DNA from: Arcticibacter pallidicorallinus
GTDB lineage: Bacteria; Bacteroidota; Bacteroidia; Sphingobacteriales; Sphingobacteriaceae
Assembly (NCBI RefSeq): GCF_003002875.1
Contig: NZ_PVTH01000005.1
Location: forward strand, 186,001-250,000
Reading direction: 5' to 3'
DNA length: 64,000 bases
A program made the position numbers and the translations under genes. Shown one piece after another: positions 1 through 64,000 of this stretch. Under the pieces are notes generated by a model, which was given only the letters and a program-made list of their open reading frames with translations, was not told the origin of the DNA and made no database searches. How positions within the stretch are numbered: the first letter of the stretch is position 1; each line of letters starts with the position of its first letter.

Positions 1-139
1 CATCATCAGCAAAGATAAGGGCTTCAACTCCCACTCCCACTCGGTTAATAAGCTGACCTGGCTTGACGGCGGTAAGCTGCTGGCTTCTGTAAGTGATGAT
101 AAAATGGCGATGCTCTGGGAGATCAGAGTTAGCTCGTAA
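1..139 (+). CDS. WD40-repeat protein, C-terminal end (partial)
   Basis: The first 139 bases are open in one frame that ends at a TAA at 137-139; the gene begins before the window. The visible 45 residues contain a repeat-like ending: LTWLDGGKLLASVSDD followed by KMAMLWEI. This is the blade pattern of a WD40 beta-propeller, with the W in the W-E/D position that closes a blade. WD40 proteins are protein-interaction scaffolds, and nothing here shows what this one binds. Its last bases overlap the 3' end of the convergent NlpC/P60 gene by 11 bp. Confidence 0.6.
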   Translation, partial: IISKDKGFNSHSHSVNKLTWLDGGKLLASVSDDKMAMLWEIRVSS

Positions 140-920
140 AGCGTTTTATTATACGCAGTTTATGGGTATGGCGCCCAACCTCTGCATTATAGATCCCCTG
201 ATTGTCGATCACATCGATGCGTACCTTTCCTGATGCATGAATGATGTGCTGGGAGTCGAGAATAATGCCCACGTGGATGATTCGTCCTTCATCATTATCA
301 AAGAATGCCAGATCTCCTGGTTTGATCTCCTGTAAAAAATTGACCACACTGCCTTGCTCTGCCTGCTGCCATGCATCTCTAAGTATTTCTATGTCGAGCA
401 TTCTGAAGACCATCTGGGTGAAGCCTGAGCAGTCTATCCCTAAGATTGATTTTCCTCCCCATAAATAGGGTGCATTTAAGTAGAAACGTGCGTATTCGCT
501 GATGTGGCGGTCGAAGTCACGCCCTGCGGCGAGCTGTGGTACCTGGATGAATCGGTAGGTCGTCTCTCCTATCCTGAACAGGTGTTGGGCATCCGGCGCG
601 GGGATTCTGCTGCCGGCGACGAGATGCAATGTCTCGTGATTATCCGTCCTTTCGATGGTATGGAAAATGGCCGGTCCGGTCACTACCTGGTTTTCCTGGA
701 GCTGCTGAACCTGCTTCTCCCTGAGATTCTGCTGCTGTTTTGGATCTATCCAGCCGGTATAATCGTCGGATAAGGTCCGCACCTGCATCCACTTTGGCTG
801 AGTCTCGAGGATCTCAAAGCAATCTCCAAAAAGAAGAAAGGACATGATTTCACTTTTATCGGACGCTTCGGCCCTGAGAGGAACCAAAGCGAGGTTGCAC
901 ACGCCAAATTCAGTAGTCAT
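129..920 (-). CDS. NlpC/P60 family peptidase with SH3-like N-terminus
   Basis: This 263-residue protein is a C40-family cysteine peptidase, a family that cuts peptidoglycan stem peptides (typically the gamma-D-Glu to diamino acid bond). The catalytic Cys is in GIDCSGFTQM (C164), with a His in IIHVGIIL (H216) and another in HIIHASG (H228). Residues 1-130 look like one or two bacterial SH3 domains (VPLRAEASDKSE, then WMQVRTLSDDYTGWI), as in YkfC-type enzymes. There is no clear signal peptide, so recycling of cell-wall peptides in the cytoplasm is possible. The gene stands alone, convergent with the WD40 gene and divergent from the Usp gene. Confidence 0.85.
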   Translation of the reverse strand: MTTEFGVCNLALVPLRAEASDKSEIMSFLLFGDCFEILETQPKWMQVRTLSDDYTGWIDPKQQQNLREKQVQQLQENQVVTGPAIFHTIERTDNHETLHLVAGSRIPAPDAQHLFRIGETTYRFIQVPQLAAGRDFDRHISEYARFYLNAPYLWGGKSILGIDCSGFTQMVFRMLDIEILRDAWQQAEQGSVVNFLQEIKPGDLAFFDNDEGRIIHVGIILDSQHIIHASGKVRIDVIDNQGIYNAEVGRHTHKLRIIKRFTS

Positions 921-1020
921 CTTACAAATAAATTAAAAAAATCTCCTAAGGCCTAATTAAAACTAATGGATTGTAAAAACGTTTCATCTTTATAAGACAG
1001 ATTAACTTAAACCCGCAATT

Positions 1021-1500
1021 ATGAAAACACTGAATCAGATCACGAAGATTTTGATTGCCGTAGAAGACAGTCAATATTCTGAACGGGCGGCAGGATATGG
1101 ATTTGACCTTGCCGAAAAGCTGAACGCCTCGGTGGCATTGCTACATGTTAATGAAGTGCCCGTAGGGACCTCTTATATCGCCGATCCGATGTTGAATGAG
1201 TCGCAGGTGGTGCTGCCGGATCTTATACAGATGCAGGACGAGTCGAGCAGGAAATTGCTGGATCGTATCTCTGAGGTGTACGCAGGTCGGGTTCCAACAT
1301 ATACATATACCAAGCTGGGTAATCCCAGAGACGAAATTCTGGCAACGGCGGAAGAATGGGAAGCGGATATGATCATTCTAGGCACACATGGCCGGACGGG
1401 TTTTGACCATTTCATTTCGGGAAGTGTGTCGGAAAAGGTAGCCAGGAAGGCAAAATGTCCGGTATTGATTATACCGAATAAAGATTTGGAGGAAGAATAG
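1021..1500 (+). CDS. universal stress protein, UspA family
   Basis: A single-domain Usp of 159 residues. The N-terminus TKILIAVEDSQYSERAA gives the first beta strand with the family's acidic residue. The C-terminal part carries the ATP-binding signature GTHGRTGFDHFISGS, which fits the G-2x-G-9x-G-S/T rule, followed by KAKCPVLIIP. Usp proteins of this ATP-binding subgroup bind nucleotide and support survival under stress. The gene is monocistronic: its upstream region is shared with the divergent NlpC/P60 gene and a strong hairpin terminator follows 16 bp after the stop. Confidence 0.9.
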   Translation: MKTLNQITKILIAVEDSQYSERAAGYGFDLAEKLNASVALLHVNEVPVGTSYIADPMLNESQVVLPDLIQMQDESSRKLLDRISEVYAGRVPTYTYTKLGNPRDEILATAEEWEADMIILGTHGRTGFDHFISGSVSEKVARKAKCPVLIIPNKDLEEE

Positions 1501-1516
1501 GTTCAGGCACAGGCAT

Positions 1517-1555
1517 AAAAAAGGCGGATACATCAGAAATGTATCCGCCTTTTTG
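1517..1555. terminator. bidirectional rho-independent terminator
   Basis: A 15-bp perfect stem (AAAAAGGCGGATACA and its complement) surrounds a 7-base TCAGAAA loop. It is A-rich on the left and ends in a T run on the right, so it can end the rightward Usp gene and the leftward ferredoxin gene. Confidence 0.85.
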
Positions 1556-1566
1556 TATATAGGTTC

Positions 1567-1920
1567 TTATGCTTCCATGTGAAGCCAAGCCTTCTTTGCA
1601 AGAAGCTCTTCTTCAGTTTCTCTTACATCTTCGTCATCCACGCAGCAATCAACGGGGCAAACCGCCGCACATTGAGGCTCGTCATGGAAGCCTTTACATT
1701 CTGTACACTTATCGGATACTATATAGTAGAACTCGTCTGATATCGCGGCCTGAACTTCTTCGGCATCAAGAGTGGTTCCATCACCGAAGTCGATAACGCC
1801 ACGCAAGGATGTTCCGTCCGAGAAACGCCATGCAGCTCCAGCATCGTAAATAGCATTGTTTGGGCACTCTGGTTCACAAGCTCCGCAGTTTATACACTCA
1901 TCTGTTATTATAATTGCCAT
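1567..1920 (-). CDS. 4Fe-4S dicluster ferredoxin
   Basis: A 117-residue small electron carrier. The first cluster motif is [13 protein letters not shown] near the N-terminus. The second is an expanded [20 protein letters not shown], with extra residues between the second and third Cys as in Allochromatium/FdxN-type ferredoxins. Such 2[4Fe-4S] proteins shuttle low-potential electrons in the cytoplasm. The acyl-CoA reductase gene is divergent, with 97 bp between the two starts. A good Bacteroidota promoter lies 33 bp upstream of the ATG. Confidence 0.9.
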
Positions 1921-1952
1921 GGTCTAAATGTCTTTTCCTTAACTTAACTTTG

Positions 1953-1983
1953 CAAAGTTATATGCATGCAAAAACAATGCAAA
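1953..1983 (-). promoter_or_regulatory. promoter of the ferredoxin gene
   Basis: On the minus strand the sequence reads TTTG, 19 bases, TAACTTTG. This is an exact match to the Bacteroidota vegetative promoter pattern (-33 TTTG, -7 TAnnTTTG). The predicted start falls about 25 bases before the ferredoxin ATG. The assignment is by consensus only. Confidence 0.6.
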
Positions 1984-2017
1984 TATAATAGAAAACTTGG
2001 TTTTAATATAAGGATAC

Positions 2018-3043
2018 ATGTCAGTACATCAAATAAAGGAAGCTTTTACACAGTTAGGACACTACTTACTATCGGACGATGAACAACTCTTATCTCTGGT
2101 AAACGCTTCTCATCATTATAATGCCTGGTTTACAGCAGATCAGGTCGGAAAGGCCGTAAGGGCATTGGGCACCATGCTGAATGGGCGGGATATTGAGCAG
2201 TGGATAGACGGCGCTTATGCTGGTAGGACGCAGAGCGGAAAGGCAAAAGTAGTAGGGCTTGTATTGGCCGGAAATATTCCCTTGGTAGGTTTCCATGATA
2301 TTCTGACTGTGCTGGCAAGCGGACACATAGCGTCTGTTAAACTGTCCTCTCAGGACAAACACCTTACACCTCATATCCTCAGCCGTCTGGTCGATTTCTA
2401 TCCTGCATTTGCTAAGCGAATTGTGTATGTTGACCGCTTAAAGGACTTTGATGCGGTAATTGCCACCGGAAGTAACAATACTTCGCGCTACTTTGAATAC
2501 TATTTTAAGTCAGTTCCTCACATTATTCGGGGCAACAGGAATAGCATCGCCGTTTTGGATGGGACCGAGACAACGGAAGATTTTGTGGCCCTGGGGCATG
2601 ATATTTTCGACTACTTCGGCTTGGGTTGCCGTAACGTCTCTAAACTTCTGGTTCCTGAAGGTTATGACTTCGTGCCTTTCTTTGAGGCGATTGAAGAGCC
2701 TTTCAAGGGGATGATCAACCACCATAAGTATGCGAATAACTATGATTATAATAAGTCGATCTATCTGGTAAACGGAGCGAAGCATCTGGACAATGGCTTC
2801 CTGCTGTTAAAACGCGACGAGGGGATGGCTTCTCCCCTGGCGGCCCTTTTCTTTGATGAATATAAGGATCGGACGGATGCAGAAGCAAAGCTTACATTGA
2901 TTTCCGGGCAAATTCAGTGTGTGGTTGCTAACGCTGAGCTTTCAATCGATAGTCAGGTTGTGGGTTTCGGCTGCAGCCAGAGTCCCCGTTTATGGGATTA
3001 TGCAGACGGGATTGATACCTTTGCCTTCCTTCTAAGTATATAA
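2018..3043 (+). CDS. acyl-CoA reductase, LuxC-like
   Basis: A 341-residue protein resembling the Bacteroidota acyl-CoA reductase family related to LuxC and the aldehyde dehydrogenase fold. Recognisable segments are VVGLVLAGNIPLVGFHD, HIIRGNRNSIAVLDG, and FGLGCRNVSKLLVPEGYD, which contains the conserved Cys expected to form the thioester. The presumed reaction is NAD(P)H-dependent reduction of an acyl-CoA or acyl-enzyme to the aldehyde; the physiological substrate is not known. It is the first gene of a tight rightward group with the 79-aa gene (4 bp gap) and ftsE (2 bp gap). Confidence 0.8.
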   Translation: MSVHQIKEAFTQLGHYLLSDDEQLLSLVNASHHYNAWFTADQVGKAVRALGTMLNGRDIEQWIDGAYAGRTQSGKAKVVGLVLAGNIPLVGFHDILTVLASGHIASVKLSSQDKHLTPHILSRLVDFYPAFAKRIVYVDRLKDFDAVIATGSNNTSRYFEYYFKSVPHIIRGNRNSIAVLDGTETTEDFVALGHDIFDYFGLGCRNVSKLLVPEGYDFVPFFEAIEEPFKGMINHHKYANNYDYNKSIYLVNGAKHLDNGFLLLKRDEGMASPLAALFFDEYKDRTDAEAKLTLISGQIQCVVANAELSIDSQVVGFGCSQSPRLWDYADGIDTFAFLLSI

Positions 3044-3047
3044 TAGA

Positions 3048-3287
3048 ATGGCGATTTTGCCGGAAAACATTAACTTTGAGGATATGTATGTCATCAAAGT
3101 AAAGGGAATAGCTAAAATACCGGATTATGTTCAGCTACGAGATGATGAATTTACCTTGCTGGCGTATTTTCGGGTGGACAGGCCGGATAAGTCGCTGCAA
3201 AAAATAGGTCTTGGTGACAAGGCAGAGGCGATCATGTCGCTGGTAAAAGACCTCCCTTTTGGTAAAATAATGAAATTAGAAATATAG
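3048..3287 (+). CDS. conserved small hypothetical protein (79 aa)
   Basis: I do not recognise a family. The product is a compact soluble protein with no signal or membrane segment (it contains FTLLAYFRVDRPDKSL and ends KDLPFGKIMKLEI). It starts 4 bp after the acyl-CoA reductase stop and stops 2 bp before ftsE, so it is probably co-translated with both. The tight position argues that it is real and linked to one of its neighbours; no function can be assigned from sequence. Confidence 0.65.
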   Translation: MAILPENINFEDMYVIKVKGIAKIPDYVQLRDDEFTLLAYFRVDRPDKSLQKIGLGDKAEAIMSLVKDLPFGKIMKLEI

Positions 3288-3289
3288 TA

Positions 3290-3973
3290 ATGATCGGAAA
3301 CTCCATTATAAAACTCCATAACGTAGATGTTTATCAGCAAAAGCACCTCGTTCTGTCATCAGTAAACCTGCATATAGATAAGGGGGAGTTTGTGTTCCTT
3401 ATTGGTCAGACTGGATCAGGAAAGAGCAGTTTGATGAAGATCCTGTATGGTGAACTTCATATCACTGAGGGAGAGGGACATGCGGGAGGTTACGACTTGA
3501 AGAAGCTTTCTGATCATGATGTACCCTACCTGCGTCGTAAGTTGGGCATCGTATTTCAGGATTTCCAGTTGCTGACAGATCGTACGGTGGAAGAAAACCT
3601 GCGCTTTGTGCTGAATGCTACGGGCTGGAAAGACCGCAAGCTCAAAGATGAGCGTATCAAAGACGTGCTTGAAAAAGTAGGTCTGCGCTCCAAGTTGAAG
3701 AAGATGCCACACGAGCTTTCGGGTGGAGAACAACAGCGTGTAGTGGTTGCCAGAGCGCTTCTTAATGATCCGGAGCTGATCCTCGCTGATGAGCCTACAG
3801 GTAATCTGGACCCGGAAACATCTGAAGAAATTATGCTCCTGCTGAAAGACATCAGCCGCTCGGGCACGGCCATCCTTATGGCTACCCATAATTACAACCT
3901 CATCCGAACCTTCCCTTCACGCATCATCAAATGCGAGAACGGTCGTGTGATCGAGGACGCAAAAATTGCATAA
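3290..3973 (+). CDS. ftsE: cell division ATP-binding protein FtsE
   Basis: An ABC ATPase subunit of 227 residues with all motifs: Walker A GQTGSGKSS, Q-loop FQDFQLL, signature LSGGEQQR, Walker B LILADEPTGNLD and H-loop ATHNYN. The length and the spacing of the Walker A and signature motifs fit FtsE. FtsE pairs with the membrane protein FtsX to control septal peptidoglycan hydrolases. No ftsX lies next to it here, as often seen in Bacteroidota. A related MacB/LolD-type ATPase cannot be fully excluded. Confidence 0.8.
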   Translation: MIGNSIIKLHNVDVYQQKHLVLSSVNLHIDKGEFVFLIGQTGSGKSSLMKILYGELHITEGEGHAGGYDLKKLSDHDVPYLRRKLGIVFQDFQLLTDRTVEENLRFVLNATGWKDRKLKDERIKDVLEKVGLRSKLKKMPHELSGGEQQRVVVARALLNDPELILADEPTGNLDPETSEEIMLLLKDISRSGTAILMATHNYNLIRTFPSRIIKCENGRVIEDAKIA

Positions 3974-4083
3974 ACAGGGCTTATTGTCTGCCTGATGCAT
4001 CATCGGGCTGACATTGTTTTGGTTTAAGCTGACAGCTTGACCGTTTAATTAACTTGGCAAATTATTTGTCTATCCCATTAGAT

Positions 4084-4698
4084 ATGAACTTTTCAGATAT
4101 GTTGAAAAACAAGAAGAAAACTACCGAAGAAGAGAAAGTAGCTTCTGACAATCAGACTCAGTCTGAGATGGAACAAAATGTAGAGCAGGCGGAACAGCCG
4201 CAGGCAGAGCAATCAGCAGAAGCTGAAGCTCAGGAAGTAGAAGAAGTTTCTGCAGAGGAGAAACTGCGTGCGGAGCTGAAAGAGGCTAACGACAAATACC
4301 TGCGTCTGTATGCAGAGTTTGACAACTACAAAAGACGTACGAATAAAGAGCGTATCGAACTGTTGCAGTCAGCAGGTAAGGATGTTCTTTTAAGCCTTCT
4401 TCCGATTGCGGATGACTTCGACCGTGCGATTAAATACATGAATACGTCTTCAGACATCGAGGCCGTTAAAGAAGGTATCGTTTTAGTAAGTAGTAAATTT
4501 AAGACCACGCTGACTCAGAAAGGCGTGAAAGAAATGGAGTCTATAGGCACATCCTTTGATGCTGATCTCCATGAAGCTATAACGAACATTCCTGCACCAT
4601 CAGAAGATATGAAGGGTAAAGTGATAGACGAGGTTGAAAAAGGCTATTTTCTGAACGATAAGGTGATCAGATTTGCTAAAGTAGTTGTAGGAAGTTAA
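4084..4698 (+). CDS. grpE: nucleotide exchange factor GrpE
   Basis: GrpE releases ADP from DnaK in the DnaK-DnaJ-GrpE chaperone cycle. The protein has the usual layout: an acidic, low-complexity N-terminus rich in Gln and Glu, a long helix ([20 protein letters not shown]), and the C-terminal beta domain ending [15 protein letters not shown]. The ATG at 4084 (MNFSDMLKN) is chosen, giving 204 residues. An in-frame TTG at 4054 would add 10 residues but is a weaker start. dnaJ begins 4 bp after the stop, the standard operon order. Confidence 0.93.
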
Positions 4699-4702
4699 TT
4701 AT

Positions 4703-5857
4703 ATGGCGAAGAGAGATTTTTATGATATCCTCGGTGTTTCCAAAGGTTCTTCTGCGGATGAGATAAAGAAGGCTTATCGTAAGCTGGCGATTAAATACCA
4801 TCCGGATAAGAACCCGGGCGACAAAGAGGCAGAAGATAAGTTCAAAGAGGCAGCAGAAGCTTACGAAGTTCTTAGCAATCCGGAGAAGAAACAAAGGTAT
4901 GACCAGTTTGGACATGCGGGTGCTTCTCAGGGAGGCTATGGTGGCGGTGGTCACATGAACATGGATGATATCTTCAGCCAGTTTGGAGATATCTTTGGTG
5001 GCGGTGGCAGTCCGTTTGATAGCTTCTTTGGCGGTGGCGGTCAGCAAGGCGGCAGAAGCCGTGTTTCCAGAGGTAGCAACCTCCGGATCAAGGTGAAGCT
5101 GAACCTGGAAGAAATTGCCAAGGGTGCAGAGAAGAAGATTAAGGTGAATAAGCTTGTTGCCTGTCGTACATGCGACGGTACTGGTGCTAAAGACCGCTCT
5201 TCTGTTCAAACCTGCCGTACCTGCGGTGGCGCCGGATCTGTAAGGCGTGTGACCAACACGATCCTCGGTCAGATGCAGACCAGCAGCACCTGTCCTACTT
5301 GTAACGGTTCAGGATCGCAGATAACTGCGAAGTGCGACAGTTGCCATGGTGAAGGTGTTGTTCGCGGTGAGGAAACGATCACAATCAACATTCCAGCGGG
5401 TGTAAGTGAAGGCATGCAGCTTTCGATGAGCGGTAAGGGTAATGCTGCCCCTAACGGTGGTATCGCCGGAGACCTGATTATTCTAATCGAGGAAATTCCG
5501 CACGAGACTCTACAACGCGAAGGCAACAATGTGGTGTATGATCTTCATATCAGCTTCATTGACGCAGCCTTAGGAGCCTCCGTAGAGGTGCCTACTATAG
5601 ATGGCAAGGCGAAGATCAAGATCGAGCCGGGCACACAGGGTGGAAAGATCCTGAGACTAAAAGGTAAGGGTGTTCCTGAAGTGAATTCATATCACAGAGG
5701 CGACCAGCTGGTGTACGTGAATATATGGACACCTAAAGCGATCTCTAAGGATGAGAGAGAAATGCTTGAAAAGCTTCAGGGCTCTCCTAACTTCAAGCCA
5801 CAGCCTGGTAGAAACGAGAAGAGCTTCTTCGAGAGAATGAAAGAATATTTCGAATAA
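4703..5857 (+). CDS. dnaJ: chaperone DnaJ (Hsp40)
   Basis: A full-length type I J-protein of 384 residues. The J domain at the N-terminus has the HPD motif ([11 protein letters not shown]), followed by a Gly/Phe-rich linker. Four CxxCxGxG-type zinc motifs follow ([32 protein letters not shown]), then the two beta-rich substrate-binding domains. DnaJ delivers unfolded proteins to DnaK and stimulates its ATPase. It forms an operon with grpE and is followed by a strong hairpin terminator. Confidence 0.96.
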
Positions 5858-5872
5858 TTAAAATCCATCATA

Positions 5873-5905
5873 CAAAGCCACCTTCACGGTGGCTTTGCTT
5901 TTTCC
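5873..5905 (+). terminator. terminator of grpE-dnaJ
   Basis: A 10-bp perfect stem CAAAGCCACC / GGTGGCTTTG encloses a 5-base loop and is followed by CTTTTT. It overlaps the possible GTG start of the next frame at 5889, which supports the later ATG at 5907 as the real start of that gene. Confidence 0.8.
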
Positions 5906-5906
5906 T

Positions 5907-6830
5907 ATGAAAAAACCTATCGCGGTACTCGACCTGGGTACAAATACCTTCCATTTATTAATTGCTGAACTGAATGAGGATCGTTCTATCAACGAGATTT
6001 TCGTAGAGAAGAAACATGTCAAGCTGGGCGAAGGTGGGATAACCGAAGCCAGGATCGCTGAAGTTGCTTTTAATCGGGGGCTTGAGGCGATGCAGGACTT
6101 TAAGCGGGTCATTGATCAGTATGACGTTACCGAGGTTTACGGAACGGGTACGGCGGCTTTAAGAACCGCGGCTAACGGCCAGAATTTTGTTGATCAGGTT
6201 AAAGCACTGACGGGAATAGGCATTGACATCATTGATGGTGATAAAGAGGCTTCCCTTATTTATCGAGGGGTGAGCAAGGCTGTTGAGATTCGCGGCAATG
6301 CTGTGATTATGGACATCGGTGGAGGAAGTGTAGAGTTTATTTTCTGCGACGAGAAGAACGTTCAGTTTAAGAAAAGCTATCCTATTGGGGCTGCGCGGTT
6401 GATGGCTCTCTTTCACAAGTCTGATCCGATTAACGCCGATGATATCTCCGCCCTTCACACACATCTGGAAGAGCAACTGGCTGACCTTAAAAAGAACCTA
6501 TTCCTATATAAGCCGGAAACCCTCATCGGTTCTGCGGGTGCCTTTGAAACTTTCGCTGATCTGGCAATACGCAAATACGGTCTGAGAGACAGAGACAGCG
6601 AGTCTGGATACCGTATAGAGAGAACGCAGCTGCAATCAGTAATTAACGATATCCTTCTTTCGACTCACGATCAGAGGGCTGCGGATGACAAGATCAGTCC
6701 GGTGCGTGTAGACATGATTGTGACTGCTGCTGTTTTGACGTCCTATATCCTGTCGCATGCCGGTGTCCGCAATGTCATGCTTTCAACTTATGCGCTTAAA
6801 GAGGGCTTGCTGTATGAAAAGCTGGATTAG
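5907..6830 (+). CDS. Ppx/GppA-type exopolyphosphatase
   Basis: Ppx/GppA enzymes remove terminal phosphate from polyphosphate or from pppGpp. The 307-residue product starts MKKPIAVLDLGTNTFHLL, the first phosphate-binding loop of the ASKHA fold. The second loop is VIMDIGGGSVEFIF, with the catalytic Glu probably in the YGTGTAALRTA region. It is shorter than E. coli Ppx and lacks the C-terminal HD-type extension, as in single-domain members. The ATG at 5907 is used because an upstream GTG lies inside the dnaJ terminator hairpin. Confidence 0.85.
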   Translation: MKKPIAVLDLGTNTFHLLIAELNEDRSINEIFVEKKHVKLGEGGITEARIAEVAFNRGLEAMQDFKRVIDQYDVTEVYGTGTAALRTAANGQNFVDQVKALTGIGIDIIDGDKEASLIYRGVSKAVEIRGNAVIMDIGGGSVEFIFCDEKNVQFKKSYPIGAARLMALFHKSDPINADDISALHTHLEEQLADLKKNLFLYKPETLIGSAGAFETFADLAIRKYGLRDRDSESGYRIERTQLQSVINDILLSTHDQRAADDKISPVRVDMIVTAAVLTSYILSHAGVRNVMLSTYALKEGLLYEKLD

Positions 6831-6876
6831 GCTGGGGCTCTTTTCCAGATGGCAGAACTTTAGCAGCGCTTAATTC

Positions 6877-7461
6877 TTATTTGTCGGCTAAGATTTTCTG
6901 CAACTCCTGGTAAACTCTGAAGGTTGGAAGCCCTACTACATTATTATAAGAGCCTTCAATTTTCTCAATAGCAGCATGTCCGATCCACTCCTGTATTCCA
7001 TAGGCACCGGCTTTGTCAAAAGGCTTAAAATTTCGGATGTAAAACCATTTGTCTTCATCACTTAAACCGCGGAAATAAACGGTGGTACTGTCGTAAAACG
7101 CATGGATTTTGTGTTTGTATAAGAAGGCTACGCCGGTGATCACCTCATGTGTTTTACCCGACAATAGAGAAAGTATCCGGAATGCATCCTGCTCATCTTC
7201 AGGTTTACCCAATATCAGGCCGTCGATTGTAACGATAGTATCGGCTGTAATGACAATTTCATTCTCCTGCAAGGAGTCATCAAAGGCTTCGGCCTTCTTC
7301 CGGGCGATATAAACTGCTACTTCGGCGGGCTGGAGGAATGCAGGGAATGATTCATCTACGTCTTTAAGAACTACCCTGAAGTCAATGCCCATTTGCTGCA
7401 GGAGTTCTTGTCTGCGTGGAGACTTAGATGCCAATATTACTGGCGGAAATGTGGTGATCAT
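6877..7461 (-). CDS. Maf-family nucleotide pyrophosphatase
   Basis: Maf proteins hydrolyse dTTP/UTP or modified nucleotides to the monophosphate. The N-terminus MITTFPPVILASKSPRRQEL holds the family signature (ASxSPRR), with later motifs ADTIVTIDG and GKPEDEQDAFRILSLLSGKTHEV. The open frame extends upstream to 7518 but that part overlaps the KdsC-like gene. The ATG at 7461 gives 195 residues, typical for Maf. It is the last gene of the leftward block, 10 bp behind the phosphatase gene. Confidence 0.88.
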   Translation of the reverse strand: MITTFPPVILASKSPRRQELLQQMGIDFRVVLKDVDESFPAFLQPAEVAVYIARKKAEAFDDSLQENEIVITADTIVTIDGLILGKPEDEQDAFRILSLLSGKTHEVITGVAFLYKHKIHAFYDSTTVYFRGLSDEDKWFYIRNFKPFDKAGAYGIQEWIGHAAIEKIEGSYNNVVGLPTFRVYQELQKILADK

Positions 7462-7471
7462 ATTTTTACTC

Positions 7472-8008
7472 TTAAGATGATGTGATGGTATCGTCATGTG
7501 CTGAAGGATCCTGGTCAAACCATTTGCCCTGGATTTTGAGAACCTTCTCTACCACATCCCGAACACAGCCTGTACCTCCGGGGAACGGAGAGATATAGTC
7601 GCTGATGGCTTTCACTTCCTCGATAGCGTCAATCGGGCAGGCACTCACTCCCACGGCTTGCATGACAGGCATATCGGGTACATCATCACCCATGTACAAT
7701 ACTTCCTTTGGATCGAGCGCATGCTTTTTTATGAAGTCTTCGTAAACGCTGAGCTTTTTGTCTATTCCCAGGTGAACCTCCGTTACTCCCAGTCCGTTTA
7801 GACGAAAGATAACGCTCGCAGAGTTGCCCCCTGAGATAACGCAGATATGGTAGCCTTTTCTCACCGCTAAGCGCATGGCATATCCATCCCTTACGTTAAA
7901 CTTTCTTAGCTGATCACCCGATTCGGTGACTAGTACGGTACCATCTGTCAGTATCCCGTCGATATCGAATATGAAGGCTTTGACAGATTTGATCTTTGAT
8001 AAAAACAT
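7472..8008 (-). CDS. KdsC-type HAD-IIIA phosphatase
   Basis: A 178-residue HAD enzyme of the C0 (capless) type. The nucleophile motif FDIDGILTDG has Asp15 and Asp17, motif II is VISGGNS, and motif III/IV is YMGDDVPDMPVM. This set matches 3-deoxy-D-manno-octulosonate 8-phosphate phosphatase, which makes free KDO for lipopolysaccharide. Related sugar-phosphate phosphatases share these motifs, so the substrate is inferred. No kdsA or kdsB is in the window. It sits between a DUF2520 gene and maf. Confidence 0.8.
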   Translation of the reverse strand: MFLSKIKSVKAFIFDIDGILTDGTVLVTESGDQLRKFNVRDGYAMRLAVRKGYHICVISGGNSASVIFRLNGLGVTEVHLGIDKKLSVYEDFIKKHALDPKEVLYMGDDVPDMPVMQAVGVSACPIDAIEEVKAISDYISPFPGGTGCVRDVVEKVLKIQGKWFDQDPSAHDDTITSS

Positions 8009-8036
8009 GTGTTAAGGTTTTAGGGGACTAAAGATT

Positions 8037-8801
8037 TTATTTCTTGGAACCGATGATGCTATTCGTCATCAGCGTATACAGTTGCTGGAGATCCGGTGAT
8101 GCCTCCAGGTACTTCTTATGTTTTTCAATGCTTGCCTGGTCACCGCGTATGGCAGGTCCGGTCTGTGCAGCTTTCGGATCGAGACTTTGTACCTTCGCTG
8201 CCGTTTCTGCAATGAGCGGAAGCAGGAGCTTGAAGTCGAGCCCTTCTTTGGCTAGCAAGTCCTTTGATATGGAGTACAGATGATTGCTGAAATTGCAGGC
8301 AAAGACAGCGGCAACGTGAATTGCTGCACGTTGTTCGGAGGATGCTGGTCGAACGGTCTGACTGATACTAGCAGCCAATTCGTTAAGCTGGGCGACAACT
8401 TTTTCATTACTTCCCTCCAATAGCAGCGGCACAGTGCTGAAATCGACACCCTTTTGCTTACTGAAAGTTTGCAAAGGGTAAAATACGCCCTTGTTAGCCC
8501 ACTCCTTGCCAAGCAGATCAATACCCGCTGTCCCGGAAGTATGAACCAGCAACTTACCCTTAAACAAAAAAGATGATGCCACCTCCTCGATAGCATCATC
8601 TTTAATGGATAAAATATAAATATCAGCTGTATTGTTCAGCGCTCCAATTTCATTTGTAAAAGCAGCTGATAAAGAATCAGCAAGCTGTTGTGCGTTTGAA
8701 AGCGAGCGGCTCCACACCTGCAGGATCTCATGGCCAGCTGTCTTCAGGGCATGGCCCAGATGTGTAGCTACGTTACCACTGCCAAGCAGGACAATCTTCA
8801 T
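8037..8801 (-). CDS. Rossmann-like and DUF2520 domain protein
   Basis: A 254-residue protein starting MKIVLLGSGNVATHLGHAL, a GxGxxAxxL-type dinucleotide-binding loop, followed by a helical second half (AAIHVAAVFACNFSNHLY). This two-domain layout is the Rossmann-like/DUF2520 family, related to 6-phosphogluconate dehydrogenase-type oxidoreductases. The substrate is unknown. The start codon overlaps the last base of ccmF, so the two genes are translationally coupled. Confidence 0.75.
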   Translation of the reverse strand: MKIVLLGSGNVATHLGHALKTAGHEILQVWSRSLSNAQQLADSLSAAFTNEIGALNNTADIYILSIKDDAIEEVASSFLFKGKLLVHTSGTAGIDLLGKEWANKGVFYPLQTFSKQKGVDFSTVPLLLEGSNEKVVAQLNELAASISQTVRPASSEQRAAIHVAAVFACNFSNHLYSISKDLLAKEGLDFKLLLPLIAETAAKVQSLDPKAAQTGPAIRGDQASIEKHKKYLEASPDLQQLYTLMTNSIIGSKK

Positions 8802-11254
8802 TAGTCAGTGGTTTTGATCTCCTTATTTCTTCTGAAAATCGAGATCAGGAAACCTACAACCATCAGGATATTTCCGGCCCAGAAAAGGTTAATGAAAGGA
8901 AACTTAATCGCTTTCATGACGACCCACTTCTTCTCAGCTTTCGGTTTTTGGTAGAGCATCATCTCCAGCTTGTCTTTTTCAGGATAAACGTTTGAAAAGC
9001 GGACTTTCAAACCCGGATCAACAAGCGTCTTACCGAAGTCGAACTTGTTCCCCCCTTTAACAAGGAACACAGGTTCTGCCGTGTACGTTTTGTTAGCGTG
9101 GGTTTTGATTTCCAGTTGCAGGGCAATCGCTACATCGCCAGCCTTCAAAGGAATCTTTTCAATGGTAGCATTCCGGTTCACACCCTTAACTACAATCACA
9201 CCCTCTCTGTAACGGATAGTATCTCCGGGAGATACCTCATACGTTACCGGCTTCTCATAACCCTCATCTTCAGAATGACCTTCATGGTCTTCATGTTCAG
9301 CCATTTCTTCTTTCAGGGGCACGCTGCTTACGTGGGTGTAGATATCATGGAACAGGTAGTGGCGGGTGTCTGGAGACGCAACAATCGTCTGCATCTTTGC
9401 ATTTTGTTGAGCATGCGGATACAGGTCGAACTCCTCCTTTACTTCCTTAGTCTTTTCGTCGATAACCTTGTAATTTACACGATAGTATGTATTCACACCT
9501 TCAGTAGAATCACCTTTATAGGTAACCGTATATTCGTCCATGCGTACAGGCTCATCTTCGTAAAGGATGATGTTTTCTTTCGAGTTGTTGTTTTTATCAA
9601 ACTCCTCTCCGAAACCGACACCTGAAGTATTCAGCGATACCACATTACTTGTGGCTGCTGCAACCAGGGCTCCTATAAGCAACAGACCGAACCCAATATG
9701 TGCAATGGAAGATCCGGCAAGACGCCATTTCCCTTTGATAGCATCAATCAGGATCCTGATGTTACAAGAGATAGAGAATATTGCGGCGAAGGTTAGCACC
9801 ACATACATCACATTGTTATGCACCTTAGCGATATACGCAAATCCAGCAGTAACTACAGCTGCGATGATCAGGATTAATCCAATCTTCTTAAAGAATTTTT
9901 TAGAGTCAGTATTTTTATATCGGAGATATTGCGAAAATCCGGAGATAAAGCTGATAACGATGGCGAACGGAACCTGCCATTGGTGATAATGCTGAATCAC
10001 ATCCGCAGGAGGCGCAATCTTGGTACCGAACAGTGCGTTAAACACCGGTATAGATGTGGTCGAAATAACCTGAACACAAGCCACCGTGAGAACGAGGGCT
10101 CCGATAAACAACCAGAATTCACGTGAATAAGTCTCCTCGTCTTTCTTCGTAATCGGAAGTTCCTTCCACCTTGCCACCAGGAAACCGACCGCAAGAAAAA
10201 AGAATACCAGGATATAAGCAAGCAGGTGACCAAACATTCCAAGATCGGTAAATGAGTGCACTGATGTTTCACCCAGAATACCGCTTCGGGTAAGGAATGA
10301 AGCGTACAATACCAGCACGAAACTAATCAACACCAGGAATGTAGCGGTGAAGTAAGAATGACCTGAACTTCTGTAAGCCAGCATCACGTGCACTGCCGCA
10401 ATGAGCGTCAGCCATGGAATGATAGAGGCATTCTCAACCGGATCCCATGCCCAGAAACCACCGAAGTTAAGTGCTTCATAGGCCCAGAAGGATCCCATGA
10501 TGATACCTGCACCCAGCACCATGACCGCAAATAACGCCCATGGCAGAGATACTTTGATCCATTCTGAATATCTTCTTTCCCAGAGTCCTGCTATCGCATA
10601 AGCGAAAGGAATGATCATGGAAGCGAAGCCCAGGAATAGTGTTGGTGGGTGGATAACCATCCAATAGTTTTGTAATAGAGGGTTCAGTCCGTTTCCGTCA
10701 GGTATCAGAGACAGGTAATCCGGACGTGAAAAGATCGGCCCTTCTACCGCATCTCTTAAAAGAATGAAAGGCGAACTTCCTACACGAGTACCCAGGATCT
10801 CTACCCCCAATAACATCGAGGAGATGAACAGCTGAGACAGCATCATTACCGTCATCACCGGACTCTCCCAGCTACGCGCTTTCCATATCAGAATATTAGC
10901 GAGAAGTGACTGCCAGAACATCCATAGCCAGAAGCTTCCCTCCTGTCCTTCCCAGAAACTGGAGATAATATAATACACTGGTAATGCGCGCGATGAATGC
11001 GCCCATGCATAGTGATACTCAAAATAATGATTGTAGATTATATAATAAAGACAGATTCCGATTCCCAATACAGAAACTGTGTTTACCCAGGTAGAGATGC
11101 GCGCCAGGCGCTTCCAGGAATCGTCTTTCGTATCTTTTATCGTTGCGAAGTAATAAGCAATTGCCGATAAAAGCGCTGTGCCAAAAGTTAATATTATAAA
11201 GAACTGCCCAAGTTTCCCTGGAAGCAGGTGTTCTCCTGCGAATTGTATATCCAT
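8801..11254 (-). CDS. ccmF: cytochrome c biogenesis protein CcmF/CcsA family
   Basis: A polytopic membrane protein of 817 residues for attaching heme to apocytochrome c. The tryptophan-rich heme-handling motif is in FWAYEALNFGGFWAWDPVEN (WGGxWAWDPVE type). Around it are about a dozen hydrophobic segments and conserved His residues (HPPTLFLGF). A periplasmic C-terminal domain with a His- and Asp-rich stretch (EHEDHEGHSEDEG) ends in a final membrane helix. It follows ccmE by 16 bp, consistent with the CcmE-CcmF heme relay. Confidence 0.88.
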   Translation of the reverse strand: MDIQFAGEHLLPGKLGQFFIILTFGTALLSAIAYYFATIKDTKDDSWKRLARISTWVNTVSVLGIGICLYYIIYNHYFEYHYAWAHSSRALPVYYIISSFWEGQEGSFWLWMFWQSLLANILIWKARSWESPVMTVMMLSQLFISSMLLGVEILGTRVGSSPFILLRDAVEGPIFSRPDYLSLIPDGNGLNPLLQNYWMVIHPPTLFLGFASMIIPFAYAIAGLWERRYSEWIKVSLPWALFAVMVLGAGIIMGSFWAYEALNFGGFWAWDPVENASIIPWLTLIAAVHVMLAYRSSGHSYFTATFLVLISFVLVLYASFLTRSGILGETSVHSFTDLGMFGHLLAYILVFFFLAVGFLVARWKELPITKKDEETYSREFWLFIGALVLTVACVQVISTTSIPVFNALFGTKIAPPADVIQHYHQWQVPFAIVISFISGFSQYLRYKNTDSKKFFKKIGLILIIAAVVTAGFAYIAKVHNNVMYVVLTFAAIFSISCNIRILIDAIKGKWRLAGSSIAHIGFGLLLIGALVAAATSNVVSLNTSGVGFGEEFDKNNNSKENIILYEDEPVRMDEYTVTYKGDSTEGVNTYYRVNYKVIDEKTKEVKEEFDLYPHAQQNAKMQTIVASPDTRHYLFHDIYTHVSSVPLKEEMAEHEDHEGHSEDEGYEKPVTYEVSPGDTIRYREGVIVVKGVNRNATIEKIPLKAGDVAIALQLEIKTHANKTYTAEPVFLVKGGNKFDFGKTLVDPGLKVRFSNVYPEKDKLEMMLYQKPKAEKKWVVMKAIKFPFINLFWAGNILMVVGFLISIFRRNKEIKTTD

Positions 11255-11270
11255 TTAGAAATTTTCTGTA

Positions 11271-11675
11271 TTAAGCAGCGGTTTGCTGGACTTCCTGAAT
11301 CTCGACTTCGTCCTTGTTGTATTTGGAAGGACATTTCATGAGAATTTTAGAGGCTTGAAATTCATTACCAACCATTTTTCCGGTCAGTACAATCTCTTCG
11401 GAGCGTTCAAAATCCTGAGGTTTTGCGCCAGAGAAAACTACCTTACACTCCTTACCCTGCTTATCCAGCAGATAGAAGGCGAAATAGTTAGCATCCTCCT
11501 GAGGATTATATATTAACTTCTTTTCCTTGTTTAATTGACCGACCACGTGGAGCTCAGTCTGACTTTCCCGGGCGTCACTAAACGAACCATACGTGCTGGA
11601 GTCGGCATAGGTGCTAATAATAACCCCTATAGCAATTGCAATAATGATGATGCCTATAATAGAGCTTTTTTTCAT
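11271..11675 (-). CDS. ccmE: cytochrome c maturation protein CcmE
   Basis: CcmE is the periplasmic heme chaperone that receives heme from CcmC and passes it to CcmF. The 134-residue protein has an N-terminal anchor (IIGIIIIAIAIGVIIST) followed by an OB-fold region (LHVVGQLNKEKKLIYNP, then EIVLTGKMVGNEFQASKIL). It ends KCPSKYNKDE, the tail seen in Bacteroidota members. The classical HxxxY heme-binding His is not evident; the CPSKY segment lies where that motif is expected, so covalent heme attachment could differ. Confidence 0.8.
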   Translation of the reverse strand: MKKSSIIGIIIIAIAIGVIISTYADSSTYGSFSDARESQTELHVVGQLNKEKKLIYNPQEDANYFAFYLLDKQGKECKVVFSGAKPQDFERSEEIVLTGKMVGNEFQASKILMKCPSKYNKDEVEIQEVQQTAA

Positions 11676-11798
11676 TGATCTGGTAATTACGATATCCGGA
11701 TAGAATATGCCGCAAAATTACGAAACGGGAATGATTAGGAAGAACTTATTCGCCCTCAAAAATAGTTAAGGGCGAATACTCATAATAATTTTACATTT

Positions 11799-13220
11799 CT
11801 AAGGCCAGATACCCATATTCATGTAAGACACTGCAACCTTATTAATTGCACCTACAAATGCAGCGGTTCGCAGATCCCCTATCTTAGCGTTCGACATCTT
11901 GGTCTCCCGGATTTCGTGATACGATCGAACCATGGTTTCTTCCAGGCCAGAATTAACCAGCTCAAGTTCCGATGGGCCCTTGATGATAAGTCCGCGTTGT
12001 TCTAAAGAAAGACTCACTCCCGTCATCTTCTCCACCATAGATACCAGGTTGAGGTTCGCGTTTTCCTCGTAGCGCTTATCCATGCGTCCGAACGCAACAT
12101 GAGAAAGATTTTTCAACCACTCAAAATACGATACTGTTACACCACCTGCATTACAGTACATATCCGGAATAATGATTCCTCCTCTCTTAATAAAGACATC
12201 TGCCGCCTCAGGAGAAGTCGGCCCGTTTGCTGCCTCAGCAATTATCTTTGCTTTAATCCTGTCAATATTAGATGCCAGGATCTGATTCTCCAATGCTGCC
12301 GGAACCAAAATATCACAATCCTGTTCTAAGCCTTCCGCCGAGTTCGCAAATTCACTGGCCGCCCCTGAAAACCCAAGGATGGTGCCGGTTTCCTTACGAT
12401 GCGCAACCACAGCATCCAGATCCAGTCCGTTAGTGTTATATATCGCGCCTTCGTACTCACACAGGCCAACAATGACCGCGCCCATCTCGATTAAGAACTT
12501 AGCCGTATTATAACCCACGTTTCCGAGTCCCTGGACAATCACCCGCTTGCCGGTTAAACCTGGAGTTAGACCTAAAGACTTCATATCCTCCGTTACCGTA
12601 ACGCACTCGCGGATAGCGATAGCCACACCCCTTCCGGTTGCTTCACGACGCCCCTGAATACCATGGAGGGCAATAGGCTTGCCCGTAACGCAACCCATAG
12701 CATCCAGCTGCCCCGGATTCATCGTATTGTAAGTATCCGCGATCCAGCTCATTTCCCGCTCGCCCGAACCATAATCAGGTGCAGGAACATCGATAGCCGG
12801 ACCGATAAAATTCTTCTTAACCAGTTCTACCGTATATCTGCGCGTGATGTTTTCCAGCTCAGCGAGAGAATAATTCTTGGTATTGATCTTGATGCCGCCC
12901 TTAGCGCCACCGAAAGGAACGTTTACAATCGCACACTTGTATGTCATAAGCGCTGCAAGAGCCATCACCTCATCCTCATTCACCATATCACTATAACGAA
13001 TCCCCCCTTTTGTTGGAGACATATGGTGGGAATGCTCAACGCGCCACGCATCAATTACTTCAACACCATTTCCCTTCCTTATAGGAAACCTGAAGCGGTA
13101 GACACTGTTACATGCCTTTATCTGATCGAGCAGACCGGCCGAATGATTAGTAAACTGCGATGCATGATCGAAAAACGAACACACATCATTGAAGAAACTT
13201 GTGTTTTGCGTTGTAGACAT
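11799..13220 (-). CDS. Glu/Leu/Phe/Val family dehydrogenase (glutamate dehydrogenase)
   Basis: The 473-residue enzyme interconverts glutamate and 2-oxoglutarate plus ammonia, or acts on another amino acid. The substrate-binding and catalytic Lys region is [16 protein letters not shown], and the dinucleotide fold is [17 protein letters not shown]. The ending [17 protein letters not shown] is typical of the Bacteroidota form. An acidic residue after the GxGxxG strand would favour NAD, but coenzyme preference was not settled. It lies between the ccmD-like gene and ccmE, an unusual interruption of a maturation cluster. Confidence 0.85.
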
Positions 13221-13230
13221 AGATTAGTAT

Positions 13231-13443
13231 TTAGTTCTTTTGTTCAAGCTTTTTTACCTTTCTGTCGATACTAAACAGATAAGCTATCAGAGCAAGAAGG
13301 ATCAGGACGATAACGGCAACCACTACGTAAATCTTTCCAGAAGAACGCATTCCGTCTGCCATCTCAACTCCGCTGTCAGACTGAGCGAAAGATGTTCCTG
13401 CCGTGAAAAGCAGCAGATATATGGCTGCGATATATTTTCTCAT
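13231..13443 (-). CDS. CcmD-like small membrane protein
   Basis: A 70-residue protein with a signal-like N-terminus (MRKYIAAIYLLLFTAGTSFA), a short extracytoplasmic stretch, one strong membrane helix (VVVAVIVLILLALIAYLF) and a charged tail (RKVKKLEQKN). This is the size and topology of CcmD, which releases holo-CcmE from CcmC in heme export. The ATG at 13443 is chosen; the longer frame would run into ccmC, whose stop is 5 bp upstream. The assignment rests mainly on topology and position. Confidence 0.65.
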   Translation of the reverse strand: MRKYIAAIYLLLFTAGTSFAQSDSGVEMADGMRSSGKIYVVVAVIVLILLALIAYLFSIDRKVKKLEQKN

Positions 13444-13448
13444 TGTGA

Positions 13449-14108
13449 CTAGTTTAATTGTTTGTTTTGAAGTTTCCGGATCCTGAACTGCAAATCTGCA
13501 ATCCACACGCCCAAAAGAATCCAGCCGAGGCAAGCAGGGTAGAATACGCCCCTCATTCTGCTGTCCAGATCATAAGAGCTAAACCCGGGGTTACCTCCAT
13601 TTCCGGGGTGCAAGGAATCGGTCATCCTTGGCAGGATGAACAACAGCACGATCATTATGGGAAACGCGAATATGTTGTAAACTGCAGAGATTTTCGCTCG
13701 CTTCTGCTCCTCTTCCAGCGAATTCCTCAAAACAATATATGCCAGATACATCAGCGTAGAGATAGCCGAGCTATTCATCTTCGGATCATTTGGCCAGGGA
13801 GACCCCCAGGTATAGTTGCCCCAGATCATGCCGGTTGCAAGACCCAGGAAACCGAAAACAACGCCGGCATTGACATATTCGACCGACTTGAGGTCGTGAT
13901 TTTCATTCCCTGAAGACAGGTATTTCACGCTGTATATTACGGAGATCAGGTACAGAATCACCATAGAAAACCACATAGGAACGTGAAAATAAAGGTTCCT
14001 GATAGATTCGTGTAATATCGGCAATTGGGGTACCTCGCCCAGAAAACCCGCGATAGCGGAGTACAGAACAAGAACTGAGGCTAATATCTTCCACCAGTTT
14101 TCTTTCAT
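13449..14108 (-). CDS. ccmC: heme exporter / cytochrome c maturation protein CcmC
   Basis: A six-helix membrane protein of 219 residues carrying the tryptophan-rich motif GMIWGNYTWGSPWPNDPKM (WGxxWxWD type) and conserved His residues in YFHVPMWFSM and SLHPGNGG. CcmC presents heme to CcmE at the outer face of the inner membrane. It is the first gene of the ccm group here. No ccmB or ccmA is seen between it and the upstream terminator. Confidence 0.88.
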   Translation of the reverse strand: MKENWWKILASVLVLYSAIAGFLGEVPQLPILHESIRNLYFHVPMWFSMVILYLISVIYSVKYLSSGNENHDLKSVEYVNAGVVFGFLGLATGMIWGNYTWGSPWPNDPKMNSSAISTLMYLAYIVLRNSLEEEQKRAKISAVYNIFAFPIMIVLLFILPRMTDSLHPGNGGNPGFSSYDLDSRMRGVFYPACLGWILLGVWIADLQFRIRKLQNKQLN

Positions 14109-14162
14109 ATATGATGCGTTTAAAGCATCAAAGGTATAAAAGTAAGGCGTGCTTCAAAAATA

Positions 14163-14199
14163 AAACAAAAAAGCCCGTGCAAATCGTTGCACGAGCTTT
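14163..14199 (-). terminator. terminator between the 92-aa gene and ccmC
   Basis: A 13-bp stem with one mismatch (AAAGCCCGTGCAA / TTGCACGAGCTTT) surrounds a 4-base loop. Read on the minus strand it is followed by a T run. It separates the upstream small gene from the ccm group. Confidence 0.75.
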
Positions 14200-14218
14200 A
14201 ATAGGTAGAGTCTAATAA

Positions 14219-14497
14219 CTAGGCAACTTGCGCCCGGTTCTGCTCGACAGAATCGAGTTCAAATACTGCCAGACCTTCCAGAAGATTATAGTGGAGTGTG
14301 CCAAAAAAATTGACCATACCTGCGGGACCCTTTCCCTGAATCAAAACACGTTCTTTAATCGTCTCTTTATTGGAAAGGTTTTCCTTTGAAAGGATAAGTT
14401 CTTCGTCCTGGATAATGAAATCAGACTGATCAATAGAAAAGCTCTTTAGAATTTCTCTAAAACTAAAACGGTTTAATAATAATTCTTTTAACTTCAT
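14219..14497 (-). CDS. hypothetical protein (92 aa)
   Basis: I do not recognise this protein. It is soluble and charged with no signal peptide (MKLKELLLNRFSFREILKSF at the start, a gly-containing GKGPAGMVNFFGTLHYNLL in the second half). It is bounded by its own terminator downstream and a long upstream intergenic region, so it is probably transcribed alone. Codon use resembles its neighbours. Confidence 0.55.
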   Translation of the reverse strand: MKLKELLLNRFSFREILKSFSIDQSDFIIQDEELILSKENLSNKETIKERVLIQGKGPAGMVNFFGTLHYNLLEGLAVFELDSVEQNRAQVA

Positions 14498-14821
14498 TTT
14501 TGCCCTCCAATTAAGTTGAATATAAGTATTGAGATATGTTGACAGGAAACCTGCCTGTTGATATATGAATTAACAATTTATGAGCCAAGTCATTTTTAAG
14601 TATGATTGAAAACACAAGGTACAAGTATTATTGAAAAATTCGTAGCAAAATGTCAATTTTATTATGAACTGTGTATCGACACTTCTCAGTCTGTTTAGAT
14701 TTAAGGACAGCCCTCTCGCTGTAAGTGTATTTTGCAGCATACGCCCAGATGTAACAAAAACGTAAAGTTGGCGCCACATTTCTGAGAATGTTTATAGCTT
14801 TAACATATTTAAGAAAGAAAC
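14498..14821. other. intergenic region between divergent genes
   Basis: These 324 bases separate the leftward 92-aa gene from the rightward beta-propeller gene and must hold both promoters. The region is AT-rich. I see no hairpin terminator, repeat or RNA gene. A 69-codon open frame inside it has no recognisable features. Confidence 0.5.
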
Positions 14822-15643
14822 ATGAAGAAGCTCTTTATCCTTTTAGCTGTTGCCTGTTCAAGCAGCTCGTTTGCACAAGAAAAATACAAGCTGACAAAAA
14901 TCTGGGAAACTGATTCACTAGCCGTACCCGAATCGGTTACACCCTACGAAGATGGCAAACAAATGTTCGTTTCGCTTATTGATGGCACTCCTTTCGAAGT
15001 TGACGGAAAGGGCGGAATTGGAAAGATCGATGCGGATGGTAAGATAATAGATCCTATGTGGGTAGGCGGCCTTAACGCGCCCAAGGGAATAGCTGTCATG
15101 CAAAACAAACTCTATGTGGCTGACCTTACTGAAGTAGTTGTCATTGATATCGCCACAGGAAAAATCGATACTAAACTCAAGGTTCCTCAGGCTGAAGGCC
15201 TGAATGATGTTACCGTCGACTCAAAAAACACCGTTTATGTATCCGACTCAAAGAACGGCATGATCTTCAGTATCAAAAATAATATTGTTAGTCCTTATAT
15301 AACCAGCCTTAAGGGAACGAACGGACTCAAGGCAGTCGGTACAGATCTTTATATAGGCGCGGGACCTGTACTATGGAAGGCCGACGCGAATAAAAACCTC
15401 GCTAAAATTGCCGAAGGCTTTGAAAGCTCGATAGATGGCCTGCAGCTCATCAACAAAAACGAATTTCTTATAAGTTGCTGGAACGGACTCGTCTACAGCG
15501 TTGGTTCAAAGGGGCAGGTAACGAAGCTGATGGACACCAGGGGCGTTATGAACACAGCCGACTTTCACTATGACCAAAAAAAGAAGATCGTTTACCTTCC
15601 GACATTCTACAAAAAAAGCGTTATCGCTTATAAACTTCATTAA
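14822..15643 (+). CDS. secreted SMP-30/gluconolactonase-like beta-propeller protein
   Basis: The 273-residue product begins with a signal peptide (MKKLFILLAVACSSSSFA, then QEKYK). The rest shows repeated propeller blades (GIAVMQNKLYVADLTEVVVI, EGLNDVTVDSKNTVYVSD, GTNGLKAVGTDLYIGAG). This is the pattern of SMP-30/gluconolactonase or NHL-type six-bladed propellers, which often bind a metal and act on lactones. No catalytic residues were identified, so a non-enzymatic role is possible. Its 3' end overlaps the convergent DUF2721 gene by 23 bp. Confidence 0.65.
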   Translation: MKKLFILLAVACSSSSFAQEKYKLTKIWETDSLAVPESVTPYEDGKQMFVSLIDGTPFEVDGKGGIGKIDADGKIIDPMWVGGLNAPKGIAVMQNKLYVADLTEVVVIDIATGKIDTKLKVPQAEGLNDVTVDSKNTVYVSDSKNGMIFSIKNNIVSPYITSLKGTNGLKAVGTDLYIGAGPVLWKADANKNLAKIAEGFESSIDGLQLINKNEFLISCWNGLVYSVGSKGQVTKLMDTRGVMNTADFHYDQKKKIVYLPTFYKKSVIAYKLH

Positions 15644-16013
15644 CAACGACCTTCAGTGCATCGGTAGACAACCAGATTTCTTTCAGGGAAAAGTAAAGTG
15701 CCACCATCATGGCAACGGTACTCAACCAGAAGGAAATCTGCCCTGCCAGCAACCAGTTATTAAAAAGCATAAAGATACTGATGATACAAAGGCAAAAGCT
15801 GCCTGTGCCAAACACCTGCATATTCTTAATTAAGTAGATTCTTTCACGGAGATTTTTAATCTGATGTAAGAGTCCGGCGGTCTCATCTATAGAATACTGC
15901 TTATTTAGATTCCTTGTCAGATTAGCCAGATGAGCAAACTTCGCCGTGTATGCTAACAATATCAGCGATATTGCCGGAAACAAGAGAATCGGCGTGGTGA
16001 TAGAAAGCGTCAT
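15621..16013 (-). CDS. DUF2721 family membrane protein
   Basis: A 130-residue protein with an N-terminal hydrophobic segment (TTPILLFPAISLILLAYTAK), a charged helical stretch (NLRERIYLIKNMQVFGTG), then two more membrane helices. This is the DUF2721 pattern; function unknown. It is a paralogue of the next upstream gene, with shared AILL/FPAI, AYT and RNMQ-like segments, and the two are 1 bp apart. Tandem duplication is the likely origin. Confidence 0.7.
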   Translation of the reverse strand: MTLSITTPILLFPAISLILLAYTAKFAHLANLTRNLNKQYSIDETAGLLHQIKNLRERIYLIKNMQVFGTGSFCLCIISIFMLFNNWLLAGQISFWLSTVAMMVALYFSLKEIWLSTDALKVVVNEVYKR

Positions 16014-16014
16014 C

Positions 16015-16419
16015 TCATTTCTTTTTTACCAGTTCTTCCAGATCGCTCAACTCAATCTCCAGCGCCTCAACCGAGATTTGCGTCTCACGGAACGATATCA
16101 ATAGAGAAATCATCAGAAGCAGCAGGCTTAGGCCAAAAGCATAACCTGCAAGCACATTCTGTGAGTTATACAAGAGCCACATGGAAATAACGCAAAGCAA
16201 AAAGCCCATAATCCCGCAAGCCTGCATATTTCGCACCTGGATGATACGCGTACGAATGCTTTGTATCTGTCCCAACAAATTAGGGTTTTGATTCGCCACA
16301 TACTGACTCTTCAGATTTCTGATTAAGCTTGCCAAAGCCAGAAAGCGGTTTGTATAAGCCAATAATAAGAGGGCAATTGCCGGGAAAAGCATGGCCGGCG
16401 TACCGAGGGTGAGTTCCAT
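16015..16419 (-). CDS. DUF2721 family membrane protein (paralogue)
   Basis: A 134-residue protein with the same order of parts as its neighbour: LGTPAMLFPAIALLLLAYTN, a charged segment with IIQVRNMQACGIMGF, and two further membrane helices. A charged C-terminal tail (ELSDLEELVKKK) follows. It is the upstream member of the pair, and the two products may form a heteromer in the membrane. Function is unknown. Confidence 0.7.
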   Translation of the reverse strand: MELTLGTPAMLFPAIALLLLAYTNRFLALASLIRNLKSQYVANQNPNLLGQIQSIRTRIIQVRNMQACGIMGFLLCVISMWLLYNSQNVLAGYAFGLSLLLLMISLLISFRETQISVEALEIELSDLEELVKKK

Positions 16420-16445
16420 TTAGTTAAGTTGAACGGCAAAATTAC

Positions 16446-18705
<2,260 letters not shown>

Positions 18706-18720
18706 AATAAATTATAAATG

Positions 18721-18760
18721 TGGTTGCAAAAGAAACCGAAAAATCGTTTCTTTGCAACCA
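18721..18760 (+). terminator. hairpin after the ABC-F gene
   Basis: A 15-bp stem with one bulged A (TGGTTGCAAAAGAAAC / GTTTCTTTGCAACCA) lies between the ABC-F stop and tRNA-Lys. There is no long T run, so it may be a processing or attenuation hairpin rather than a full terminator. Confidence 0.5.
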
Positions 18761-18767
18761 CCAAAAC

Positions 18768-18840
18768 GACTTGGTAGCTCAGTTGGTAGAGCAACTGACT
18801 CTTAATCAGTGGGTCGAGAGTTCGAGCCTCTCCCAGGTCA
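18768..18840 (+). tRNA. tRNA-Lys (anticodon CTT)
   Basis: A complete 73-base cloverleaf. The acceptor arm is GACTTGG / CCAGGTC with one G-T pair. The D-arm is GCTCAGTTGGTAGAGC. The anticodon stem ACTGA/TCAGT holds loop CTCTTAA with anticodon CTT, and the T-arm is GAGAG-TTCGAGC-CTCTC. CCA is not encoded. From 18796 on, the 3' part is repeated exactly 26.9 kb downstream, so this tRNA is the insertion target of the island; the gene itself remains intact on the left side. Confidence 0.95.
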
Positions 18841-18880
18841 CTTGTAGAAAAAGCCCTTTTTGATATCAAGAAGGGCTTTT
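18796..18880 (+). repeat. attL: 85-bp direct repeat, tRNA-Lys 3' part plus terminator
   Basis: The 85 bases from the anticodon stem of tRNA-Lys through the following hairpin are identical to 45730-45814. The repeat ends abruptly at both sides (C versus T before it; TCTG versus CTTT after it). Together with a tyrosine recombinase just inside, this is a classic island attachment site. Confidence 0.93.
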
Positions 18881-18881
18881 T
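18848..18881 (+). terminator. terminator of tRNA-Lys (inside att)
   Basis: The stem AAAAAGCCCTT / AAGGGCTTTTT flanks an internal TTGATATCAA palindrome and ends in a T run. It ends tRNA transcription and separates it from the island integrase. The same hairpin is carried in attR. Confidence 0.75.
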
Positions 18882-18979
18882 CTGTTTAATAAAGCAGCTT
18901 TTTCATGCTGTTTTGATGGACTGAGGCAACCGCCGTTTTGTCAGGATTTACATAGTTTTTTGTTGAATTTAACGTAGAA

Positions 18980-18997
18980 GCGTCACAAATACGTCAC
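18980..18997 (+). promoter_or_regulatory. probable integrase arm-type sites (paired repeats, period 11)
   Basis: CGTCAC occurs twice with an 11-bp period (CGTCACAAATACGTCAC), one helical turn apart and 28 bp before the integrase ATG. The 17-mer GCGTCACAAATACGTCA recurs exactly at 45621-45637 near the other end of the island. Such paired repeats near both ends are what tyrosine recombinases use as arm sites; binding is inferred. Confidence 0.5.
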
Positions 18998-19024
18998 AAC
19001 GATTCTGCGTGTTAGAAAAAATTT

Positions 19025-20320
19025 ATGGCAACAGTCAGTATTATGGTGTATGATCATCATAAAAAAGCAGATGGAACGTACAATGTCAAGATCCGGATCT
19101 ATCACAAAAAAGTAAAAAAACTTATCGACACCACCTTTTTCGTCACTCAGAAACAACTGGATTCGAAGCTGAAGGTCAAAGACAAGTTCTTATTGAAGTC
19201 GCTGGAGGCCAATCTGGACAATTACAGAAAGTGGATCAGCGAGCTTGGGGATAAGCTTAATTTCTTCTCCGCTGAGGAGCTGAGAAATTATTTACGCGAT
19301 AAAGAGCAGGACGTCGATTTCATTAAATTCTGCGCGCAACATATCGAGCAGCTTAAAAGCGAAGGCAGAACAGCGACTGCTAATAATCATCGGACAGTTC
19401 GCAATAATTTGAATGATTATTTTGGACGGGATCATGCTTCTATTAATGAGATAAGTTCCAATATGCTCTTCTCCTTTGAAAAGTTCTTGAAGAGGCCACG
19501 GACCATGTACCGAGTAGATAACTGTGGCAAATTAATCGAAATTGAAGGCGAAGGTGCCAGTGCCAGTAGTATTCACAACTACATGAGAGATCTCCGAACC
19601 CTTTTTAATGCCGCTTGTACTGCTTACAACAACGAGGATCTGGGTATCTATAAAATAAAGCACTATCCCTTCAAAAAATACAAAATAGGCTCTCCTCCCC
19701 TAACCAGGAAAAGGAATATTTGCATAGAAGAGGTTAAACAGATCCGAGATTGTGTAGTGGAACCAAATAGCAGAGCCGAACTAGCCAGAGACCTGTTTAT
19801 GCTAAGTTTTTATTTATGCGGAATGAATGCTGTAGATCTTTATCAAATCGATAAAGACAGCGTGAAAAATGCAAGATTGGAGTATAGCCGATCAAAAACG
19901 CGTCTCGTCAGAAAGGATAACGCGTTTATTAGTATTAAAGTTGTTCCCGAAGCCAAAGTGCTATTAGATAAATATGCAGGCACACTTCAGTACCGGTATA
20001 ATACAATCCAAAACTTAAACAGGGCAATTGGTAAAGGAATGCTTCAAATCAGAGAAATTACCGGGATTAACTTCATTACATTCTATTGGGCAAGGCATAC
20101 TTTTGCTAATCTCGCCAGGAATAAATGCCGGATGAGTAAAGATGATGTAGCACTTGCGCTTAATCATATAGATGAAGGACACCGCACCACGGACATTTAT
20201 ATAGAAAAGGATTGGAGTATTATTGACGAAGTACAAGAAAAGGTTGTTGCTTTACTTGAACCGGAAATAGGAAACGAAATAGTGGTTATCGATCGTAGTG
20301 TCGTTATGAGGGTTGTTTAG
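19025..20320 (+). CDS. tyrosine recombinase / integrase of the tRNA-Lys island
   Basis: The 431-residue protein has the Bacteroidota integrase layout: an N-terminal arm-binding domain (VSIMVYDHHKKADGTYNVKI), a SAM-like core-binding domain, and a C-terminal catalytic domain. Catalytic motifs are HxxR-like FYWARHTFANLARNK and the Tyr nucleophile in TTDIYIEKDWS. The usual first catalytic Arg region is altered (MLSFYLCGMNAVDLYQI), as seen in many Bacteroidetes elements. It starts 145 bp after attL and reads away from tRNA-Lys, so it is the likely enzyme for excision and insertion of the island. Confidence 0.9.
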   Translation: MATVSIMVYDHHKKADGTYNVKIRIYHKKVKKLIDTTFFVTQKQLDSKLKVKDKFLLKSLEANLDNYRKWISELGDKLNFFSAEELRNYLRDKEQDVDFIKFCAQHIEQLKSEGRTATANNHRTVRNNLNDYFGRDHASINEISSNMLFSFEKFLKRPRTMYRVDNCGKLIEIEGEGASASSIHNYMRDLRTLFNAACTAYNNEDLGIYKIKHYPFKKYKIGSPPLTRKRNICIEEVKQIRDCVVEPNSRAELARDLFMLSFYLCGMNAVDLYQIDKDSVKNARLEYSRSKTRLVRKDNAFISIKVVPEAKVLLDKYAGTLQYRYNTIQNLNRAIGKGMLQIREITGINFITFYWARHTFANLARNKCRMSKDDVALALNHIDEGHRTTDIYIEKDWSIIDEVQEKVVALLEPEIGNEIVVIDRSVVMRVV

Positions 20321-20970
20321 AATCGTGAGTGCTACTATTTCGGGATTGAAAATGACATTTTCTTTCTTATAATGCAATATAAAAGAAAGGTTTATTGTCA
20401 TCGAAAAACCGACTTAGCTTTAGGTAGAGCGACCGGGTTTACACTTTGTAAAAACTGAGTTAGTATATCGTTCGTCGACTAGGATTAACAAGGAACATCA
20501 AGAAGTTGATTTGTTATTATAGGTTTCAAATCAACTCTATGTCATGAGAAATTGGCAAAATCCTCTTGCCGTTAACTTCGGAAAAAGAATTCCGGAAATA
20601 GAACGTCGTAAAATCGGGAAAATGTTTTTTGACCTTGCTAAGAAAAATCCGTAAATTGTTCTCTGTAAGCTTGAAAGCGTGATTTTTCGACATGCAACAG
20701 GAGCAGTCCAAAGGACTCATAATCTTTTGTTCCGTGCATAGATCCAGCCGGGGAATACATTAGGGCAATAAGTGAACCACTGAGCGCAGTATACCTACTT
20801 TCGTTCTTCTGTCTAAGCCTGCATTGCTAAAATAAATTTGAAACCCTGAATCATAACATCTTTCATCATCCACAATCGCTCCAAAAGTAAGACCTCGCAG
20901 GTTTGAAAAGTAAAACAATCGTTATTATTGGTTATCCTTGATTATTTTTGGACTAACTTAGAATCCTTTT
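20321..20970. other. island spacer after the integrase
   Basis: 650 bases without a convincing gene. It holds the 128-bp end module at 20602-20729. The remainder is AT-rich with no RNA gene or IS. A 64-codon minus-strand frame across the module has a look-alike in the inverted module at 35.5 kb and is taken as a by-product of the shared DNA, not a gene. Confidence 0.5.
20602..20729 (+). repeat. island end module with tRNA-Met core remnant
   Basis: This 128-bp segment matches the inverted segment 35521-35648 without gaps at about 84 percent identity (20 mismatches counted by eye). It ends with TCCAAAGGACTCATAATC, the anticodon arm of a tRNA-Met, then diverges after CTTTTG. It looks like the terminal arm plus part of the core of an element that targets tRNA-Met. 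Confidence 0.6.
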
Positions 20971-21273
20971 ATGTATAATCTTTTTATTTCTGGCAGTGAT
21001 GAGGATTTTGAAGGTACCCCTTTCGAGATTGATCAATCGCGTGCATTTGAACATACCAACGGCGAGCTCAAATCGTCATACGAAGCCCTTACAGCTAATC
21101 AAGTCAATGAACTAAAAAAACACCCGTGTATATTCGCATACGAAACAGGAAGCGAAAAACCCCCGAAATATGGCATGCTAAAAGGAGTTAAGAAGAGGCA
21201 AAAAATGTTATTGATCGAATACGAGATAATAAGTCTGACACGTTTTTTGACCGTTTATTGCAAACATAATTAG
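20971..21273 (+). CDS. short hypothetical protein, possibly truncated (100 aa)
   Basis: The product begins MYNLFISGSDEDFEGTPFEI and has a compact N-terminal module ending in KKRQKMLLIEYEII. It then stops soon after (LTRFLTVYCKHN). The sequence reads like the N-terminal domain of a longer island protein that has lost its C-terminal part; I do not recognise its name. It lies alone between the integrase region and the Gabija-like pair, which is on the other strand. Its function is unknown. Confidence 0.5.
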   Translation: MYNLFISGSDEDFEGTPFEIDQSRAFEHTNGELKSSYEALTANQVNELKKHPCIFAYETGSEKPPKYGMLKGVKKRQKMLLIEYEIISLTRFLTVYCKHN

Positions 21274-21398
21274 TAACGCATGGAGTGGCAGACGTCGATT
21301 AATACATAACTGACACAGTTTACGTTACACTCCCCATAACATTAAAAACCAAGTTATGTAAACGTCTCTTTTGGGATATAAAAACTTCTCATTCAGCT

Positions 21399-23171
21399 CT
21401 AATTCTGTAATCGCACAACGTTTATGCCTTGTTTATAAAGGGCAGAAATAAGCTTATCCTTCAATTCAGGCACTCCAATAATTAAATTGGCCTTAGCTCT
21501 GCTGAAGCCTACATAATAAACACGTCCTTCATCGCTAGGAGCCTCCAATTTTGCTTTGGCATCAAGGATGTAGCGTTCAATATCACCCGAAGACTGCATG
21601 CAAACTAGCACATGATTAAACTCCGTGCCTTTAGCACTATGAATAGTCCTAATCTTTTCATCGGACTGCGTATCTACTTTTACAAAAGGGAGCATTTCAT
21701 CGACACTGCAACCCCTGTAAAATGTTTGAGCGCCTCCAGCTGCAAACCGAGCGTGAGATTTGAACTGAAATTTTTTCTCTAAATGGTCATTTATTAGTAA
21801 ATAGAAATCGTGAACAGTCAGTCTTTTAGATGCCTCTTTTTTAAGTTCCTCCAATATCCAGATGCTTGCTTTCTGAATGGCGAATTTACTAGCATTGGGA
21901 TTAAGAGCCTTCAACTGTTGACTTACTACTTTCACAGCCTGTTTATTGTTTTTTCGCTCGAGCCAACGATAACCTGTCAATAGAAGGTGGATGTATCTGG
22001 CCCTTTTAGAATTAGAATCTTCCGCAAACATCTTTTTCACCTGATGCTCTCCTTCTACTGCAACAGCGGTCCTGATGCTTTCGACATCACGGTGTTCAGG
22101 AGCTAGAGCTATGGCGTCTGGGCTAATGTTGTCCAGTACCCAACGATAAGACTGGCTGTGAGAACCTACCAACAAAGTGATGGGGTTGCCAGCAGGGGTA
22201 TCTTCATACCCGCGCTGTTGGATATCGATTCTTAAGGTATTAAGGTAGTCAATGATGGATTGGCTCGACCTGAAATTTTGTTCAAGCTTGTAGGAGCCCA
22301 TTCCTATCAATTGAAGGTTTTCAAAGTCTGTTCGGACAGCGCCAGCAAACTTGTAAATTGACTGCGCAAGATCGCCGATGATACCAATTGTCATATCTCC
22401 ATCTGCAATCTTCCGCACAATGCTTGTTTGTAATACAGTCGTATCTTGAAATTCGTCAATAAATATGTACGGAAACCGGTTCCGTATGAAATCAAGAACA
22501 CGGGGAGACTTTCTGATTATATAATTTGCGAAATACAAAACGTCTTCATGGTGCATCACGCCATCTGACCAATATTTTTTCTTATAAATCCATAATTCTC
22601 TGTTAGAACTGGGTACTGCAACATTAACATGTTTCTTGCTATACAACACAATATTGCCTTCATTATCAAACTTGTAATCGAGGCCTCCTAAGTATTTAAC
22701 TAGGTTGGCTTTGCTATCCCTACCGTTTAAATATCCATAATAATTTTGCCTTTTGCCGCTTCTTTGCTCGATGGTTGACAGCCAACGACGGATTCGGTCT
22801 GCATGTGGAATGTGTTCCTCATGCCCTTGCATTTCAGCGACGTTGAATAGGTCATCGCCATCGTCGTCAGTTTTAATTAGATGGGCAAAGGGTTTTATCA
22901 CATTGTTATAAAGAAAGCTGTGAATGGTGCATACCTCGATTTGCGACTTGTCGCAATCCATTCGGCTTAATAACTGTTCAGCTGCAATGTTGGTATACGT
23001 TATGCAGGCAATACGTCGGGTTACGCCTAATTTCTTCGAATCTTTAAGTACATTTTTAACATGCTTGATTAGCCAAGTAGTTTTCCCGGCACCAGGTCCG
23101 GCAAACGCTCTGAACCGAGTCTCAATAGAAGGTAACTGATCAATAGTAGGTAATTGGTTGATGTCTATCAT
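21399..23171 (-). CDS. UvrD/Rep-type helicase, Gabija GajB-like
   Basis: A superfamily 1 helicase of 590 residues with a full motif set: motif I AGPGAGKTTWL, motif II YIFIDEFQDTT, motif III GDLAQSIYKFAGA, motif IV EQNFRSSQSI, motif V RTIHSAKGTEF and motif VI YYVGFSRAKANL. The longer frame up to 23315 overlaps the nuclease gene, so ATG 23171, one base after that gene's stop, is used. A UvrD-like helicase directly behind an OLD-type nuclease is the Gabija arrangement, in which GajB senses DNA ends or nucleotides and activates GajA. Confidence 0.8.
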   Translation of the reverse strand: MIDINQLPTIDQLPSIETRFRAFAGPGAGKTTWLIKHVKNVLKDSKKLGVTRRIACITYTNIAAEQLLSRMDCDKSQIEVCTIHSFLYNNVIKPFAHLIKTDDDGDDLFNVAEMQGHEEHIPHADRIRRWLSTIEQRSGKRQNYYGYLNGRDSKANLVKYLGGLDYKFDNEGNIVLYSKKHVNVAVPSSNRELWIYKKKYWSDGVMHHEDVLYFANYIIRKSPRVLDFIRNRFPYIFIDEFQDTTVLQTSIVRKIADGDMTIGIIGDLAQSIYKFAGAVRTDFENLQLIGMGSYKLEQNFRSSQSIIDYLNTLRIDIQQRGYEDTPAGNPITLLVGSHSQSYRWVLDNISPDAIALAPEHRDVESIRTAVAVEGEHQVKKMFAEDSNSKRARYIHLLLTGYRWLERKNNKQAVKVVSQQLKALNPNASKFAIQKASIWILEELKKEASKRLTVHDFYLLINDHLEKKFQFKSHARFAAGGAQTFYRGCSVDEMLPFVKVDTQSDEKIRTIHSAKGTEFNHVLVCMQSSGDIERYILDAKAKLEAPSDEGRVYYVGFSRAKANLIIGVPELKDKLISALYKQGINVVRLQN

Positions 23172-23172
23172 T

Positions 23173-25302
23173 TTATTGGGTAATGAAAGTGATAGATTCG
23201 GCGATATAGGGTGGTACTTTGAAATCAACTCTCGTATCTCCCTGGGCCAATAGATTTCTCCGTAATTGTTGTTCCAGCAAAAAGGCGTGTTCCCCTTTTG
23301 AAGCTTCAATCGCACGATGATAACAAGCCGCCAGAAGAGCTTTCTTCTTGGGTTCGCTTTCCCATTTGCTCAAGGCCAGCCAGTCTATTATATCTTGATG
23401 CTGACACATGCTTGATAGCTCTTCAAACTCCTTAGCATCTTTTATTGCCTGCATAAGTTGACTGATAGCCGCCTTTTTATTTTTGCCTCTAGTAGGAAAG
23501 CTATCGGTTAATAATAACCCACAATCGGGGTTGTGATGAGCGAGTTCATATTCCAAGGTTTTTCCAATACCTTGTGAAGGCGTCGAAATCCTCATATTTG
23601 GATAGTTTGCGGCAAAGGCTAACAATGCCTGAGCGTGAGAGGCCATCGGTGAATAATGATATTTATCCGGTTCAGTGTCTAACTGGAATGGATAGCATGA
23701 TTTCCAATGGCGACGGTGATCTTCCTCCTCCTCGTCATTTTCACGTTCTCTATGAGATGGATCAGCGTCAGTGATACATACAACCTTCCGGCGTAGGCAA
23801 TAATTATCTGGTGCATCCTGGAACGCAAACAGCTTTAAAAAATGTTTAAATGAGGTACCATCAACACTCACTATTGCGGTGTGTGCATTAATAAGTAGTT
23901 CCTCAGCTTTTAGATAAGCCGCAAAGCATGGCAACAACAATTGCTCTGCCAATCCTTCAACAAAAACTACCCGGTCTGCGAAAAGCATATTTGATTTGGT
24001 AGCGTCTAGGAAACGACGCACATATGCTTTGGAATCCTTATCCTCATTGGAATCTGAAAAAACACGACCAGGATAACTTACTCTTTGATATCCTTCAAAA
24101 TCTTCATAAAGGCAAACTATAGAATCTAAGTCTACCGCTGCAGTAATTTGTGTCGAATGTGTTGTTATAAAAGCCTGTCTTGCCTGTTTTTGTGTATGGA
24201 TGTTCTCATCTAAAAACTTGAGAAACTTGTATTGCATAGAGGGGTGCAAGTGGGCTTCTGGTTCTTCAATAGCAAGAATCGGAAAGATCTTTGCATTATC
24301 GCCCATGAAGCTGCTTCGCTCCATTTGCATTCGGGCCATAATCAAAGAGATAAACAACAGGTTATTATAGCCCAACCCATTGTTTTTTATCGGCAATTTA
24401 AATCCTAATTTTTCAACGATTAGGCGAAGTGCAAATAGCAGTTGCTGCTCGGAAATATTTGCATCGAAATTCGGATTACCGCCTTTATCAGCACCTGTTG
24501 CCTTTGCATAAGATAAAATTCCATTTTTTGAAATCCGACTTATTAAAAGCCCCAAAAGTTCGCGGGCTTTAGTTGTAAATTCTTGCTCTCTATCCCGCAA
24601 AGATTGCTTGTTCTCAGCAGTTAACATTTCAAAATCCTTACCTTCGGTAAGGTCGTAGTCTAAAAAGTAGTTAAGTACATCCCTGAGTAAAGTGTTGTTA
24701 CCATAAAACATTTGACGCTCTGCATCACGGATTGCATCAAGAAACTGGAAGTCGAAGCGTTCCATGTTATCACTCCCTGCCTTTTCTTCATTTTGCGGAT
24801 CACCCCCGAATACAGCTGCGATATATTTTCTTAAAAACTTTTTATCGATTAGGTTGAAGCACAGCTCAGTCTCATATGTGCCATCCTCTTTTATAAAGGA
24901 ACTAATTTCCTTAAAATACTCACTATGGTGTTTAAATGGAAGATAAAACTGGTAGGTCAACCTTGCCTCATATGGCTGTTGCTCGTTCACCAACCAGTTG
25001 TACACGACGTTTTTATCTTCAGGATCTTCGCCCACGTTATTGGCACCAGCAGCTGCAACCGTTTCTTTGATTGTAACGCTTATCTCTATTTTTGGTGGCT
25101 GGGAGAAGTCTGTAATTGAGGCATTGAAATCGTCAATGGACAACCGCTGTTGTGCTCTGTCAAAAACTATTTGCAATGCGCGAAGCAAATTTGTCTTCCC
25201 CGCATTATTGTGACCAATTACAATATTGATTCCAGGCTGAAAAAGTATAATATTTTCCTTGAAGCCTCGATAGTTTTTGATGTCTATTTGAGAGATGTAC
25301 AT
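23173..25302 (-). CDS. OLD-family ATPase/TOPRIM nuclease, Gabija GajA-like
   Basis: The 709-residue protein starts with an AAA/ABC-type ATPase: Walker A GHNNAGKTNLL (residues 30-40), Walker B LAIEEPEAHLHPS (343-355) and switch His THST (381-384). A TOPRIM nuclease domain follows, with VVFVEGLAEQ (Glu449) and CITDADPS (Asp512, Asp514). It is longer than the first described GajA (about 580 residues), with an acidic insert EEEED after the TOPRIM Asp. With the adjoining helicase it forms a Gabija-like antiphage pair. A stand-alone class 2 OLD enzyme is the alternative. Confidence 0.82.
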   Translation of the reverse strand: MYISQIDIKNYRGFKENIILFQPGINIVIGHNNAGKTNLLRALQIVFDRAQQRLSIDDFNASITDFSQPPKIEISVTIKETVAAAGANNVGEDPEDKNVVYNWLVNEQQPYEARLTYQFYLPFKHHSEYFKEISSFIKEDGTYETELCFNLIDKKFLRKYIAAVFGGDPQNEEKAGSDNMERFDFQFLDAIRDAERQMFYGNNTLLRDVLNYFLDYDLTEGKDFEMLTAENKQSLRDREQEFTTKARELLGLLISRISKNGILSYAKATGADKGGNPNFDANISEQQLLFALRLIVEKLGFKLPIKNNGLGYNNLLFISLIMARMQMERSSFMGDNAKIFPILAIEEPEAHLHPSMQYKFLKFLDENIHTQKQARQAFITTHSTQITAAVDLDSIVCLYEDFEGYQRVSYPGRVFSDSNEDKDSKAYVRRFLDATKSNMLFADRVVFVEGLAEQLLLPCFAAYLKAEELLINAHTAIVSVDGTSFKHFLKLFAFQDAPDNYCLRRKVVCITDADPSHRERENDEEEEDHRRHWKSCYPFQLDTEPDKYHYSPMASHAQALLAFAANYPNMRISTPSQGIGKTLEYELAHHNPDCGLLLTDSFPTRGKNKKAAISQLMQAIKDAKEFEELSSMCQHQDIIDWLALSKWESEPKKKALLAACYHRAIEASKGEHAFLLEQQLRRNLLAQGDTRVDFKVPPYIAESITFITQ

Positions 25303-25517
25303 AAGGTGAAGGCAAGTATGACGAATTTAAGCTTTTTATTGAAACTACACCCGCTTCGATTCAATTGCTAATGCTTATTTTTTGTCGTCAACAGAAAATA
25401 CAAGCACCACTCTTACTAGGCTTTCTCACCTTAACAATATATACCTAACTCATTTAGCTTTAAGTTTTAATCGATGAAGTTGTGTTTGAGTTTTGTCACC
25501 AATTAGGCACATGTCTC

Positions 25518-25691
25518 TTTTGGCTTTTGGTAGAAGCAAAAAAATTGAGCGCGGGCCTGACGAGGCAAGACTTTGCGGCGATGAAAATACTACCCGGAGC
25601 TAGCGGAGGTGTGGAGATTTTCTAGCTCAAACCCGGAGGGCTCGGCCTTGTCTGCCGCAGCGGTTTATCTTTGCGGATACAAAAGCCAAAA
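25518..25691. repeat. 174-bp segment closed by a 12-bp inverted repeat
   Basis: TTTTGGCTTTTG at 25518-25529 pairs exactly with CAAAAGCCAAAA at 25680-25691. Inside are GCAAA/TTTGC, GAGCTAG/CTAGCTC and GAAAAT/ATTTTC pairs and two copies of ACCCGGAG. The segment could fold as a structured RNA, or be a small mobile repeat; ACCCGGAGGGC-type sequence recurs near 30755. Confidence 0.4.
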
Positions 25692-25822
25692 TGGATGAAG
25701 AGAATAAATCAGTAATCGCTTCATTTACTCTAACCATACTTCTGCTGCCTCATATGCACATTCAGCAATTAGTAACAGTTAAACCTGCGGAAAACGTTAG
25801 ACAGCAGCCACCCTAAATCCGC

Positions 25823-25830
25823 TATCTTTA
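25823..25830 (+). promoter_or_regulatory. possible -7 element close to the nuclease-NACHT ATG
   Basis: TATCTTTA is one base from the TAnnTTTG consensus and ends 4 bases before the ATG. If it is the promoter, the message would be nearly leaderless. The -33 match is weak. Confidence 0.25.
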
Positions 25831-25834
25831 CGGG

Positions 25835-28800
25835 ATGAATGAAAGCGGACTTACCTGGTCTAAAGTTGATTGGCAGGACTTCCAAAAGATCAGTCTTTTT
25901 TTATACCATAAGCAAATGGGCGACCTTTCTGCGGAAGAATTCTTGCGGCAGGGGCATTTTCAATCAGGTATTGACTTGCTGTCTTTTCGCCAGGAAAGCG
26001 GCAAACACGTCTGCATTCAGTGTAAACACACTAACTTAACTTTTTCTAAACTAAAAAAAATAGTTCCCTTGTTTCTGTCAGGAGAATATGGGGAAACCTC
26101 CGAAAGCTTTATTATTACGACTAGTGCAGACCTTCAAAAGCCGGAAATCCAATCCTGGATTACAAGGCAAAAACGTGAGTTGCGGGAAAAATATGCAATT
26201 GCATTTGATATTTGGGACCGTTCACGTTTAGAAGATGCTCTCACTTCACATTACGGTCTTACAGAAAAATATTTCGGAATAGCAGAAGCGAAAGCACATT
26301 GCTTTCAGCCGGCTCTTAATCTGCCTGAACTTAAGCCTGTTCCAGGCTTCTTGACCCGTCATATTCAACCAGTCACCGAGACAGGTGATACAGAGGCCTG
26401 GCATTTCGCAGAAAAAGAAAGATCCGTTCTGACATTGACATCATTGATCACCGGACAATCAGCACAAAGGGAGATTTGCGTAATTGCAGAGGCCTATGAG
26501 GGAAAGAGCAGCCTGATGCGGCAAACCGCATGGGAGCTTAGCCAGCTTGATCTTGCCATTGTCCCGCTTCTTTTAGACCTGAAATTCTGTTCAGTAATAC
26601 CTATCGGACAACTGTTGAGTGATCATTTTGAAAGCTGGATGAGCGTGCCCGCAAAAGATCTCGTCATACTGATTGATGGACTTGACGAAGTGCCCGCCGC
26701 GCAGTTCAATACGGTAGTCGGTCATATCCGTGATTTCGCAAGAAATCACCCGGCTGTGCGTGTTGCGTTTTCCTGCCGCAAAATGTTTTATAATTATCAA
26801 AACCTTAATGCGGAGCTGCCCGGTTTCCAATTTTATGAGTTGCTTGAACTGCACATGCGACAAATCTTCGATTACCTGGAAGAGCAACTGGGCGACTTTA
26901 ATAAAGCAGCAGCGTTTTATTCTAAAATGAATGGCTTAGGAATAGCCAACTTATTGGGAACGCCGTTTTATTTACACCAACTGGTGAAATGGTTTAATGA
27001 CCCTACGCAAGAAATGCCCAATAACAGGATCGCTATTGCCACCCGGTTTGTAGATGAATCACTGAGTGTTTCGGCAACCCGAAAGTTACGTTCGGGCCTC
27101 AGCTTTGATAAACATAAAGTAAAATACCGCGACGCTTTACAAAAATTGGCCATACTTCTGCAAATCAAAGGGCTTAATGCCTGTCAAGATGAACTGCTTC
27201 AGGAAGTATTTCCCCAAGAGGATATAGACCTTCTAACCCACAGCTCTATCCTTAATATACGGAATGGCCAATGGTCATTCATTAATGCTCTTTTCCAGGA
27301 ACAACTGGCTGCCCTTGCCCTACTAAAAATAGAGGCCACAGAGGTTATTGAGTTAGTTACCCTCGGTGACAAAATCCGGAAGATAAGCCGGAAATGGATC
27401 CAAACGCTCGCAACCTATTTATCCTTGTTGCCGGAAAACCATGAAGATCGTCAACTAATGGTGGCGCTTATTGAGGCCGATAATATTGAACTTTTGGCGT
27501 TAAGCGAAGGCAGTAAATTTAGCCCCGAGTTCCGGCTTGAAGTCCTACAAAAAATAATAAGCCGGACACACCGGCATCAAGCAAGGTTGGTCGCAATCGA
27601 CGAATCGAACCTTGCTTCATTTGCTGATAATGATGATGCTGTTGTAGATGAACTATTAGCCGTCTTGCTACTTGACACTACCGTAATAGTAAAGATTGTA
27701 GCCTGTCGGACACTTCGTTACCTGTTATTATCCGCATCCCAGGCGGAGCGTTATGCAAACTTGGCTAAAAAAGTGTTAGTCGATATCGACGACCCTGATC
27801 TTGGCCGATTACTTCTAGAAGCAATTGCACATTATAAGTTGGGAGATGAGCAGTTTCTAAATCAATTGCTGAAAAATCCATTATTAGATGCATCACATGA
27901 GTTTCGGCAGGGGTTGTATCAATATCTGTCGGCTCATAATTTGGTTGATACCCATTATAACTGGATACTTTCAGGCTTCCAGGCCCTTTATGCTCATAAT
28001 AAGTCTATTTCCCACTTTGGCTCCGAAAGGAAATTACTCGATATCGTTCTAACGACACGTGAGAGTCAGCATATCCGACATTTGCTTAAACAAGTACAGT
28101 GTGAGCCATTCCAAAGTTTTTTCCGACATGATAAAGACGTCACAAAAGCGTTTTATAAATCGCTCGCAGGAGTCTGTGCAGAAATATATCATTCAGACCG
28201 AACCATTATTTTCCCTGTTGTTGCTTACCTGATCTTTACCGGACGTCATCATTATGACCGAGAACCTAATGAGATGGTTGAATTCCTGGAAATCACGCAA
28301 ACTCACTCTTTAGGACTACGTATCGCAATGCTGTCGGAAAAAACCGATCTGCAAAAGTATTCCTTCAGCGGTGCGCTTCGGCCGGTTTGTTTTCCGGACA
28401 TTCTTTATGCGATTGAAGAAAGAGTTCTGGATCGCGAAGGCTTCAACATTTGCTGTAATGGCTTTTTTTATAGTCAGCAGCGTGATGCTTATGAGCAACT
28501 CGAAAAGTTAGGTGAAACAGTTTTCGGATTTGTAAATGAACCCAATCCTACAAATATTAGGTATCGCAAAACGCAGGAACGGAAAAGAAAGAACGACTTA
28601 TTATATATGGGCTCAAGAGAGGCATTCCGAAATGGCATCATTCAACTTTTTCAGATTGCGGGTAGTGAAACTATCAATACACCAGAACTCTACGAACGTT
28701 TTGATGAGGATAATCCGCGGTTAAACGTAAATTCTGTTTTGCTAACTTCATTCATCAGAGAACAATCTTCCGAAAAGGAGGCATCTTTGTATGACTGTTT

Positions 28801-29962
28801 AAACGCTATTGATAATCTGGAATATTTCAAAATATGGCGGGCTGACCAATTAAGGCGGAACCATATCATAGAATATTATCCGGATCTGGTAATACAACAT
28901 ATTGAGAAGTATTATAGCGAAGAGATAACATTTTTTCCATTCGATACATTGAGTGTAAACAGCTCTTACAACGAACGGTATCAATCCACACAATTGCTAA
29001 AAATATGGCGGGATTATCTTTTTCCAACAGATGAGGATATCCTCCTGAAGTTTATCCGCGTAAATACAGAGGGTTATGGTGGAATGCGATTTGCGTCGGA
29101 CAATAAAAGAAAATCTGTGACCAATGCATTGTTAAACCATTTTGATGAACGTAAATATCTCCTGAAACAACGTGTGCTAAGCAATCTCCAAACGGGTTTG
29201 ACCGATATAGCTATCATAGGAACGCATCTAGAGTTTTGCCGTGAACTAAGTATCAAAGAAGCGCTGCCCTATATTTTAGGCTTTATTCTAAATGAACAAG
29301 CTGAGCTCAATGACATAGATGATTATATGAAATTGTATGTTTCGCTTGGCGGCCCGCATTCAGATCTTTTGCCGGTTTTCAATAAAGTAACGGACTTAAA
29401 TGGCTACCTACTAATGTTTATGGTCAAACTGCTCCAAGAAACCCATCCGTTAGCTGTGATTGAAAAGCTACTGATATCACTCCATTCCGATGAAACTTCA
29501 CCGGAACGAAAAATTGAAGCAGCAAGGCATTTGTCTCAACTTGGAAATCAGGAAGGGTTTAGCTTTCTGATCAGCAAATTTGAAATTGGAAAGATCGCGC
29601 CCTTTGAGATACAGGGTAACGTTAAGATTTGGGGAGTAGAAACCGAGTGGGCATTGCGACAGTTGAAACCGCTTATGTCTATTTTGCTAGATGCAAAAAC
29701 AGATAATATCAGGTTTCATCATTCACCAAAGGACTTACTGCTTGAAATATTTAATGGCTTTGCAGCTAAAAGCGAGAAAGATCTTCAGTTAGTTACAGGT
29801 CTGATGTATCAGTGTGCCAAAGAACTGGCTACAAGCTACCCAAAGAACTCCGGTCACCTAGGTTGGCATGCAGAGCAAATGACGGAGAGATATCGAGAAA
29901 TCAATGTCGTTCCGTTATCGACTAAGGAGATAAAAAAATTATTTGAGCAGATTAGCAATTGA
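25835..29962 (+). CDS. Mrr-like nuclease fused to NACHT-like STAND NTPase (1375 aa)
   Basis: Residues 40-70 carry a PD-(D/E)xK nuclease core of the Mrr type: GHFQSGIDLLSF (Asp47) and HVCIQCKHT (Gln62-Cys-Lys64). Residues 213-310 form a NACHT-like NTPase: a Walker A variant AEAYEGKSSL (Lys224; the first Gly is replaced) and Walker B DLVILIDGLDEVP (275-287), then VAFSCRKMF. About 1000 residues of helical repeat sequence follow, the usual sensor position. Bacterial NACHT and Avs proteins with this nuclease-NTPase-repeat order abort infection after sensing phage proteins; this role is inferred. It appears to be a single-gene system, divergent from the Gabija-like pair. Confidence 0.75.
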   Translation: MNESGLTWSKVDWQDFQKISLFLYHKQMGDLSAEEFLRQGHFQSGIDLLSFRQESGKHVCIQCKHTNLTFSKLKKIVPLFLSGEYGETSESFIITTSADLQKPEIQSWITRQKRELREKYAIAFDIWDRSRLEDALTSHYGLTEKYFGIAEAKAHCFQPALNLPELKPVPGFLTRHIQPVTETGDTEAWHFAEKERSVLTLTSLITGQSAQREICVIAEAYEGKSSLMRQTAWELSQLDLAIVPLLLDLKFCSVIPIGQLLSDHFESWMSVPAKDLVILIDGLDEVPAAQFNTVVGHIRDFARNHPAVRVAFSCRKMFYNYQNLNAELPGFQFYELLELHMRQIFDYLEEQLGDFNKAAAFYSKMNGLGIANLLGTPFYLHQLVKWFNDPTQEMPNNRIAIATRFVDESLSVSATRKLRSGLSFDKHKVKYRDALQKLAILLQIKGLNACQDELLQEVFPQEDIDLLTHSSILNIRNGQWSFINALFQEQLAALALLKIEATEVIELVTLGDKIRKISRKWIQTLATYLSLLPENHEDRQLMVALIEADNIELLALSEGSKFSPEFRLEVLQKIISRTHRHQARLVAIDESNLASFADNDDAVVDELLAVLLLDTTVIVKIVACRTLRYLLLSASQAERYANLAKKVLVDIDDPDLGRLLLEAIAHYKLGDEQFLNQLLKNPLLDASHEFRQGLYQYLSAHNLVDTHYNWILSGFQALYAHNKSISHFGSERKLLDIVLTTRESQHIRHLLKQVQCEPFQSFFRHDKDVTKAFYKSLAGVCAEIYHSDRTIIFPVVAYLIFTGRHHYDREPNEMVEFLEITQTHSLGLRIAMLSEKTDLQKYSFSGALRPVCFPDILYAIEERVLDREGFNICCNGFFYSQQRDAYEQLEKLGETVFGFVNEPNPTNIRYRKTQERKRKNDLLYMGSREAFRNGIIQLFQIAGSETINTPELYERFDEDNPRLNVNSVLLTSFIREQSSEKEASLYDCLNAIDNLEYFKIWRADQLRRNHIIEYYPDLVIQHIEKYYSEEITFFPFDTLSVNSSYNERYQSTQLLKIWRDYLFPTDEDILLKFIRVNTEGYGGMRFASDNKRKSVTNALLNHFDERKYLLKQRVLSNLQTGLTDIAIIGTHLEFCRELSIKEALPYILGFILNEQAELNDIDDYMKLYVSLGGPHSDLLPVFNKVTDLNGYLLMFMVKLLQETHPLAVIEKLLISLHSDETSPERKIEAARHLSQLGNQEGFSFLISKFEIGKIAPFEIQGNVKIWGVETEWALRQLKPLMSILLDAKTDNIRFHHSPKDLLLEIFNGFAAKSEKDLQLVTGLMYQCAKELATSYPKNSGHLGWHAEQMTERYREINVVPLSTKEIKKLFEQISN

Positions 29963-29974
29963 GTTTCTAAAGAG

Positions 29975-30445
29975 CTACAAGAGCCCTTCATCTGCAAATG
30001 AATAATAACTTTCGGAGGTAATAATCACATGGTCAAGCACCTCAATATCAAGTAACCTTCCTCCATCTTTTATCTTTCTTGTTAGATTAATGTCAGCCTG
30101 GCTAGGTTTTAAATTGCCTGAAGGATGATTGTGGCTAAGTATAATTGAACTTGCGCAGCCTTTTAATGCGGTTGAAAAGATAAGCTTGGGATCGGCAACG
30201 GTTCCGGCCATGCCACCAGTAGATACTTCAAATATTCCTAATACTTTGTTTGCCCTATTCAGCAAAAGCACTTTAAATTGTTCGAGTAGCTCTAGTTTAT
30301 TGGTATCCCAGTTTTGGTACAGGATATTATAAACGTCTTTAGAACTGGAGATTGCCGGCCTTTCGGAAGCTTTGAACTTCGGTTTGTAAGTCACGTTGAT
30401 TTCGGCTACCTGGAACAATGAAATTTGAGATTGAAGCTTTTCCAT
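29975..30445 (-). CDS. RadC-like JAB-domain protein
   Basis: A 156-residue protein made essentially of the JAB/MPN domain of the RadC family (DUF2466). The metal-binding motif is SHNHPSGNLKPSQAD (HxHP...D) with an upstream Glu/Ser region VSTGGMAGT. It lacks the helix-hairpin-helix N-terminus of chromosomal RadC, as is common for copies on Bacteroidota mobile elements. The biochemical role is unsettled, with DNA repair or element biology proposed. It is convergent with the nuclease-NACHT gene, 12 bp apart. Confidence 0.85.
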   Translation of the reverse strand: MEKLQSQISLFQVAEINVTYKPKFKASERPAISSSKDVYNILYQNWDTNKLELLEQFKVLLLNRANKVLGIFEVSTGGMAGTVADPKLIFSTALKGCASSIILSHNHPSGNLKPSQADINLTRKIKDGGRLLDIEVLDHVIITSESYYSFADEGLL

Positions 30446-30715
30446 AATTAGATGATTTGAGGTTAATGAATTAATTATAGCGCTTCAGCAGGCTGAGGGC
30501 AATCAAGGGCAAAAGGAAAAGGAATAAATGGGCAAGAGCCAAGACAAGCGGGTTTATGCCGGAAGCTTTTGCCCGCCACAGCAGCCCTTGGCCTAACTTG
30601 GTGCTGATGATTAATGAATTTTTCGACGATCGTCTTCTATACTGGTACTCGTTAAATGGTCTTTATAAAATCCGACTTCGGAGGATTTTTGATATAGGCA
30701 AGATTAGTTTGTGCC

Positions 30716-30802
30716 ACAAACGTACATCTTGCTGAAGCCGGAAATCCAGGCTTCTACCCGGAGGGCGAGATGCGTTTGTCCGACAAACGTACATCTTGCT
30801 GA
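30716..30802. repeat. 20-bp direct repeat with small hairpins
   Basis: ACAAACGTACATCTTGCTGA occurs at 30716-30735 and again at 30783-30802. Each copy is the right arm of a short hairpin (TTTGTGCCACAAA, GTTTGTCCGACAAAC). Purpose unknown. Confidence 0.55.
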
Positions 30803-30933
30803 CCATTCAAAAGAGATGGTCTAAATCAATCATCTCATTCTTTGAGAAGCGAAGGTCTCACGTTTATTTCACCCGTCAAGAGCTTTCACGGCATAAATTC
30901 CCCTTCCTTCGTCAGTCCGATTTATTCCATGTT

Positions 30934-31008
30934 CTCTTGACAGGTTCATGCACTTAGGAGAAGAGCGGCTTAACAAAGGAATGGAATGGGTGTATGAGTT
31001 TTTTGAAC
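30934..31008 (+). repeat. imperfect direct repeat, copy 1
   Basis: CTCTTGACAGGTTCATGCAC, then a match to GAGAGC.TCTTAACA..ATGG and ATGAGTTTT, aligns with 31828-31894. The two copies flank the orphan AbiEi-like gene. Confidence 0.45.
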
Positions 31009-31131
31009 AGGTATGTACTATATCTCTTGGGCAGCAGTTCGTACGATTATAATTATATCAACATCAACCAGTTTATCATCTTACTATGAGATAGATATAC
31101 CATAAATTTGCATGAATTTTAAATAAAAATA

Positions 31132-31146
31132 TTTACATGTTGTAAA
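31132..31146 (+). promoter_or_regulatory. possible operator of the orphan AbiEi-like gene
   Basis: TTTACATGTTGTAAA is a 6-bp inverted repeat with 3-base spacer, 31 bp before the ATG. TATTTTTG at 31157-31164 fits the -7 box TAnnTTTG. AbiEi-type antitoxins repress their own promoters through inverted repeats, so this is a reasonable operator candidate. Confidence 0.35.
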
Positions 31147-31177
31147 ATATTAGCACTATTTTTGTGTTAAGGAAAGT

Positions 31178-31771
31178 ATGAACAGGCTTGAGGAATTAAA
31201 AAAGCAACTTAAAAGAGGCCGGGTGTATCGGAGGTATGATTTAGTCAAATGGTCTAAATCTGTTGATCGGCACCTTGATGCTTTGGTTGAGGAAGATACA
31301 CTTCAAAAACTTTCTCAAGGCCTATACTATTATCCGAAACTAAGTGCCTTTGGTAAAACTCCACCGGAGGAAGATGTTTTGATACGAAGCTTTCTTAAAG
31401 ACGATAGATTTTTGCTTACTTCAGCAAGTTCTTATAACAGTTTAGGGGTTGGTACGCAGTTATATAACGAAAGGACGGTATACAATCATAAAAGGCACGG
31501 TGAATTTAAACTAGGGAACAGAAAGTTCTCATTCCGGATGAAGCCACACTTTCCGAGTAAAGTAACCAAAGAATTTTTGTTGGTTGATCTGGTTAATAAC
31601 CTTGAAACCCTTGCCGAAGATCCAACAGAAGTATTAAAAAAAATAGCTTTAAAGGTTCGTACTATGGACACCAAAAAGTTAAAACGTTATGTGTCTCAGT
31701 ACGGAAATGCAAAGGCAAAAAAGATATTAACTCCATTATTGGAGTTCCCAGCTAAACAAGACGTCTCTTAG
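31178..31771 (+). CDS. orphan AbiEi-like antitoxin (DUF6088 type)
   Basis: A 197-residue protein with an N-terminal winged-helix region (YRRYDLVKWSKSVDRHL, then LSQGLYYYPKLSAFGKTPP) and the family motif LTSASSYNSLGVGTQLYN. These match the AbiEi/DUF6088 antitoxin type, which represses the operon and counters an AbiEii nucleotidyltransferase. No toxin gene follows on the same strand; the next gene is a toxin on the opposite strand belonging to another pair. It is therefore an orphan, or regulates in trans. Imperfect direct repeats flank it. Confidence 0.7.
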   Translation: MNRLEELKKQLKRGRVYRRYDLVKWSKSVDRHLDALVEEDTLQKLSQGLYYYPKLSAFGKTPPEEDVLIRSFLKDDRFLLTSASSYNSLGVGTQLYNERTVYNHKRHGEFKLGNRKFSFRMKPHFPSKVTKEFLLVDLVNNLETLAEDPTEVLKKIALKVRTMDTKKLKRYVSQYGNAKAKKILTPLLEFPAKQDVS

Positions 31772-31827
31772 CATCTTCATGACCGAAAAAAGATTTCCCT
31801 AAGCTATTGAGAATACAGCGCTTGGAA

Positions 31828-31894
31828 CTCTTGATAGTTCATGCACTCGGAAGGAGAGCATCTTAACAGGATGGGATGATGAATGAGTTTTATA
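31828..31894 (+). repeat. imperfect direct repeat, copy 2
   Basis: CTCTTGATAGTTCATGCACT and the following GAGAGCATCTTAACAGGATG align with 30934-31008 at roughly 70 percent identity by eye. Confidence 0.45.
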
Positions 31895-31901
31895 GCATGC
31901 G

Positions 31902-32912
31902 CTATCTTGAATACGACAGCTTATTGATGCGTTTTTGTAAAACATGCAACCTATGCATCAACTCGCTAAAAGAAAGCGATTCACCATAAAACATACTTTC
32001 ACGCATGGCTTTATAATCATTTTCCCAATCTTTTAACGTTTCCCCTGACGGCAGAAAACGGATAGTAGCAGGTTGGTGCCCGCTATAATCTAAACCCCGC
32101 AATGCGTTGAATTTCTCCCGATGAGCAATAATACTGTGATACAACTCTTTATCGCTGAGAGCTTGTTCTGCATAGTCGGTACGCATTATGCGTTCAATAT
32201 CATATAAATGACGAGACATCCTCTCGCTTCTAACTTTTTCTTCTGCTTTGCTGAACTCCTCATGTAACAAGAAAATCTTTTCCAAAAAGGTGCGCGGTGG
32301 TGTCACGGTCAAAATGCTAAACGGTGAACCTGCGACCTCGTTGTTTTTTAACGTCTGTCCAATCAATGAGCCAACTTCTCGTTGTTCGGAAGGTTCTCGT
32401 AATGAGCGGGCTCCAATTTCAATTAGTACAGCCTCACGTAAATATGGATCTTTATCGAGAACTGAGGCATAGTTCAACACGAGCACCTGAGGATCACGGT
32501 CATGTTCAGTTGTTTCTTTGACCGTTAATGAAAATAGTTCAGTTGGTATCCCAATAGCAAGAAACTGCTCTTCAAGATTTTTGCGAAATTCTCCCGATAT
32601 AAAGGCGCAGGAATCACGGCGTAACGTTTTAATCTTTGTCTTACTCAAATCTCCGGGGTATCCGAGTACTGCACGATCCAGCACCAAATCTATATCTTCT
32701 GAAAAACGATCTATCAAGCCCCACGACTTGCTGAGCGATGTGCCACCTTTAAACACCATGGCATCTGACCAAGGTGTCTGGAATATCGCTTTTAATGCCA
32801 GTGTCACCCACCAGTCCTTTTCTATGGCGCCTGCTGGTAAGCCACTGCGGCTACTGGTTAAACCTAATAATTCTCGTTGACGTTCCGCTGTATTTTGTAG
32901 CCAAGCGATCAT
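31902..32912 (-). CDS. AbiEii/AbiGii-type nucleotidyltransferase toxin
   Basis: A 336-residue protein with the nucleotidyltransferase signature of type IV AbiE toxins: VFKGGTSLSKSWGLIDRFSE followed by DIDLVLDR. The GG-S and D-x-D residues form the nucleotide site. The next conserved block is LIEIGARSLREPSE, and PPRTFLEKIFLLHEEF marks the C-terminal helical half. AbiEii toxins transfer nucleotides to RNA targets and stop growth during infection. Its start overlaps the antitoxin stop by 4 bp (ATGA), so toxin translation is coupled to that of the antitoxin. Confidence 0.88.
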   Translation of the reverse strand: MIAWLQNTAERQRELLGLTSSRSGLPAGAIEKDWWVTLALKAIFQTPWSDAMVFKGGTSLSKSWGLIDRFSEDIDLVLDRAVLGYPGDLSKTKIKTLRRDSCAFISGEFRKNLEEQFLAIGIPTELFSLTVKETTEHDRDPQVLVLNYASVLDKDPYLREAVLIEIGARSLREPSEQREVGSLIGQTLKNNEVAGSPFSILTVTPPRTFLEKIFLLHEEFSKAEEKVRSERMSRHLYDIERIMRTDYAEQALSDKELYHSIIAHREKFNALRGLDYSGHQPATIRFLPSGETLKDWENDYKAMRESMFYGESLSFSELMHRLHVLQKRINKLSYSR

Positions 32913-33523
32913 AACTTGATGTTTTTTTTAGCCTCCTTTAAAATATCTGCAATCCATGCGGGTGCGAGTTTTGCGTCATGTTCAAGGTTCTTTTCAGTCT
33001 CACTCTGCAAGATCTGAAGAATCCTCGTTCGAAGTTCGCCGCCCATTTTTGATTTGCCGATTTCCTGGGAAGCCTGGATTACCAAACTGCTGATAGGGCC
33101 TTGTACCGCTAATTTTTTTGGAGTAGTAGGTTTGAAGGTAATACTTTGTTTGCCAATACGAATTTTTCGTGGAGCACCATCTGTGAAGTAAACCAAATTC
33201 ATTGGAACCTGCGTCGATAAACCGAGCTTTTGAAGCGCAGCCGCGCCGGTTGGTATAATACGAGCATGGTCACGTTTGGCGATATACTCTGCGATTTCTT
33301 CTGTAGATGGATATAAATTTCCAAATACCGGATCTTTTTTGGGATATAAATAAATTCCCTGTGCAATTCTTTCTATTATCTTCTCTTTTTCTAACCGGGA
33401 TAGGGCCGTATTAATCGCCAACACACTTCCAATATCATAAAAATCGGATGGAGAAAATAGCAATCCGCGCTTATGCTTTACTATCTTATTATACACCTGA
33501 CTATGAACTGATTGTGAAGGCAT
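32909..33523 (-). CDS. AbiEi-type antitoxin (DUF6088)
   Basis: A 204-residue protein: an N-terminal winged helix (SQVYNKIVKHKRGLLFSP, then ALSRLEKEKIIERIAQGIYL), then the conserved block ARIIPTGAAALQKLGLST and a C-terminal half with RKIRIGKQSITFKPT. In AbiE systems this partner binds operator repeats and antagonises the nucleotidyltransferase without being a direct inhibitor complex. It is the first gene of the pair. A perfect 9-bp inverted repeat lies 17-43 bp upstream of the ATG. Confidence 0.85.
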   Translation of the reverse strand: MPSQSVHSQVYNKIVKHKRGLLFSPSDFYDIGSVLAINTALSRLEKEKIIERIAQGIYLYPKKDPVFGNLYPSTEEIAEYIAKRDHARIIPTGAAALQKLGLSTQVPMNLVYFTDGAPRKIRIGKQSITFKPTTPKKLAVQGPISSLVIQASQEIGKSKMGGELRTRILQILQSETEKNLEHDAKLAPAWIADILKEAKKNIKL

Positions 33524-33539
33524 TTTCTATTCTAAATCT

Positions 33540-33566
33540 GTAATAAATTTATTAGATATTTATTAC
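33540..33566 (-). promoter_or_regulatory. probable AbiEi operator
   Basis: GTAATAAAT at 33540-33548 and ATTTATTAC at 33558-33566 form a perfect 9-bp inverted repeat with a 9-base spacer, just upstream of the antitoxin start. The size and position fit AbiEi autoregulation; binding is inferred. Confidence 0.5.
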
Positions 33567-33628
33567 AAAAATAAACAATTATATTATATAAATGATATAT
33601 GTATTACCCCGGGGGGGGGAACCTATAC

Positions 33629-33774
33629 CACGGGCTACCCTTAAGGGTAGCCCGTGCTTGGGATGGATTTTCACTCTCTTAGTACGTTTGATATCAACGA
33701 AGTTGATATCAAACGTACTAACTCGCCTTACGGATGCCTTTATCTTCAACGTAGTTGAAGATAAAGGCATCCGT
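33629..33774. repeat. three consecutive perfect palindromes
   Basis: Palindrome 1, 33629-33656, is a 28-bp uninterrupted palindrome centred on TTAA. Palindrome 2, 33679-33721, has 20-bp arms and a 3-base GAA loop. Palindrome 3, 33730-33774, has 21-bp arms and a GTA loop. The inner arms of 2 and 3 are alike (TCAAC-GNA-GTTGA). A C4G9 run precedes them at 33607-33619. They lie between the AbiE promoter and the 3' end of the second integrase, and none has a T run. Confidence 0.85.
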
Positions 33775-33936
33775 GTCTATTATATAAACATAGCTTCGCT
33801 AATAAAAGCGGTTCGACTTTTTTAAGGAATGGCCAGATTTTCTTTAAAGATGAGCTAATATAGGAAAATACTTTTGACTTTAATGATAGTACAGTTGAGC
33901 TTGTTTTATTAAGATTTCGCTAACTAATCATCGTCT

Positions 33937-35166
33937 TTAAACTACCTCCTTTAGCTTCTTCCTCAAAGCCGCCATATCTTCACTTATCTTCTTCTCCAAC
34001 ACCTTAGCATATATTTGAGTCGTTGCAATCTTAGTATGCGCCAGCATCTTACTCACTGTCTCAATTGGAACTCCGTTAGACAGCGTAACCGTGGTAGCAA
34101 ACGTATGTCTCGCTAAATGAAAAGTGATATTCTTCTTAATACCACAGACCTCGGCAATCTCTTTCAGATAAGCATTTACCTTCTGATTAGAAACTACCGG
34201 AAAAATGGTATTAGTTAGTAAGGCTCTTTGATTGTCTTTATATTTCTTCAGGATTTCTACCGCTTTAGGTAACAGTGGGGTATTAACCGGAATATCCGTC
34301 TTCTGTCTGCAAGTTCTCACCCACATTTCTCCGTCAGCAGCTTCTACGATATTATCGTGCTTCAGATTGATCACATCCACATAAGTAAGGCCGGTATAGC
34401 AGCAGAAAACAAAGAGATCGCGAATCATATCAATCCGGTCGATATCAAAAACTTTGTTCTCCATGGTCTTTAGTTCTTTTTCAGAAAGATGCTCCCGGTT
34501 GACTTTCTGAATTTTGAGCTTGTAGTTAGCAAACGGGTTCTTAGAAATCCATTCAAGCTGGATAGCGAGGTGAACCATCTTCTTAACGCGAATAATATGC
34601 TTCATTACTCCATTATTGTTTAAGGGCTTCTGGTGGTCTACAGGCTTATGATTACGAAGGAACGTTTCAAAGTCGTAGATGAACTTGTAATCGAGTTCGT
34701 GAAGATACAGGTCTGCTGATTTGAACTGCTTTTGAATAAACTTTACGAGATAGCGCTGAGTAACATAGTAATGCTTAAGTGTACTCCATTTGAGCGTACT
34801 GGCGGCCGTTTCGTTATGGTATTCAAACAAGCTGCTTAACGTGTGGACTTCTTTGGCTGTTCCCAGGAATGCATCCTTGATGGCTTCAGCGCTAATCATC
34901 TTTCCTTTAAGATTTAGCTGTTGGTAGCAGGTTCCGATTGCCATCCTAACTTCCTGCAAATAATTGTTGATGCTTTTAAATTCTTCCCGGTTTCCTTTTA
35001 ATGCTCCTTTGGCATTATCCCAGCTCTTTACCTCCACTAATTGTTTTAAGGCGATATAGCTACGCAACCTGCTAACCGTTACGCAAGCGTAAACTGGTAC
35101 TTTCCCCTCTCTTACCTTATCAGTTCTGATAGTGAAGTGAATTCCGAATGACTGTGATGATCTCAT
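33937..35166 (-). CDS. second tyrosine recombinase / integrase (tRNA-Met type element)
   Basis: A 409-residue integrase with the Bacteroidota layout: arm domain (FGIHFTIRTDKVREGKVPVY), SAM-like domain, and catalytic domain with LFVFCCYTGLTYVDVINLKH, HLARHTFATTVTLSNG (HxxR) and LAHTKIATTQIYAKV (Tyr nucleophile). It is intact and different in sequence from the first integrase. Upstream on the same strand lie paired 10-bp repeats, a hairpin terminator and a tRNA-Met 3' fragment, the same order as tRNA-Lys, terminator and the first integrase. It probably belonged to a separate element. Confidence 0.9.
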   Translation of the reverse strand: MRSSQSFGIHFTIRTDKVREGKVPVYACVTVSRLRSYIALKQLVEVKSWDNAKGALKGNREEFKSINNYLQEVRMAIGTCYQQLNLKGKMISAEAIKDAFLGTAKEVHTLSSLFEYHNETAASTLKWSTLKHYYVTQRYLVKFIQKQFKSADLYLHELDYKFIYDFETFLRNHKPVDHQKPLNNNGVMKHIIRVKKMVHLAIQLEWISKNPFANYKLKIQKVNREHLSEKELKTMENKVFDIDRIDMIRDLFVFCCYTGLTYVDVINLKHDNIVEAADGEMWVRTCRQKTDIPVNTPLLPKAVEILKKYKDNQRALLTNTIFPVVSNQKVNAYLKEIAEVCGIKKNITFHLARHTFATTVTLSNGVPIETVSKMLAHTKIATTQIYAKVLEKKISEDMAALRKKLKEVV

Positions 35167-35224
35167 AAAATTTGTTTTTTAGTTTTAAATTCATTCAATA
35201 CATCCTATTTCTTGCCTTTATTTC

Positions 35225-35245
35225 AGGTAACACAGAGGTAACACA
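35225..35245 (-). promoter_or_regulatory. probable arm-type sites of the second integrase
   Basis: AGGTAACACA occurs twice with an 11-bp period, about 60 bp before the integrase start. The spacing is the same as for CGTCAC repeats before the first integrase, although the sequence differs. Confidence 0.45.
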
Positions 35246-35413
35246 AACAGCCTGAAAACAAGGCGATTTTAGTCAACTTTTTTGGTCGTAATCAACTAAC
35301 AAGCAGAGACTTACAGCACTTTGTATTACCTCAAAGGTAAAAACAAAAAACAGGTAGTCGATTGGTAACGAGCAGATTGATTCTCTTTGAACTTACTTGA
35401 ATTGAAATTTTAC

Positions 35414-35450
35414 AAAAAACCCCGTAAATGGATGTATTTACAGGGTTTTT
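35414..35450 (-). terminator. hairpin after the tRNA-Met fragment
   Basis: A 15-bp stem with one mismatch (AAAAACCCCGTAAAT / ATTTACAGGGTTTTT) surrounds a 6-base loop. Read on the minus strand it follows the tRNA fragment, so it was probably acquired with it as the natural tRNA terminator. Confidence 0.65.
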
Positions 35451-35491
35451 CGATTTGTTACACTTGTTTGTACCTGTTTGGAAGGTACTTC

Positions 35492-35544
35492 GTGCGCCCA
35501 CCTGGGCTCGAACCAGGGACCAAAAGATTATGAGTCCTTTGGAT
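35492..35544 (-). pseudogene. 3' fragment of tRNA-Met (CAT)
   Basis: On the minus strand the sequence holds an anticodon arm with loop CTCATAA, the T-arm CCTGG-TTCGAGC-CCAGG and the acceptor strand TGGGCGC with discriminator A. The 5' half (acceptor strand and D-arm) is absent; the end module is there instead. It is therefore an attachment core and not a functional tRNA. Confidence 0.75.
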
Positions 35545-35648
35545 AGCTCCTTTTGCTTCGAGAAAAATCGCGCTTTCCAGCTTACAGAGGCCAATTTACG
35601 GCTTTTTCTTGGGAAGGTCAAAAATCGCTTTGTCGATTTTATGACGTT
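35521..35648 (-). repeat. island end module, inverted copy
   Basis: This is the inverted counterpart of 20602-20729, 128 bp with no gaps and about 84 percent identity. Here the module runs straight into the tRNA-Met core, a terminator and the second integrase. That order (outer end, core, integrase) is expected of a circular junction (attP), not of one integrated end. Confidence 0.6.
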
Positions 35649-36893
35649 TTAACTCACAATCTGGTCTGCCTACGAGAAGGACTTGCAGACTTTGGCGATT
35701 TCCTTTCAAAAATCCTGCAATTAGATGTTTTCTTATAAGCGCATTAAGAAAGCTATCTCTCTATTTGCATTTAACAAATGAAACACGTCAACTCACAAGC
35801 TTGTTTCTCCTAAATTAATCTCCTACGTAACATGGTATGGAGTAATAACTTGCTAATCGCCCGCATGCTATTGGAGCAGATCATACATTAATGTAATAAC
35901 ATTTTTAAAGTATTCAACCTACTTCGCTAAAAAATAGGTATAATACTTAAAAATTAGCATTGAAGATTACAAACTAAGGTCCAAATGGATAAGTCTATTG
36001 CAAGGCAATTAACTAGGGGCCAGCAGTTTTGCATGTGGAAGCCGGAGTTTTCTGAGGTAAAAACATAATCGGGTTTTCTTCTCAAATATGATTACTTCTC
36101 GTAACCAGGAGTTAAATCATAATTTGGAAATTTACAAGAGCTCGCTTGCTATGAATTTATCCTTTTGCGATAGTCAACTCAGTAAAATATCTGGGCAATA
36201 CAAAATTCAGTGAGAGGTTGCTGAACAGGAATATCAGATTCCGGTTCTATTTTAACCCGTTAGTAACTCTCTTATTTTTAGACGGCTAACAGGTGATTCC
36301 AACATGTCGTAAAACATTTGTAAAACATTTTTTCTAAAATTTTTTTTCGCAAGCTAGCTGGTATGATAAGTAGATCATCACCAGTCAAAAAATACGTCTT
36401 CTACTAATTCACCTTCATCATTTTCTTTTTCAATGCTGAAAGAAAATTCCAAGGCCTGTGAGCAATACAAGTGGACGTTTAAAACGCGCCTAGTGTGCAG
36501 ATTCGTTAATTCATTTACTAATTTTTGTACGCTAGATGCTTTTCAGTATCGATTATCAAGGAACTTTTGGTTAATCTAACTTACGAATCTGCACACTAGC
36601 ATACTCATCCAATGAAAGCACGGCACGATCACCAGCGACCCTATATTTAGATCATCCTCGGCCCACTTGGTTGTTATCAACCTAGATAGTGCATTTATGT
36701 TCGCAGGGCCCGTACCTAGTTCAAATGAGGGTTGTTGTTGCATAACGTAAATATGACCAAAAAATTTGTATCCCGTAAGGCGAATTGCGGATCCTTAAAG
36801 GAAGTTTCTAACGGCAACCTGTAAAAGTTGATACCCTTATTTACAATATTATATATCTTTATGACCGGCCCAAAGCCTCGATACCTTATTAAT
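35649..36893. other. long AT-rich island spacer before the GHKL gene
   Basis: About 1.2 kb without a convincing gene on either strand. The only distinct structure is a 110-bp segment closed by a 17-bp inverted repeat (36490-36599). The rest looks like eroded sequence from earlier insertions. Confidence 0.5.
36490..36599. repeat. 110-bp segment with perfect 17-bp terminal inverted repeats
   Basis: CTAGTGTGCAGATTCGT at 36490-36506 and its exact complement at 36583-36599 enclose 76 bases with no reading frame. The size and perfect ends suggest a MITE-like remnant or a long-loop hairpin. Confidence 0.55.
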
Positions 36894-39800
36894 ATGCTTG
36901 AAAATACGATCGAAACGCCTGCTATGCTACGCGCAGCCGTGGGCGAGGTTTTTGACGAACATCGCGACCGCAGCGAAGAATCCTTAGAGTCCGCACGGAA
37001 AGTCCAAGCGCTATTCGCAGCCTCGTACAAATCGCGTTTCTTTTTAGAATTACTACAAAATGCACGCGATGCCATTATTGCAGGCAGGGTAAAAAATGGG
37101 AGTATAAAAGCATGGTTGGAAAACGATTGTCTTTATTTTGCCAATAACGGTATTCCTTTTGACCGCAAGGGGGTACGCAGTCTTTGTTTTCCAGCTATAT
37201 CAACCAAGGATTCAAGGGACTTCATCGGCCATAAAGGGATCGGTTTCAGTGCCGTGCTTGAAATAACGGATTCGCCGGAGGTGATCACAAACTACGGAAC
37301 GATCGTCTTCAATACAGCTGCCGCTGCAATAGAGTTGGGTAACAAGCATTTACCGTCCGAATTGCCGCTTTTCCAGTACCCGATGTACCGGGAGGAAAAC
37401 ATAACGGCTGCATACCCCGTACTTGCAACACAGGGCTTTACCACGATCTTTCGGTTCCCATTAAAGGATGCCTTCAAAGGAAAGACAAGCCTAGTTGCGG
37501 CTAACCTGCTTGCGCCAGAAGACCTCGTATTTTTAAAAGCTATTCAGTTTCTACAGATCGGCGATTCCGATTTAACCTTGAATGATGAGCATAACCCGGT
37601 TACAGTTTCGACTGGCGGCTCAAAAAGAAACTTTAAGTCTTACGATACAATTCTCGAATTACCCCCGGCAGATATTGCACGGTTTTCACCCGAAGAGTTA
37701 GAATCTTTCGGGGATGCGACCAGCGCTGAATGCCGCTATTTGCTAGAAATCGGCGAAGACGGGAAATTTAAACCTACCCCGAGAGCTCGCTTGCACCTTT
37801 TTTACGGGATGGATTTCGGCACAGGCCTTTCATTTAGTATACACAGCCTATTTGCCGTCACCCTCGACCGTAAGCGACTGGCGACCGACAGCTATTTAAA
37901 CCAAACGCTATTCAAGCAAATCGCGGCTTTTTACTCGGGGACGTTCCTTGAAAAGATCAAAGCGGAGTTCGCAAGGCAAGAATTAGAGATCTTGGCCTTT
38001 ACGCGTGAAAGCAACAACCAATTGGATAAGTTCTATGATCATTTGCGGGCTGGATTGCGTACGTCGTCTTTTATATACCATGAACCCAGCAATGCCTATA
38101 AAAGTCCATCCGAGATCTACTTAGTATCCCAAGCAGAATACGAAGTTTTCCGTGATGGGTTCTTGGGGGAAAAGTGTTTATTTAAAGCGCCAAGCGAGAG
38201 GATCAAATCGTGGTTGCAAAAGGAATGCGGCGTGGTTGACCTGCCTGATTCTTCTATCAAGCATCATATCGAGGCGAAGTGCCTACAATTCGTTGATGAC
38301 CCGGCGTTTTTTACCAGTTTATACGAGCTATTAAATAGCCGGAAACTAACGGTCACCGATAAGCAGGTATTACTCACGCAAAATAATACCCTAGTTAAGT
38401 CGAACGAAACAGAAATCTACTACCAAAGGCGTTCTAATTTAAAGTCGCCGGCGATACTAGACGCGTCGGTATCTTTTTTAAATAACGAGATCAAGATAGA
38501 CAGGATCAGGGAAGAGGCACGGAAATACCTTGGGGTGCGGGAATTCAACGAGCAGAACTTGATCAATACCGCGATCAAGGTTTTAAAGGTGCAGAATCCT
38601 ATTATAGCTGAAGATCAAAAGATCATCGTGGAATTGCTCTATTTCCTAAAGCAATTTGAAAGCATCGATGATACGGCTTGCCAATCGATAACAGAATCTA
38701 TTCACTTACCAACCCAGAATAGAAAAACGGAGAATTTGTCTTGGCGGTCGCCACTCTATTCACCGGTTTACTTTGACGACTTTCTTTATGGTTCTTTTTA
38801 CAACCAAGATTTCGATGCAATTGATTGGACCGCGCTTGGTATCACCAATGATGTAGAAAGCTGGCGATCATTTTTAGCCCGCTTAGGCGTTTGGACCATC
38901 CCGGCTATTTATATAGTAGAAGGAGAAACTACTTTCGAGGATAATGATAGCCACACGATCATTACGAACGACAGGGCCTTACATCAACCATATTACTTAT
39001 CAGCAGAGTTTGCAATAGCGTGGTGCAATGCTTGGCCGACCTACCGGCTTTTTATAATTACCAATAGATATAACGCAAAAATGGCTGTCGATGGGCAGTC
39101 CTATGACGACAAGAAAAAGACCCGGTCTTCGGCTGCCTACCGGCTATTGCAACAATTAGCTTGGATCCCCGCAAAGCAAGCTGGTCAACCGGAGACCCTT
39201 CACCGCGCAAAGGAAGTTATTTACCTTACCCAAGATGAAAAGATCAAAACCGCCAACCAAGTTATAAGTGCTTATTACCCCGTGGGCGAACTGGATAACG
39301 TATTGCATGCACAATTTATAGAAGATTTTGATCTAAAACACCTTAATATAAAATCTGCGCAAAACTTTTACAACTTACTGGACCATGTTGCGGCGACGGA
39401 TCTAAACAGCATTAGCGACCTGCGTAACTATGAGAAATGCTATCACCGGTTCTTAGCATACCTGTCCGATTTTTACAATGCCCACCGCCAGCATGTTTCT
39501 TTGCCCGAATTGAAAAAGAGGAAATATCTTTGCCGAAGCCTTATTGATCAAAGCTATGATTGGGAATTAGGCGAAAATTGCATTCATATCGATGAAAAGG
39601 CATTACTTGATAAACTCTCGGCAAATGGGTTACTTCGATATATTGATAACCCGTTCTCATTTACTAAGAGGGACAAAAACGAATGGGGTAAACATGCGAA
39701 GGATATTGGGCGGCCGATAAGTTCAATTTTCGCGCTTAGCCTAGGCAGTACGGGCAACGTTCAAAGTTTAATTTCAACGGTCAAAAATCTTGAGCTCGTC

Positions 39801-40943
39801 ATCGCGTTTGTCGAAGCCGACCTCGACAACAATTTTACGGATGTTGATATCCAGTATTTTAAAACCGCCGAATTATACATTCACCAGCAATTACTAGTCA
39901 ATTATCATTACGTCGCAGGCGATAAAACGATAGAATTAAGGCAGTTGTTTTACACTACCGGGGATAAAGATAAAGCAAGGCTTAACATCGAAACTAATGT
40001 GCAATACCGTTCACGCCAATTGAGCGAAGCGCTTTTGGATTATTTTGAACATTATACAGGTAGGGAACTTAAACGGTTAAATTTAGTATTTGAACAACTT
40101 TTAGACCCGGTAAGAAAAGGCGAAAGTAAAAGAAGATACGCGGCTGATCTTGATATTGATCTTGTAAGGGTGGAGCAAATTCAAAATTTACTCACCGAAG
40201 ATTATTATGTTGACAAACCTCGTGATGAAGGAGGCACCATAATTGTTGTTCCGGTCCCAACTAACCCCAACCTTCACCCAGCATTTAAACCTGTAAGTAA
40301 AGTTGTGCATCAAGAGGTCGAGCAGATCGAACTGGAAACAGAGTTCACTTTAGCAGAGTCGCTGGAGTACCTTGACCAATTCACATCTTTACCAAGCGAA
40401 TTGTTCACCCCAGCAGTGGATACAGCCACTTCACCAGTCTTTACAGCCCCCGTGACCCGTAGACCGGCTACAAACCATACGATGCCTATTCCAAGAGCGG
40501 AGCTATCAGAGGATGCACGTAAGGATATTGGTTTAATGGCTGAGTATTATGTGTACAAAAAGCTTATTGAAGCTGAACCCAGCTTATTGGAACTATTAGG
40601 CCTGGATGCCAGCGTGGCGAAATCGGTCTGTTGGTTCAATCTCCCGAGAATAGCCGACCAGTCCATCGATGACCAAAGTGTTGGCATCGGGCATGACCTT
40701 TATTTAGACTCGCATGACCTCGCTATAGAGGTAAAAGGTATGGTCGACAACACACCATATGTCCACATTACAGGTCCAGAATTTGATAGTATGCGACGTC
40801 GTGGTGATAAATACTTTTTGATCATTATTAAGAAAGTGATCAAAGGAGATCAGATAAAAACATTGGTCATACGAGATCCTTATAGAGAAATCGTTGATCG
40901 TAACCTGAAATTTATTGAAGCTAAGGTTAGCGGAACGGTGTAG
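36894..40943 (+). CDS. sacsin/HSP90-type GHKL ATPase with C-terminal DUF3883 (1349 aa)
   Basis: The N-terminus is a GHKL ATPase: N-box FFLELLQNARDAIIAG (Glu52, Asn56, Asp59), then LYFANNGIPFDRKGV and the lid box FIGHKGIGFSAVLEIT (112-118). The long middle has no recognised domain. Residues 1211-1349 match DUF3883: GIGHDLYL (Asp1268) and LAIEVKGM (Glu1279, Lys1281), a PD-(D/E)xK-like arrangement that may be nucleolytic. Sacsin-like ATPase plus DUF3883 proteins are frequent in defence islands. ATG 36894 is used because a -7-like TATCTTTA covers the in-frame ATG at 36861; that start would add 11 residues. A PLD-like gene follows after 61 bp. Confidence 0.75.
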   Translation: MLENTIETPAMLRAAVGEVFDEHRDRSEESLESARKVQALFAASYKSRFFLELLQNARDAIIAGRVKNGSIKAWLENDCLYFANNGIPFDRKGVRSLCFPAISTKDSRDFIGHKGIGFSAVLEITDSPEVITNYGTIVFNTAAAAIELGNKHLPSELPLFQYPMYREENITAAYPVLATQGFTTIFRFPLKDAFKGKTSLVAANLLAPEDLVFLKAIQFLQIGDSDLTLNDEHNPVTVSTGGSKRNFKSYDTILELPPADIARFSPEELESFGDATSAECRYLLEIGEDGKFKPTPRARLHLFYGMDFGTGLSFSIHSLFAVTLDRKRLATDSYLNQTLFKQIAAFYSGTFLEKIKAEFARQELEILAFTRESNNQLDKFYDHLRAGLRTSSFIYHEPSNAYKSPSEIYLVSQAEYEVFRDGFLGEKCLFKAPSERIKSWLQKECGVVDLPDSSIKHHIEAKCLQFVDDPAFFTSLYELLNSRKLTVTDKQVLLTQNNTLVKSNETEIYYQRRSNLKSPAILDASVSFLNNEIKIDRIREEARKYLGVREFNEQNLINTAIKVLKVQNPIIAEDQKIIVELLYFLKQFESIDDTACQSITESIHLPTQNRKTENLSWRSPLYSPVYFDDFLYGSFYNQDFDAIDWTALGITNDVESWRSFLARLGVWTIPAIYIVEGETTFEDNDSHTIITNDRALHQPYYLSAEFAIAWCNAWPTYRLFIITNRYNAKMAVDGQSYDDKKKTRSSAAYRLLQQLAWIPAKQAGQPETLHRAKEVIYLTQDEKIKTANQVISAYYPVGELDNVLHAQFIEDFDLKHLNIKSAQNFYNLLDHVAATDLNSISDLRNYEKCYHRFLAYLSDFYNAHRQHVSLPELKKRKYLCRSLIDQSYDWELGENCIHIDEKALLDKLSANGLLRYIDNPFSFTKRDKNEWGKHAKDIGRPISSIFALSLGSTGNVQSLISTVKNLELVIAFVEADLDNNFTDVDIQYFKTAELYIHQQLLVNYHYVAGDKTIELRQLFYTTGDKDKARLNIETNVQYRSRQLSEALLDYFEHYTGRELKRLNLVFEQLLDPVRKGESKRRYAADLDIDLVRVEQIQNLLTEDYYVDKPRDEGGTIIVVPVPTNPNLHPAFKPVSKVVHQEVEQIELETEFTLAESLEYLDQFTSLPSELFTPAVDTATSPVFTAPVTRRPATNHTMPIPRAELSEDARKDIGLMAEYYVYKKLIEAEPSLLELLGLDASVAKSVCWFNLPRIADQSIDDQSVGIGHDLYLDSHDLAIEVKGMVDNTPYVHITGPEFDSMRRRGDKYFLIIIKKVIKGDQIKTLVIRDPYREIVDRNLKFIEAKVSGTV

Positions 40944-41004
40944 ACAACACCTTTTTATCGAAAATGGGCTTCCTGCTTCATCAATTATTTCAGTAACTAA
41001 TTTC

Positions 41005-42075
41005 ATGGAACAAAAAATTGTTATTAAGGCTCATTTTGAAAATATTGAACCAGTGGTGGTCAAATTGATCAGCGAGGCCAAAATATCTGTATTGATAGTT
41101 ATGGCGTGGCTAACGAGTAACGTTATTAAACGTGCTTTATACCGGGCCAAGCTTCGGAACTCACTGTTGCAAGTAGAACTGGTGGTTGATGATAACGAGA
41201 TCAATGACCAGTATTTTTTAGACGTTGCTAACGATTTCCAAGCCATAGGGATATTGATCAAAAAGAAGATCGATGGGCGCTTTTTACACCGCAAGTTTAT
41301 GATCATAGACGAGGATCTGACCTTGCTCGGGTCTTACAATTATAGCGGCAAGGCCAAAAGAAACGCGGAAAATGTGGCGTTGATTAGGGATGATAGATTT
41401 AACTCTATTCACAAACGTGTTTTCTGGGCCATCACCGAGGAGACCTACGTTGATGAAAACGTCCAATTATTATTTGATCACCCGGAGTTTGCCCAGCGTT
41501 TACTTTGTACCTACTATCCATTTACTCGTGAGCAATATAAATTGTACAAAGACCGCATTATAAATGGCTATTGCTTTACCCACGAAAATGGGCTTTATGA
41601 TGAAATAAAATATGATCCAGGCTTCATATTCAACCAAAGGTGTTGGATGGATCGTAAACTAATAGCAGGTGAATTCAAGTTACCGATCAATAAAGAACTT
41701 ATCAAAAATTGGATAGGAAGCCGTAATGAAAACCTTCTGATCGATGGTTACCGCGACGACCCTGAATATTGGGACGAACTTGGTGAACAAATAGAGCGGA
41801 ATTGGGATGCCGTAGATATTTTTTTTCGAACGCTGTTCGACACCACGTGGACGTATGATGTTCTCAAATCCATGATCAATAACCAAGTGGATATTATCAT
41901 CGAGGATAGGTTATGGCCAGATAATTTTGCTCTCTTTCTAAACCAAAAGCTGGTGAACAAACTTTTTGCATCCTTTCCTAAAATAGAAAATGATTACTCC
42001 AATCATGAAATGCAATTGGCAATTAATAGACTCGGAAAAAAGCTCAAAAAGAATAAAAAACAATCTCCTCTTTAA
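41005..42075 (+). CDS. PLD-like nuclease with one HKD motif
   Basis: A 356-residue protein whose N-terminal third is a phospholipase D-type domain: strand AKISVLIVMAWLTSN, then the HKD motif LHRKFMIIDEDLTLLGSYNY (His95, Lys97, Asp102) and KRNAENVAL (Glu122). A single HKD motif means it must dimerise, as in the Nuc and DrmC type nucleases. The remaining 220 residues match nothing I know. ATG 41005 lies after the GHKL gene; the frame is open further up but would overlap it. Same strand and short spacing suggest an operon with the ATPase. Confidence 0.75.
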   Translation: MEQKIVIKAHFENIEPVVVKLISEAKISVLIVMAWLTSNVIKRALYRAKLRNSLLQVELVVDDNEINDQYFLDVANDFQAIGILIKKKIDGRFLHRKFMIIDEDLTLLGSYNYSGKAKRNAENVALIRDDRFNSIHKRVFWAITEETYVDENVQLLFDHPEFAQRLLCTYYPFTREQYKLYKDRIINGYCFTHENGLYDEIKYDPGFIFNQRCWMDRKLIAGEFKLPINKELIKNWIGSRNENLLIDGYRDDPEYWDELGEQIERNWDAVDIFFRTLFDTTWTYDVLKSMINNQVDIIIEDRLWPDNFALFLNQKLVNKLFASFPKIENDYSNHEMQLAINRLGKKLKKNKKQSPL

Positions 42076-42260
42076 CATTTGATATTAAAGCAATCAGTTC
42101 TATTTTCCTTTTCTATCTTTTGTTAAAGGGGCTATTTAGGTTGCTCAAAATCGAAATCCATAAGTTCTTTCGGGTGTGGGTATTTCGGAGGGATAGTGCC
42201 AGTTATTTCGGTCAAACCGTGCCACTTTAAAGATCGTACAATTATATAAAAAAGGCGGTA

Positions 42261-42998
42261 CTATTCTTGTTTCAATATTCCTTTTCTCAGGGACTCCCCT
42301 TTGAGGTCTATACGGTGGGATGAGTTAACTATACGATCAAGGATTGCATCGGCAATAGTGCCTTCACCACCGATAATTTCGTACCATGCGGAAACGGGTA
42401 TCTGGGAGGATATCATGGTTGACTTTTTTCCGTGGCGATCGTCGATGATATCCATCAGCGTTTCCCTGTCTTGATTGTCGAAAGCCTGCAGGCCAAAGTC
42501 ATCAAGAATAAGCAGTTCCATTTTCGTCAACTTTTCCAGTTCTTTGAGGTAAGTTCCATCCACTTTGCTCAATTTTAGTTTCTTAAAGAGCCTGGCTGTA
42601 ATCGTATACAGTGTTTTTATGCCCGATAGACAGGCCTGGTGTCCCAGTGCTTGACAGAGGTAACTTTTACCTGTGCCGGAAGCGCCGCAGATAATGATAT
42701 TTTCTTTTCGGGATACAAAATCAAGTGTACCAAGCCGGGCGAACATATTTCTGTCCAGATTCCTCTCTGCTGAGTAGTTGATGTCAGCGAGGTTGGCATT
42801 CTGTCTGAAGGAGGCTTGTTTCAATAGGCGCTCAGTCTTATTGTTTTCCCGATCCTCCCATTGATGATCGGTCAGCAGGGCCAGATATTCATCGCATGTC
42901 ATTCCCTCAAGCCTGTTTTGCTCCACGTGCTGAAGATGTAACCTGGCCATGGCACCCAGGCGCATACTCCGTAATTTGTCAATTGTCTGATTGTTCAT
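42261..42998 (-). CDS. istB: IS21-family helper ATPase IstB
   Basis: The 245-residue AAA+ protein assists the IstA transposase in target choice and strand transfer. Walker A is IICGASGTGKSYLCQALG, and Walker B is MELLILDDFGLQAF. The sensor region SQIPVSAWYEIIG and the N-terminal helical part (MARLHLQHVEQNRLEGMTCD) are typical. It is full length and lies 18 bp behind istA. Confidence 0.92.
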   Translation of the reverse strand: MNNQTIDKLRSMRLGAMARLHLQHVEQNRLEGMTCDEYLALLTDHQWEDRENNKTERLLKQASFRQNANLADINYSAERNLDRNMFARLGTLDFVSRKENIIICGASGTGKSYLCQALGHQACLSGIKTLYTITARLFKKLKLSKVDGTYLKELEKLTKMELLILDDFGLQAFDNQDRETLMDIIDDRHGKKSTMISSQIPVSAWYEIIGGEGTIADAILDRIVNSSHRIDLKGESLRKGILKQE

Positions 42999-43016
42999 TG
43001 TTCTGTCTTTTTGTTG

Positions 43017-44594
43017 TTATTGGTATGCGGAGGCTCCGCGTATATTACTATGAAAAGGGATATGGGGCTGTGCCTGCTCCGGCTGTCCGTCAGCCAGGGG
43101 CACTTTGTCCATATTATTTTTAAGGATATTTTTTATGCAGCTGTACGAGCAGGCATCCGTATCCAGAGCTCTTTTGCAGGCATCGTTGAGCCTCTGAGAG
43201 CCATAGGCCCGGTATAGCTGGATCACACCCAAGGCTCGCTTGTAGCCAATCTCAGGGTAATCCTGCGATGTCACTATCTTTTCTACACACTTTAGTACAT
43301 GCTCCCCGTGTAAGGCTGCTTTTTTACTGAAGAACTCCGGGCTCCAATCAGAGTAAAACCGATGCGTGCTACTCAGGTGATCTTTGTTGGTGTTATAGCT
43401 TCCTCTGGTCAGGTTACGCTGGTGCAAGGCAATCCTTTCTTGGTTATAGAATACTTCGATCCGGCTTTGGGTGTAATGGATCGAGGTCTCCTTTCCAATA
43501 TACCGGTGGGGAACGCTATAGTAGCTGTTGTCGGGCGAGAAGTAAACATATCCCATTTTCTGGACTTTAGCTCTTTTATAGTCCTTTAACTCATATGACT
43601 GAGCTGGTAACTCTTTGAGATACTGCCTTTCAATACTCTGGAAGAGTTCGATGCGGCTGGATTCCTTTCGCTTGAACAGAAGATTGTTATAACTCTTCAG
43701 CAGTATGCTGATCTCTTTGTTGAGATCTTCCAGCGAGAAGAAGGTCATCTCGCGCAATGGATAATAGATTCGTTGATAGACCAGGTGCACAGCATTCTCG
43801 ACCAAAGCTTTGTCCTGAGGCGAGTACCCACGCGTAGGATTGATCACACAGTTATAGTGACGGGCAAAGTCTTTGAAGCTCCGATTGATATCCGCCTCAT
43901 ACTTGCTGGCACGATTGACCGCTGACCGTAGGTTGTCTGATATGATGGCCTTGGGTGCTCCGCCATAGAAACGCAGGGTCTCTGTACAGCACGAAATCAG
44001 GTCACTCCTTTTTTGGCTCATACATGCCCGTACGTAGGTGTACTGACTGCAGGGGAGAATGGCAACGAATACTTCTACGGCAATAAGCTCCCCGGTTCCC
44101 TTATTGATTATATGTAGCTTCTTTCCCGCAAAGTCGACAAACATCTCCTCACCGGCCAGGTGATCAAGTTTCATGGAGCCCTTCTCCTTAGGGTATTTAC
44201 GACGGTAATGCTCAAGGAATTGGGTGTAACTGTATGGTTCCTGGGCCTGCTCTACGTATTGCTGGTAGTGGTGCAAAAAAGTGAACCCAGGATGATTCCG
44301 CGCTTGGTTGACCCCTTCGAAATATAGCATAAGCTCGTTATGCCGTTCTGTGTCAACAGTAGTATGGGAGGAAAACAACTCAGATAAGTCAGCATTCTCA
44401 AAGACTAAGAGTTCTTCCAATGAAATTCCGCTTGCTGCAAACAGCTGCATATAGGTGTTAACCGTATTCCGGGAGATCCCTAGTATTGAGCCTATCCTGC
44501 GGTTGCTGGTACCATCAAGATGTAATGTAATTATTTGTTTCAAGTCCATCGGATCAAGTATGTTGGCCATGTCGCTGTATATGTAAAGCGGCAA
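43017..44594 (-). CDS. istA: IS21-family transposase IstA
   Basis: A DDE transposase of 525 residues. The N-terminal helix-turn-helix is DGTSNRRIGSILGISRNTVN. The catalytic core has EEMFVDFAGKKLHI (first Asp), AIISDNLRSAVN (second Asp) and SPQDKALVENAVHLVY (Glu). The protein is full length, so the element may still be active. Its start lies just inside the right end of the IS, after the outer transposase-binding units. Confidence 0.92.
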   Translation of the reverse strand: MPLYIYSDMANILDPMDLKQIITLHLDGTSNRRIGSILGISRNTVNTYMQLFAASGISLEELLVFENADLSELFSSHTTVDTERHNELMLYFEGVNQARNHPGFTFLHHYQQYVEQAQEPYSYTQFLEHYRRKYPKEKGSMKLDHLAGEEMFVDFAGKKLHIINKGTGELIAVEVFVAILPCSQYTYVRACMSQKRSDLISCCTETLRFYGGAPKAIISDNLRSAVNRASKYEADINRSFKDFARHYNCVINPTRGYSPQDKALVENAVHLVYQRIYYPLREMTFFSLEDLNKEISILLKSYNNLLFKRKESSRIELFQSIERQYLKELPAQSYELKDYKRAKVQKMGYVYFSPDNSYYSVPHRYIGKETSIHYTQSRIEVFYNQERIALHQRNLTRGSYNTNKDHLSSTHRFYSDWSPEFFSKKAALHGEHVLKCVEKIVTSQDYPEIGYKRALGVIQLYRAYGSQRLNDACKRALDTDACSYSCIKNILKNNMDKVPLADGQPEQAQPHIPFHSNIRGASAYQ

Positions 44595-44800
44595 GGTAGT
44601 TTCCTTGATCTATAAAGTGGCACAAAACGAACCGTAATCGTTACGCTCAATAGCTTTCCGTTAGTAGATTCCCGTCCGATAGTGGCACCATTTGAACCAT
44701 AATGGAAATGGTCACATCAAACTAAGTTGGCACCATTTGAACCGAAAGAACTGGCATTATCTGACCGAATTGGCTGGCACCTTTCGAACCGTAATATCCA

Positions 44801-44927
44801 CCAGTTTCTGAGAATACTCAGGGGAATTAACAAATTGAAGTGTCTTCAATACAATTTGAGGATCTGATGTGTCGGCATCGAATCTGTCTTTTAGGTCATT
44901 TAAAAAGTAAGTTCTGGGTCCGGCATG
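44801..44927 (-). pseudogene. coding remnant cut by the IS21 element
   Basis: Outside the right IS end, a minus-strand frame reads a coding-like stretch of about 42 residues (TYFLNDLKDRFDADTSDPQ, then VLKTLQFVNSPEYSQKL) and then meets the IS. On the far side of the IS, 42176 to about 42135, minus-strand frames end in short tails such as HPKELMDFDFEQPK. These may be the two halves of one interrupted gene, but without a visible target duplication the frame across the site cannot be fixed. I do not recognise the family. Confidence 0.25.
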
Positions 44928-45237
44928 TCACTCCCAAGTGTAACAAAATTAAGATAGTCCACAGTATATAAAAATTAATAGTCTCAATAGAAGGAGTAGA
45001 TACTACGCTATTACAGATTGACAATTGGTTGACACCGATATTACTTGCTTACTTAAGACCAGGAATTCTGAAATTGCGAAGTAGTGAATTCTTAAGCAAT
45101 AATTGGAATTATAATTTGAAAATGAAAGAAGATTATGAATTTTAGAAATATTTGTCTAATACATTAGTCATTTTGTGACGTCCTCCAGGTAGCAAGACCA
45201 TTTAAAACAAAGTTTCCGGCCAGACAAGCTTGATGAA

Positions 45238-45266
45238 TGGGTCGAGAGTTCGGGCATCTCCCAGGT
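45238..45266 (+). repeat. eroded third copy of the tRNA-Lys att core
   Basis: TGGGTCGAGAGTTCGGGCAT and the following CTCCCAGGT match the T-arm part of attL/attR over 29 bases with two differences. It lacks the anticodon arm and terminator parts. It lies about 490 bp inside attR and suggests an older insertion at the same tRNA. Confidence 0.65.
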
Positions 45267-45392
45267 ATGTCAGTCAGACTTGTCAACCCCAAGCAGATCA
45301 AGCACCTTGCTAGAATAATGATGGCAGGCAACAAGACGGATGATGTTGATGTCAGACTGATAGTTTATAATATTCCTATTTACAAAAACTGA
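45267..45392 (+). pseudogene. fragment of an IS110-family transposase
   Basis: A 41-codon frame reads MSVRLVNPKQIKHLARIMMA followed by GNKTDDVDVRLIVYN. The pattern NP-x-Q-x-K ... KTD-x-x-DA-x-x-I is the early catalytic region of IS110/DEDD transposases (the expected KTDKxDA is altered to KTDDVDV). The rest of the gene is missing, so it is a decayed remnant. Confidence 0.5.
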
Positions 45393-45620
45393 ACTTTTCG
45401 GCGATGATCGCCGAAAAGTATCATACATACAAACTAATTGTATTGTTTGAATTGTTTGGCGCCGAATTTTTAAAAGTTAAAAACAATTGTTCTTTCTATA
45501 TAATATCTACCTAAGCTGTTGAACTTAGGCTTCAAAAGTTATTTTATCACCCGCTCATTAGTAAACCGCGAAGGTTGCTTTCAATTCAGAAGAAGAACAT
45601 GTGTATACCGTAGTTTAAGA

Positions 45621-45637
45621 GCGTCACAAATACGTCA
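45621..45637 (+). repeat. right-end copy of the integrase arm-type 17-mer
   Basis: GCGTCACAAATACGTCA is identical to 18980-18996 and lies 93 bp inside attR. Its presence near both island ends in the same direction supports a role in recombination. Confidence 0.55.
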
Positions 45638-45656
45638 GAACCCTATTTGCATTAAT

Positions 45657-45707
45657 CCAAAAAATCCTTAAATTAGCCTCCAGTAAATCAGAAACGCGGT
45701 TTTTTTC
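45657..45707 (+). repeat. island end motif beside attR
   Basis: The stretch AAAATCCTTAAATTAGCCTC and the following CAGTAAATCAGAAACGCGG plus a T run align with the core of the 128-bp end modules (AAAATCCGTAAATTGTTCTC, GTAAGCTTGAAAGCGTG). About 20 bases then lead into the att core, as in the other copies. Confidence 0.5.
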
Positions 45708-45729
45708 AAATAAAAACATTCGAAGTCGT

Positions 45730-45814
45730 TGACTCTTAATCAGTGGGTCGAGAGTTCGAGCCTCTCCCAGGTCACTTGTAGAAAAAGCCCTTTTTGATAT
45801 CAAGAAGGGCTTTT
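45730..45814 (+). repeat. attR: 85-bp direct repeat of the tRNA-Lys 3' part
   Basis: It is identical over 85 bases to attL (18796-18880), including the anticodon loop, T-arm, acceptor 3' strand and terminator. Without a 5' half it is not a tRNA gene. It marks the right end of the island. Confidence 0.93.
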
Positions 45815-45923
45815 CTTTTGCCCCCTTTTTTATCTTTGAACACCAAAGACTCTTGTAGCAGCTCGAAAAGTTACTCGTACAAGTTTCTGAAAGTCCGTTT
45901 TAACATCCTACATGAGTTCGACT

Positions 45924-45962
45924 AAAAAAGCCCTCTGATCAGGTATTCCTGATCAGAGGGCT
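45924..45962 (-). terminator. terminator of the glycosidase gene group
   Basis: A perfect 15-bp stem (AGCCCTCTGATCAGG / CCTGATCAGAGGGCT) with a 4-base loop is followed on the minus strand by a run of T, 28 bp after the GH3 stop. Confidence 0.85.
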
Positions 45963-45989
45963 GAACCAAATTTGACTATTCTCTAAAGG

Positions 45990-48900
45990 CTATTTTAAAC
46001 CCGTATTGCTGATTCTGAAATAATCAAACGACACGTTAAATGGAGTACCTGGCTTGGTGGTGCTCTTATCGAAATAAAAGGTGCTGGTCATGCTTTGCGT
46101 CACCACTCCATCAGCAGCAATCAATCCGGCCTTAATATCCTTCAACATGATATCGGCAGTAGCCAGCTGGTTAAATTTAACACCATCTAAAGAATAATAA
46201 GCGGTATAGACACTGCCCTTTTTCTCCAACCTGAGACTTAAATCTTTATTGCCCGTGATCTCTTCCTTCAGATCGACCCACTTCATCGATTTAGCGATCC
46301 CGTTTTCCTCAATCAACAGATCTATTGATCCTGGCTGCACACCCGTTTGCCTGGTCGTTTTGATAACTGCCCGGAACATCAATTTCAGGAAATTATCGTC
46401 ATCCTGGTAAACCAGCAGTCCCGCATTTTCCGGCTGGGCAGGCGTTCTTGAAGCTACAAGCTTTGTTTCTATCATCCAATCGTTATTGGCACTTTGTAAC
46501 AGGATGTTTTTGGCGTTATTACTTGCTTCAGAAACGTCTCCCGGTTCTGTAGTGATGGTCAGTGCTCCGGGCTTGGCTGACAAGTTGCGAGTAGCGGGAT
46601 TCTCTCTTAACCATTGCCATTGTTTCCCTACCGAAGAAGCGTTAAACTCGTCGCTCACCGACGCCACATCAAAATTAATATAGTAAGAGTTTTTCTCGAA
46701 AGTAAGGTGATCGATGAAATTGACTACCGCGGTTCCCGGTATCCCCTTCGCCTGCTCTATATCTACGGAAATGTTCTTATCGGCAGCCGTAGCTTTAATT
46801 ACCGGGATAGCAGACTTTTTACTCATCAAATAGCTGTATGCACGCACATCGGCACTAAATCCGGGAATTGCCTTTCCGTTTACCGTAACAGATCCGGGCT
46901 TGAGGTTCGGCATTACCTTGACAGGATAACTGCCCGACAATTTTTTGCCATCATAACTTACTTCTGCAAAAATGGTGGCAACCCCCGGACGCACTGCACT
47001 TACCTTCCCGGTTGCGTCAACTGAAACCACCGCTGGATTGTTACTTTTATAAGTAATTTTTGCCCGGCTGAGATCTAAAAAGCTATCGTCAGACAAGCTT
47101 GCAGTAAGGCGGGAAAGAGCAGTGTTTCCAGGCGTCAAAACGATCTTATCCGAGCTTGCTACCACGGTCTTCAATACTGCCTTGTAGGTACCGGTCATGG
47201 TGGCCGCAACCTCCCCCCGTATATCTTTGGATGATGCCCCTATTTCGAATACATACTTACCCTGGTCAAAGGTGATTTTATCGTTCTCTGCATCCCAGAA
47301 CCAAAGGTCGGAAGCATCTACCTCAATGTGCACCGTTTTGGTCTGCCCTGCTGGGATGGTAACCCGTTTAAAACCTTTCAACCTCTTAATGGGGCGTTGT
47401 AGGGCCGCCGGACTTTCAGGTGTTTTCACATACAGTTGCACAATTTCATCCCCGTCTACCTTGCCTGAATTTTTAACATCGACCGAAACGGTTACTTTTT
47501 CCTTAGGCGTCATCGTATTTTTATTGATCTTAAAATTGCTGTAATCAAAGGTTGTATACGAAAGTCCGTAACCAAATTCATACGAAACATCTTTGTTGAA
47601 ATACAAATAGGTACGGCCATTTTTGCCTGCTCCACCCCTCAGTGTATAGTCATTGAAATCAGGAAGATCGTTAACCGATTTATACCAGGTTAGCGTTGAC
47701 TTTCCGCCGGGGTTAACTTCGCCAAACAGGATTTTCGCCATTGCGGCACCCTGCGCCTGACCGTTATACCCCGTAAAAATGACCCCTGGGATATTCGCGT
47801 TGTTTTTAATAGCTTCCACTTCTACCATCCCCATGGTTTGCATAACGACAATGGTATTCCGATTTGCAGCCGATATAGCCTTAATAAGCGCCATCTGGTT
47901 CCCTGGTAAGGCCAGAGAAAAACGGTCTGACTCTTCACGTCCGGTGCTCTGATCTGTACCCACAAAAATAATCGCCACATCGGCAGAGGCCGCCAGTTGA
48001 AGGGTCTGCTTATCCGTAGCAGGTGCCTCGGGCTCTTTAAAAACCAAATACACCTCTTGTGGACCATTTATGCCCAGGGTATTTACTTTTGCAGCCACCG
48101 TAATGTTCCTGCCGCCGAAAGGACTTCCACCGCCCGCCGGCGCTTTAGCCGCTACTGTTTGTGAGGCGATAATATTACCTGTTGGCGATCCTACCCTTGC
48201 TTCAATAACGCCGCCATCGTAGGCCACACTTAAGTTAAATCTCATGGAATCCAGTTCGCCTACGTTGATGTTGCCGTAAGATGTCCAATCGCCATTTTTA
48301 ATACCTCTTACAGACACGCGTCCGAACCTCGGCTCCGTGATGAGCCCTTTGGCCGCATTATCAAATTTAGTGGCGTCGTAGTCTTTTACTGTGCCACTTT
48401 TGGTGACCGTGGAAAAGCTATTTAGAGTAAAAAAATCATTTCTTCTTTCTGTATTTCCCCCTTCAGCGTGCATCACCTCGATATTGAGGCCCTTTTCCTT
48501 AACATAGTTCCGGATTCCTGCCAATGGTGTACTTTGCAAAGCGGGTTCTACCGGACCGGAGTAATCCCCCAGTTCGATCTTATTAGCCATTGGACCGAAT
48601 ACTGCGATTTTCCTGATGTTCGCCGGCTTAAGGGGCAAAGCTTTTTGCCCTGTCTTGGCAAGCTGATTGTTCTTCAACAGCACAGGAGTTTTAGTAGCAA
48701 TTTCCAGTGCCAGGTCATTGTGAGAAGGATCATTGATAATATCGGGCCGGATACCGGCGAAGGGAACTATATTCTGAGGATCAAACTCCCCCAACCTCAT
48801 GCGAATAGTAAACATATTGACAAGTGCCCTGTCGATATGAGCCTCATCGATCAGCCCTCTTTTTAAAGCCTCAATCGCGCTTACCTGGTACACATCACCA

Positions 48901-49808
48901 CAGTCACTATCCACACCCACAGTAAGACCCATAGCGGTGGCCTCCGCGCCATCTTTTGCATACTTGTGCCCTCCTATCATATCGGATATCGCACCACAAT
49001 CGCCTGTTATATAGCCGTCCATCCCGTAGGTGCGGCGGATGACAGAATCCACCAGAAACTCATGTGCCGACATAGGTGTGCCATTTACGGCTCCGTAGGC
49101 AGTCATCACAGAAGGCAGCTTATCTTTTTCAATCAACGCCTTGTAAGGTGGCAGATAGAACTCCCGCAAGTCCCGGTCGTCCATATCAGACGAGCCCGTA
49201 TGGCGGTTATATTCGGTATTGTTGGCCACAAAGTGCTTACCGCAAGGAACCGTTTTGAGGTATATTGGATCGTCCCCCATTAATCCTTGAATGAAGCCTC
49301 TGGAAATTTCCGATACCAGGAAGGGGTCCTCTCCAAAGGTTTCTGCGGTACGACCCCAACGAGGATCGCGGGCTGGTTCGATCACCGGCGACCAATATGT
49401 TAACGTAAAAATTCGTTCGTGATTAAAGCCGCGTGCCTCGTCGGCGATGACTTTAGTTTCACGTTTAATCAACTCCGGGTCCCAGGTACAGCCGACAGCC
49501 ACACTGTTCGGAAAAGATGTAGCCGTCATCCCACTATTATTATTCCGCCCCATCACGCCATGAAGTGCCTCGCCCCAGACGTCATATTTATTGACACCGA
49601 GACGCGGAATAGCCGGCATGGTATTGCCCAGCTGACTCATTTTTTCTTCCAGCGTCATTCTGGATACCAGGTCTGCCGCCCTTTCCTTGAAACTGTAAGC
49701 GGTATTGAGGTAAATTGGCTTTTCGGAACGCTGCTCATATGGAATAAAAGCCATAATGGCCGTTAGACAAAGCATTACAGCGAGGATCTTGGCAAAAAAA
49801 ATTTTCAT
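45990..49808 (-). CDS. glycoside hydrolase family 3 (beta-xylosidase/beta-glucosidase type), multidomain
   Basis: A secreted enzyme of 1272 residues. After a signal peptide (IFFAKILAVMLCLTAIMAF) comes the GH3 catalytic barrel with SPVIEPARDPRWGRTAETFG, VPCGKHFVAN and the nucleophile region YITGDCGAISDM (Asp270). The second GH3 domain, an FN3-like domain (VSVDVKNSGKVDGDEIVQLY), a BIG2-like Ig domain (VDATGKVSAVRPGVATIFAE) and a C-terminal jelly-roll like that of beta-xylosidases (NAGLLVYQDDDNFLKLMF) follow. It probably removes xylose, arabinose or glucose from oligosaccharides. ATG 49808 is used; the upstream part lacks features. Confidence 0.85.
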   Translation of the reverse strand: MKIFFAKILAVMLCLTAIMAFIPYEQRSEKPIYLNTAYSFKERAADLVSRMTLEEKMSQLGNTMPAIPRLGVNKYDVWGEALHGVMGRNNNSGMTATSFPNSVAVGCTWDPELIKRETKVIADEARGFNHERIFTLTYWSPVIEPARDPRWGRTAETFGEDPFLVSEISRGFIQGLMGDDPIYLKTVPCGKHFVANNTEYNRHTGSSDMDDRDLREFYLPPYKALIEKDKLPSVMTAYGAVNGTPMSAHEFLVDSVIRRTYGMDGYITGDCGAISDMIGGHKYAKDGAEATAMGLTVGVDSDCGDVYQVSAIEALKRGLIDEAHIDRALVNMFTIRMRLGEFDPQNIVPFAGIRPDIINDPSHNDLALEIATKTPVLLKNNQLAKTGQKALPLKPANIRKIAVFGPMANKIELGDYSGPVEPALQSTPLAGIRNYVKEKGLNIEVMHAEGGNTERRNDFFTLNSFSTVTKSGTVKDYDATKFDNAAKGLITEPRFGRVSVRGIKNGDWTSYGNINVGELDSMRFNLSVAYDGGVIEARVGSPTGNIIASQTVAAKAPAGGGSPFGGRNITVAAKVNTLGINGPQEVYLVFKEPEAPATDKQTLQLAASADVAIIFVGTDQSTGREESDRFSLALPGNQMALIKAISAANRNTIVVMQTMGMVEVEAIKNNANIPGVIFTGYNGQAQGAAMAKILFGEVNPGGKSTLTWYKSVNDLPDFNDYTLRGGAGKNGRTYLYFNKDVSYEFGYGLSYTTFDYSNFKINKNTMTPKEKVTVSVDVKNSGKVDGDEIVQLYVKTPESPAALQRPIKRLKGFKRVTIPAGQTKTVHIEVDASDLWFWDAENDKITFDQGKYVFEIGASSKDIRGEVAATMTGTYKAVLKTVVASSDKIVLTPGNTALSRLTASLSDDSFLDLSRAKITYKSNNPAVVSVDATGKVSAVRPGVATIFAEVSYDGKKLSGSYPVKVMPNLKPGSVTVNGKAIPGFSADVRAYSYLMSKKSAIPVIKATAADKNISVDIEQAKGIPGTAVVNFIDHLTFEKNSYYINFDVASVSDEFNASSVGKQWQWLRENPATRNLSAKPGALTITTEPGDVSEASNNAKNILLQSANNDWMIETKLVASRTPAQPENAGLLVYQDDDNFLKLMFRAVIKTTRQTGVQPGSIDLLIEENGIAKSMKWVDLKEEITGNKDLSLRLEKKGSVYTAYYSLDGVKFNQLATADIMLKDIKAGLIAADGVVTQSMTSTFYFDKSTTKPGTPFNVSFDYFRISNTGLK

Positions 49809-49867
49809 TGCGTGATGGTTTAGTTTATAAAAGGCGTTTAGACTACAAATAGGAAATAAATAACTTA

Positions 49868-52264
49868 TCACTTTTCCCTGACCAGGCGGACATAATAAAC
49901 CGCTCCCGCTGTACTGTTGGGAAGAGCCTGGAATTTAACCCGGACGTTTTCCTTCCCTTGAAGCATAGCATTGGGGATGGAATATTCAACGTCCTGAAAC
50001 TGCGACTGGTTCCATCGGTCAGTATTGTTTTCTGTTATTAACTTCTTATCGTCAATATAGATGTCAAACTTCCTTGTTCCCCATTCAGCACCCCAATACC
50101 GTACGTATAGTTTCAAATCTGTTTCAGAGTTAGTTACCAAATCATAACTAAAATAACCCTCGTTGCCAGCCTCGCGATACATTTCATCGAAATTATTGCC
50201 GGTCCGCGAGTTTTTACTTTGCATCTTATGGTCGGTTTCCGGCTGTTGTTCACCAGTGTTCACCTTATCAACGGTGCGTCTGTCGAGCGCCAATCTTTTT
50301 TCTTCAGTCTTTGAAAGAGAATCACTGTATCGCTCATACCTTCTCTCGTTTAGGGCCAGCCAGTAGATCATATACCGTGAATCGTGTATCTGATGAAAAG
50401 GTTCCAGTACCATGTTCTCCAGAGGGTTTTTCGTAGCCACATTTAACTTAAAATGCAAGGGCTTTCCTTCTACTGGCACCAGTTTGTCGCCGATATTTTC
50501 AATATTGTCGTCAATAATGATCGGGGCTTTGTCTATGGGTAGCATTTTACCTCCGGTATATTGATCGAAGCGTCCCTCTCCGGCAACCAGGCTTCCCATA
50601 TCTTCTGTCCCTGCTTTAGCACCAAGCAATATCGGACCGTGCATGATCGCGACATAGTCCGGCACGTCAGGCATACGTTCGATGGTATTTCTCATGGGCA
50701 AGACAAGCTCAACCCTGTCTCCCTTTTTCCACTCTCTGTTAATACTCACATAAGAAGAGGGTTGGGCAGAATAGTTAAAGGCTTTCCCGTTAATCAATAT
50801 TTTAAGCGCACCTTCTTTTACCCATCCGGGATACCTGACCAGCAGATTGAATTTTGCTTTACCTTTTGTAACCGTCAGCTTGGTTTGCTCTTCTAATGGA
50901 AAAGCAGTTTCCTGCTTAATCTCCACACCTTTTTCTTTCCAGCTAAGCTGTGAAGCCATAAAAAGGTTTAAGAAGAGCTTGTCGCCTGAATGCGAAAAAA
51001 CCATCTGGTTGTACTTCCCATGATTCTCCATTCCGGTACCTACGCAGCACCACATGGCCTTATTCGGTGCCGAGTATTTGCGGTGCTGACGTGGCCGGGC
51101 AGACGTGAAATAAACATAGCCGCCATGCTCCGGATGTTGAGTGGAACGGATGTGATTGAACGTAGCCCGCTCATAATAATCCATGTATTTCGCCTCCGGT
51201 TGCTCGCGGAACAAGTCTTCCGTTAACTTCAGCATGTTATAGGTATTGCAGGTCTCCGGTCCATCGGTAACCAGCAGATAGTCGAAAGCCGATGTTTCAC
51301 TGGGGAAATGTTCCCTGCGGCTGTTTCCACCAAATGCAAGCGAACGGTTTTGTGTAATGGTCTCCCATGAAAAGCTCGCCGCCTTCGCATACTGTTCGTC
51401 ACCGCTTAGTTCACCTACCCGGCCAAAACCAATAAATTTAGGAATCTGCGTGTTGGCGTGTCTATTGTCCAGATTATCAACTCCCTTCGACAAGGGGTCA
51501 AGGAATTGCCTGTGCGAATATCTTTTTGCAGCCATCAGATATTTGTTGTCCTTTGTCATCTGATAAGCATCGGCAAACATTTCATTCATTCCGCCATGCT
51601 CCATGTTCAGCATCCTTTCCATCTGCTCATCAGACAGGCCCGCGGTAATGTCGATACCCCAGTCGCAAAACTTAAGGAACATATCTTTCGCTTCCTTATT
51701 ATCAGCGTATAACCAGGCATCTCGCAAACCGGCATACATCTTATGTAAATTATAGAAAGGAGCCCATGCGGAATTATAGATACTTAAGTCGCCCTTCTTA
51801 AAGGCCGACCATAACCTGGCACTGTTCGGGAAACCGCCAACATAACCCCGCCCCCATTGTGTATTGTTTTTCGCATTAGCTTCCTGACATTCCCTGAGCT
51901 CCTTGATCATATACTCCATGCGCCTTTTACACTCGGCATTTCCGGTAGCGGCATAATTCATCGCCAGGGCCGACAGATAATGACCTCCGACGTGACCATC
52001 CAGACCATCCCAATTGGGATACGTTTCAGCTTTTTTGGGTAAACCAGCCTCTTTGCGGTAAGGTGCCAATAAACGGTCTACATCGTATTGCAATAACACT
52101 TTCAGGTTCAGGTCTCTGGCCCGTTTAAACGGGCCATCCAGAAGGCTTATATCACGTAAAGGGAACTGATCCTGGTATAGCTTCTCTTGAGAATTGCCTG
52201 TAAATGGAATCAGGCCTCCCATTAATACCGTTAGTATTAAACTCCTAAGGTTTATCGTCTTCAT
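49868..52264 (-). CDS. GH127 (DUF1680) beta-L-arabinofuranosidase-like enzyme
   Basis: A 798-residue secreted protein with signal peptide LILTVLMGGLIPFTGNSQ. The (alpha/alpha)6 domain begins LRDISLLDGPFKRARDLN. The zinc-thiolate active site is visible as ETCNTYNMLKLT and AMWCCVGTGMENHGKY, where the first Cys of CC is the nucleophile in GH127. A C-terminal beta region (DLKLYVRYWGAEW) resembles the added domain of Bacteroides members. GH127 cleaves beta-L-arabinofuranosides. It lies 59 bp upstream of the GH3 gene on the same strand. Confidence 0.88.
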   Translation of the reverse strand: MKTINLRSLILTVLMGGLIPFTGNSQEKLYQDQFPLRDISLLDGPFKRARDLNLKVLLQYDVDRLLAPYRKEAGLPKKAETYPNWDGLDGHVGGHYLSALAMNYAATGNAECKRRMEYMIKELRECQEANAKNNTQWGRGYVGGFPNSARLWSAFKKGDLSIYNSAWAPFYNLHKMYAGLRDAWLYADNKEAKDMFLKFCDWGIDITAGLSDEQMERMLNMEHGGMNEMFADAYQMTKDNKYLMAAKRYSHRQFLDPLSKGVDNLDNRHANTQIPKFIGFGRVGELSGDEQYAKAASFSWETITQNRSLAFGGNSRREHFPSETSAFDYLLVTDGPETCNTYNMLKLTEDLFREQPEAKYMDYYERATFNHIRSTQHPEHGGYVYFTSARPRQHRKYSAPNKAMWCCVGTGMENHGKYNQMVFSHSGDKLFLNLFMASQLSWKEKGVEIKQETAFPLEEQTKLTVTKGKAKFNLLVRYPGWVKEGALKILINGKAFNYSAQPSSYVSINREWKKGDRVELVLPMRNTIERMPDVPDYVAIMHGPILLGAKAGTEDMGSLVAGEGRFDQYTGGKMLPIDKAPIIIDDNIENIGDKLVPVEGKPLHFKLNVATKNPLENMVLEPFHQIHDSRYMIYWLALNERRYERYSDSLSKTEEKRLALDRRTVDKVNTGEQQPETDHKMQSKNSRTGNNFDEMYREAGNEGYFSYDLVTNSETDLKLYVRYWGAEWGTRKFDIYIDDKKLITENNTDRWNQSQFQDVEYSIPNAMLQGKENVRVKFQALPNSTAGAVYYVRLVREK

Positions 52265-52346
52265 AATTGGTCTTATGCAGTTTGACCGTAAACATACAAA
52301 TTCAGGTTTGAAATTTACTACTGAATACTGCGATCAACTAGAAAGG

Positions 52347-53432
52347 TTAGTCCTTCATTGTCGGTCCATAAACCACCAGCTTCCCATCTTTACGTACCTC
52401 CATTTTATCGATAAATACAAGTCTCTCATGTCCGGTAGCCTTTGTTCTTCCGTGATACACACATAACATGTCCTTTCCGTCAGGCGACATCGTAATGCTG
52501 TTATGGCCGGTGCCCGTAACCCTTCCGTTCTTCTGCAGTACCGGATTATTGGCAGCTTTAACGAAGGGACCCAGCGGCGACTTCGACGTCGCATAACCCA
52601 CCGCATAATTCTGTCCGTCAAAGTTATTGGCCGAGTACATCATATAATAGGTATCCTCCTTTTTGAAAATGAATGATCCCTCCGTCCAGCGGCGGTTCAC
52701 CTCCCTGGAGGTGACAGATCTGCTCTCCCACTCCGCGATATCCATTTTCACCGGTGGGCGCAACAGCAATACGGGCTCGCCGATAACACCGCTGAAATCA
52801 TTCTTCATCTCCACCCCGTAAACCCAGCTCTCTTCGATTTCTTTATACCATCCTTTTTTTCGCGCCCATTCCGAAACTTCGCTCTTTACCGGATGCTTGT
52901 AACAGCATCTCGAATAGTATAGATACGTCTTCCCGTTCTCAAACCAAACGTTCGCATCAATGATCGGATAGCCGGGATCAAATATGGGTTTATCCTGCAT
53001 GTCGACAAAAGGCCCTGTCGGCTTGTCGGCCACAGCTACACCAATCTTGAAGTTCTCTTCTTCCTTGGTGGGATTATGACGCCACTGCGCACTATAGAAC
53101 ATGTAATACTTACCATTCCGCTTGTAAACCTCGGGCGCCCAATAGGCCCCGGTTCCCCAGCCGTTTTTGTTATTACCAAAGTATACCTGACCTTCGTCCT
53201 TCCAGCTCTTGAGATCCGGAGAAGAGTACACCGAGAAACCGTCCTTTGCTCCGCCGCCCGTACCGTACATAAAATACATGTCCCCGTCTTTCAAAACAAA
53301 GGGGTCACCAAAGGCAATGGAAAGAGGATTTGAGTAGGTCGACCCCGCTCCGACAGCAGCGCCCTGTTGTGCCCTGGCAGTATTCGCTGTCATACATGAT
53401 ACAACGAGCAGGGTCATTAAAATTTTTTTCAT
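52347..53432 (-). CDS. GH43 family glycosidase
   Basis: A 361-residue secreted five-bladed propeller enzyme. Signal peptide MKKILMTLLVVSCMTANTARA is followed by YSNPLSIAFGDPFVLKDGDM, which contains the catalytic base Asp (GDPFVL). The second Asp lies in PIIDANVWFENGKTYLYYSR, and the acid Glu is in NRRWTEGSFIFKKEDTYYMM. The late TGHNSITMSPDGKD block completes the pattern. GH43 enzymes act as arabinofuranosidases or xylosidases. ATG 53432 is preferred to an upstream TTG. It precedes the GH127 gene by 82 bp. Confidence 0.88.
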   Translation of the reverse strand: MKKILMTLLVVSCMTANTARAQQGAAVGAGSTYSNPLSIAFGDPFVLKDGDMYFMYGTGGGAKDGFSVYSSPDLKSWKDEGQVYFGNNKNGWGTGAYWAPEVYKRNGKYYMFYSAQWRHNPTKEEENFKIGVAVADKPTGPFVDMQDKPIFDPGYPIIDANVWFENGKTYLYYSRCCYKHPVKSEVSEWARKKGWYKEIEESWVYGVEMKNDFSGVIGEPVLLLRPPVKMDIAEWESRSVTSREVNRRWTEGSFIFKKEDTYYMMYSANNFDGQNYAVGYATSKSPLGPFVKAANNPVLQKNGRVTGTGHNSITMSPDGKDMLCVYHGRTKATGHERLVFIDKMEVRKDGKLVVYGPTMKD

Positions 53433-53651
53433 AACAGGCAATTTGGGTTAGTGCAACACAAAGTTAAGATTCGGAACGTCAACAGGCTAACAAGAATGTG
53501 TCAGATGATATAACTTTTGTTGCACGGAAACTTGCCTTCAAGTTAAATGGGCTTACCACAAACTGCACAATAACCTAACAGAAGCAGTACAACAGAGAGC
53601 ATTACGTGATTAAGGGGCTATTTTCAGTCTTGGTTTTCTTAATTTGAAGAC

Positions 53652-54770
53652 ATGAAAATACCCAGACTCGAAACACTCGACGTGCTCAGAGGATTTGCGC
53701 TTTTGGGAATTTTTATAACCCATCTGTTCTCAGTCGTACTATATGAACATGAAGGTTACCCGCCAAAGGTCAACGCCATGATCAACATCACCTATCTGAA
53801 TCTGCTGTCCAACAAGTTCTTTACCATCTTTTCATTCTTGTTCGGGCTCAGCTTTCATATACAATTTCAAAATTCCCTGGGGCGGAGATCCAACTTTGTC
53901 CAACCCTACATCTGGCGCCTCGCAATCTTATTTGTTATCGGTAGCCTCCATTTTCTTTTCTACGTAGGCGATATCCTGCAGGCATATGCTTTACTGGGTC
54001 TACTGCTACTCAGCAGCAGGAATCTAAAAGAAAAAACCCTTCTCCTTTTAAGCTTGCTTTTCTTTTTGCTCAGTATCGTTATTCCGGCACTCGGTATTAC
54101 CCGAGACTTCGATATAGAAACGAGCATCCTTACCAGGATCTTCAATGCAAAGATCGTCGATAAATACAACTGGTATTTGTTTACCGACGGACGACTCTAC
54201 GTCATTGCAACTTTCTTCTATCTCGGGTTTTATGTCGGGAAGATAAACTACTTCCTGGACGTGAAGCTCAGAGACCTGAAGAGACTGCTTCTCATCAGTA
54301 TCACATTGGCCACGATCAGCACCGGTGTTCTGGCTACTATTTATCTTACGGGTGCAAGAAGAAATCCTGAACTGAGTAACATCGATCTTTTTATTACGAT
54401 TGCAACCCGGTTTCAGCAGATCTCCCTCACATTTACTTATATCGCGATTATCGTGATGCTACATAAATTCAGTTCACAGCGGTTCCTGAACTTCCTTATT
54501 CCCATCGGGAAAATGGGACTTACCTTCTACATATTGCAATCGCTCTACATCTATATGATCCACGATTGGCTGGCCGCAAATGGATTATTGTGGGCACTTA
54601 CCGTCGGCATCGGCAGCTTCATACTCCTGAGCCCAATATGCGCTATCTGGATGTCGAAGTTTAAATCCGGTCCTTTAGAATGGATCTGGAAAAAATCCAC
54701 AGACGTCGCTGTTAAGGTTACCGCAATTAAACAAGAAAGCGGCCCACAAAAAGTGGAACCGCTCTCCTAA
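53652..54770 (+). CDS. DUF418 (YeiB-like) membrane protein
   Basis: A 372-residue polytopic protein beginning RLETLDVLRGFALLGIFITH, the HGT signature of the DUF418/YeiB family (RxxxLDxLRGFALLGI). It has about ten membrane helices and ends in a C-terminal DUF418 block (SPICAIWMSKFKSGPLEWIW). Members are possible transporters or acyltransferase-like proteins, with no settled role. It is on the opposite strand between GH43 and GH97 and need not belong to the sugar locus. Confidence 0.8.
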   Translation: MKIPRLETLDVLRGFALLGIFITHLFSVVLYEHEGYPPKVNAMINITYLNLLSNKFFTIFSFLFGLSFHIQFQNSLGRRSNFVQPYIWRLAILFVIGSLHFLFYVGDILQAYALLGLLLLSSRNLKEKTLLLLSLLFFLLSIVIPALGITRDFDIETSILTRIFNAKIVDKYNWYLFTDGRLYVIATFFYLGFYVGKINYFLDVKLRDLKRLLLISITLATISTGVLATIYLTGARRNPELSNIDLFITIATRFQQISLTFTYIAIIVMLHKFSSQRFLNFLIPIGKMGLTFYILQSLYIYMIHDWLAANGLLWALTVGIGSFILLSPICAIWMSKFKSGPLEWIWKKSTDVAVKVTAIKQESGPQKVEPLS

Positions 54771-54806
54771 TCAAAAACATTGCTAAACCCTGGCTTAAAT
54801 GTACTT

Positions 54807-57005
<2,199 letters not shown>

Positions 57006-57186
57006 TTATAGATTATAATAAATAGCAGTTTTTTACGGTAACGTTCCCGAAACGCTAAAATAGCTCTAATCAACCAATATTCAATGCATTTTTGAAATAT
57101 TACTTTATCTCAAGCATCTTTCAATCATCAACATTCTGTAGCCACATTATTGTAAATTTGCTTCTCCAGCAAATGAATAACCGAAC

Positions 57187-58020
57187 ATGAAGCTTAGGTC
57201 GAACGAACTCTTACGCAGAAAAATATACATGGTCGTGTTCCGGTCAGACACACCTGCCGGAAAGCTTTTCGACCTGGTACTCCTCTGGCTTATCTTGTTC
57301 AGCATACTATCGGTCTTTCTGGAAAGCGTCGCCAGTATCAGGCAGAATTACCTTTCCTATATCCGTGCGGCCGAATGGTTCTTCACCATTATATTTACCA
57401 TCGAGTATATCCTGCGGATCTATAGCTCGCGCAAGCCTCTGAAATACATTTTCAGCTTTTTAGGCTTAATCGATCTCATCGCTTTTCTTCCCGGTTACCT
57501 GAGTTTGTTTCTTACAGGCGGACAATATCTTGTGGTAGTGCGCGCCTTCCGCCTGCTGCGGGTCTTTAGGATTCTTAAACTCAGCCGATTTCTCTATGAA
57601 GGCAATATCCTGAGCACGGCGCTGAAGTCCAGTATGCACAAAATCATCGTTTTCATCCTGAGTGTGATCACACTGGTAACGATCATCGGCACGCTGATGT
57701 ACATTATCGAAGGGGATAAAAGCGGTTTCACGAGCATACCTGTTTCCATATATTGGGCAATTGTGACTATAACAACGGTGGGATACGGAGATATATCGCC
57801 CCAAACTCCGATGGGACAACTTCTGGCGAGCATATTAATGATTATCGGCTATGGGATTATAGCAGTACCAACAGGCATTGTATCGGTCGAAATGGCCAGA
57901 GCTACTGAAGAAGCGAAGGAGAAATGCGAGTATTGCCAGGCTCCTATTTACCCGAGAACTGCGAAATTTTGCTCTAACTGTGGTAAAGAGCGCCCCGGGG
58001 AAAAACAAGTATTCTCATAA
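57187..58020 (+). CDS. voltage-gated-type potassium channel with zinc-ribbon tail
   Basis: A six-helix channel subunit of 277 residues. The voltage sensor S4 is VVVRAFRLLRVFRILKLSRF, with regularly spaced Arg. The pore has the selectivity filter TVGYGDISP and the S6 helix LASILMIIGYGIIAVP. The C-terminal tail has two Cys pairs (CEYCQAP and CSNCGKE) forming a zinc ribbon. It forms a tetrameric K+ channel in the inner membrane; the ribbon may sense metal or help assembly, which is inference. It is divergent from GH97. Confidence 0.9.
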   Translation: MKLRSNELLRRKIYMVVFRSDTPAGKLFDLVLLWLILFSILSVFLESVASIRQNYLSYIRAAEWFFTIIFTIEYILRIYSSRKPLKYIFSFLGLIDLIAFLPGYLSLFLTGGQYLVVVRAFRLLRVFRILKLSRFLYEGNILSTALKSSMHKIIVFILSVITLVTIIGTLMYIIEGDKSGFTSIPVSIYWAIVTITTVGYGDISPQTPMGQLLASILMIIGYGIIAVPTGIVSVEMARATEEAKEKCEYCQAPIYPRTAKFCSNCGKERPGEKQVFS

Positions 58021-58037
58021 TTCAGAAATGCGCCGAA

Positions 58038-58076
58038 ACAAAAAAACCCGACTCTCCATGAGAATCAGGCTTTTGA
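58038..58076. terminator. probable bidirectional terminator
   Basis: An imperfect stem (AAAAACCCGACTCTC / GAGAATCAGGCTTTT) around CAT lies between the convergent channel and HTH genes. It has A-rich and T-rich sides. Confidence 0.5.
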
Positions 58077-58099
58077 TAAGATTGGTGTATAGGTATCGT

Positions 58100-58459
58100 T
58101 TAAACCGCTATTGATAGCTGGTGTGCCAATTGCTCGTTGTATTGTTCCAACAGGCTGATATATTTATCTTTCCAATGCTGAGCCTCGTCTTCTGTCGAAT
58201 CTTCGATACTCATGGAGAAAGATGCTTTTTTAAATCCTCTTTCGAAGTCTTCTGAAGTAAATAAATGAGGCAGTTCAATTGAAAAGTCGTGATTGATGAC
58301 ACAACCTACTCTGAAGATGATGTCAGCCTTCAGCTGTTGCTGATTAAACCAGTTATAAACGGAACGTCTGTTGACATTTGTCAACCTGGCGACATCACTG
58401 ATTGAATGACCGTTTCTTCGTACAACTTTTTCAAGGATTTGACCGTAATGAATTTCCAT
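58100..58459 (-). CDS. helix-turn-helix protein with C-terminal coiled coil
   Basis: A 119-residue protein. Residues 15-40 form a helix-turn-helix (GHSISDVARLTNVNRRSVYN, then WFNQQQL) of the XRE/phage-repressor kind. The rest is an acidic helical tail (DEAQHWKDKYISLLEQYNEQ), probably for dimerisation. It is most likely a small transcription regulator; the target is unknown. It is convergent with the channel gene and followed on its 5' side by a 340-bp intergenic region. Confidence 0.65.
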   Translation of the reverse strand: MEIHYGQILEKVVRRNGHSISDVARLTNVNRRSVYNWFNQQQLKADIIFRVGCVINHDFSIELPHLFTSEDFERGFKKASFSMSIEDSTEDEAQHWKDKYISLLEQYNEQLAHQLSIAV

Positions 58460-58799
58460 AGTTTTTGAGAGTTTGTTAATTTAAAAATCGATAAGGTTTG
58501 TTTGTTAACGCGTTGAAATATCTAAGACAAGTACTGTACCGATCTCACAATAAAATTTCCTATGAGATGGTATTTCAACACATTTTCATAAGATACTGAA
58601 CGATTTAAGGTTCAGTATGAGTAACAATACTTCACTTTTTAAAATATGTTTCAATCATTAACAACCTGCAAATATGGCCATTAGAACTACTATATTAAAT
58701 ATAACATACAACCACACATGAATAATAATCAGATAATCAAGCAACTGTAAATAAGTTGTATCTTTTCTCTCACCCAGTTATTGTTCAGCCGACTATAAA
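58460..58799. other. intergenic region upstream of the HTH gene
   Basis: 340 AT-rich bases between divergent genes. A weak hairpin (GATCTCA ... TGAGATGG) lies at about 58543-58569. I see no RNA gene or repeat; it should contain the HTH promoter. Confidence 0.45.
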
Positions 58800-59009
58800 A
58801 TGGCTAAACCGTTATTCCACCAGGAAATAAATATCAGTCCGGCGGTAAAATCGGCAGTTCAGATGGAGCGGCTGAAAAACGAAGCAAGCAATCGTCTGAA
58901 CATGGGCAGTCGACACCCCGAACTGGGGACATATCTCAGACTACATTGGGGAATTAAGCCCCAATTCGATATCTGTGGATACCGCGCCACGAAACGTAAC
59001 TTGCTTTAA
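58800..59009 (+). CDS. small hypothetical protein (69 aa)
   Basis: A short frame of basic, soluble sequence (MAKPLFHQEINISPAVKSAV, then QMERLKNEASNRLNMGSRHP). I do not recognise a family. The central helix and good start codon make a small gene plausible, but coding is not proven. Its stop overlaps the 3' end of the convergent MgtC-type gene by 4 bp. Confidence 0.35.
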   Translation: MAKPLFHQEINISPAVKSAVQMERLKNEASNRLNMGSRHPELGTYLRLHWGIKPQFDICGYRATKRNLL

Positions 59010-59641
59010 CTAAAGCTAATTATCTCCGCCACACCTGCAAGCCGCTCATTGAGTTCAGTGAACGACCTCTTGGTAGCCGTCACCTGCCACAGGACGCTAA
59101 GACTCCCGTTATCCTTGCTCAACTCCAGTCGCTCGATATTCAGTTCGGCATTATTGAACGATCGCTCCAGTGCCTGAATCCGGTTGAGATCGGAGTGATT
59201 AAAGGTTACGCTCACAATCTTCTGTTTCTGCAGCGCTCCAATGAGCTTTTCCACCTTAGATACCATTAATAATATAATAAGGGTAATAATAGTAAAGAGA
59301 AATGCCAGCGCGTGATATCCAATCCCTGTTGTCATTCCTATAGCTGCCGAGGTCCAGATCACTGCTGCTGTAGTCAGCCCTCTTATCGAAACCTGATCCT
59401 TAAAGATCACACCCGCACCGATAAAGCCAATTCCCGTAATGATATTTGCTGAAATACGATCGTCCGAGCCTGCTCCATATCCGGATACTATAGTAAATAT
59501 TGTGGAACCCAGGGAAATCAGGACGATCGTTCGAAAACCTGCAGACTTACTTTTATATTCTCGTTCGAACCCGATTATGCCTCCGCAAAGAACAGACATA
59601 CACATACTCACGATGTCAGATATACTAATATTAAACTCCAT
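59006..59641 (-). CDS. MgtC/SapB family membrane protein
   Basis: A 211-residue protein with the MgtC core: MCMSVLCGGIIGFEREYKSK, then RISANIITGIGFIGAGVIFK and TTAAVIWTSAAIGMTTGIGY. It has four or five membrane helices and a cytoplasmic C-terminal ACT-like domain (IVSVTFNHSDLNRIQALERS). MgtC-type proteins modulate ATP synthase or help survival at low magnesium; simple transport is doubtful. It stands alone, divergent from cspA. Confidence 0.85.
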   Translation of the reverse strand: MEFNISISDIVSMCMSVLCGGIIGFEREYKSKSAGFRTIVLISLGSTIFTIVSGYGAGSDDRISANIITGIGFIGAGVIFKDQVSIRGLTTAAVIWTSAAIGMTTGIGYHALAFLFTIITLIILLMVSKVEKLIGALQKQKIVSVTFNHSDLNRIQALERSFNNAELNIERLELSKDNGSLSVLWQVTATKRSFTELNERLAGVAEIISFS

Positions 59642-59754
59642 TCAGATTAAACAAAACCTCCTCGCCATGGTTTGAATCCACTTGCCGATTAACACATGAG
59701 CGTCATGTGACAAAATATAATTTTCGATACTGCCTAATAATCAATAAATTATTG

Positions 59755-59762
59755 TACATTTG
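59755..59762 (+). promoter_or_regulatory. probable -7 element of the cold-shock gene
   Basis: TACATTTG fits TAnnTTTG and ends 19 bases before the cspA ATG. No good -33 TTTG is seen at the right distance. The implied leader is short, unlike the long leader of E. coli cspA. Confidence 0.35.
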
Positions 59763-59781
59763 GATAATTAATTAAAATACA

Positions 59782-59973
59782 ATGCAACAAGGAACAGTAA
59801 AATTTTTCAACGAGACAAAAGGTTTTGGATTTATCGTACCAGCGAATGGTGACAGCGAAATCTTCGTTCATTCTTCAGGTTTGTTAGATAACATTCGTGA
59901 GAATGATTCAGTAACTTACGACGTTGAACAAGGCAGAAAAGGCCTAAACGCTATTAATGTTAAGATCGGTTAA
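59782..59973 (+). CDS. cold-shock domain protein, CspA family
   Basis: A 63-residue single cold-shock domain. It holds RNP1-like KGFGFIVP and RNP2-like EIFVHSSGL, and begins MQQGTVKFFNETKGFGFI. CspA proteins bind single-stranded RNA and keep messages unfolded. The length is slightly shorter than usual (about 65-70) but complete, ending INVKIG. A clear terminator follows. Confidence 0.93.
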   Translation: MQQGTVKFFNETKGFGFIVPANGDSEIFVHSSGLLDNIRENDSVTYDVEQGRKGLNAINVKIG

Positions 59974-59997
59974 TTAAAACTCATTTTATATATTGAT

Positions 59998-60028
59998 AAA
60001 AAGCATCCTCTCACAGGATGCTTTTTTT
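59998..60028 (+). terminator. terminator of the cold-shock gene
   Basis: AAAAAGCATCCT and AGGATGC plus seven T form a stem with a CTCAC loop, 25 bp after the stop codon. Confidence 0.85.
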
Positions 60029-60108
60029 GTTTAACAGGATTTTTTTGTCGCTCACGCAAAACCTGAAGCACTTTCTCCGGTTCATCTTCCGAAGAAAGAC
60101 ATTATCCT

Positions 60109-60417
60109 ATGCATCTTATTGAACTATTCCTACCCCTTTACGATTCCCAGGGGAACAGATTTCCTGAAAAAATATTCGCAGATCTTAAGAATGAGCTGAC
60201 CGAAAAGTTTGGCGGGCTAACTATTCACAGCAAGGCCCCCGCTACCGGACTGTGGAAACCGGCGAACGATAAGCCCGTTAAAGATACCATCGTCATCTAT
60301 GAAATCATGACGGACAATATTGACGAGGATGACTGGCAACGCTGGAAGAAGCAGCTTCAGAACGATCTCGAACAGGATGAAATTATGATCCGCTCGACCC
60401 AGATCAGGCTGCTATAA
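60109..60417 (+). CDS. conserved hypothetical protein (102 aa)
   Basis: I do not know a function. The protein is small and soluble. It reads LIELFLPLYDSQGNRFPEKI, FGGLTIHSKAPATGLWKP and VIYEIMTDNIDEDDWQRWKK, a pattern of alternating strands and helices seen in a widespread family of about 100-residue hypothetical proteins. It follows the cspA terminator and is transcribed separately. Confidence 0.6.
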   Translation: MHLIELFLPLYDSQGNRFPEKIFADLKNELTEKFGGLTIHSKAPATGLWKPANDKPVKDTIVIYEIMTDNIDEDDWQRWKKQLQNDLEQDEIMIRSTQIRLL

Positions 60418-60466
60418 TCTCTTCCCTCGTTCTGGTAACTCCTTTATATGAAGCCCTATTAAACCG

Positions 60467-60530
60467 GTGTTGAGGGCGTGTTAAGTCCGACTTTAGCTAG
60501 CAGAAGTCGGACTTAACACGCCCTCAACAC
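60467..60530. repeat. 27-bp perfect inverted repeat hairpin
   Basis: The arms at 60467-60493 and 60504-60530 are perfectly complementary over 27 bp around the loop TAGCTAGCAG. It lies between two convergent genes, but there is no T run on either side. It may act as a bidirectional terminator or an RNA-stabilising structure. Confidence 0.75.
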
Positions 60531-60677
60531 GGAAAAAACGGGGGTACATAGCAAAGGACATGGATCCGAAACAGAAGCCGTATAAAGCCGATACTTCAGG
60601 AAACTTTCGCTATAATCTTGGTGAATCAGGATTTATTTCGTCCCGGGAATCAAGCTCGACGAATGTCGCAACGGCCA

Positions 60678-61940
60678 CTAGGAACCAAACAGCATAAAGG
60701 CAATCACAAGGGTAACCAGGATATTAAACAGCTGCGCGATGAGGAAAGCATAGAGCGGCTTCCTGCTGTCCTTATTAAACAAATCAGCGAAACGTGTTTC
60801 GAGCCCGATGCTGGTGAAAGCGAGCGCGAACCAGAGGCCTTGCAGACTTTTCAGGCTGCCTTTAATTTCCGCATTGACTTCCGTTGGAACGAAAAACGAG
60901 AAGATCAGGGAGGCACCTATAAAGCCGAGCACAAACTTCGGGAAGCGTTCCCAAATGACACCCAGGGTAGGTTTGGTATCCTCCCTGGTAGCGAGCGGAT
61001 TGTTGGTATAAGTCCAGTAAATGGAGATAGCAAAAGCTGCGACACCCAGCAATACGTTCTGTGAGAATTTAACGATCGTACTGATTTCCAGCGCCCTATC
61101 GCCTACCAGGCTTCCGGAAGCAACTACAGCACCTGTAGTGTCTATACTGCCGCCCAGCCAGGCACCTGTAACTTCGTCGGGAAAATTGAAGTAACTGGCG
61201 ATATAAGGCATGATGATCATCATGGGGATCGCCGTGATCAGCACCATCGAAATCACGTAAGAGAGTTTCTTTGAATCTCCCTTAATGGCACCCGAGGTAG
61301 CGATGGCAGCCGACACTCCACAGATGGAGACCGCACTGGAAATCATCATGGTCAGCTCGTTGTCGATTTTTAACTTCCGGCAAAGCCAGAAAGCGAAGTA
61401 CCATACGGAGAGGACGACTACCAGTGCCTGTATCAGTCCCAGCGAACCGGCCTTCAGAATGTCCCCGAAAATAATTGTAGTACCCAGCAGAACGAGGCCT
61501 ATTTTCACATAAAGTTCCGTGGATAGTGTGTCTTTGAACCATTGCGGCAGACGAAAAAAGTTACTGATGATCAGACCTATGGACAAACTAAAGATCACCG
61601 CTTCCAGATTCAGGTTCTTAACCTGCTGATTGCCTGCCAGAATAAGAGCTATCAGGGTGAGGAAATAGACGGAGGGAAAGGTGATCAACAGATTTTTGAG
61701 AGGCTTGGAGGTTAAGAAAGCTCCCATTATAGCAACTATCAAAACGGCAAGAAATTGCAGCGCTATGGATTGTAGATTCGAGGACGACAAGACCGCGTTG
61801 CTGAGCTCTGCGGAATTGCTCCAGCTGAAGGCTGGCGCTGGAACAACGATTCCAAGTATTGCCAAAATGATGATCAGAATTCCAAGTACGACCACGGTCC
61901 AGTCCTCGTGAAGAGAAAAGCGGGTATTAATCGATGACAT
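60678..61940 (-). CDS. YeiH-family putative sulfate exporter
   Basis: A 420-residue membrane protein with about ten helices. It contains the YeiH (UPF0324) pattern: VYFLTLIALILAGNQQVKNL, VKIGLVLLGTTIIFGDIL, AVSICGVSAAIATSGAIKGD and GAWLGGSIDTTGAVVASGSL. Family members are named putative sulfate exporters because some sit by taurine/sulfonate genes; no such genes are here, so the substrate is unproven. The gene is upstream of the hairpin and 27 bp downstream of the oxidoreductase gene. Confidence 0.82.
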   Translation of the reverse strand: MSSINTRFSLHEDWTVVVLGILIIILAILGIVVPAPAFSWSNSAELSNAVLSSSNLQSIALQFLAVLIVAIMGAFLTSKPLKNLLITFPSVYFLTLIALILAGNQQVKNLNLEAVIFSLSIGLIISNFFRLPQWFKDTLSTELYVKIGLVLLGTTIIFGDILKAGSLGLIQALVVVLSVWYFAFWLCRKLKIDNELTMMISSAVSICGVSAAIATSGAIKGDSKKLSYVISMVLITAIPMMIIMPYIASYFNFPDEVTGAWLGGSIDTTGAVVASGSLVGDRALEISTIVKFSQNVLLGVAAFAISIYWTYTNNPLATREDTKPTLGVIWERFPKFVLGFIGASLIFSFFVPTEVNAEIKGSLKSLQGLWFALAFTSIGLETRFADLFNKDSRKPLYAFLIAQLFNILVTLVIAFMLFGS

Positions 61941-61967
61941 AAAGCAGGTTTTATAAAGTGAAGTGTT

Positions 61968-63422
61968 TTAAATAGTTGGAGCTTCGAGGTTAAACATGTC
62001 TTTCAAGGCTTTTTTGGCGGCGTGGTAGCCGCACATACCGTGTACGCCACCACCAGGAGGCGTCGATGAAGAGCAGATATAGATACCCCTGGCCGAGGTG
62101 GTATAGGGCGATCGCCGAAGGACCGGCCGCGTAAACAGCTGCCTCACATCCTGGATACCGCCGTTAATGTCCCCGCCAATATAGTTGGGATTATAGGCTT
62201 CCATTTCCGAAGCATTCATGGTGTGTTTTGCCAGGATGCGATCTTTGAAGCCTGGAGCAAAACGCTCCACCTGATTCTCGATCGCGGCAGTCATATCGAC
62301 GTTGGAACCATGCGGTACGTGGCAATACGCCCAGACCGTATGCTTGCCTTCGGGTGCCCTGCTGGGGTCGAAAAGACTTTGCTGGGCCATCAGTACGAAG
62401 GGTTTGTCTACAATTTTACCTTCATGGCTTCGCTTCTCTCCTGCCGCTATCTCTTCGATGGTATTGCCAAGATGAATCGTTCCGGCACGACGGCATTCCT
62501 CCGCTGTGAAAGGAACCGGACCATCCAGGGCCCAGTCGATCTTAAATACGCCCATGCCATAGCGATAGCGCTCCATCTGCCATTTGTAAATGGAGGAGAA
62601 TTTGTGACCGGCGATCTTCAAAAGCTGCCTGGGGGTAACATCAAAGAGAACCGTACGGGCGCTGGGGAGTTGTTCCAGCGAGCTTACCTGAAAATCGGTC
62701 TGGATCTCTCCACCCAGCGAAAGGTAGTAGGAAGTCATGGCATTTGCGATGGCAACAGAACCACCCACAGGAATAGGCCACCCGCCGAGATGCCCGTTAG
62801 CCATCAGAACCAGTCCGATCGCGGAAGTGCTGAGGTTTGTAAGAGGCTGGATACTGTGTGCCGCCATGCCGCCCCAAAGTCCCCGCGCCTCCTTTTGCGA
62901 GAACATCTTCGCCAGGCTCCATGCAGAGGGCAGTGCCTTGATCCCAAAGCCGGCCATGGTAAAAGGCCTGGAGGGGAAATGAAGCGGACCCAGCGCGTCT
63001 TTGGCAATCAGCGGCCAGGCTTCGCAGACCGAGTTCATCAATCGGGTATAGGCCGGTCCGTCTTTTCCCAGGGTAGCGGCGGTCTTTTCAATAGACGTGT
63101 GAAGCGCTGCCGCGTGTCCCTCATCAAAGGGATGAGCCGCCGCCACTTCGGGAGTAACGAAGCTAAGCCCGTGATCAGCCAGCGGGATCGACCTGAAGAA
63201 GGGAGAACGGGCAGCCATCGGATGAACGGCAGAGCAGATATCGTGTAAGAATCCGGGTAAGGTGAGTTCAGCGGAGCGCATCCCTCCTCCTATCTCTGAT
63301 TTCCCTTCAATTAAAAGGACAGATAAGCCCGATTGCCTGAGTGTAATCGCTGCTGCCAGGCCATTGGGACCGGCGCCTACCACTACTGCATCATAATCCC
63401 GGCTACTCGCTTTTTCTGTCAT
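61968..63422 (-). CDS. FAD-dependent oxidoreductase, phytoene dehydrogenase-like
   Basis: The 484-residue protein starts with an FAD-binding Rossmann motif (DAVVVGAGPNGLAAAITLRQ, then VLLIEGKSEIGGGM). Near the C-terminus, RGIYICSSSTPPGGGVHGMCGYHAA is the phytoene desaturase-family FAD-tail motif. It belongs to the broad CrtI/amine-oxidase-like group. No other carotenoid genes are in the window, so the substrate is unknown; relatives act on carotenoids or other isoprenoids. It may be co-transcribed with the YeiH gene. Confidence 0.8.
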   Translation of the reverse strand: MTEKASSRDYDAVVVGAGPNGLAAAITLRQSGLSVLLIEGKSEIGGGMRSAELTLPGFLHDICSAVHPMAARSPFFRSIPLADHGLSFVTPEVAAAHPFDEGHAAALHTSIEKTAATLGKDGPAYTRLMNSVCEAWPLIAKDALGPLHFPSRPFTMAGFGIKALPSAWSLAKMFSQKEARGLWGGMAAHSIQPLTNLSTSAIGLVLMANGHLGGWPIPVGGSVAIANAMTSYYLSLGGEIQTDFQVSSLEQLPSARTVLFDVTPRQLLKIAGHKFSSIYKWQMERYRYGMGVFKIDWALDGPVPFTAEECRRAGTIHLGNTIEEIAAGEKRSHEGKIVDKPFVLMAQQSLFDPSRAPEGKHTVWAYCHVPHGSNVDMTAAIENQVERFAPGFKDRILAKHTMNASEMEAYNPNYIGGDINGGIQDVRQLFTRPVLRRSPYTTSARGIYICSSSTPPGGGVHGMCGYHAAKKALKDMFNLEAPTI

Positions 63423-63474
63423 ACTTTTGAATAAATTCGAGCTTCATCTCGTTTGCTAAATTATTGATTTTGTG

Positions 63475-64000
63475 CTAATATTTACCTGCTTCGAGTTTGC
63501 CTTCCGATAAGGCGTATTTGCGGTCGATCCGGTTCAGAACCATGTGGATTTTATTTTTGTTCTCATCAGCTCCTTCGAGGATAACCTTAGCGCCGTCGGT
63601 AGTAGAATAGCGTAGGATCATCCGGTTTCTTTTGGGATCCTTAGCTTTTTCGGCTGGAATTCCGCGGGTTCGTCTGCTTGTCAACGCCAGTGGCTCAATC
63701 TTCAGGTTTTCGTCGCCTATATTAGCGAGTGCCTCCTTCGGGATCCAGTTATCCACTTGTTTCGGCTTCTTAGCTTCGGAAGCAGCGGCAGGTTCCTGCC
63801 GCACCCTGGGAACATTCTTATCCTGCAGATAAAGTACCTTGTTTTCTGTGTCGGCTTCGTAATAGAAGACCCGCCTGCCCCCTGCTACACCGGTCAGTTC
63901 GAAAGTCCGGTTGATATCCCGCATCGGGGAACCGCCGCCATTGGAAAGGTCCAGCTTCACGGGTTTGTTAACGTTGTAGGTTAAGGTCGACCACTTTTCA
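63475..64000 (-). CDS. hypothetical protein, N-terminus beyond the window
   Basis: The frame is open from the stop near 63475 to the right edge. Upstream of the GTG at 63960 it still reads WSTLTYNVNKP. So the visible 175 residues are the C-terminal part only. They are soluble and charged (GGSPMRDINRTFELTGVAGG, YYEADTENKVLYLQDKN, NRMILRYSTTDGAKVILEG). I do not recognise the family; it could be a periplasmic tail of a membrane protein, but nothing here proves this. Confidence 0.5.
   Translation of the reverse strand, partial: EKWSTLTYNVNKPVKLDLSNGGGSPMRDINRTFELTGVAGGRRVFYYEADTENKVLYLQDKNVPRVRQEPAAASEAKKPKQVDNWIPKEALANIGDENLKIEPLALTSRRTRGIPAEKAKDPKRNRMILRYSTTDGAKVILEGADENKNKIHMVLNRIDRKYALSEGKLEAGKY

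Follow-up and report, generated by a model that had tools for sequence, protein, structure and literature searches.

A diverged TmtA (Tiamat) gene and an adjoining single-HKD PLD-like gene, probably separate cargo of a defence island in Arcticibacter pallidicorallinus

The gene pair studied here lies in a window of 64,000 nucleotides (the whole stretch of DNA that was analysed), and the explanation that we consider likely is that it is not a unit: a diverged TmtA gene (Tiamat), whose product would act alone, and a separate cargo gene for a PLD-type nuclease would have become adjacent through island assembly, without a conserved operon. The basis of this conclusion was computed: the large protein belongs to the TmtA profile family, the motifs are intact, the partner is absent from the relatives read, and repeats bound the island. 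A first-pass annotation had proposed an unnamed two-gene system. Its reading of the domains, the catalytic residues and the island stands, as do its two open reading frames of 1349 and 356 residues, 61 bp apart on one strand, which the ORF calls reproduce; the new two-gene system itself is rejected, because the genes do not recur together in TmtA-side loci, in PLD-side loci or in the overlap between genomes. The coordinates are collected in Table 1.

Table 1. Positions in the window of the two genes, their domains and the features of the surrounding island.
Feature	Position	Strand	Basis
TmtA-family (Tiamat) protein, 1349 aa	36894..40943	+	ORF call; PADLOC TmtA models
Sacsin-type GHKL ATPase domain, residues 50-211	37041..37526	+	Pfam SACS E 5.8e-9; NCBIfam NF047352 E 8.3e-21
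DUF3883/NOV_C domain, residues 1256-1319, REase-like D1268...E1279xK1281	40659..40850	+	Pfam NOV_C E 3.8e-6
Gap between TmtA and PLD genes, 61 bp	40944..41004	+	sequence
Single-HKD PLD-like protein, 356 aa	41005..42075	+	ORF call, Pfam
PLDc_2 domain, residues 19-142, HxKx4D...GSYN at H95	41059..41430	+	Pfam E 7.1e-15
C-terminal domain of PLD protein, conserved across a small family	41431..42072	+	family alignment
tRNA-Lys, island integration site	18768..18841	+	tRNA scan
att-like direct repeat, 85 bp, left copy (tRNA-Lys 3' part + 39 bp)	18796..18880	+	repeat search
att-like direct repeat, 85 bp, right copy, 100% identical	45730..45814	+	repeat search
Tyrosine integrase, nearest gene upstream of TmtA	33937..35166	-	Pfam
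IS-like genes just downstream	42261..44594	-	by reading translations

The first-pass annotation recognised no named system here, but the large gene is TmtA by PADLOC. Eight TmtA models match its product (P0001) at E ≤ 3e-6; the best of them, PDLC03964, reaches E 8.7e-76 with 254 bits on the protein, PDLC03972 covers residues 45-1331, and TmtA models also match all four aligned sequences (the large protein and three orthologues). Tiamat is reportedly a single-gene system from the work of Millman et al. in 2022, and its family is said to protect against phage. The protein resembles Tiamat in being one very long chain with an N-terminal GHKL ATPase and a C-terminal DUF3883, and differs from it in being diverged (when genomes were searched with PDLC03964 it scored 229 bits, compared with 787-938 bits at three other loci) and in having a PLD gene on its 3' side, which the relatives read do not have.

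The motifs of the large protein agree with this assignment to the GHKL ATPases: an N box, ELLQNARDA, begins at Glu52, followed by a G1-like box, FANNG, and a G2 box, IGHKGIG. Glu52 is invariant in the four aligned sequences. The asparagine of FANNG, found in the large protein and in its relatives L117-L120, occupies a position where aspartate is usual in GHKL proteins. The SACS and NOV_C matches both exceed the Pfam curated cut-offs; for DUF3883 (PF13020) the score of 27.3 bits lies above the cut-off of 22.1, all four aligned sequences match, and D1268...E1279-V-K1281 is invariant in all of them. A simple D...ExK pattern was present in 8 of the 16 proteins printed (the large protein, L117-L119 and L121-L124) and was not found in the truncated L120 or in seven distant proteins; GHKL and D...ExK motifs are both kept in the large protein and seven strong relatives. 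That DUF3883 is PD-(D/E)xK-like, as had been proposed from the sequence, agrees with published restriction-endonuclease analysis, a passage of which terms it a novel REase domain (PMC3710099). The long middle of the protein matches no Pfam family above cut-off, in line with the first-pass annotation.

Alternative, longer TTG starts are available to both genes (36828 for the large gene, 40915 for the PLD gene); the ATG at 36894 is roughly where the alignment of the large protein with its orthologues begins. Against solved structures the large protein alone gave no match and profile A2 matched sacsin weakly (E 0.0099-0.031), while structure prediction gave two models with mean pLDDT of 39.9 and 33.5, too poor for use. 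By Pfam name, the NOV_C and SACS domains are shared with the plant NO VEIN protein and with sacsin, both of which are eukaryotic and serve other roles. In plant-associated samples, Tiamat calls fell on plant sequences, according to one report (PMC12409356).

The downstream protein (P0002) carries one copy of HxKx4D...GSxN, which places it among the single-HKD, Nuc-like PLD proteins, and H95, K97, D102 and N112 are invariant in six of six aligned sequences (the protein and five relatives). Pfam thus bears out the earlier calls of a sacsin-type GHKL ATPase, DUF3883 and a single-HKD PLD, and the two residues singled out as catalytic, Glu52 and His95, are intact and invariant in 4/4 and 6/6 aligned sequences, respectively. 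Profile matches to the 1byr endonuclease (E 1.2e-14), mitochondrial cardiolipin hydrolase (1e-11) and NucT (5.4e-9) agree with the single HKD motif in likening the protein to Nuc, NucT and PLD6, from which it differs by an extra C-terminal domain of ∼210 residues. This domain, like the middle of the ATPase, matched no Pfam family above cut-off, and its conservation in the family alignment defines a small PLD family; Pfam has no name for the domain.

Full-length relatives were found among 399 family genomes in G667 (47% identity), G700 and G616 (both 40%) and G570 (31%), and at 35% in three Flavobacterium loci recovered by scanning genome contigs with two peptide patterns; the two-pattern scan missed four family relatives found in the other genome set, so these PLD counts are lower bounds. 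The majority of the other matches share the PLD domain alone. Phage records contained no match to the large protein, and for the PLD protein the matches, to two Wolbachia phage WO records, were limited to residues 12-130; viral contigs scanned with both proteins and with profiles A2 and A3 held no relative. Three more specific identities for the PLD protein or its C-terminal domain were considered and rejected. The PLD domain resembles DrmC of DISARM (PADLOC E 2.8e-7), but the score is 24.6 bits against an NCBIfam equivalog cut-off of 133, and the gene is flanked directly by TmtA and IS-like genes. For MkoB and MkoC of Mokosh, the best stretches span 36 of 610 and 124 of 1136 profile positions, within the PLD part. 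A C-terminal domain shared with a 1624-aa ORF in L043 (E 1.4e-5 across the ORFs of a set of fetched loci) is probably a chance match, with a best stretch of 16.7 bits that looks methylase-like by eye. At another locus, L155 (9354-16619), a PLD relative lies near an OLD nuclease and an LRR-Roc-TIR protein whose TIR end is ThsB-like.

If the two genes formed a system, they should be found together, and the co-occurrence check that the first-pass annotation had called for went against the pair. From the TmtA side, the large protein matches in 20 of the 399 family genomes (E ≤ 1e-5). The close orthologues recovered number only four, in G716 (40%), G764 (40%), G540 (36%) and G774 (42%), and the last is broken by an internal stop that leaves the N-terminal 571 residues only. 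No PLD ORF occurs in the 17 loci fetched from 16 of these 20 genomes; the others are G659, G757 and G529, with short ORFs or the C-terminal end only, and the window's own genome. The fairest test of the pairing is the set of eight strongest TmtA relatives (L117-L124, profile scores of at least 429 bits), among them the four at 36-42% identity, and none of the eight has a PLD gene in the fetched stretch.

In the wider phylum, TmtA models match in 79 of 395 genomes, many at the DUF3883 end only. From these, twenty loci were fetched whose match fell in the ATPase part (other ATPase-part matches, e.g. G246, G207 and G297, fell outside the set), and one of them, L095 in G316, has a PLD ORF, about 4.4 kb off with five ORFs between; this PLD belongs to another subfamily and matches the window's protein over the PLD domain only. 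The combined figure for loci fetched on a match to the large protein or a TmtA model is thus 1/37, a figure that blends true TmtA with looser GHKL proteins because the 37 include many distant relatives, and that takes in some stretches cut off by the end of a contig, e.g. L104 and L094. The PLD-family profile, applied to the 455 ORFs of these loci, returned the same single match. Inspection by eye revealed no shared neighbour beside the TmtA orthologues. Two unusual settings were seen: in L088:3813-14962 (G335) a strong TmtA gene (6859-11298) is embedded in an operon for type I restriction, with the HsdS gene on one side and the HsdR gene on the other. The second setting, L049:4002-9074, comes from a Hymenobacter plasmid; there a TmtA-like stretch, divided among several annotated genes, stands behind a gene with a SAVED domain, and a nucleotidyltransferase lies upstream.

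The view from the PLD side is the same. Among 146 ORFs at the seven other loci with a full-length PLD gene (G667, G700, G616, G570 and the three from Flavobacterium), with about 9-10 kb of neighbourhood covered, there were no TmtA-profile matches at E ≤ 1; these seven amount to about five independent cases, because the three Flavobacterium islands are near-copies of each other. At the level of whole genomes, with one genome per species and the two 399-genome sets taken as the same draw on the agreement of their listed handles, 20 genomes match the large protein, 60 the PLD protein and 3 both, the window's own included, against 3.0 expected (P = 0.60). The window's genome is alone in both the TmtA set and the full-length-PLD set, where 0.25 would be expected. 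Plasmid records tell a similar story: 28 match the large protein and 25 the PLD protein, with none common to both lists, and a PLD product appears in none of the gene tables, which are incomplete, of the five TmtA-matching records opened (of the PLD-matching records, one was opened). In the literature, judged on titles and abstract openings, we recognised no description of the pair. We judge the PLD gene a separate passenger because nowhere else did relatives of the two genes turn up side by side.

The strongest rival is a genuine two-component variant, in which TmtA would sense infection and recruit or license the PLD nuclease as a second effector. The shared strand and the 61-bp spacing are compatible with co-transcription, which counts against independence, and the catalytic residues are intact in both proteins. 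At 40937-40951, over the TmtA stop, lies a weak terminator-like hairpin; the promoter and terminator scan found nothing over shuffled sequence, with 5 hairpins counted in the region where shuffles give 6.5, and no sign of function. There is a published precedent in the haloarchaeal prokaryotic Argonautes, where a PLD gene adjoins a defence gene and the PLD partner provides the catalytic centre (PMC11442185); here the neighbour is TmtA instead of an Argonaute, and recurrent linkage is lacking. A further TmtA-like locus, that in G316, does have a PLD gene in the same gene run, but the resemblance of that gene to the window's is confined to the PLD domain. Set against these points, PLD genes near none of the 8 strongest relatives and near 1 of 37 loci, and TmtA near none of 7 full-length PLD loci, make the two-component variant unlikely. 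More improbable still is its narrower form, a recent, lineage-specific Tiamat variant in which one ATPase switch would govern an REase domain in cis and a recruited HKD nuclease in trans.

The location of the genes would offer a ready explanation for their proximity. The exact 85-bp repeats bound about 27 kb that contain an integrase-like gene, Gabija, a 1375-aa protein, RadC, AbiE, a second integrase, TmtA, PLD and IS-like genes. The defence island of the first-pass annotation is borne out by its Gabija and AbiE genes. The downstream IS-like genes we take to be IstB/IstA-like insertion-sequence genes, and a GC content of 0.438 versus 0.387 was counted as further evidence of a mobile context. 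The tRNA-Lys site looks like an integration hotspot. An ABC-F gene to its left is conserved in five of five same-genus genomes, and along the left flank L163 and L166 align across the entire tRNA repeat, L164 and L165 into the tRNA itself, and L167 not as far as the tRNA; the L163 alignment continues into an integrase-like stretch. No empty site was seen: all five genomes have the left flank, and the right flank was matched in none within the stretch read.

Several other features of the island deserve mention. The integrase gene right after the tRNA-Lys (19025-20320, + strand) encodes arm and SAM-like domains with no catalytic-domain match at E 0.01, and may be degraded. Inverted 104-bp copies at 20626-20729 and 35521-35624 are 87% identical, an arrangement unlike the direct copies that simple integration would yield; the second adjoins a tRNA-remnant-like sequence (CAT anticodon by eye, none by ARAGORN) beside the second integrase. 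The 1375-aa protein (25835-29962, + strand), between Gabija and RadC, has sub-threshold matches to Mrr_cat_2 and NPHP3/STAND and none in PADLOC, and is a possible, as yet unassigned nuclease-STAND defence gene. Next to the AbiE pair at 31902-33523 stands a DUF6088 (AbiEi-like) gene (31178-31771, + strand) for which no toxin partner is evident.

A different reading is that this TmtA subfamily is a mobile-element factor, for exclusion or stability, and not anti-phage, the PLD gene likewise being an element gene. The orthologue L118 does adjoin RteC and relaxase genes by Pfam; L117 and L119 look conjugative or mobilisable (one L117 neighbour has no Pfam match) and the PLD relatives L153, L154 and L156 look mobile, in each case by eye only. 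Defence genes often travel on mobile elements, and the strong PADLOC Tiamat matches and the company of Gabija and AbiE in the window argue against an element factor, which we therefore regard as doubtful. Part of a study of a Pseudomonas island hotspot reports Tiamat as frequent there (PMC12629846), and part of another reports it as almost always chromosomal in Actinobacteria (PMC10482375), which counts against mobile cargo. Decaying cargo, both genes being intact yet no longer functional, would fit the IS-like genes just downstream, the repeat scars and the broken orthologue in G774, but neither ORF is truncated and the motifs are conserved in both, and we consider it very unlikely.

Returning to the reading of TmtA and PLD as separate cargo, a chance encounter would need little explanation if each travels independently on elements of a similar kind. 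We infer anti-phage activity, ATP hydrolysis, DNA cleavage and the sensing of some signal. The sacsin-type GHKL module and the long middle of TmtA might form an ATP-gated sensor or switch for infection, and the REase-like DUF3883 end would then be the likely nuclease, cutting DNA once infection had been sensed; this nuclease-effector mechanism is a tentative proposal that we would hesitate to favour. The PLD protein is probably a nuclease independent of TmtA, of the Nuc type, with putative activity as a dimer and a family-specific C-terminal domain.

The immediate consequence is that a probable chance neighbour is kept from receiving a system name. What is new here is modest: one TmtA subfamily that has diverged, plus a small family of PLD proteins whose C-terminal domain has no name. 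Two reports list Tiamat among systems of unknown mechanism (PMC12926258, PMC10482375), and the diverged TmtA subfamily in one Bacteroidota family is material for work on that mechanism.
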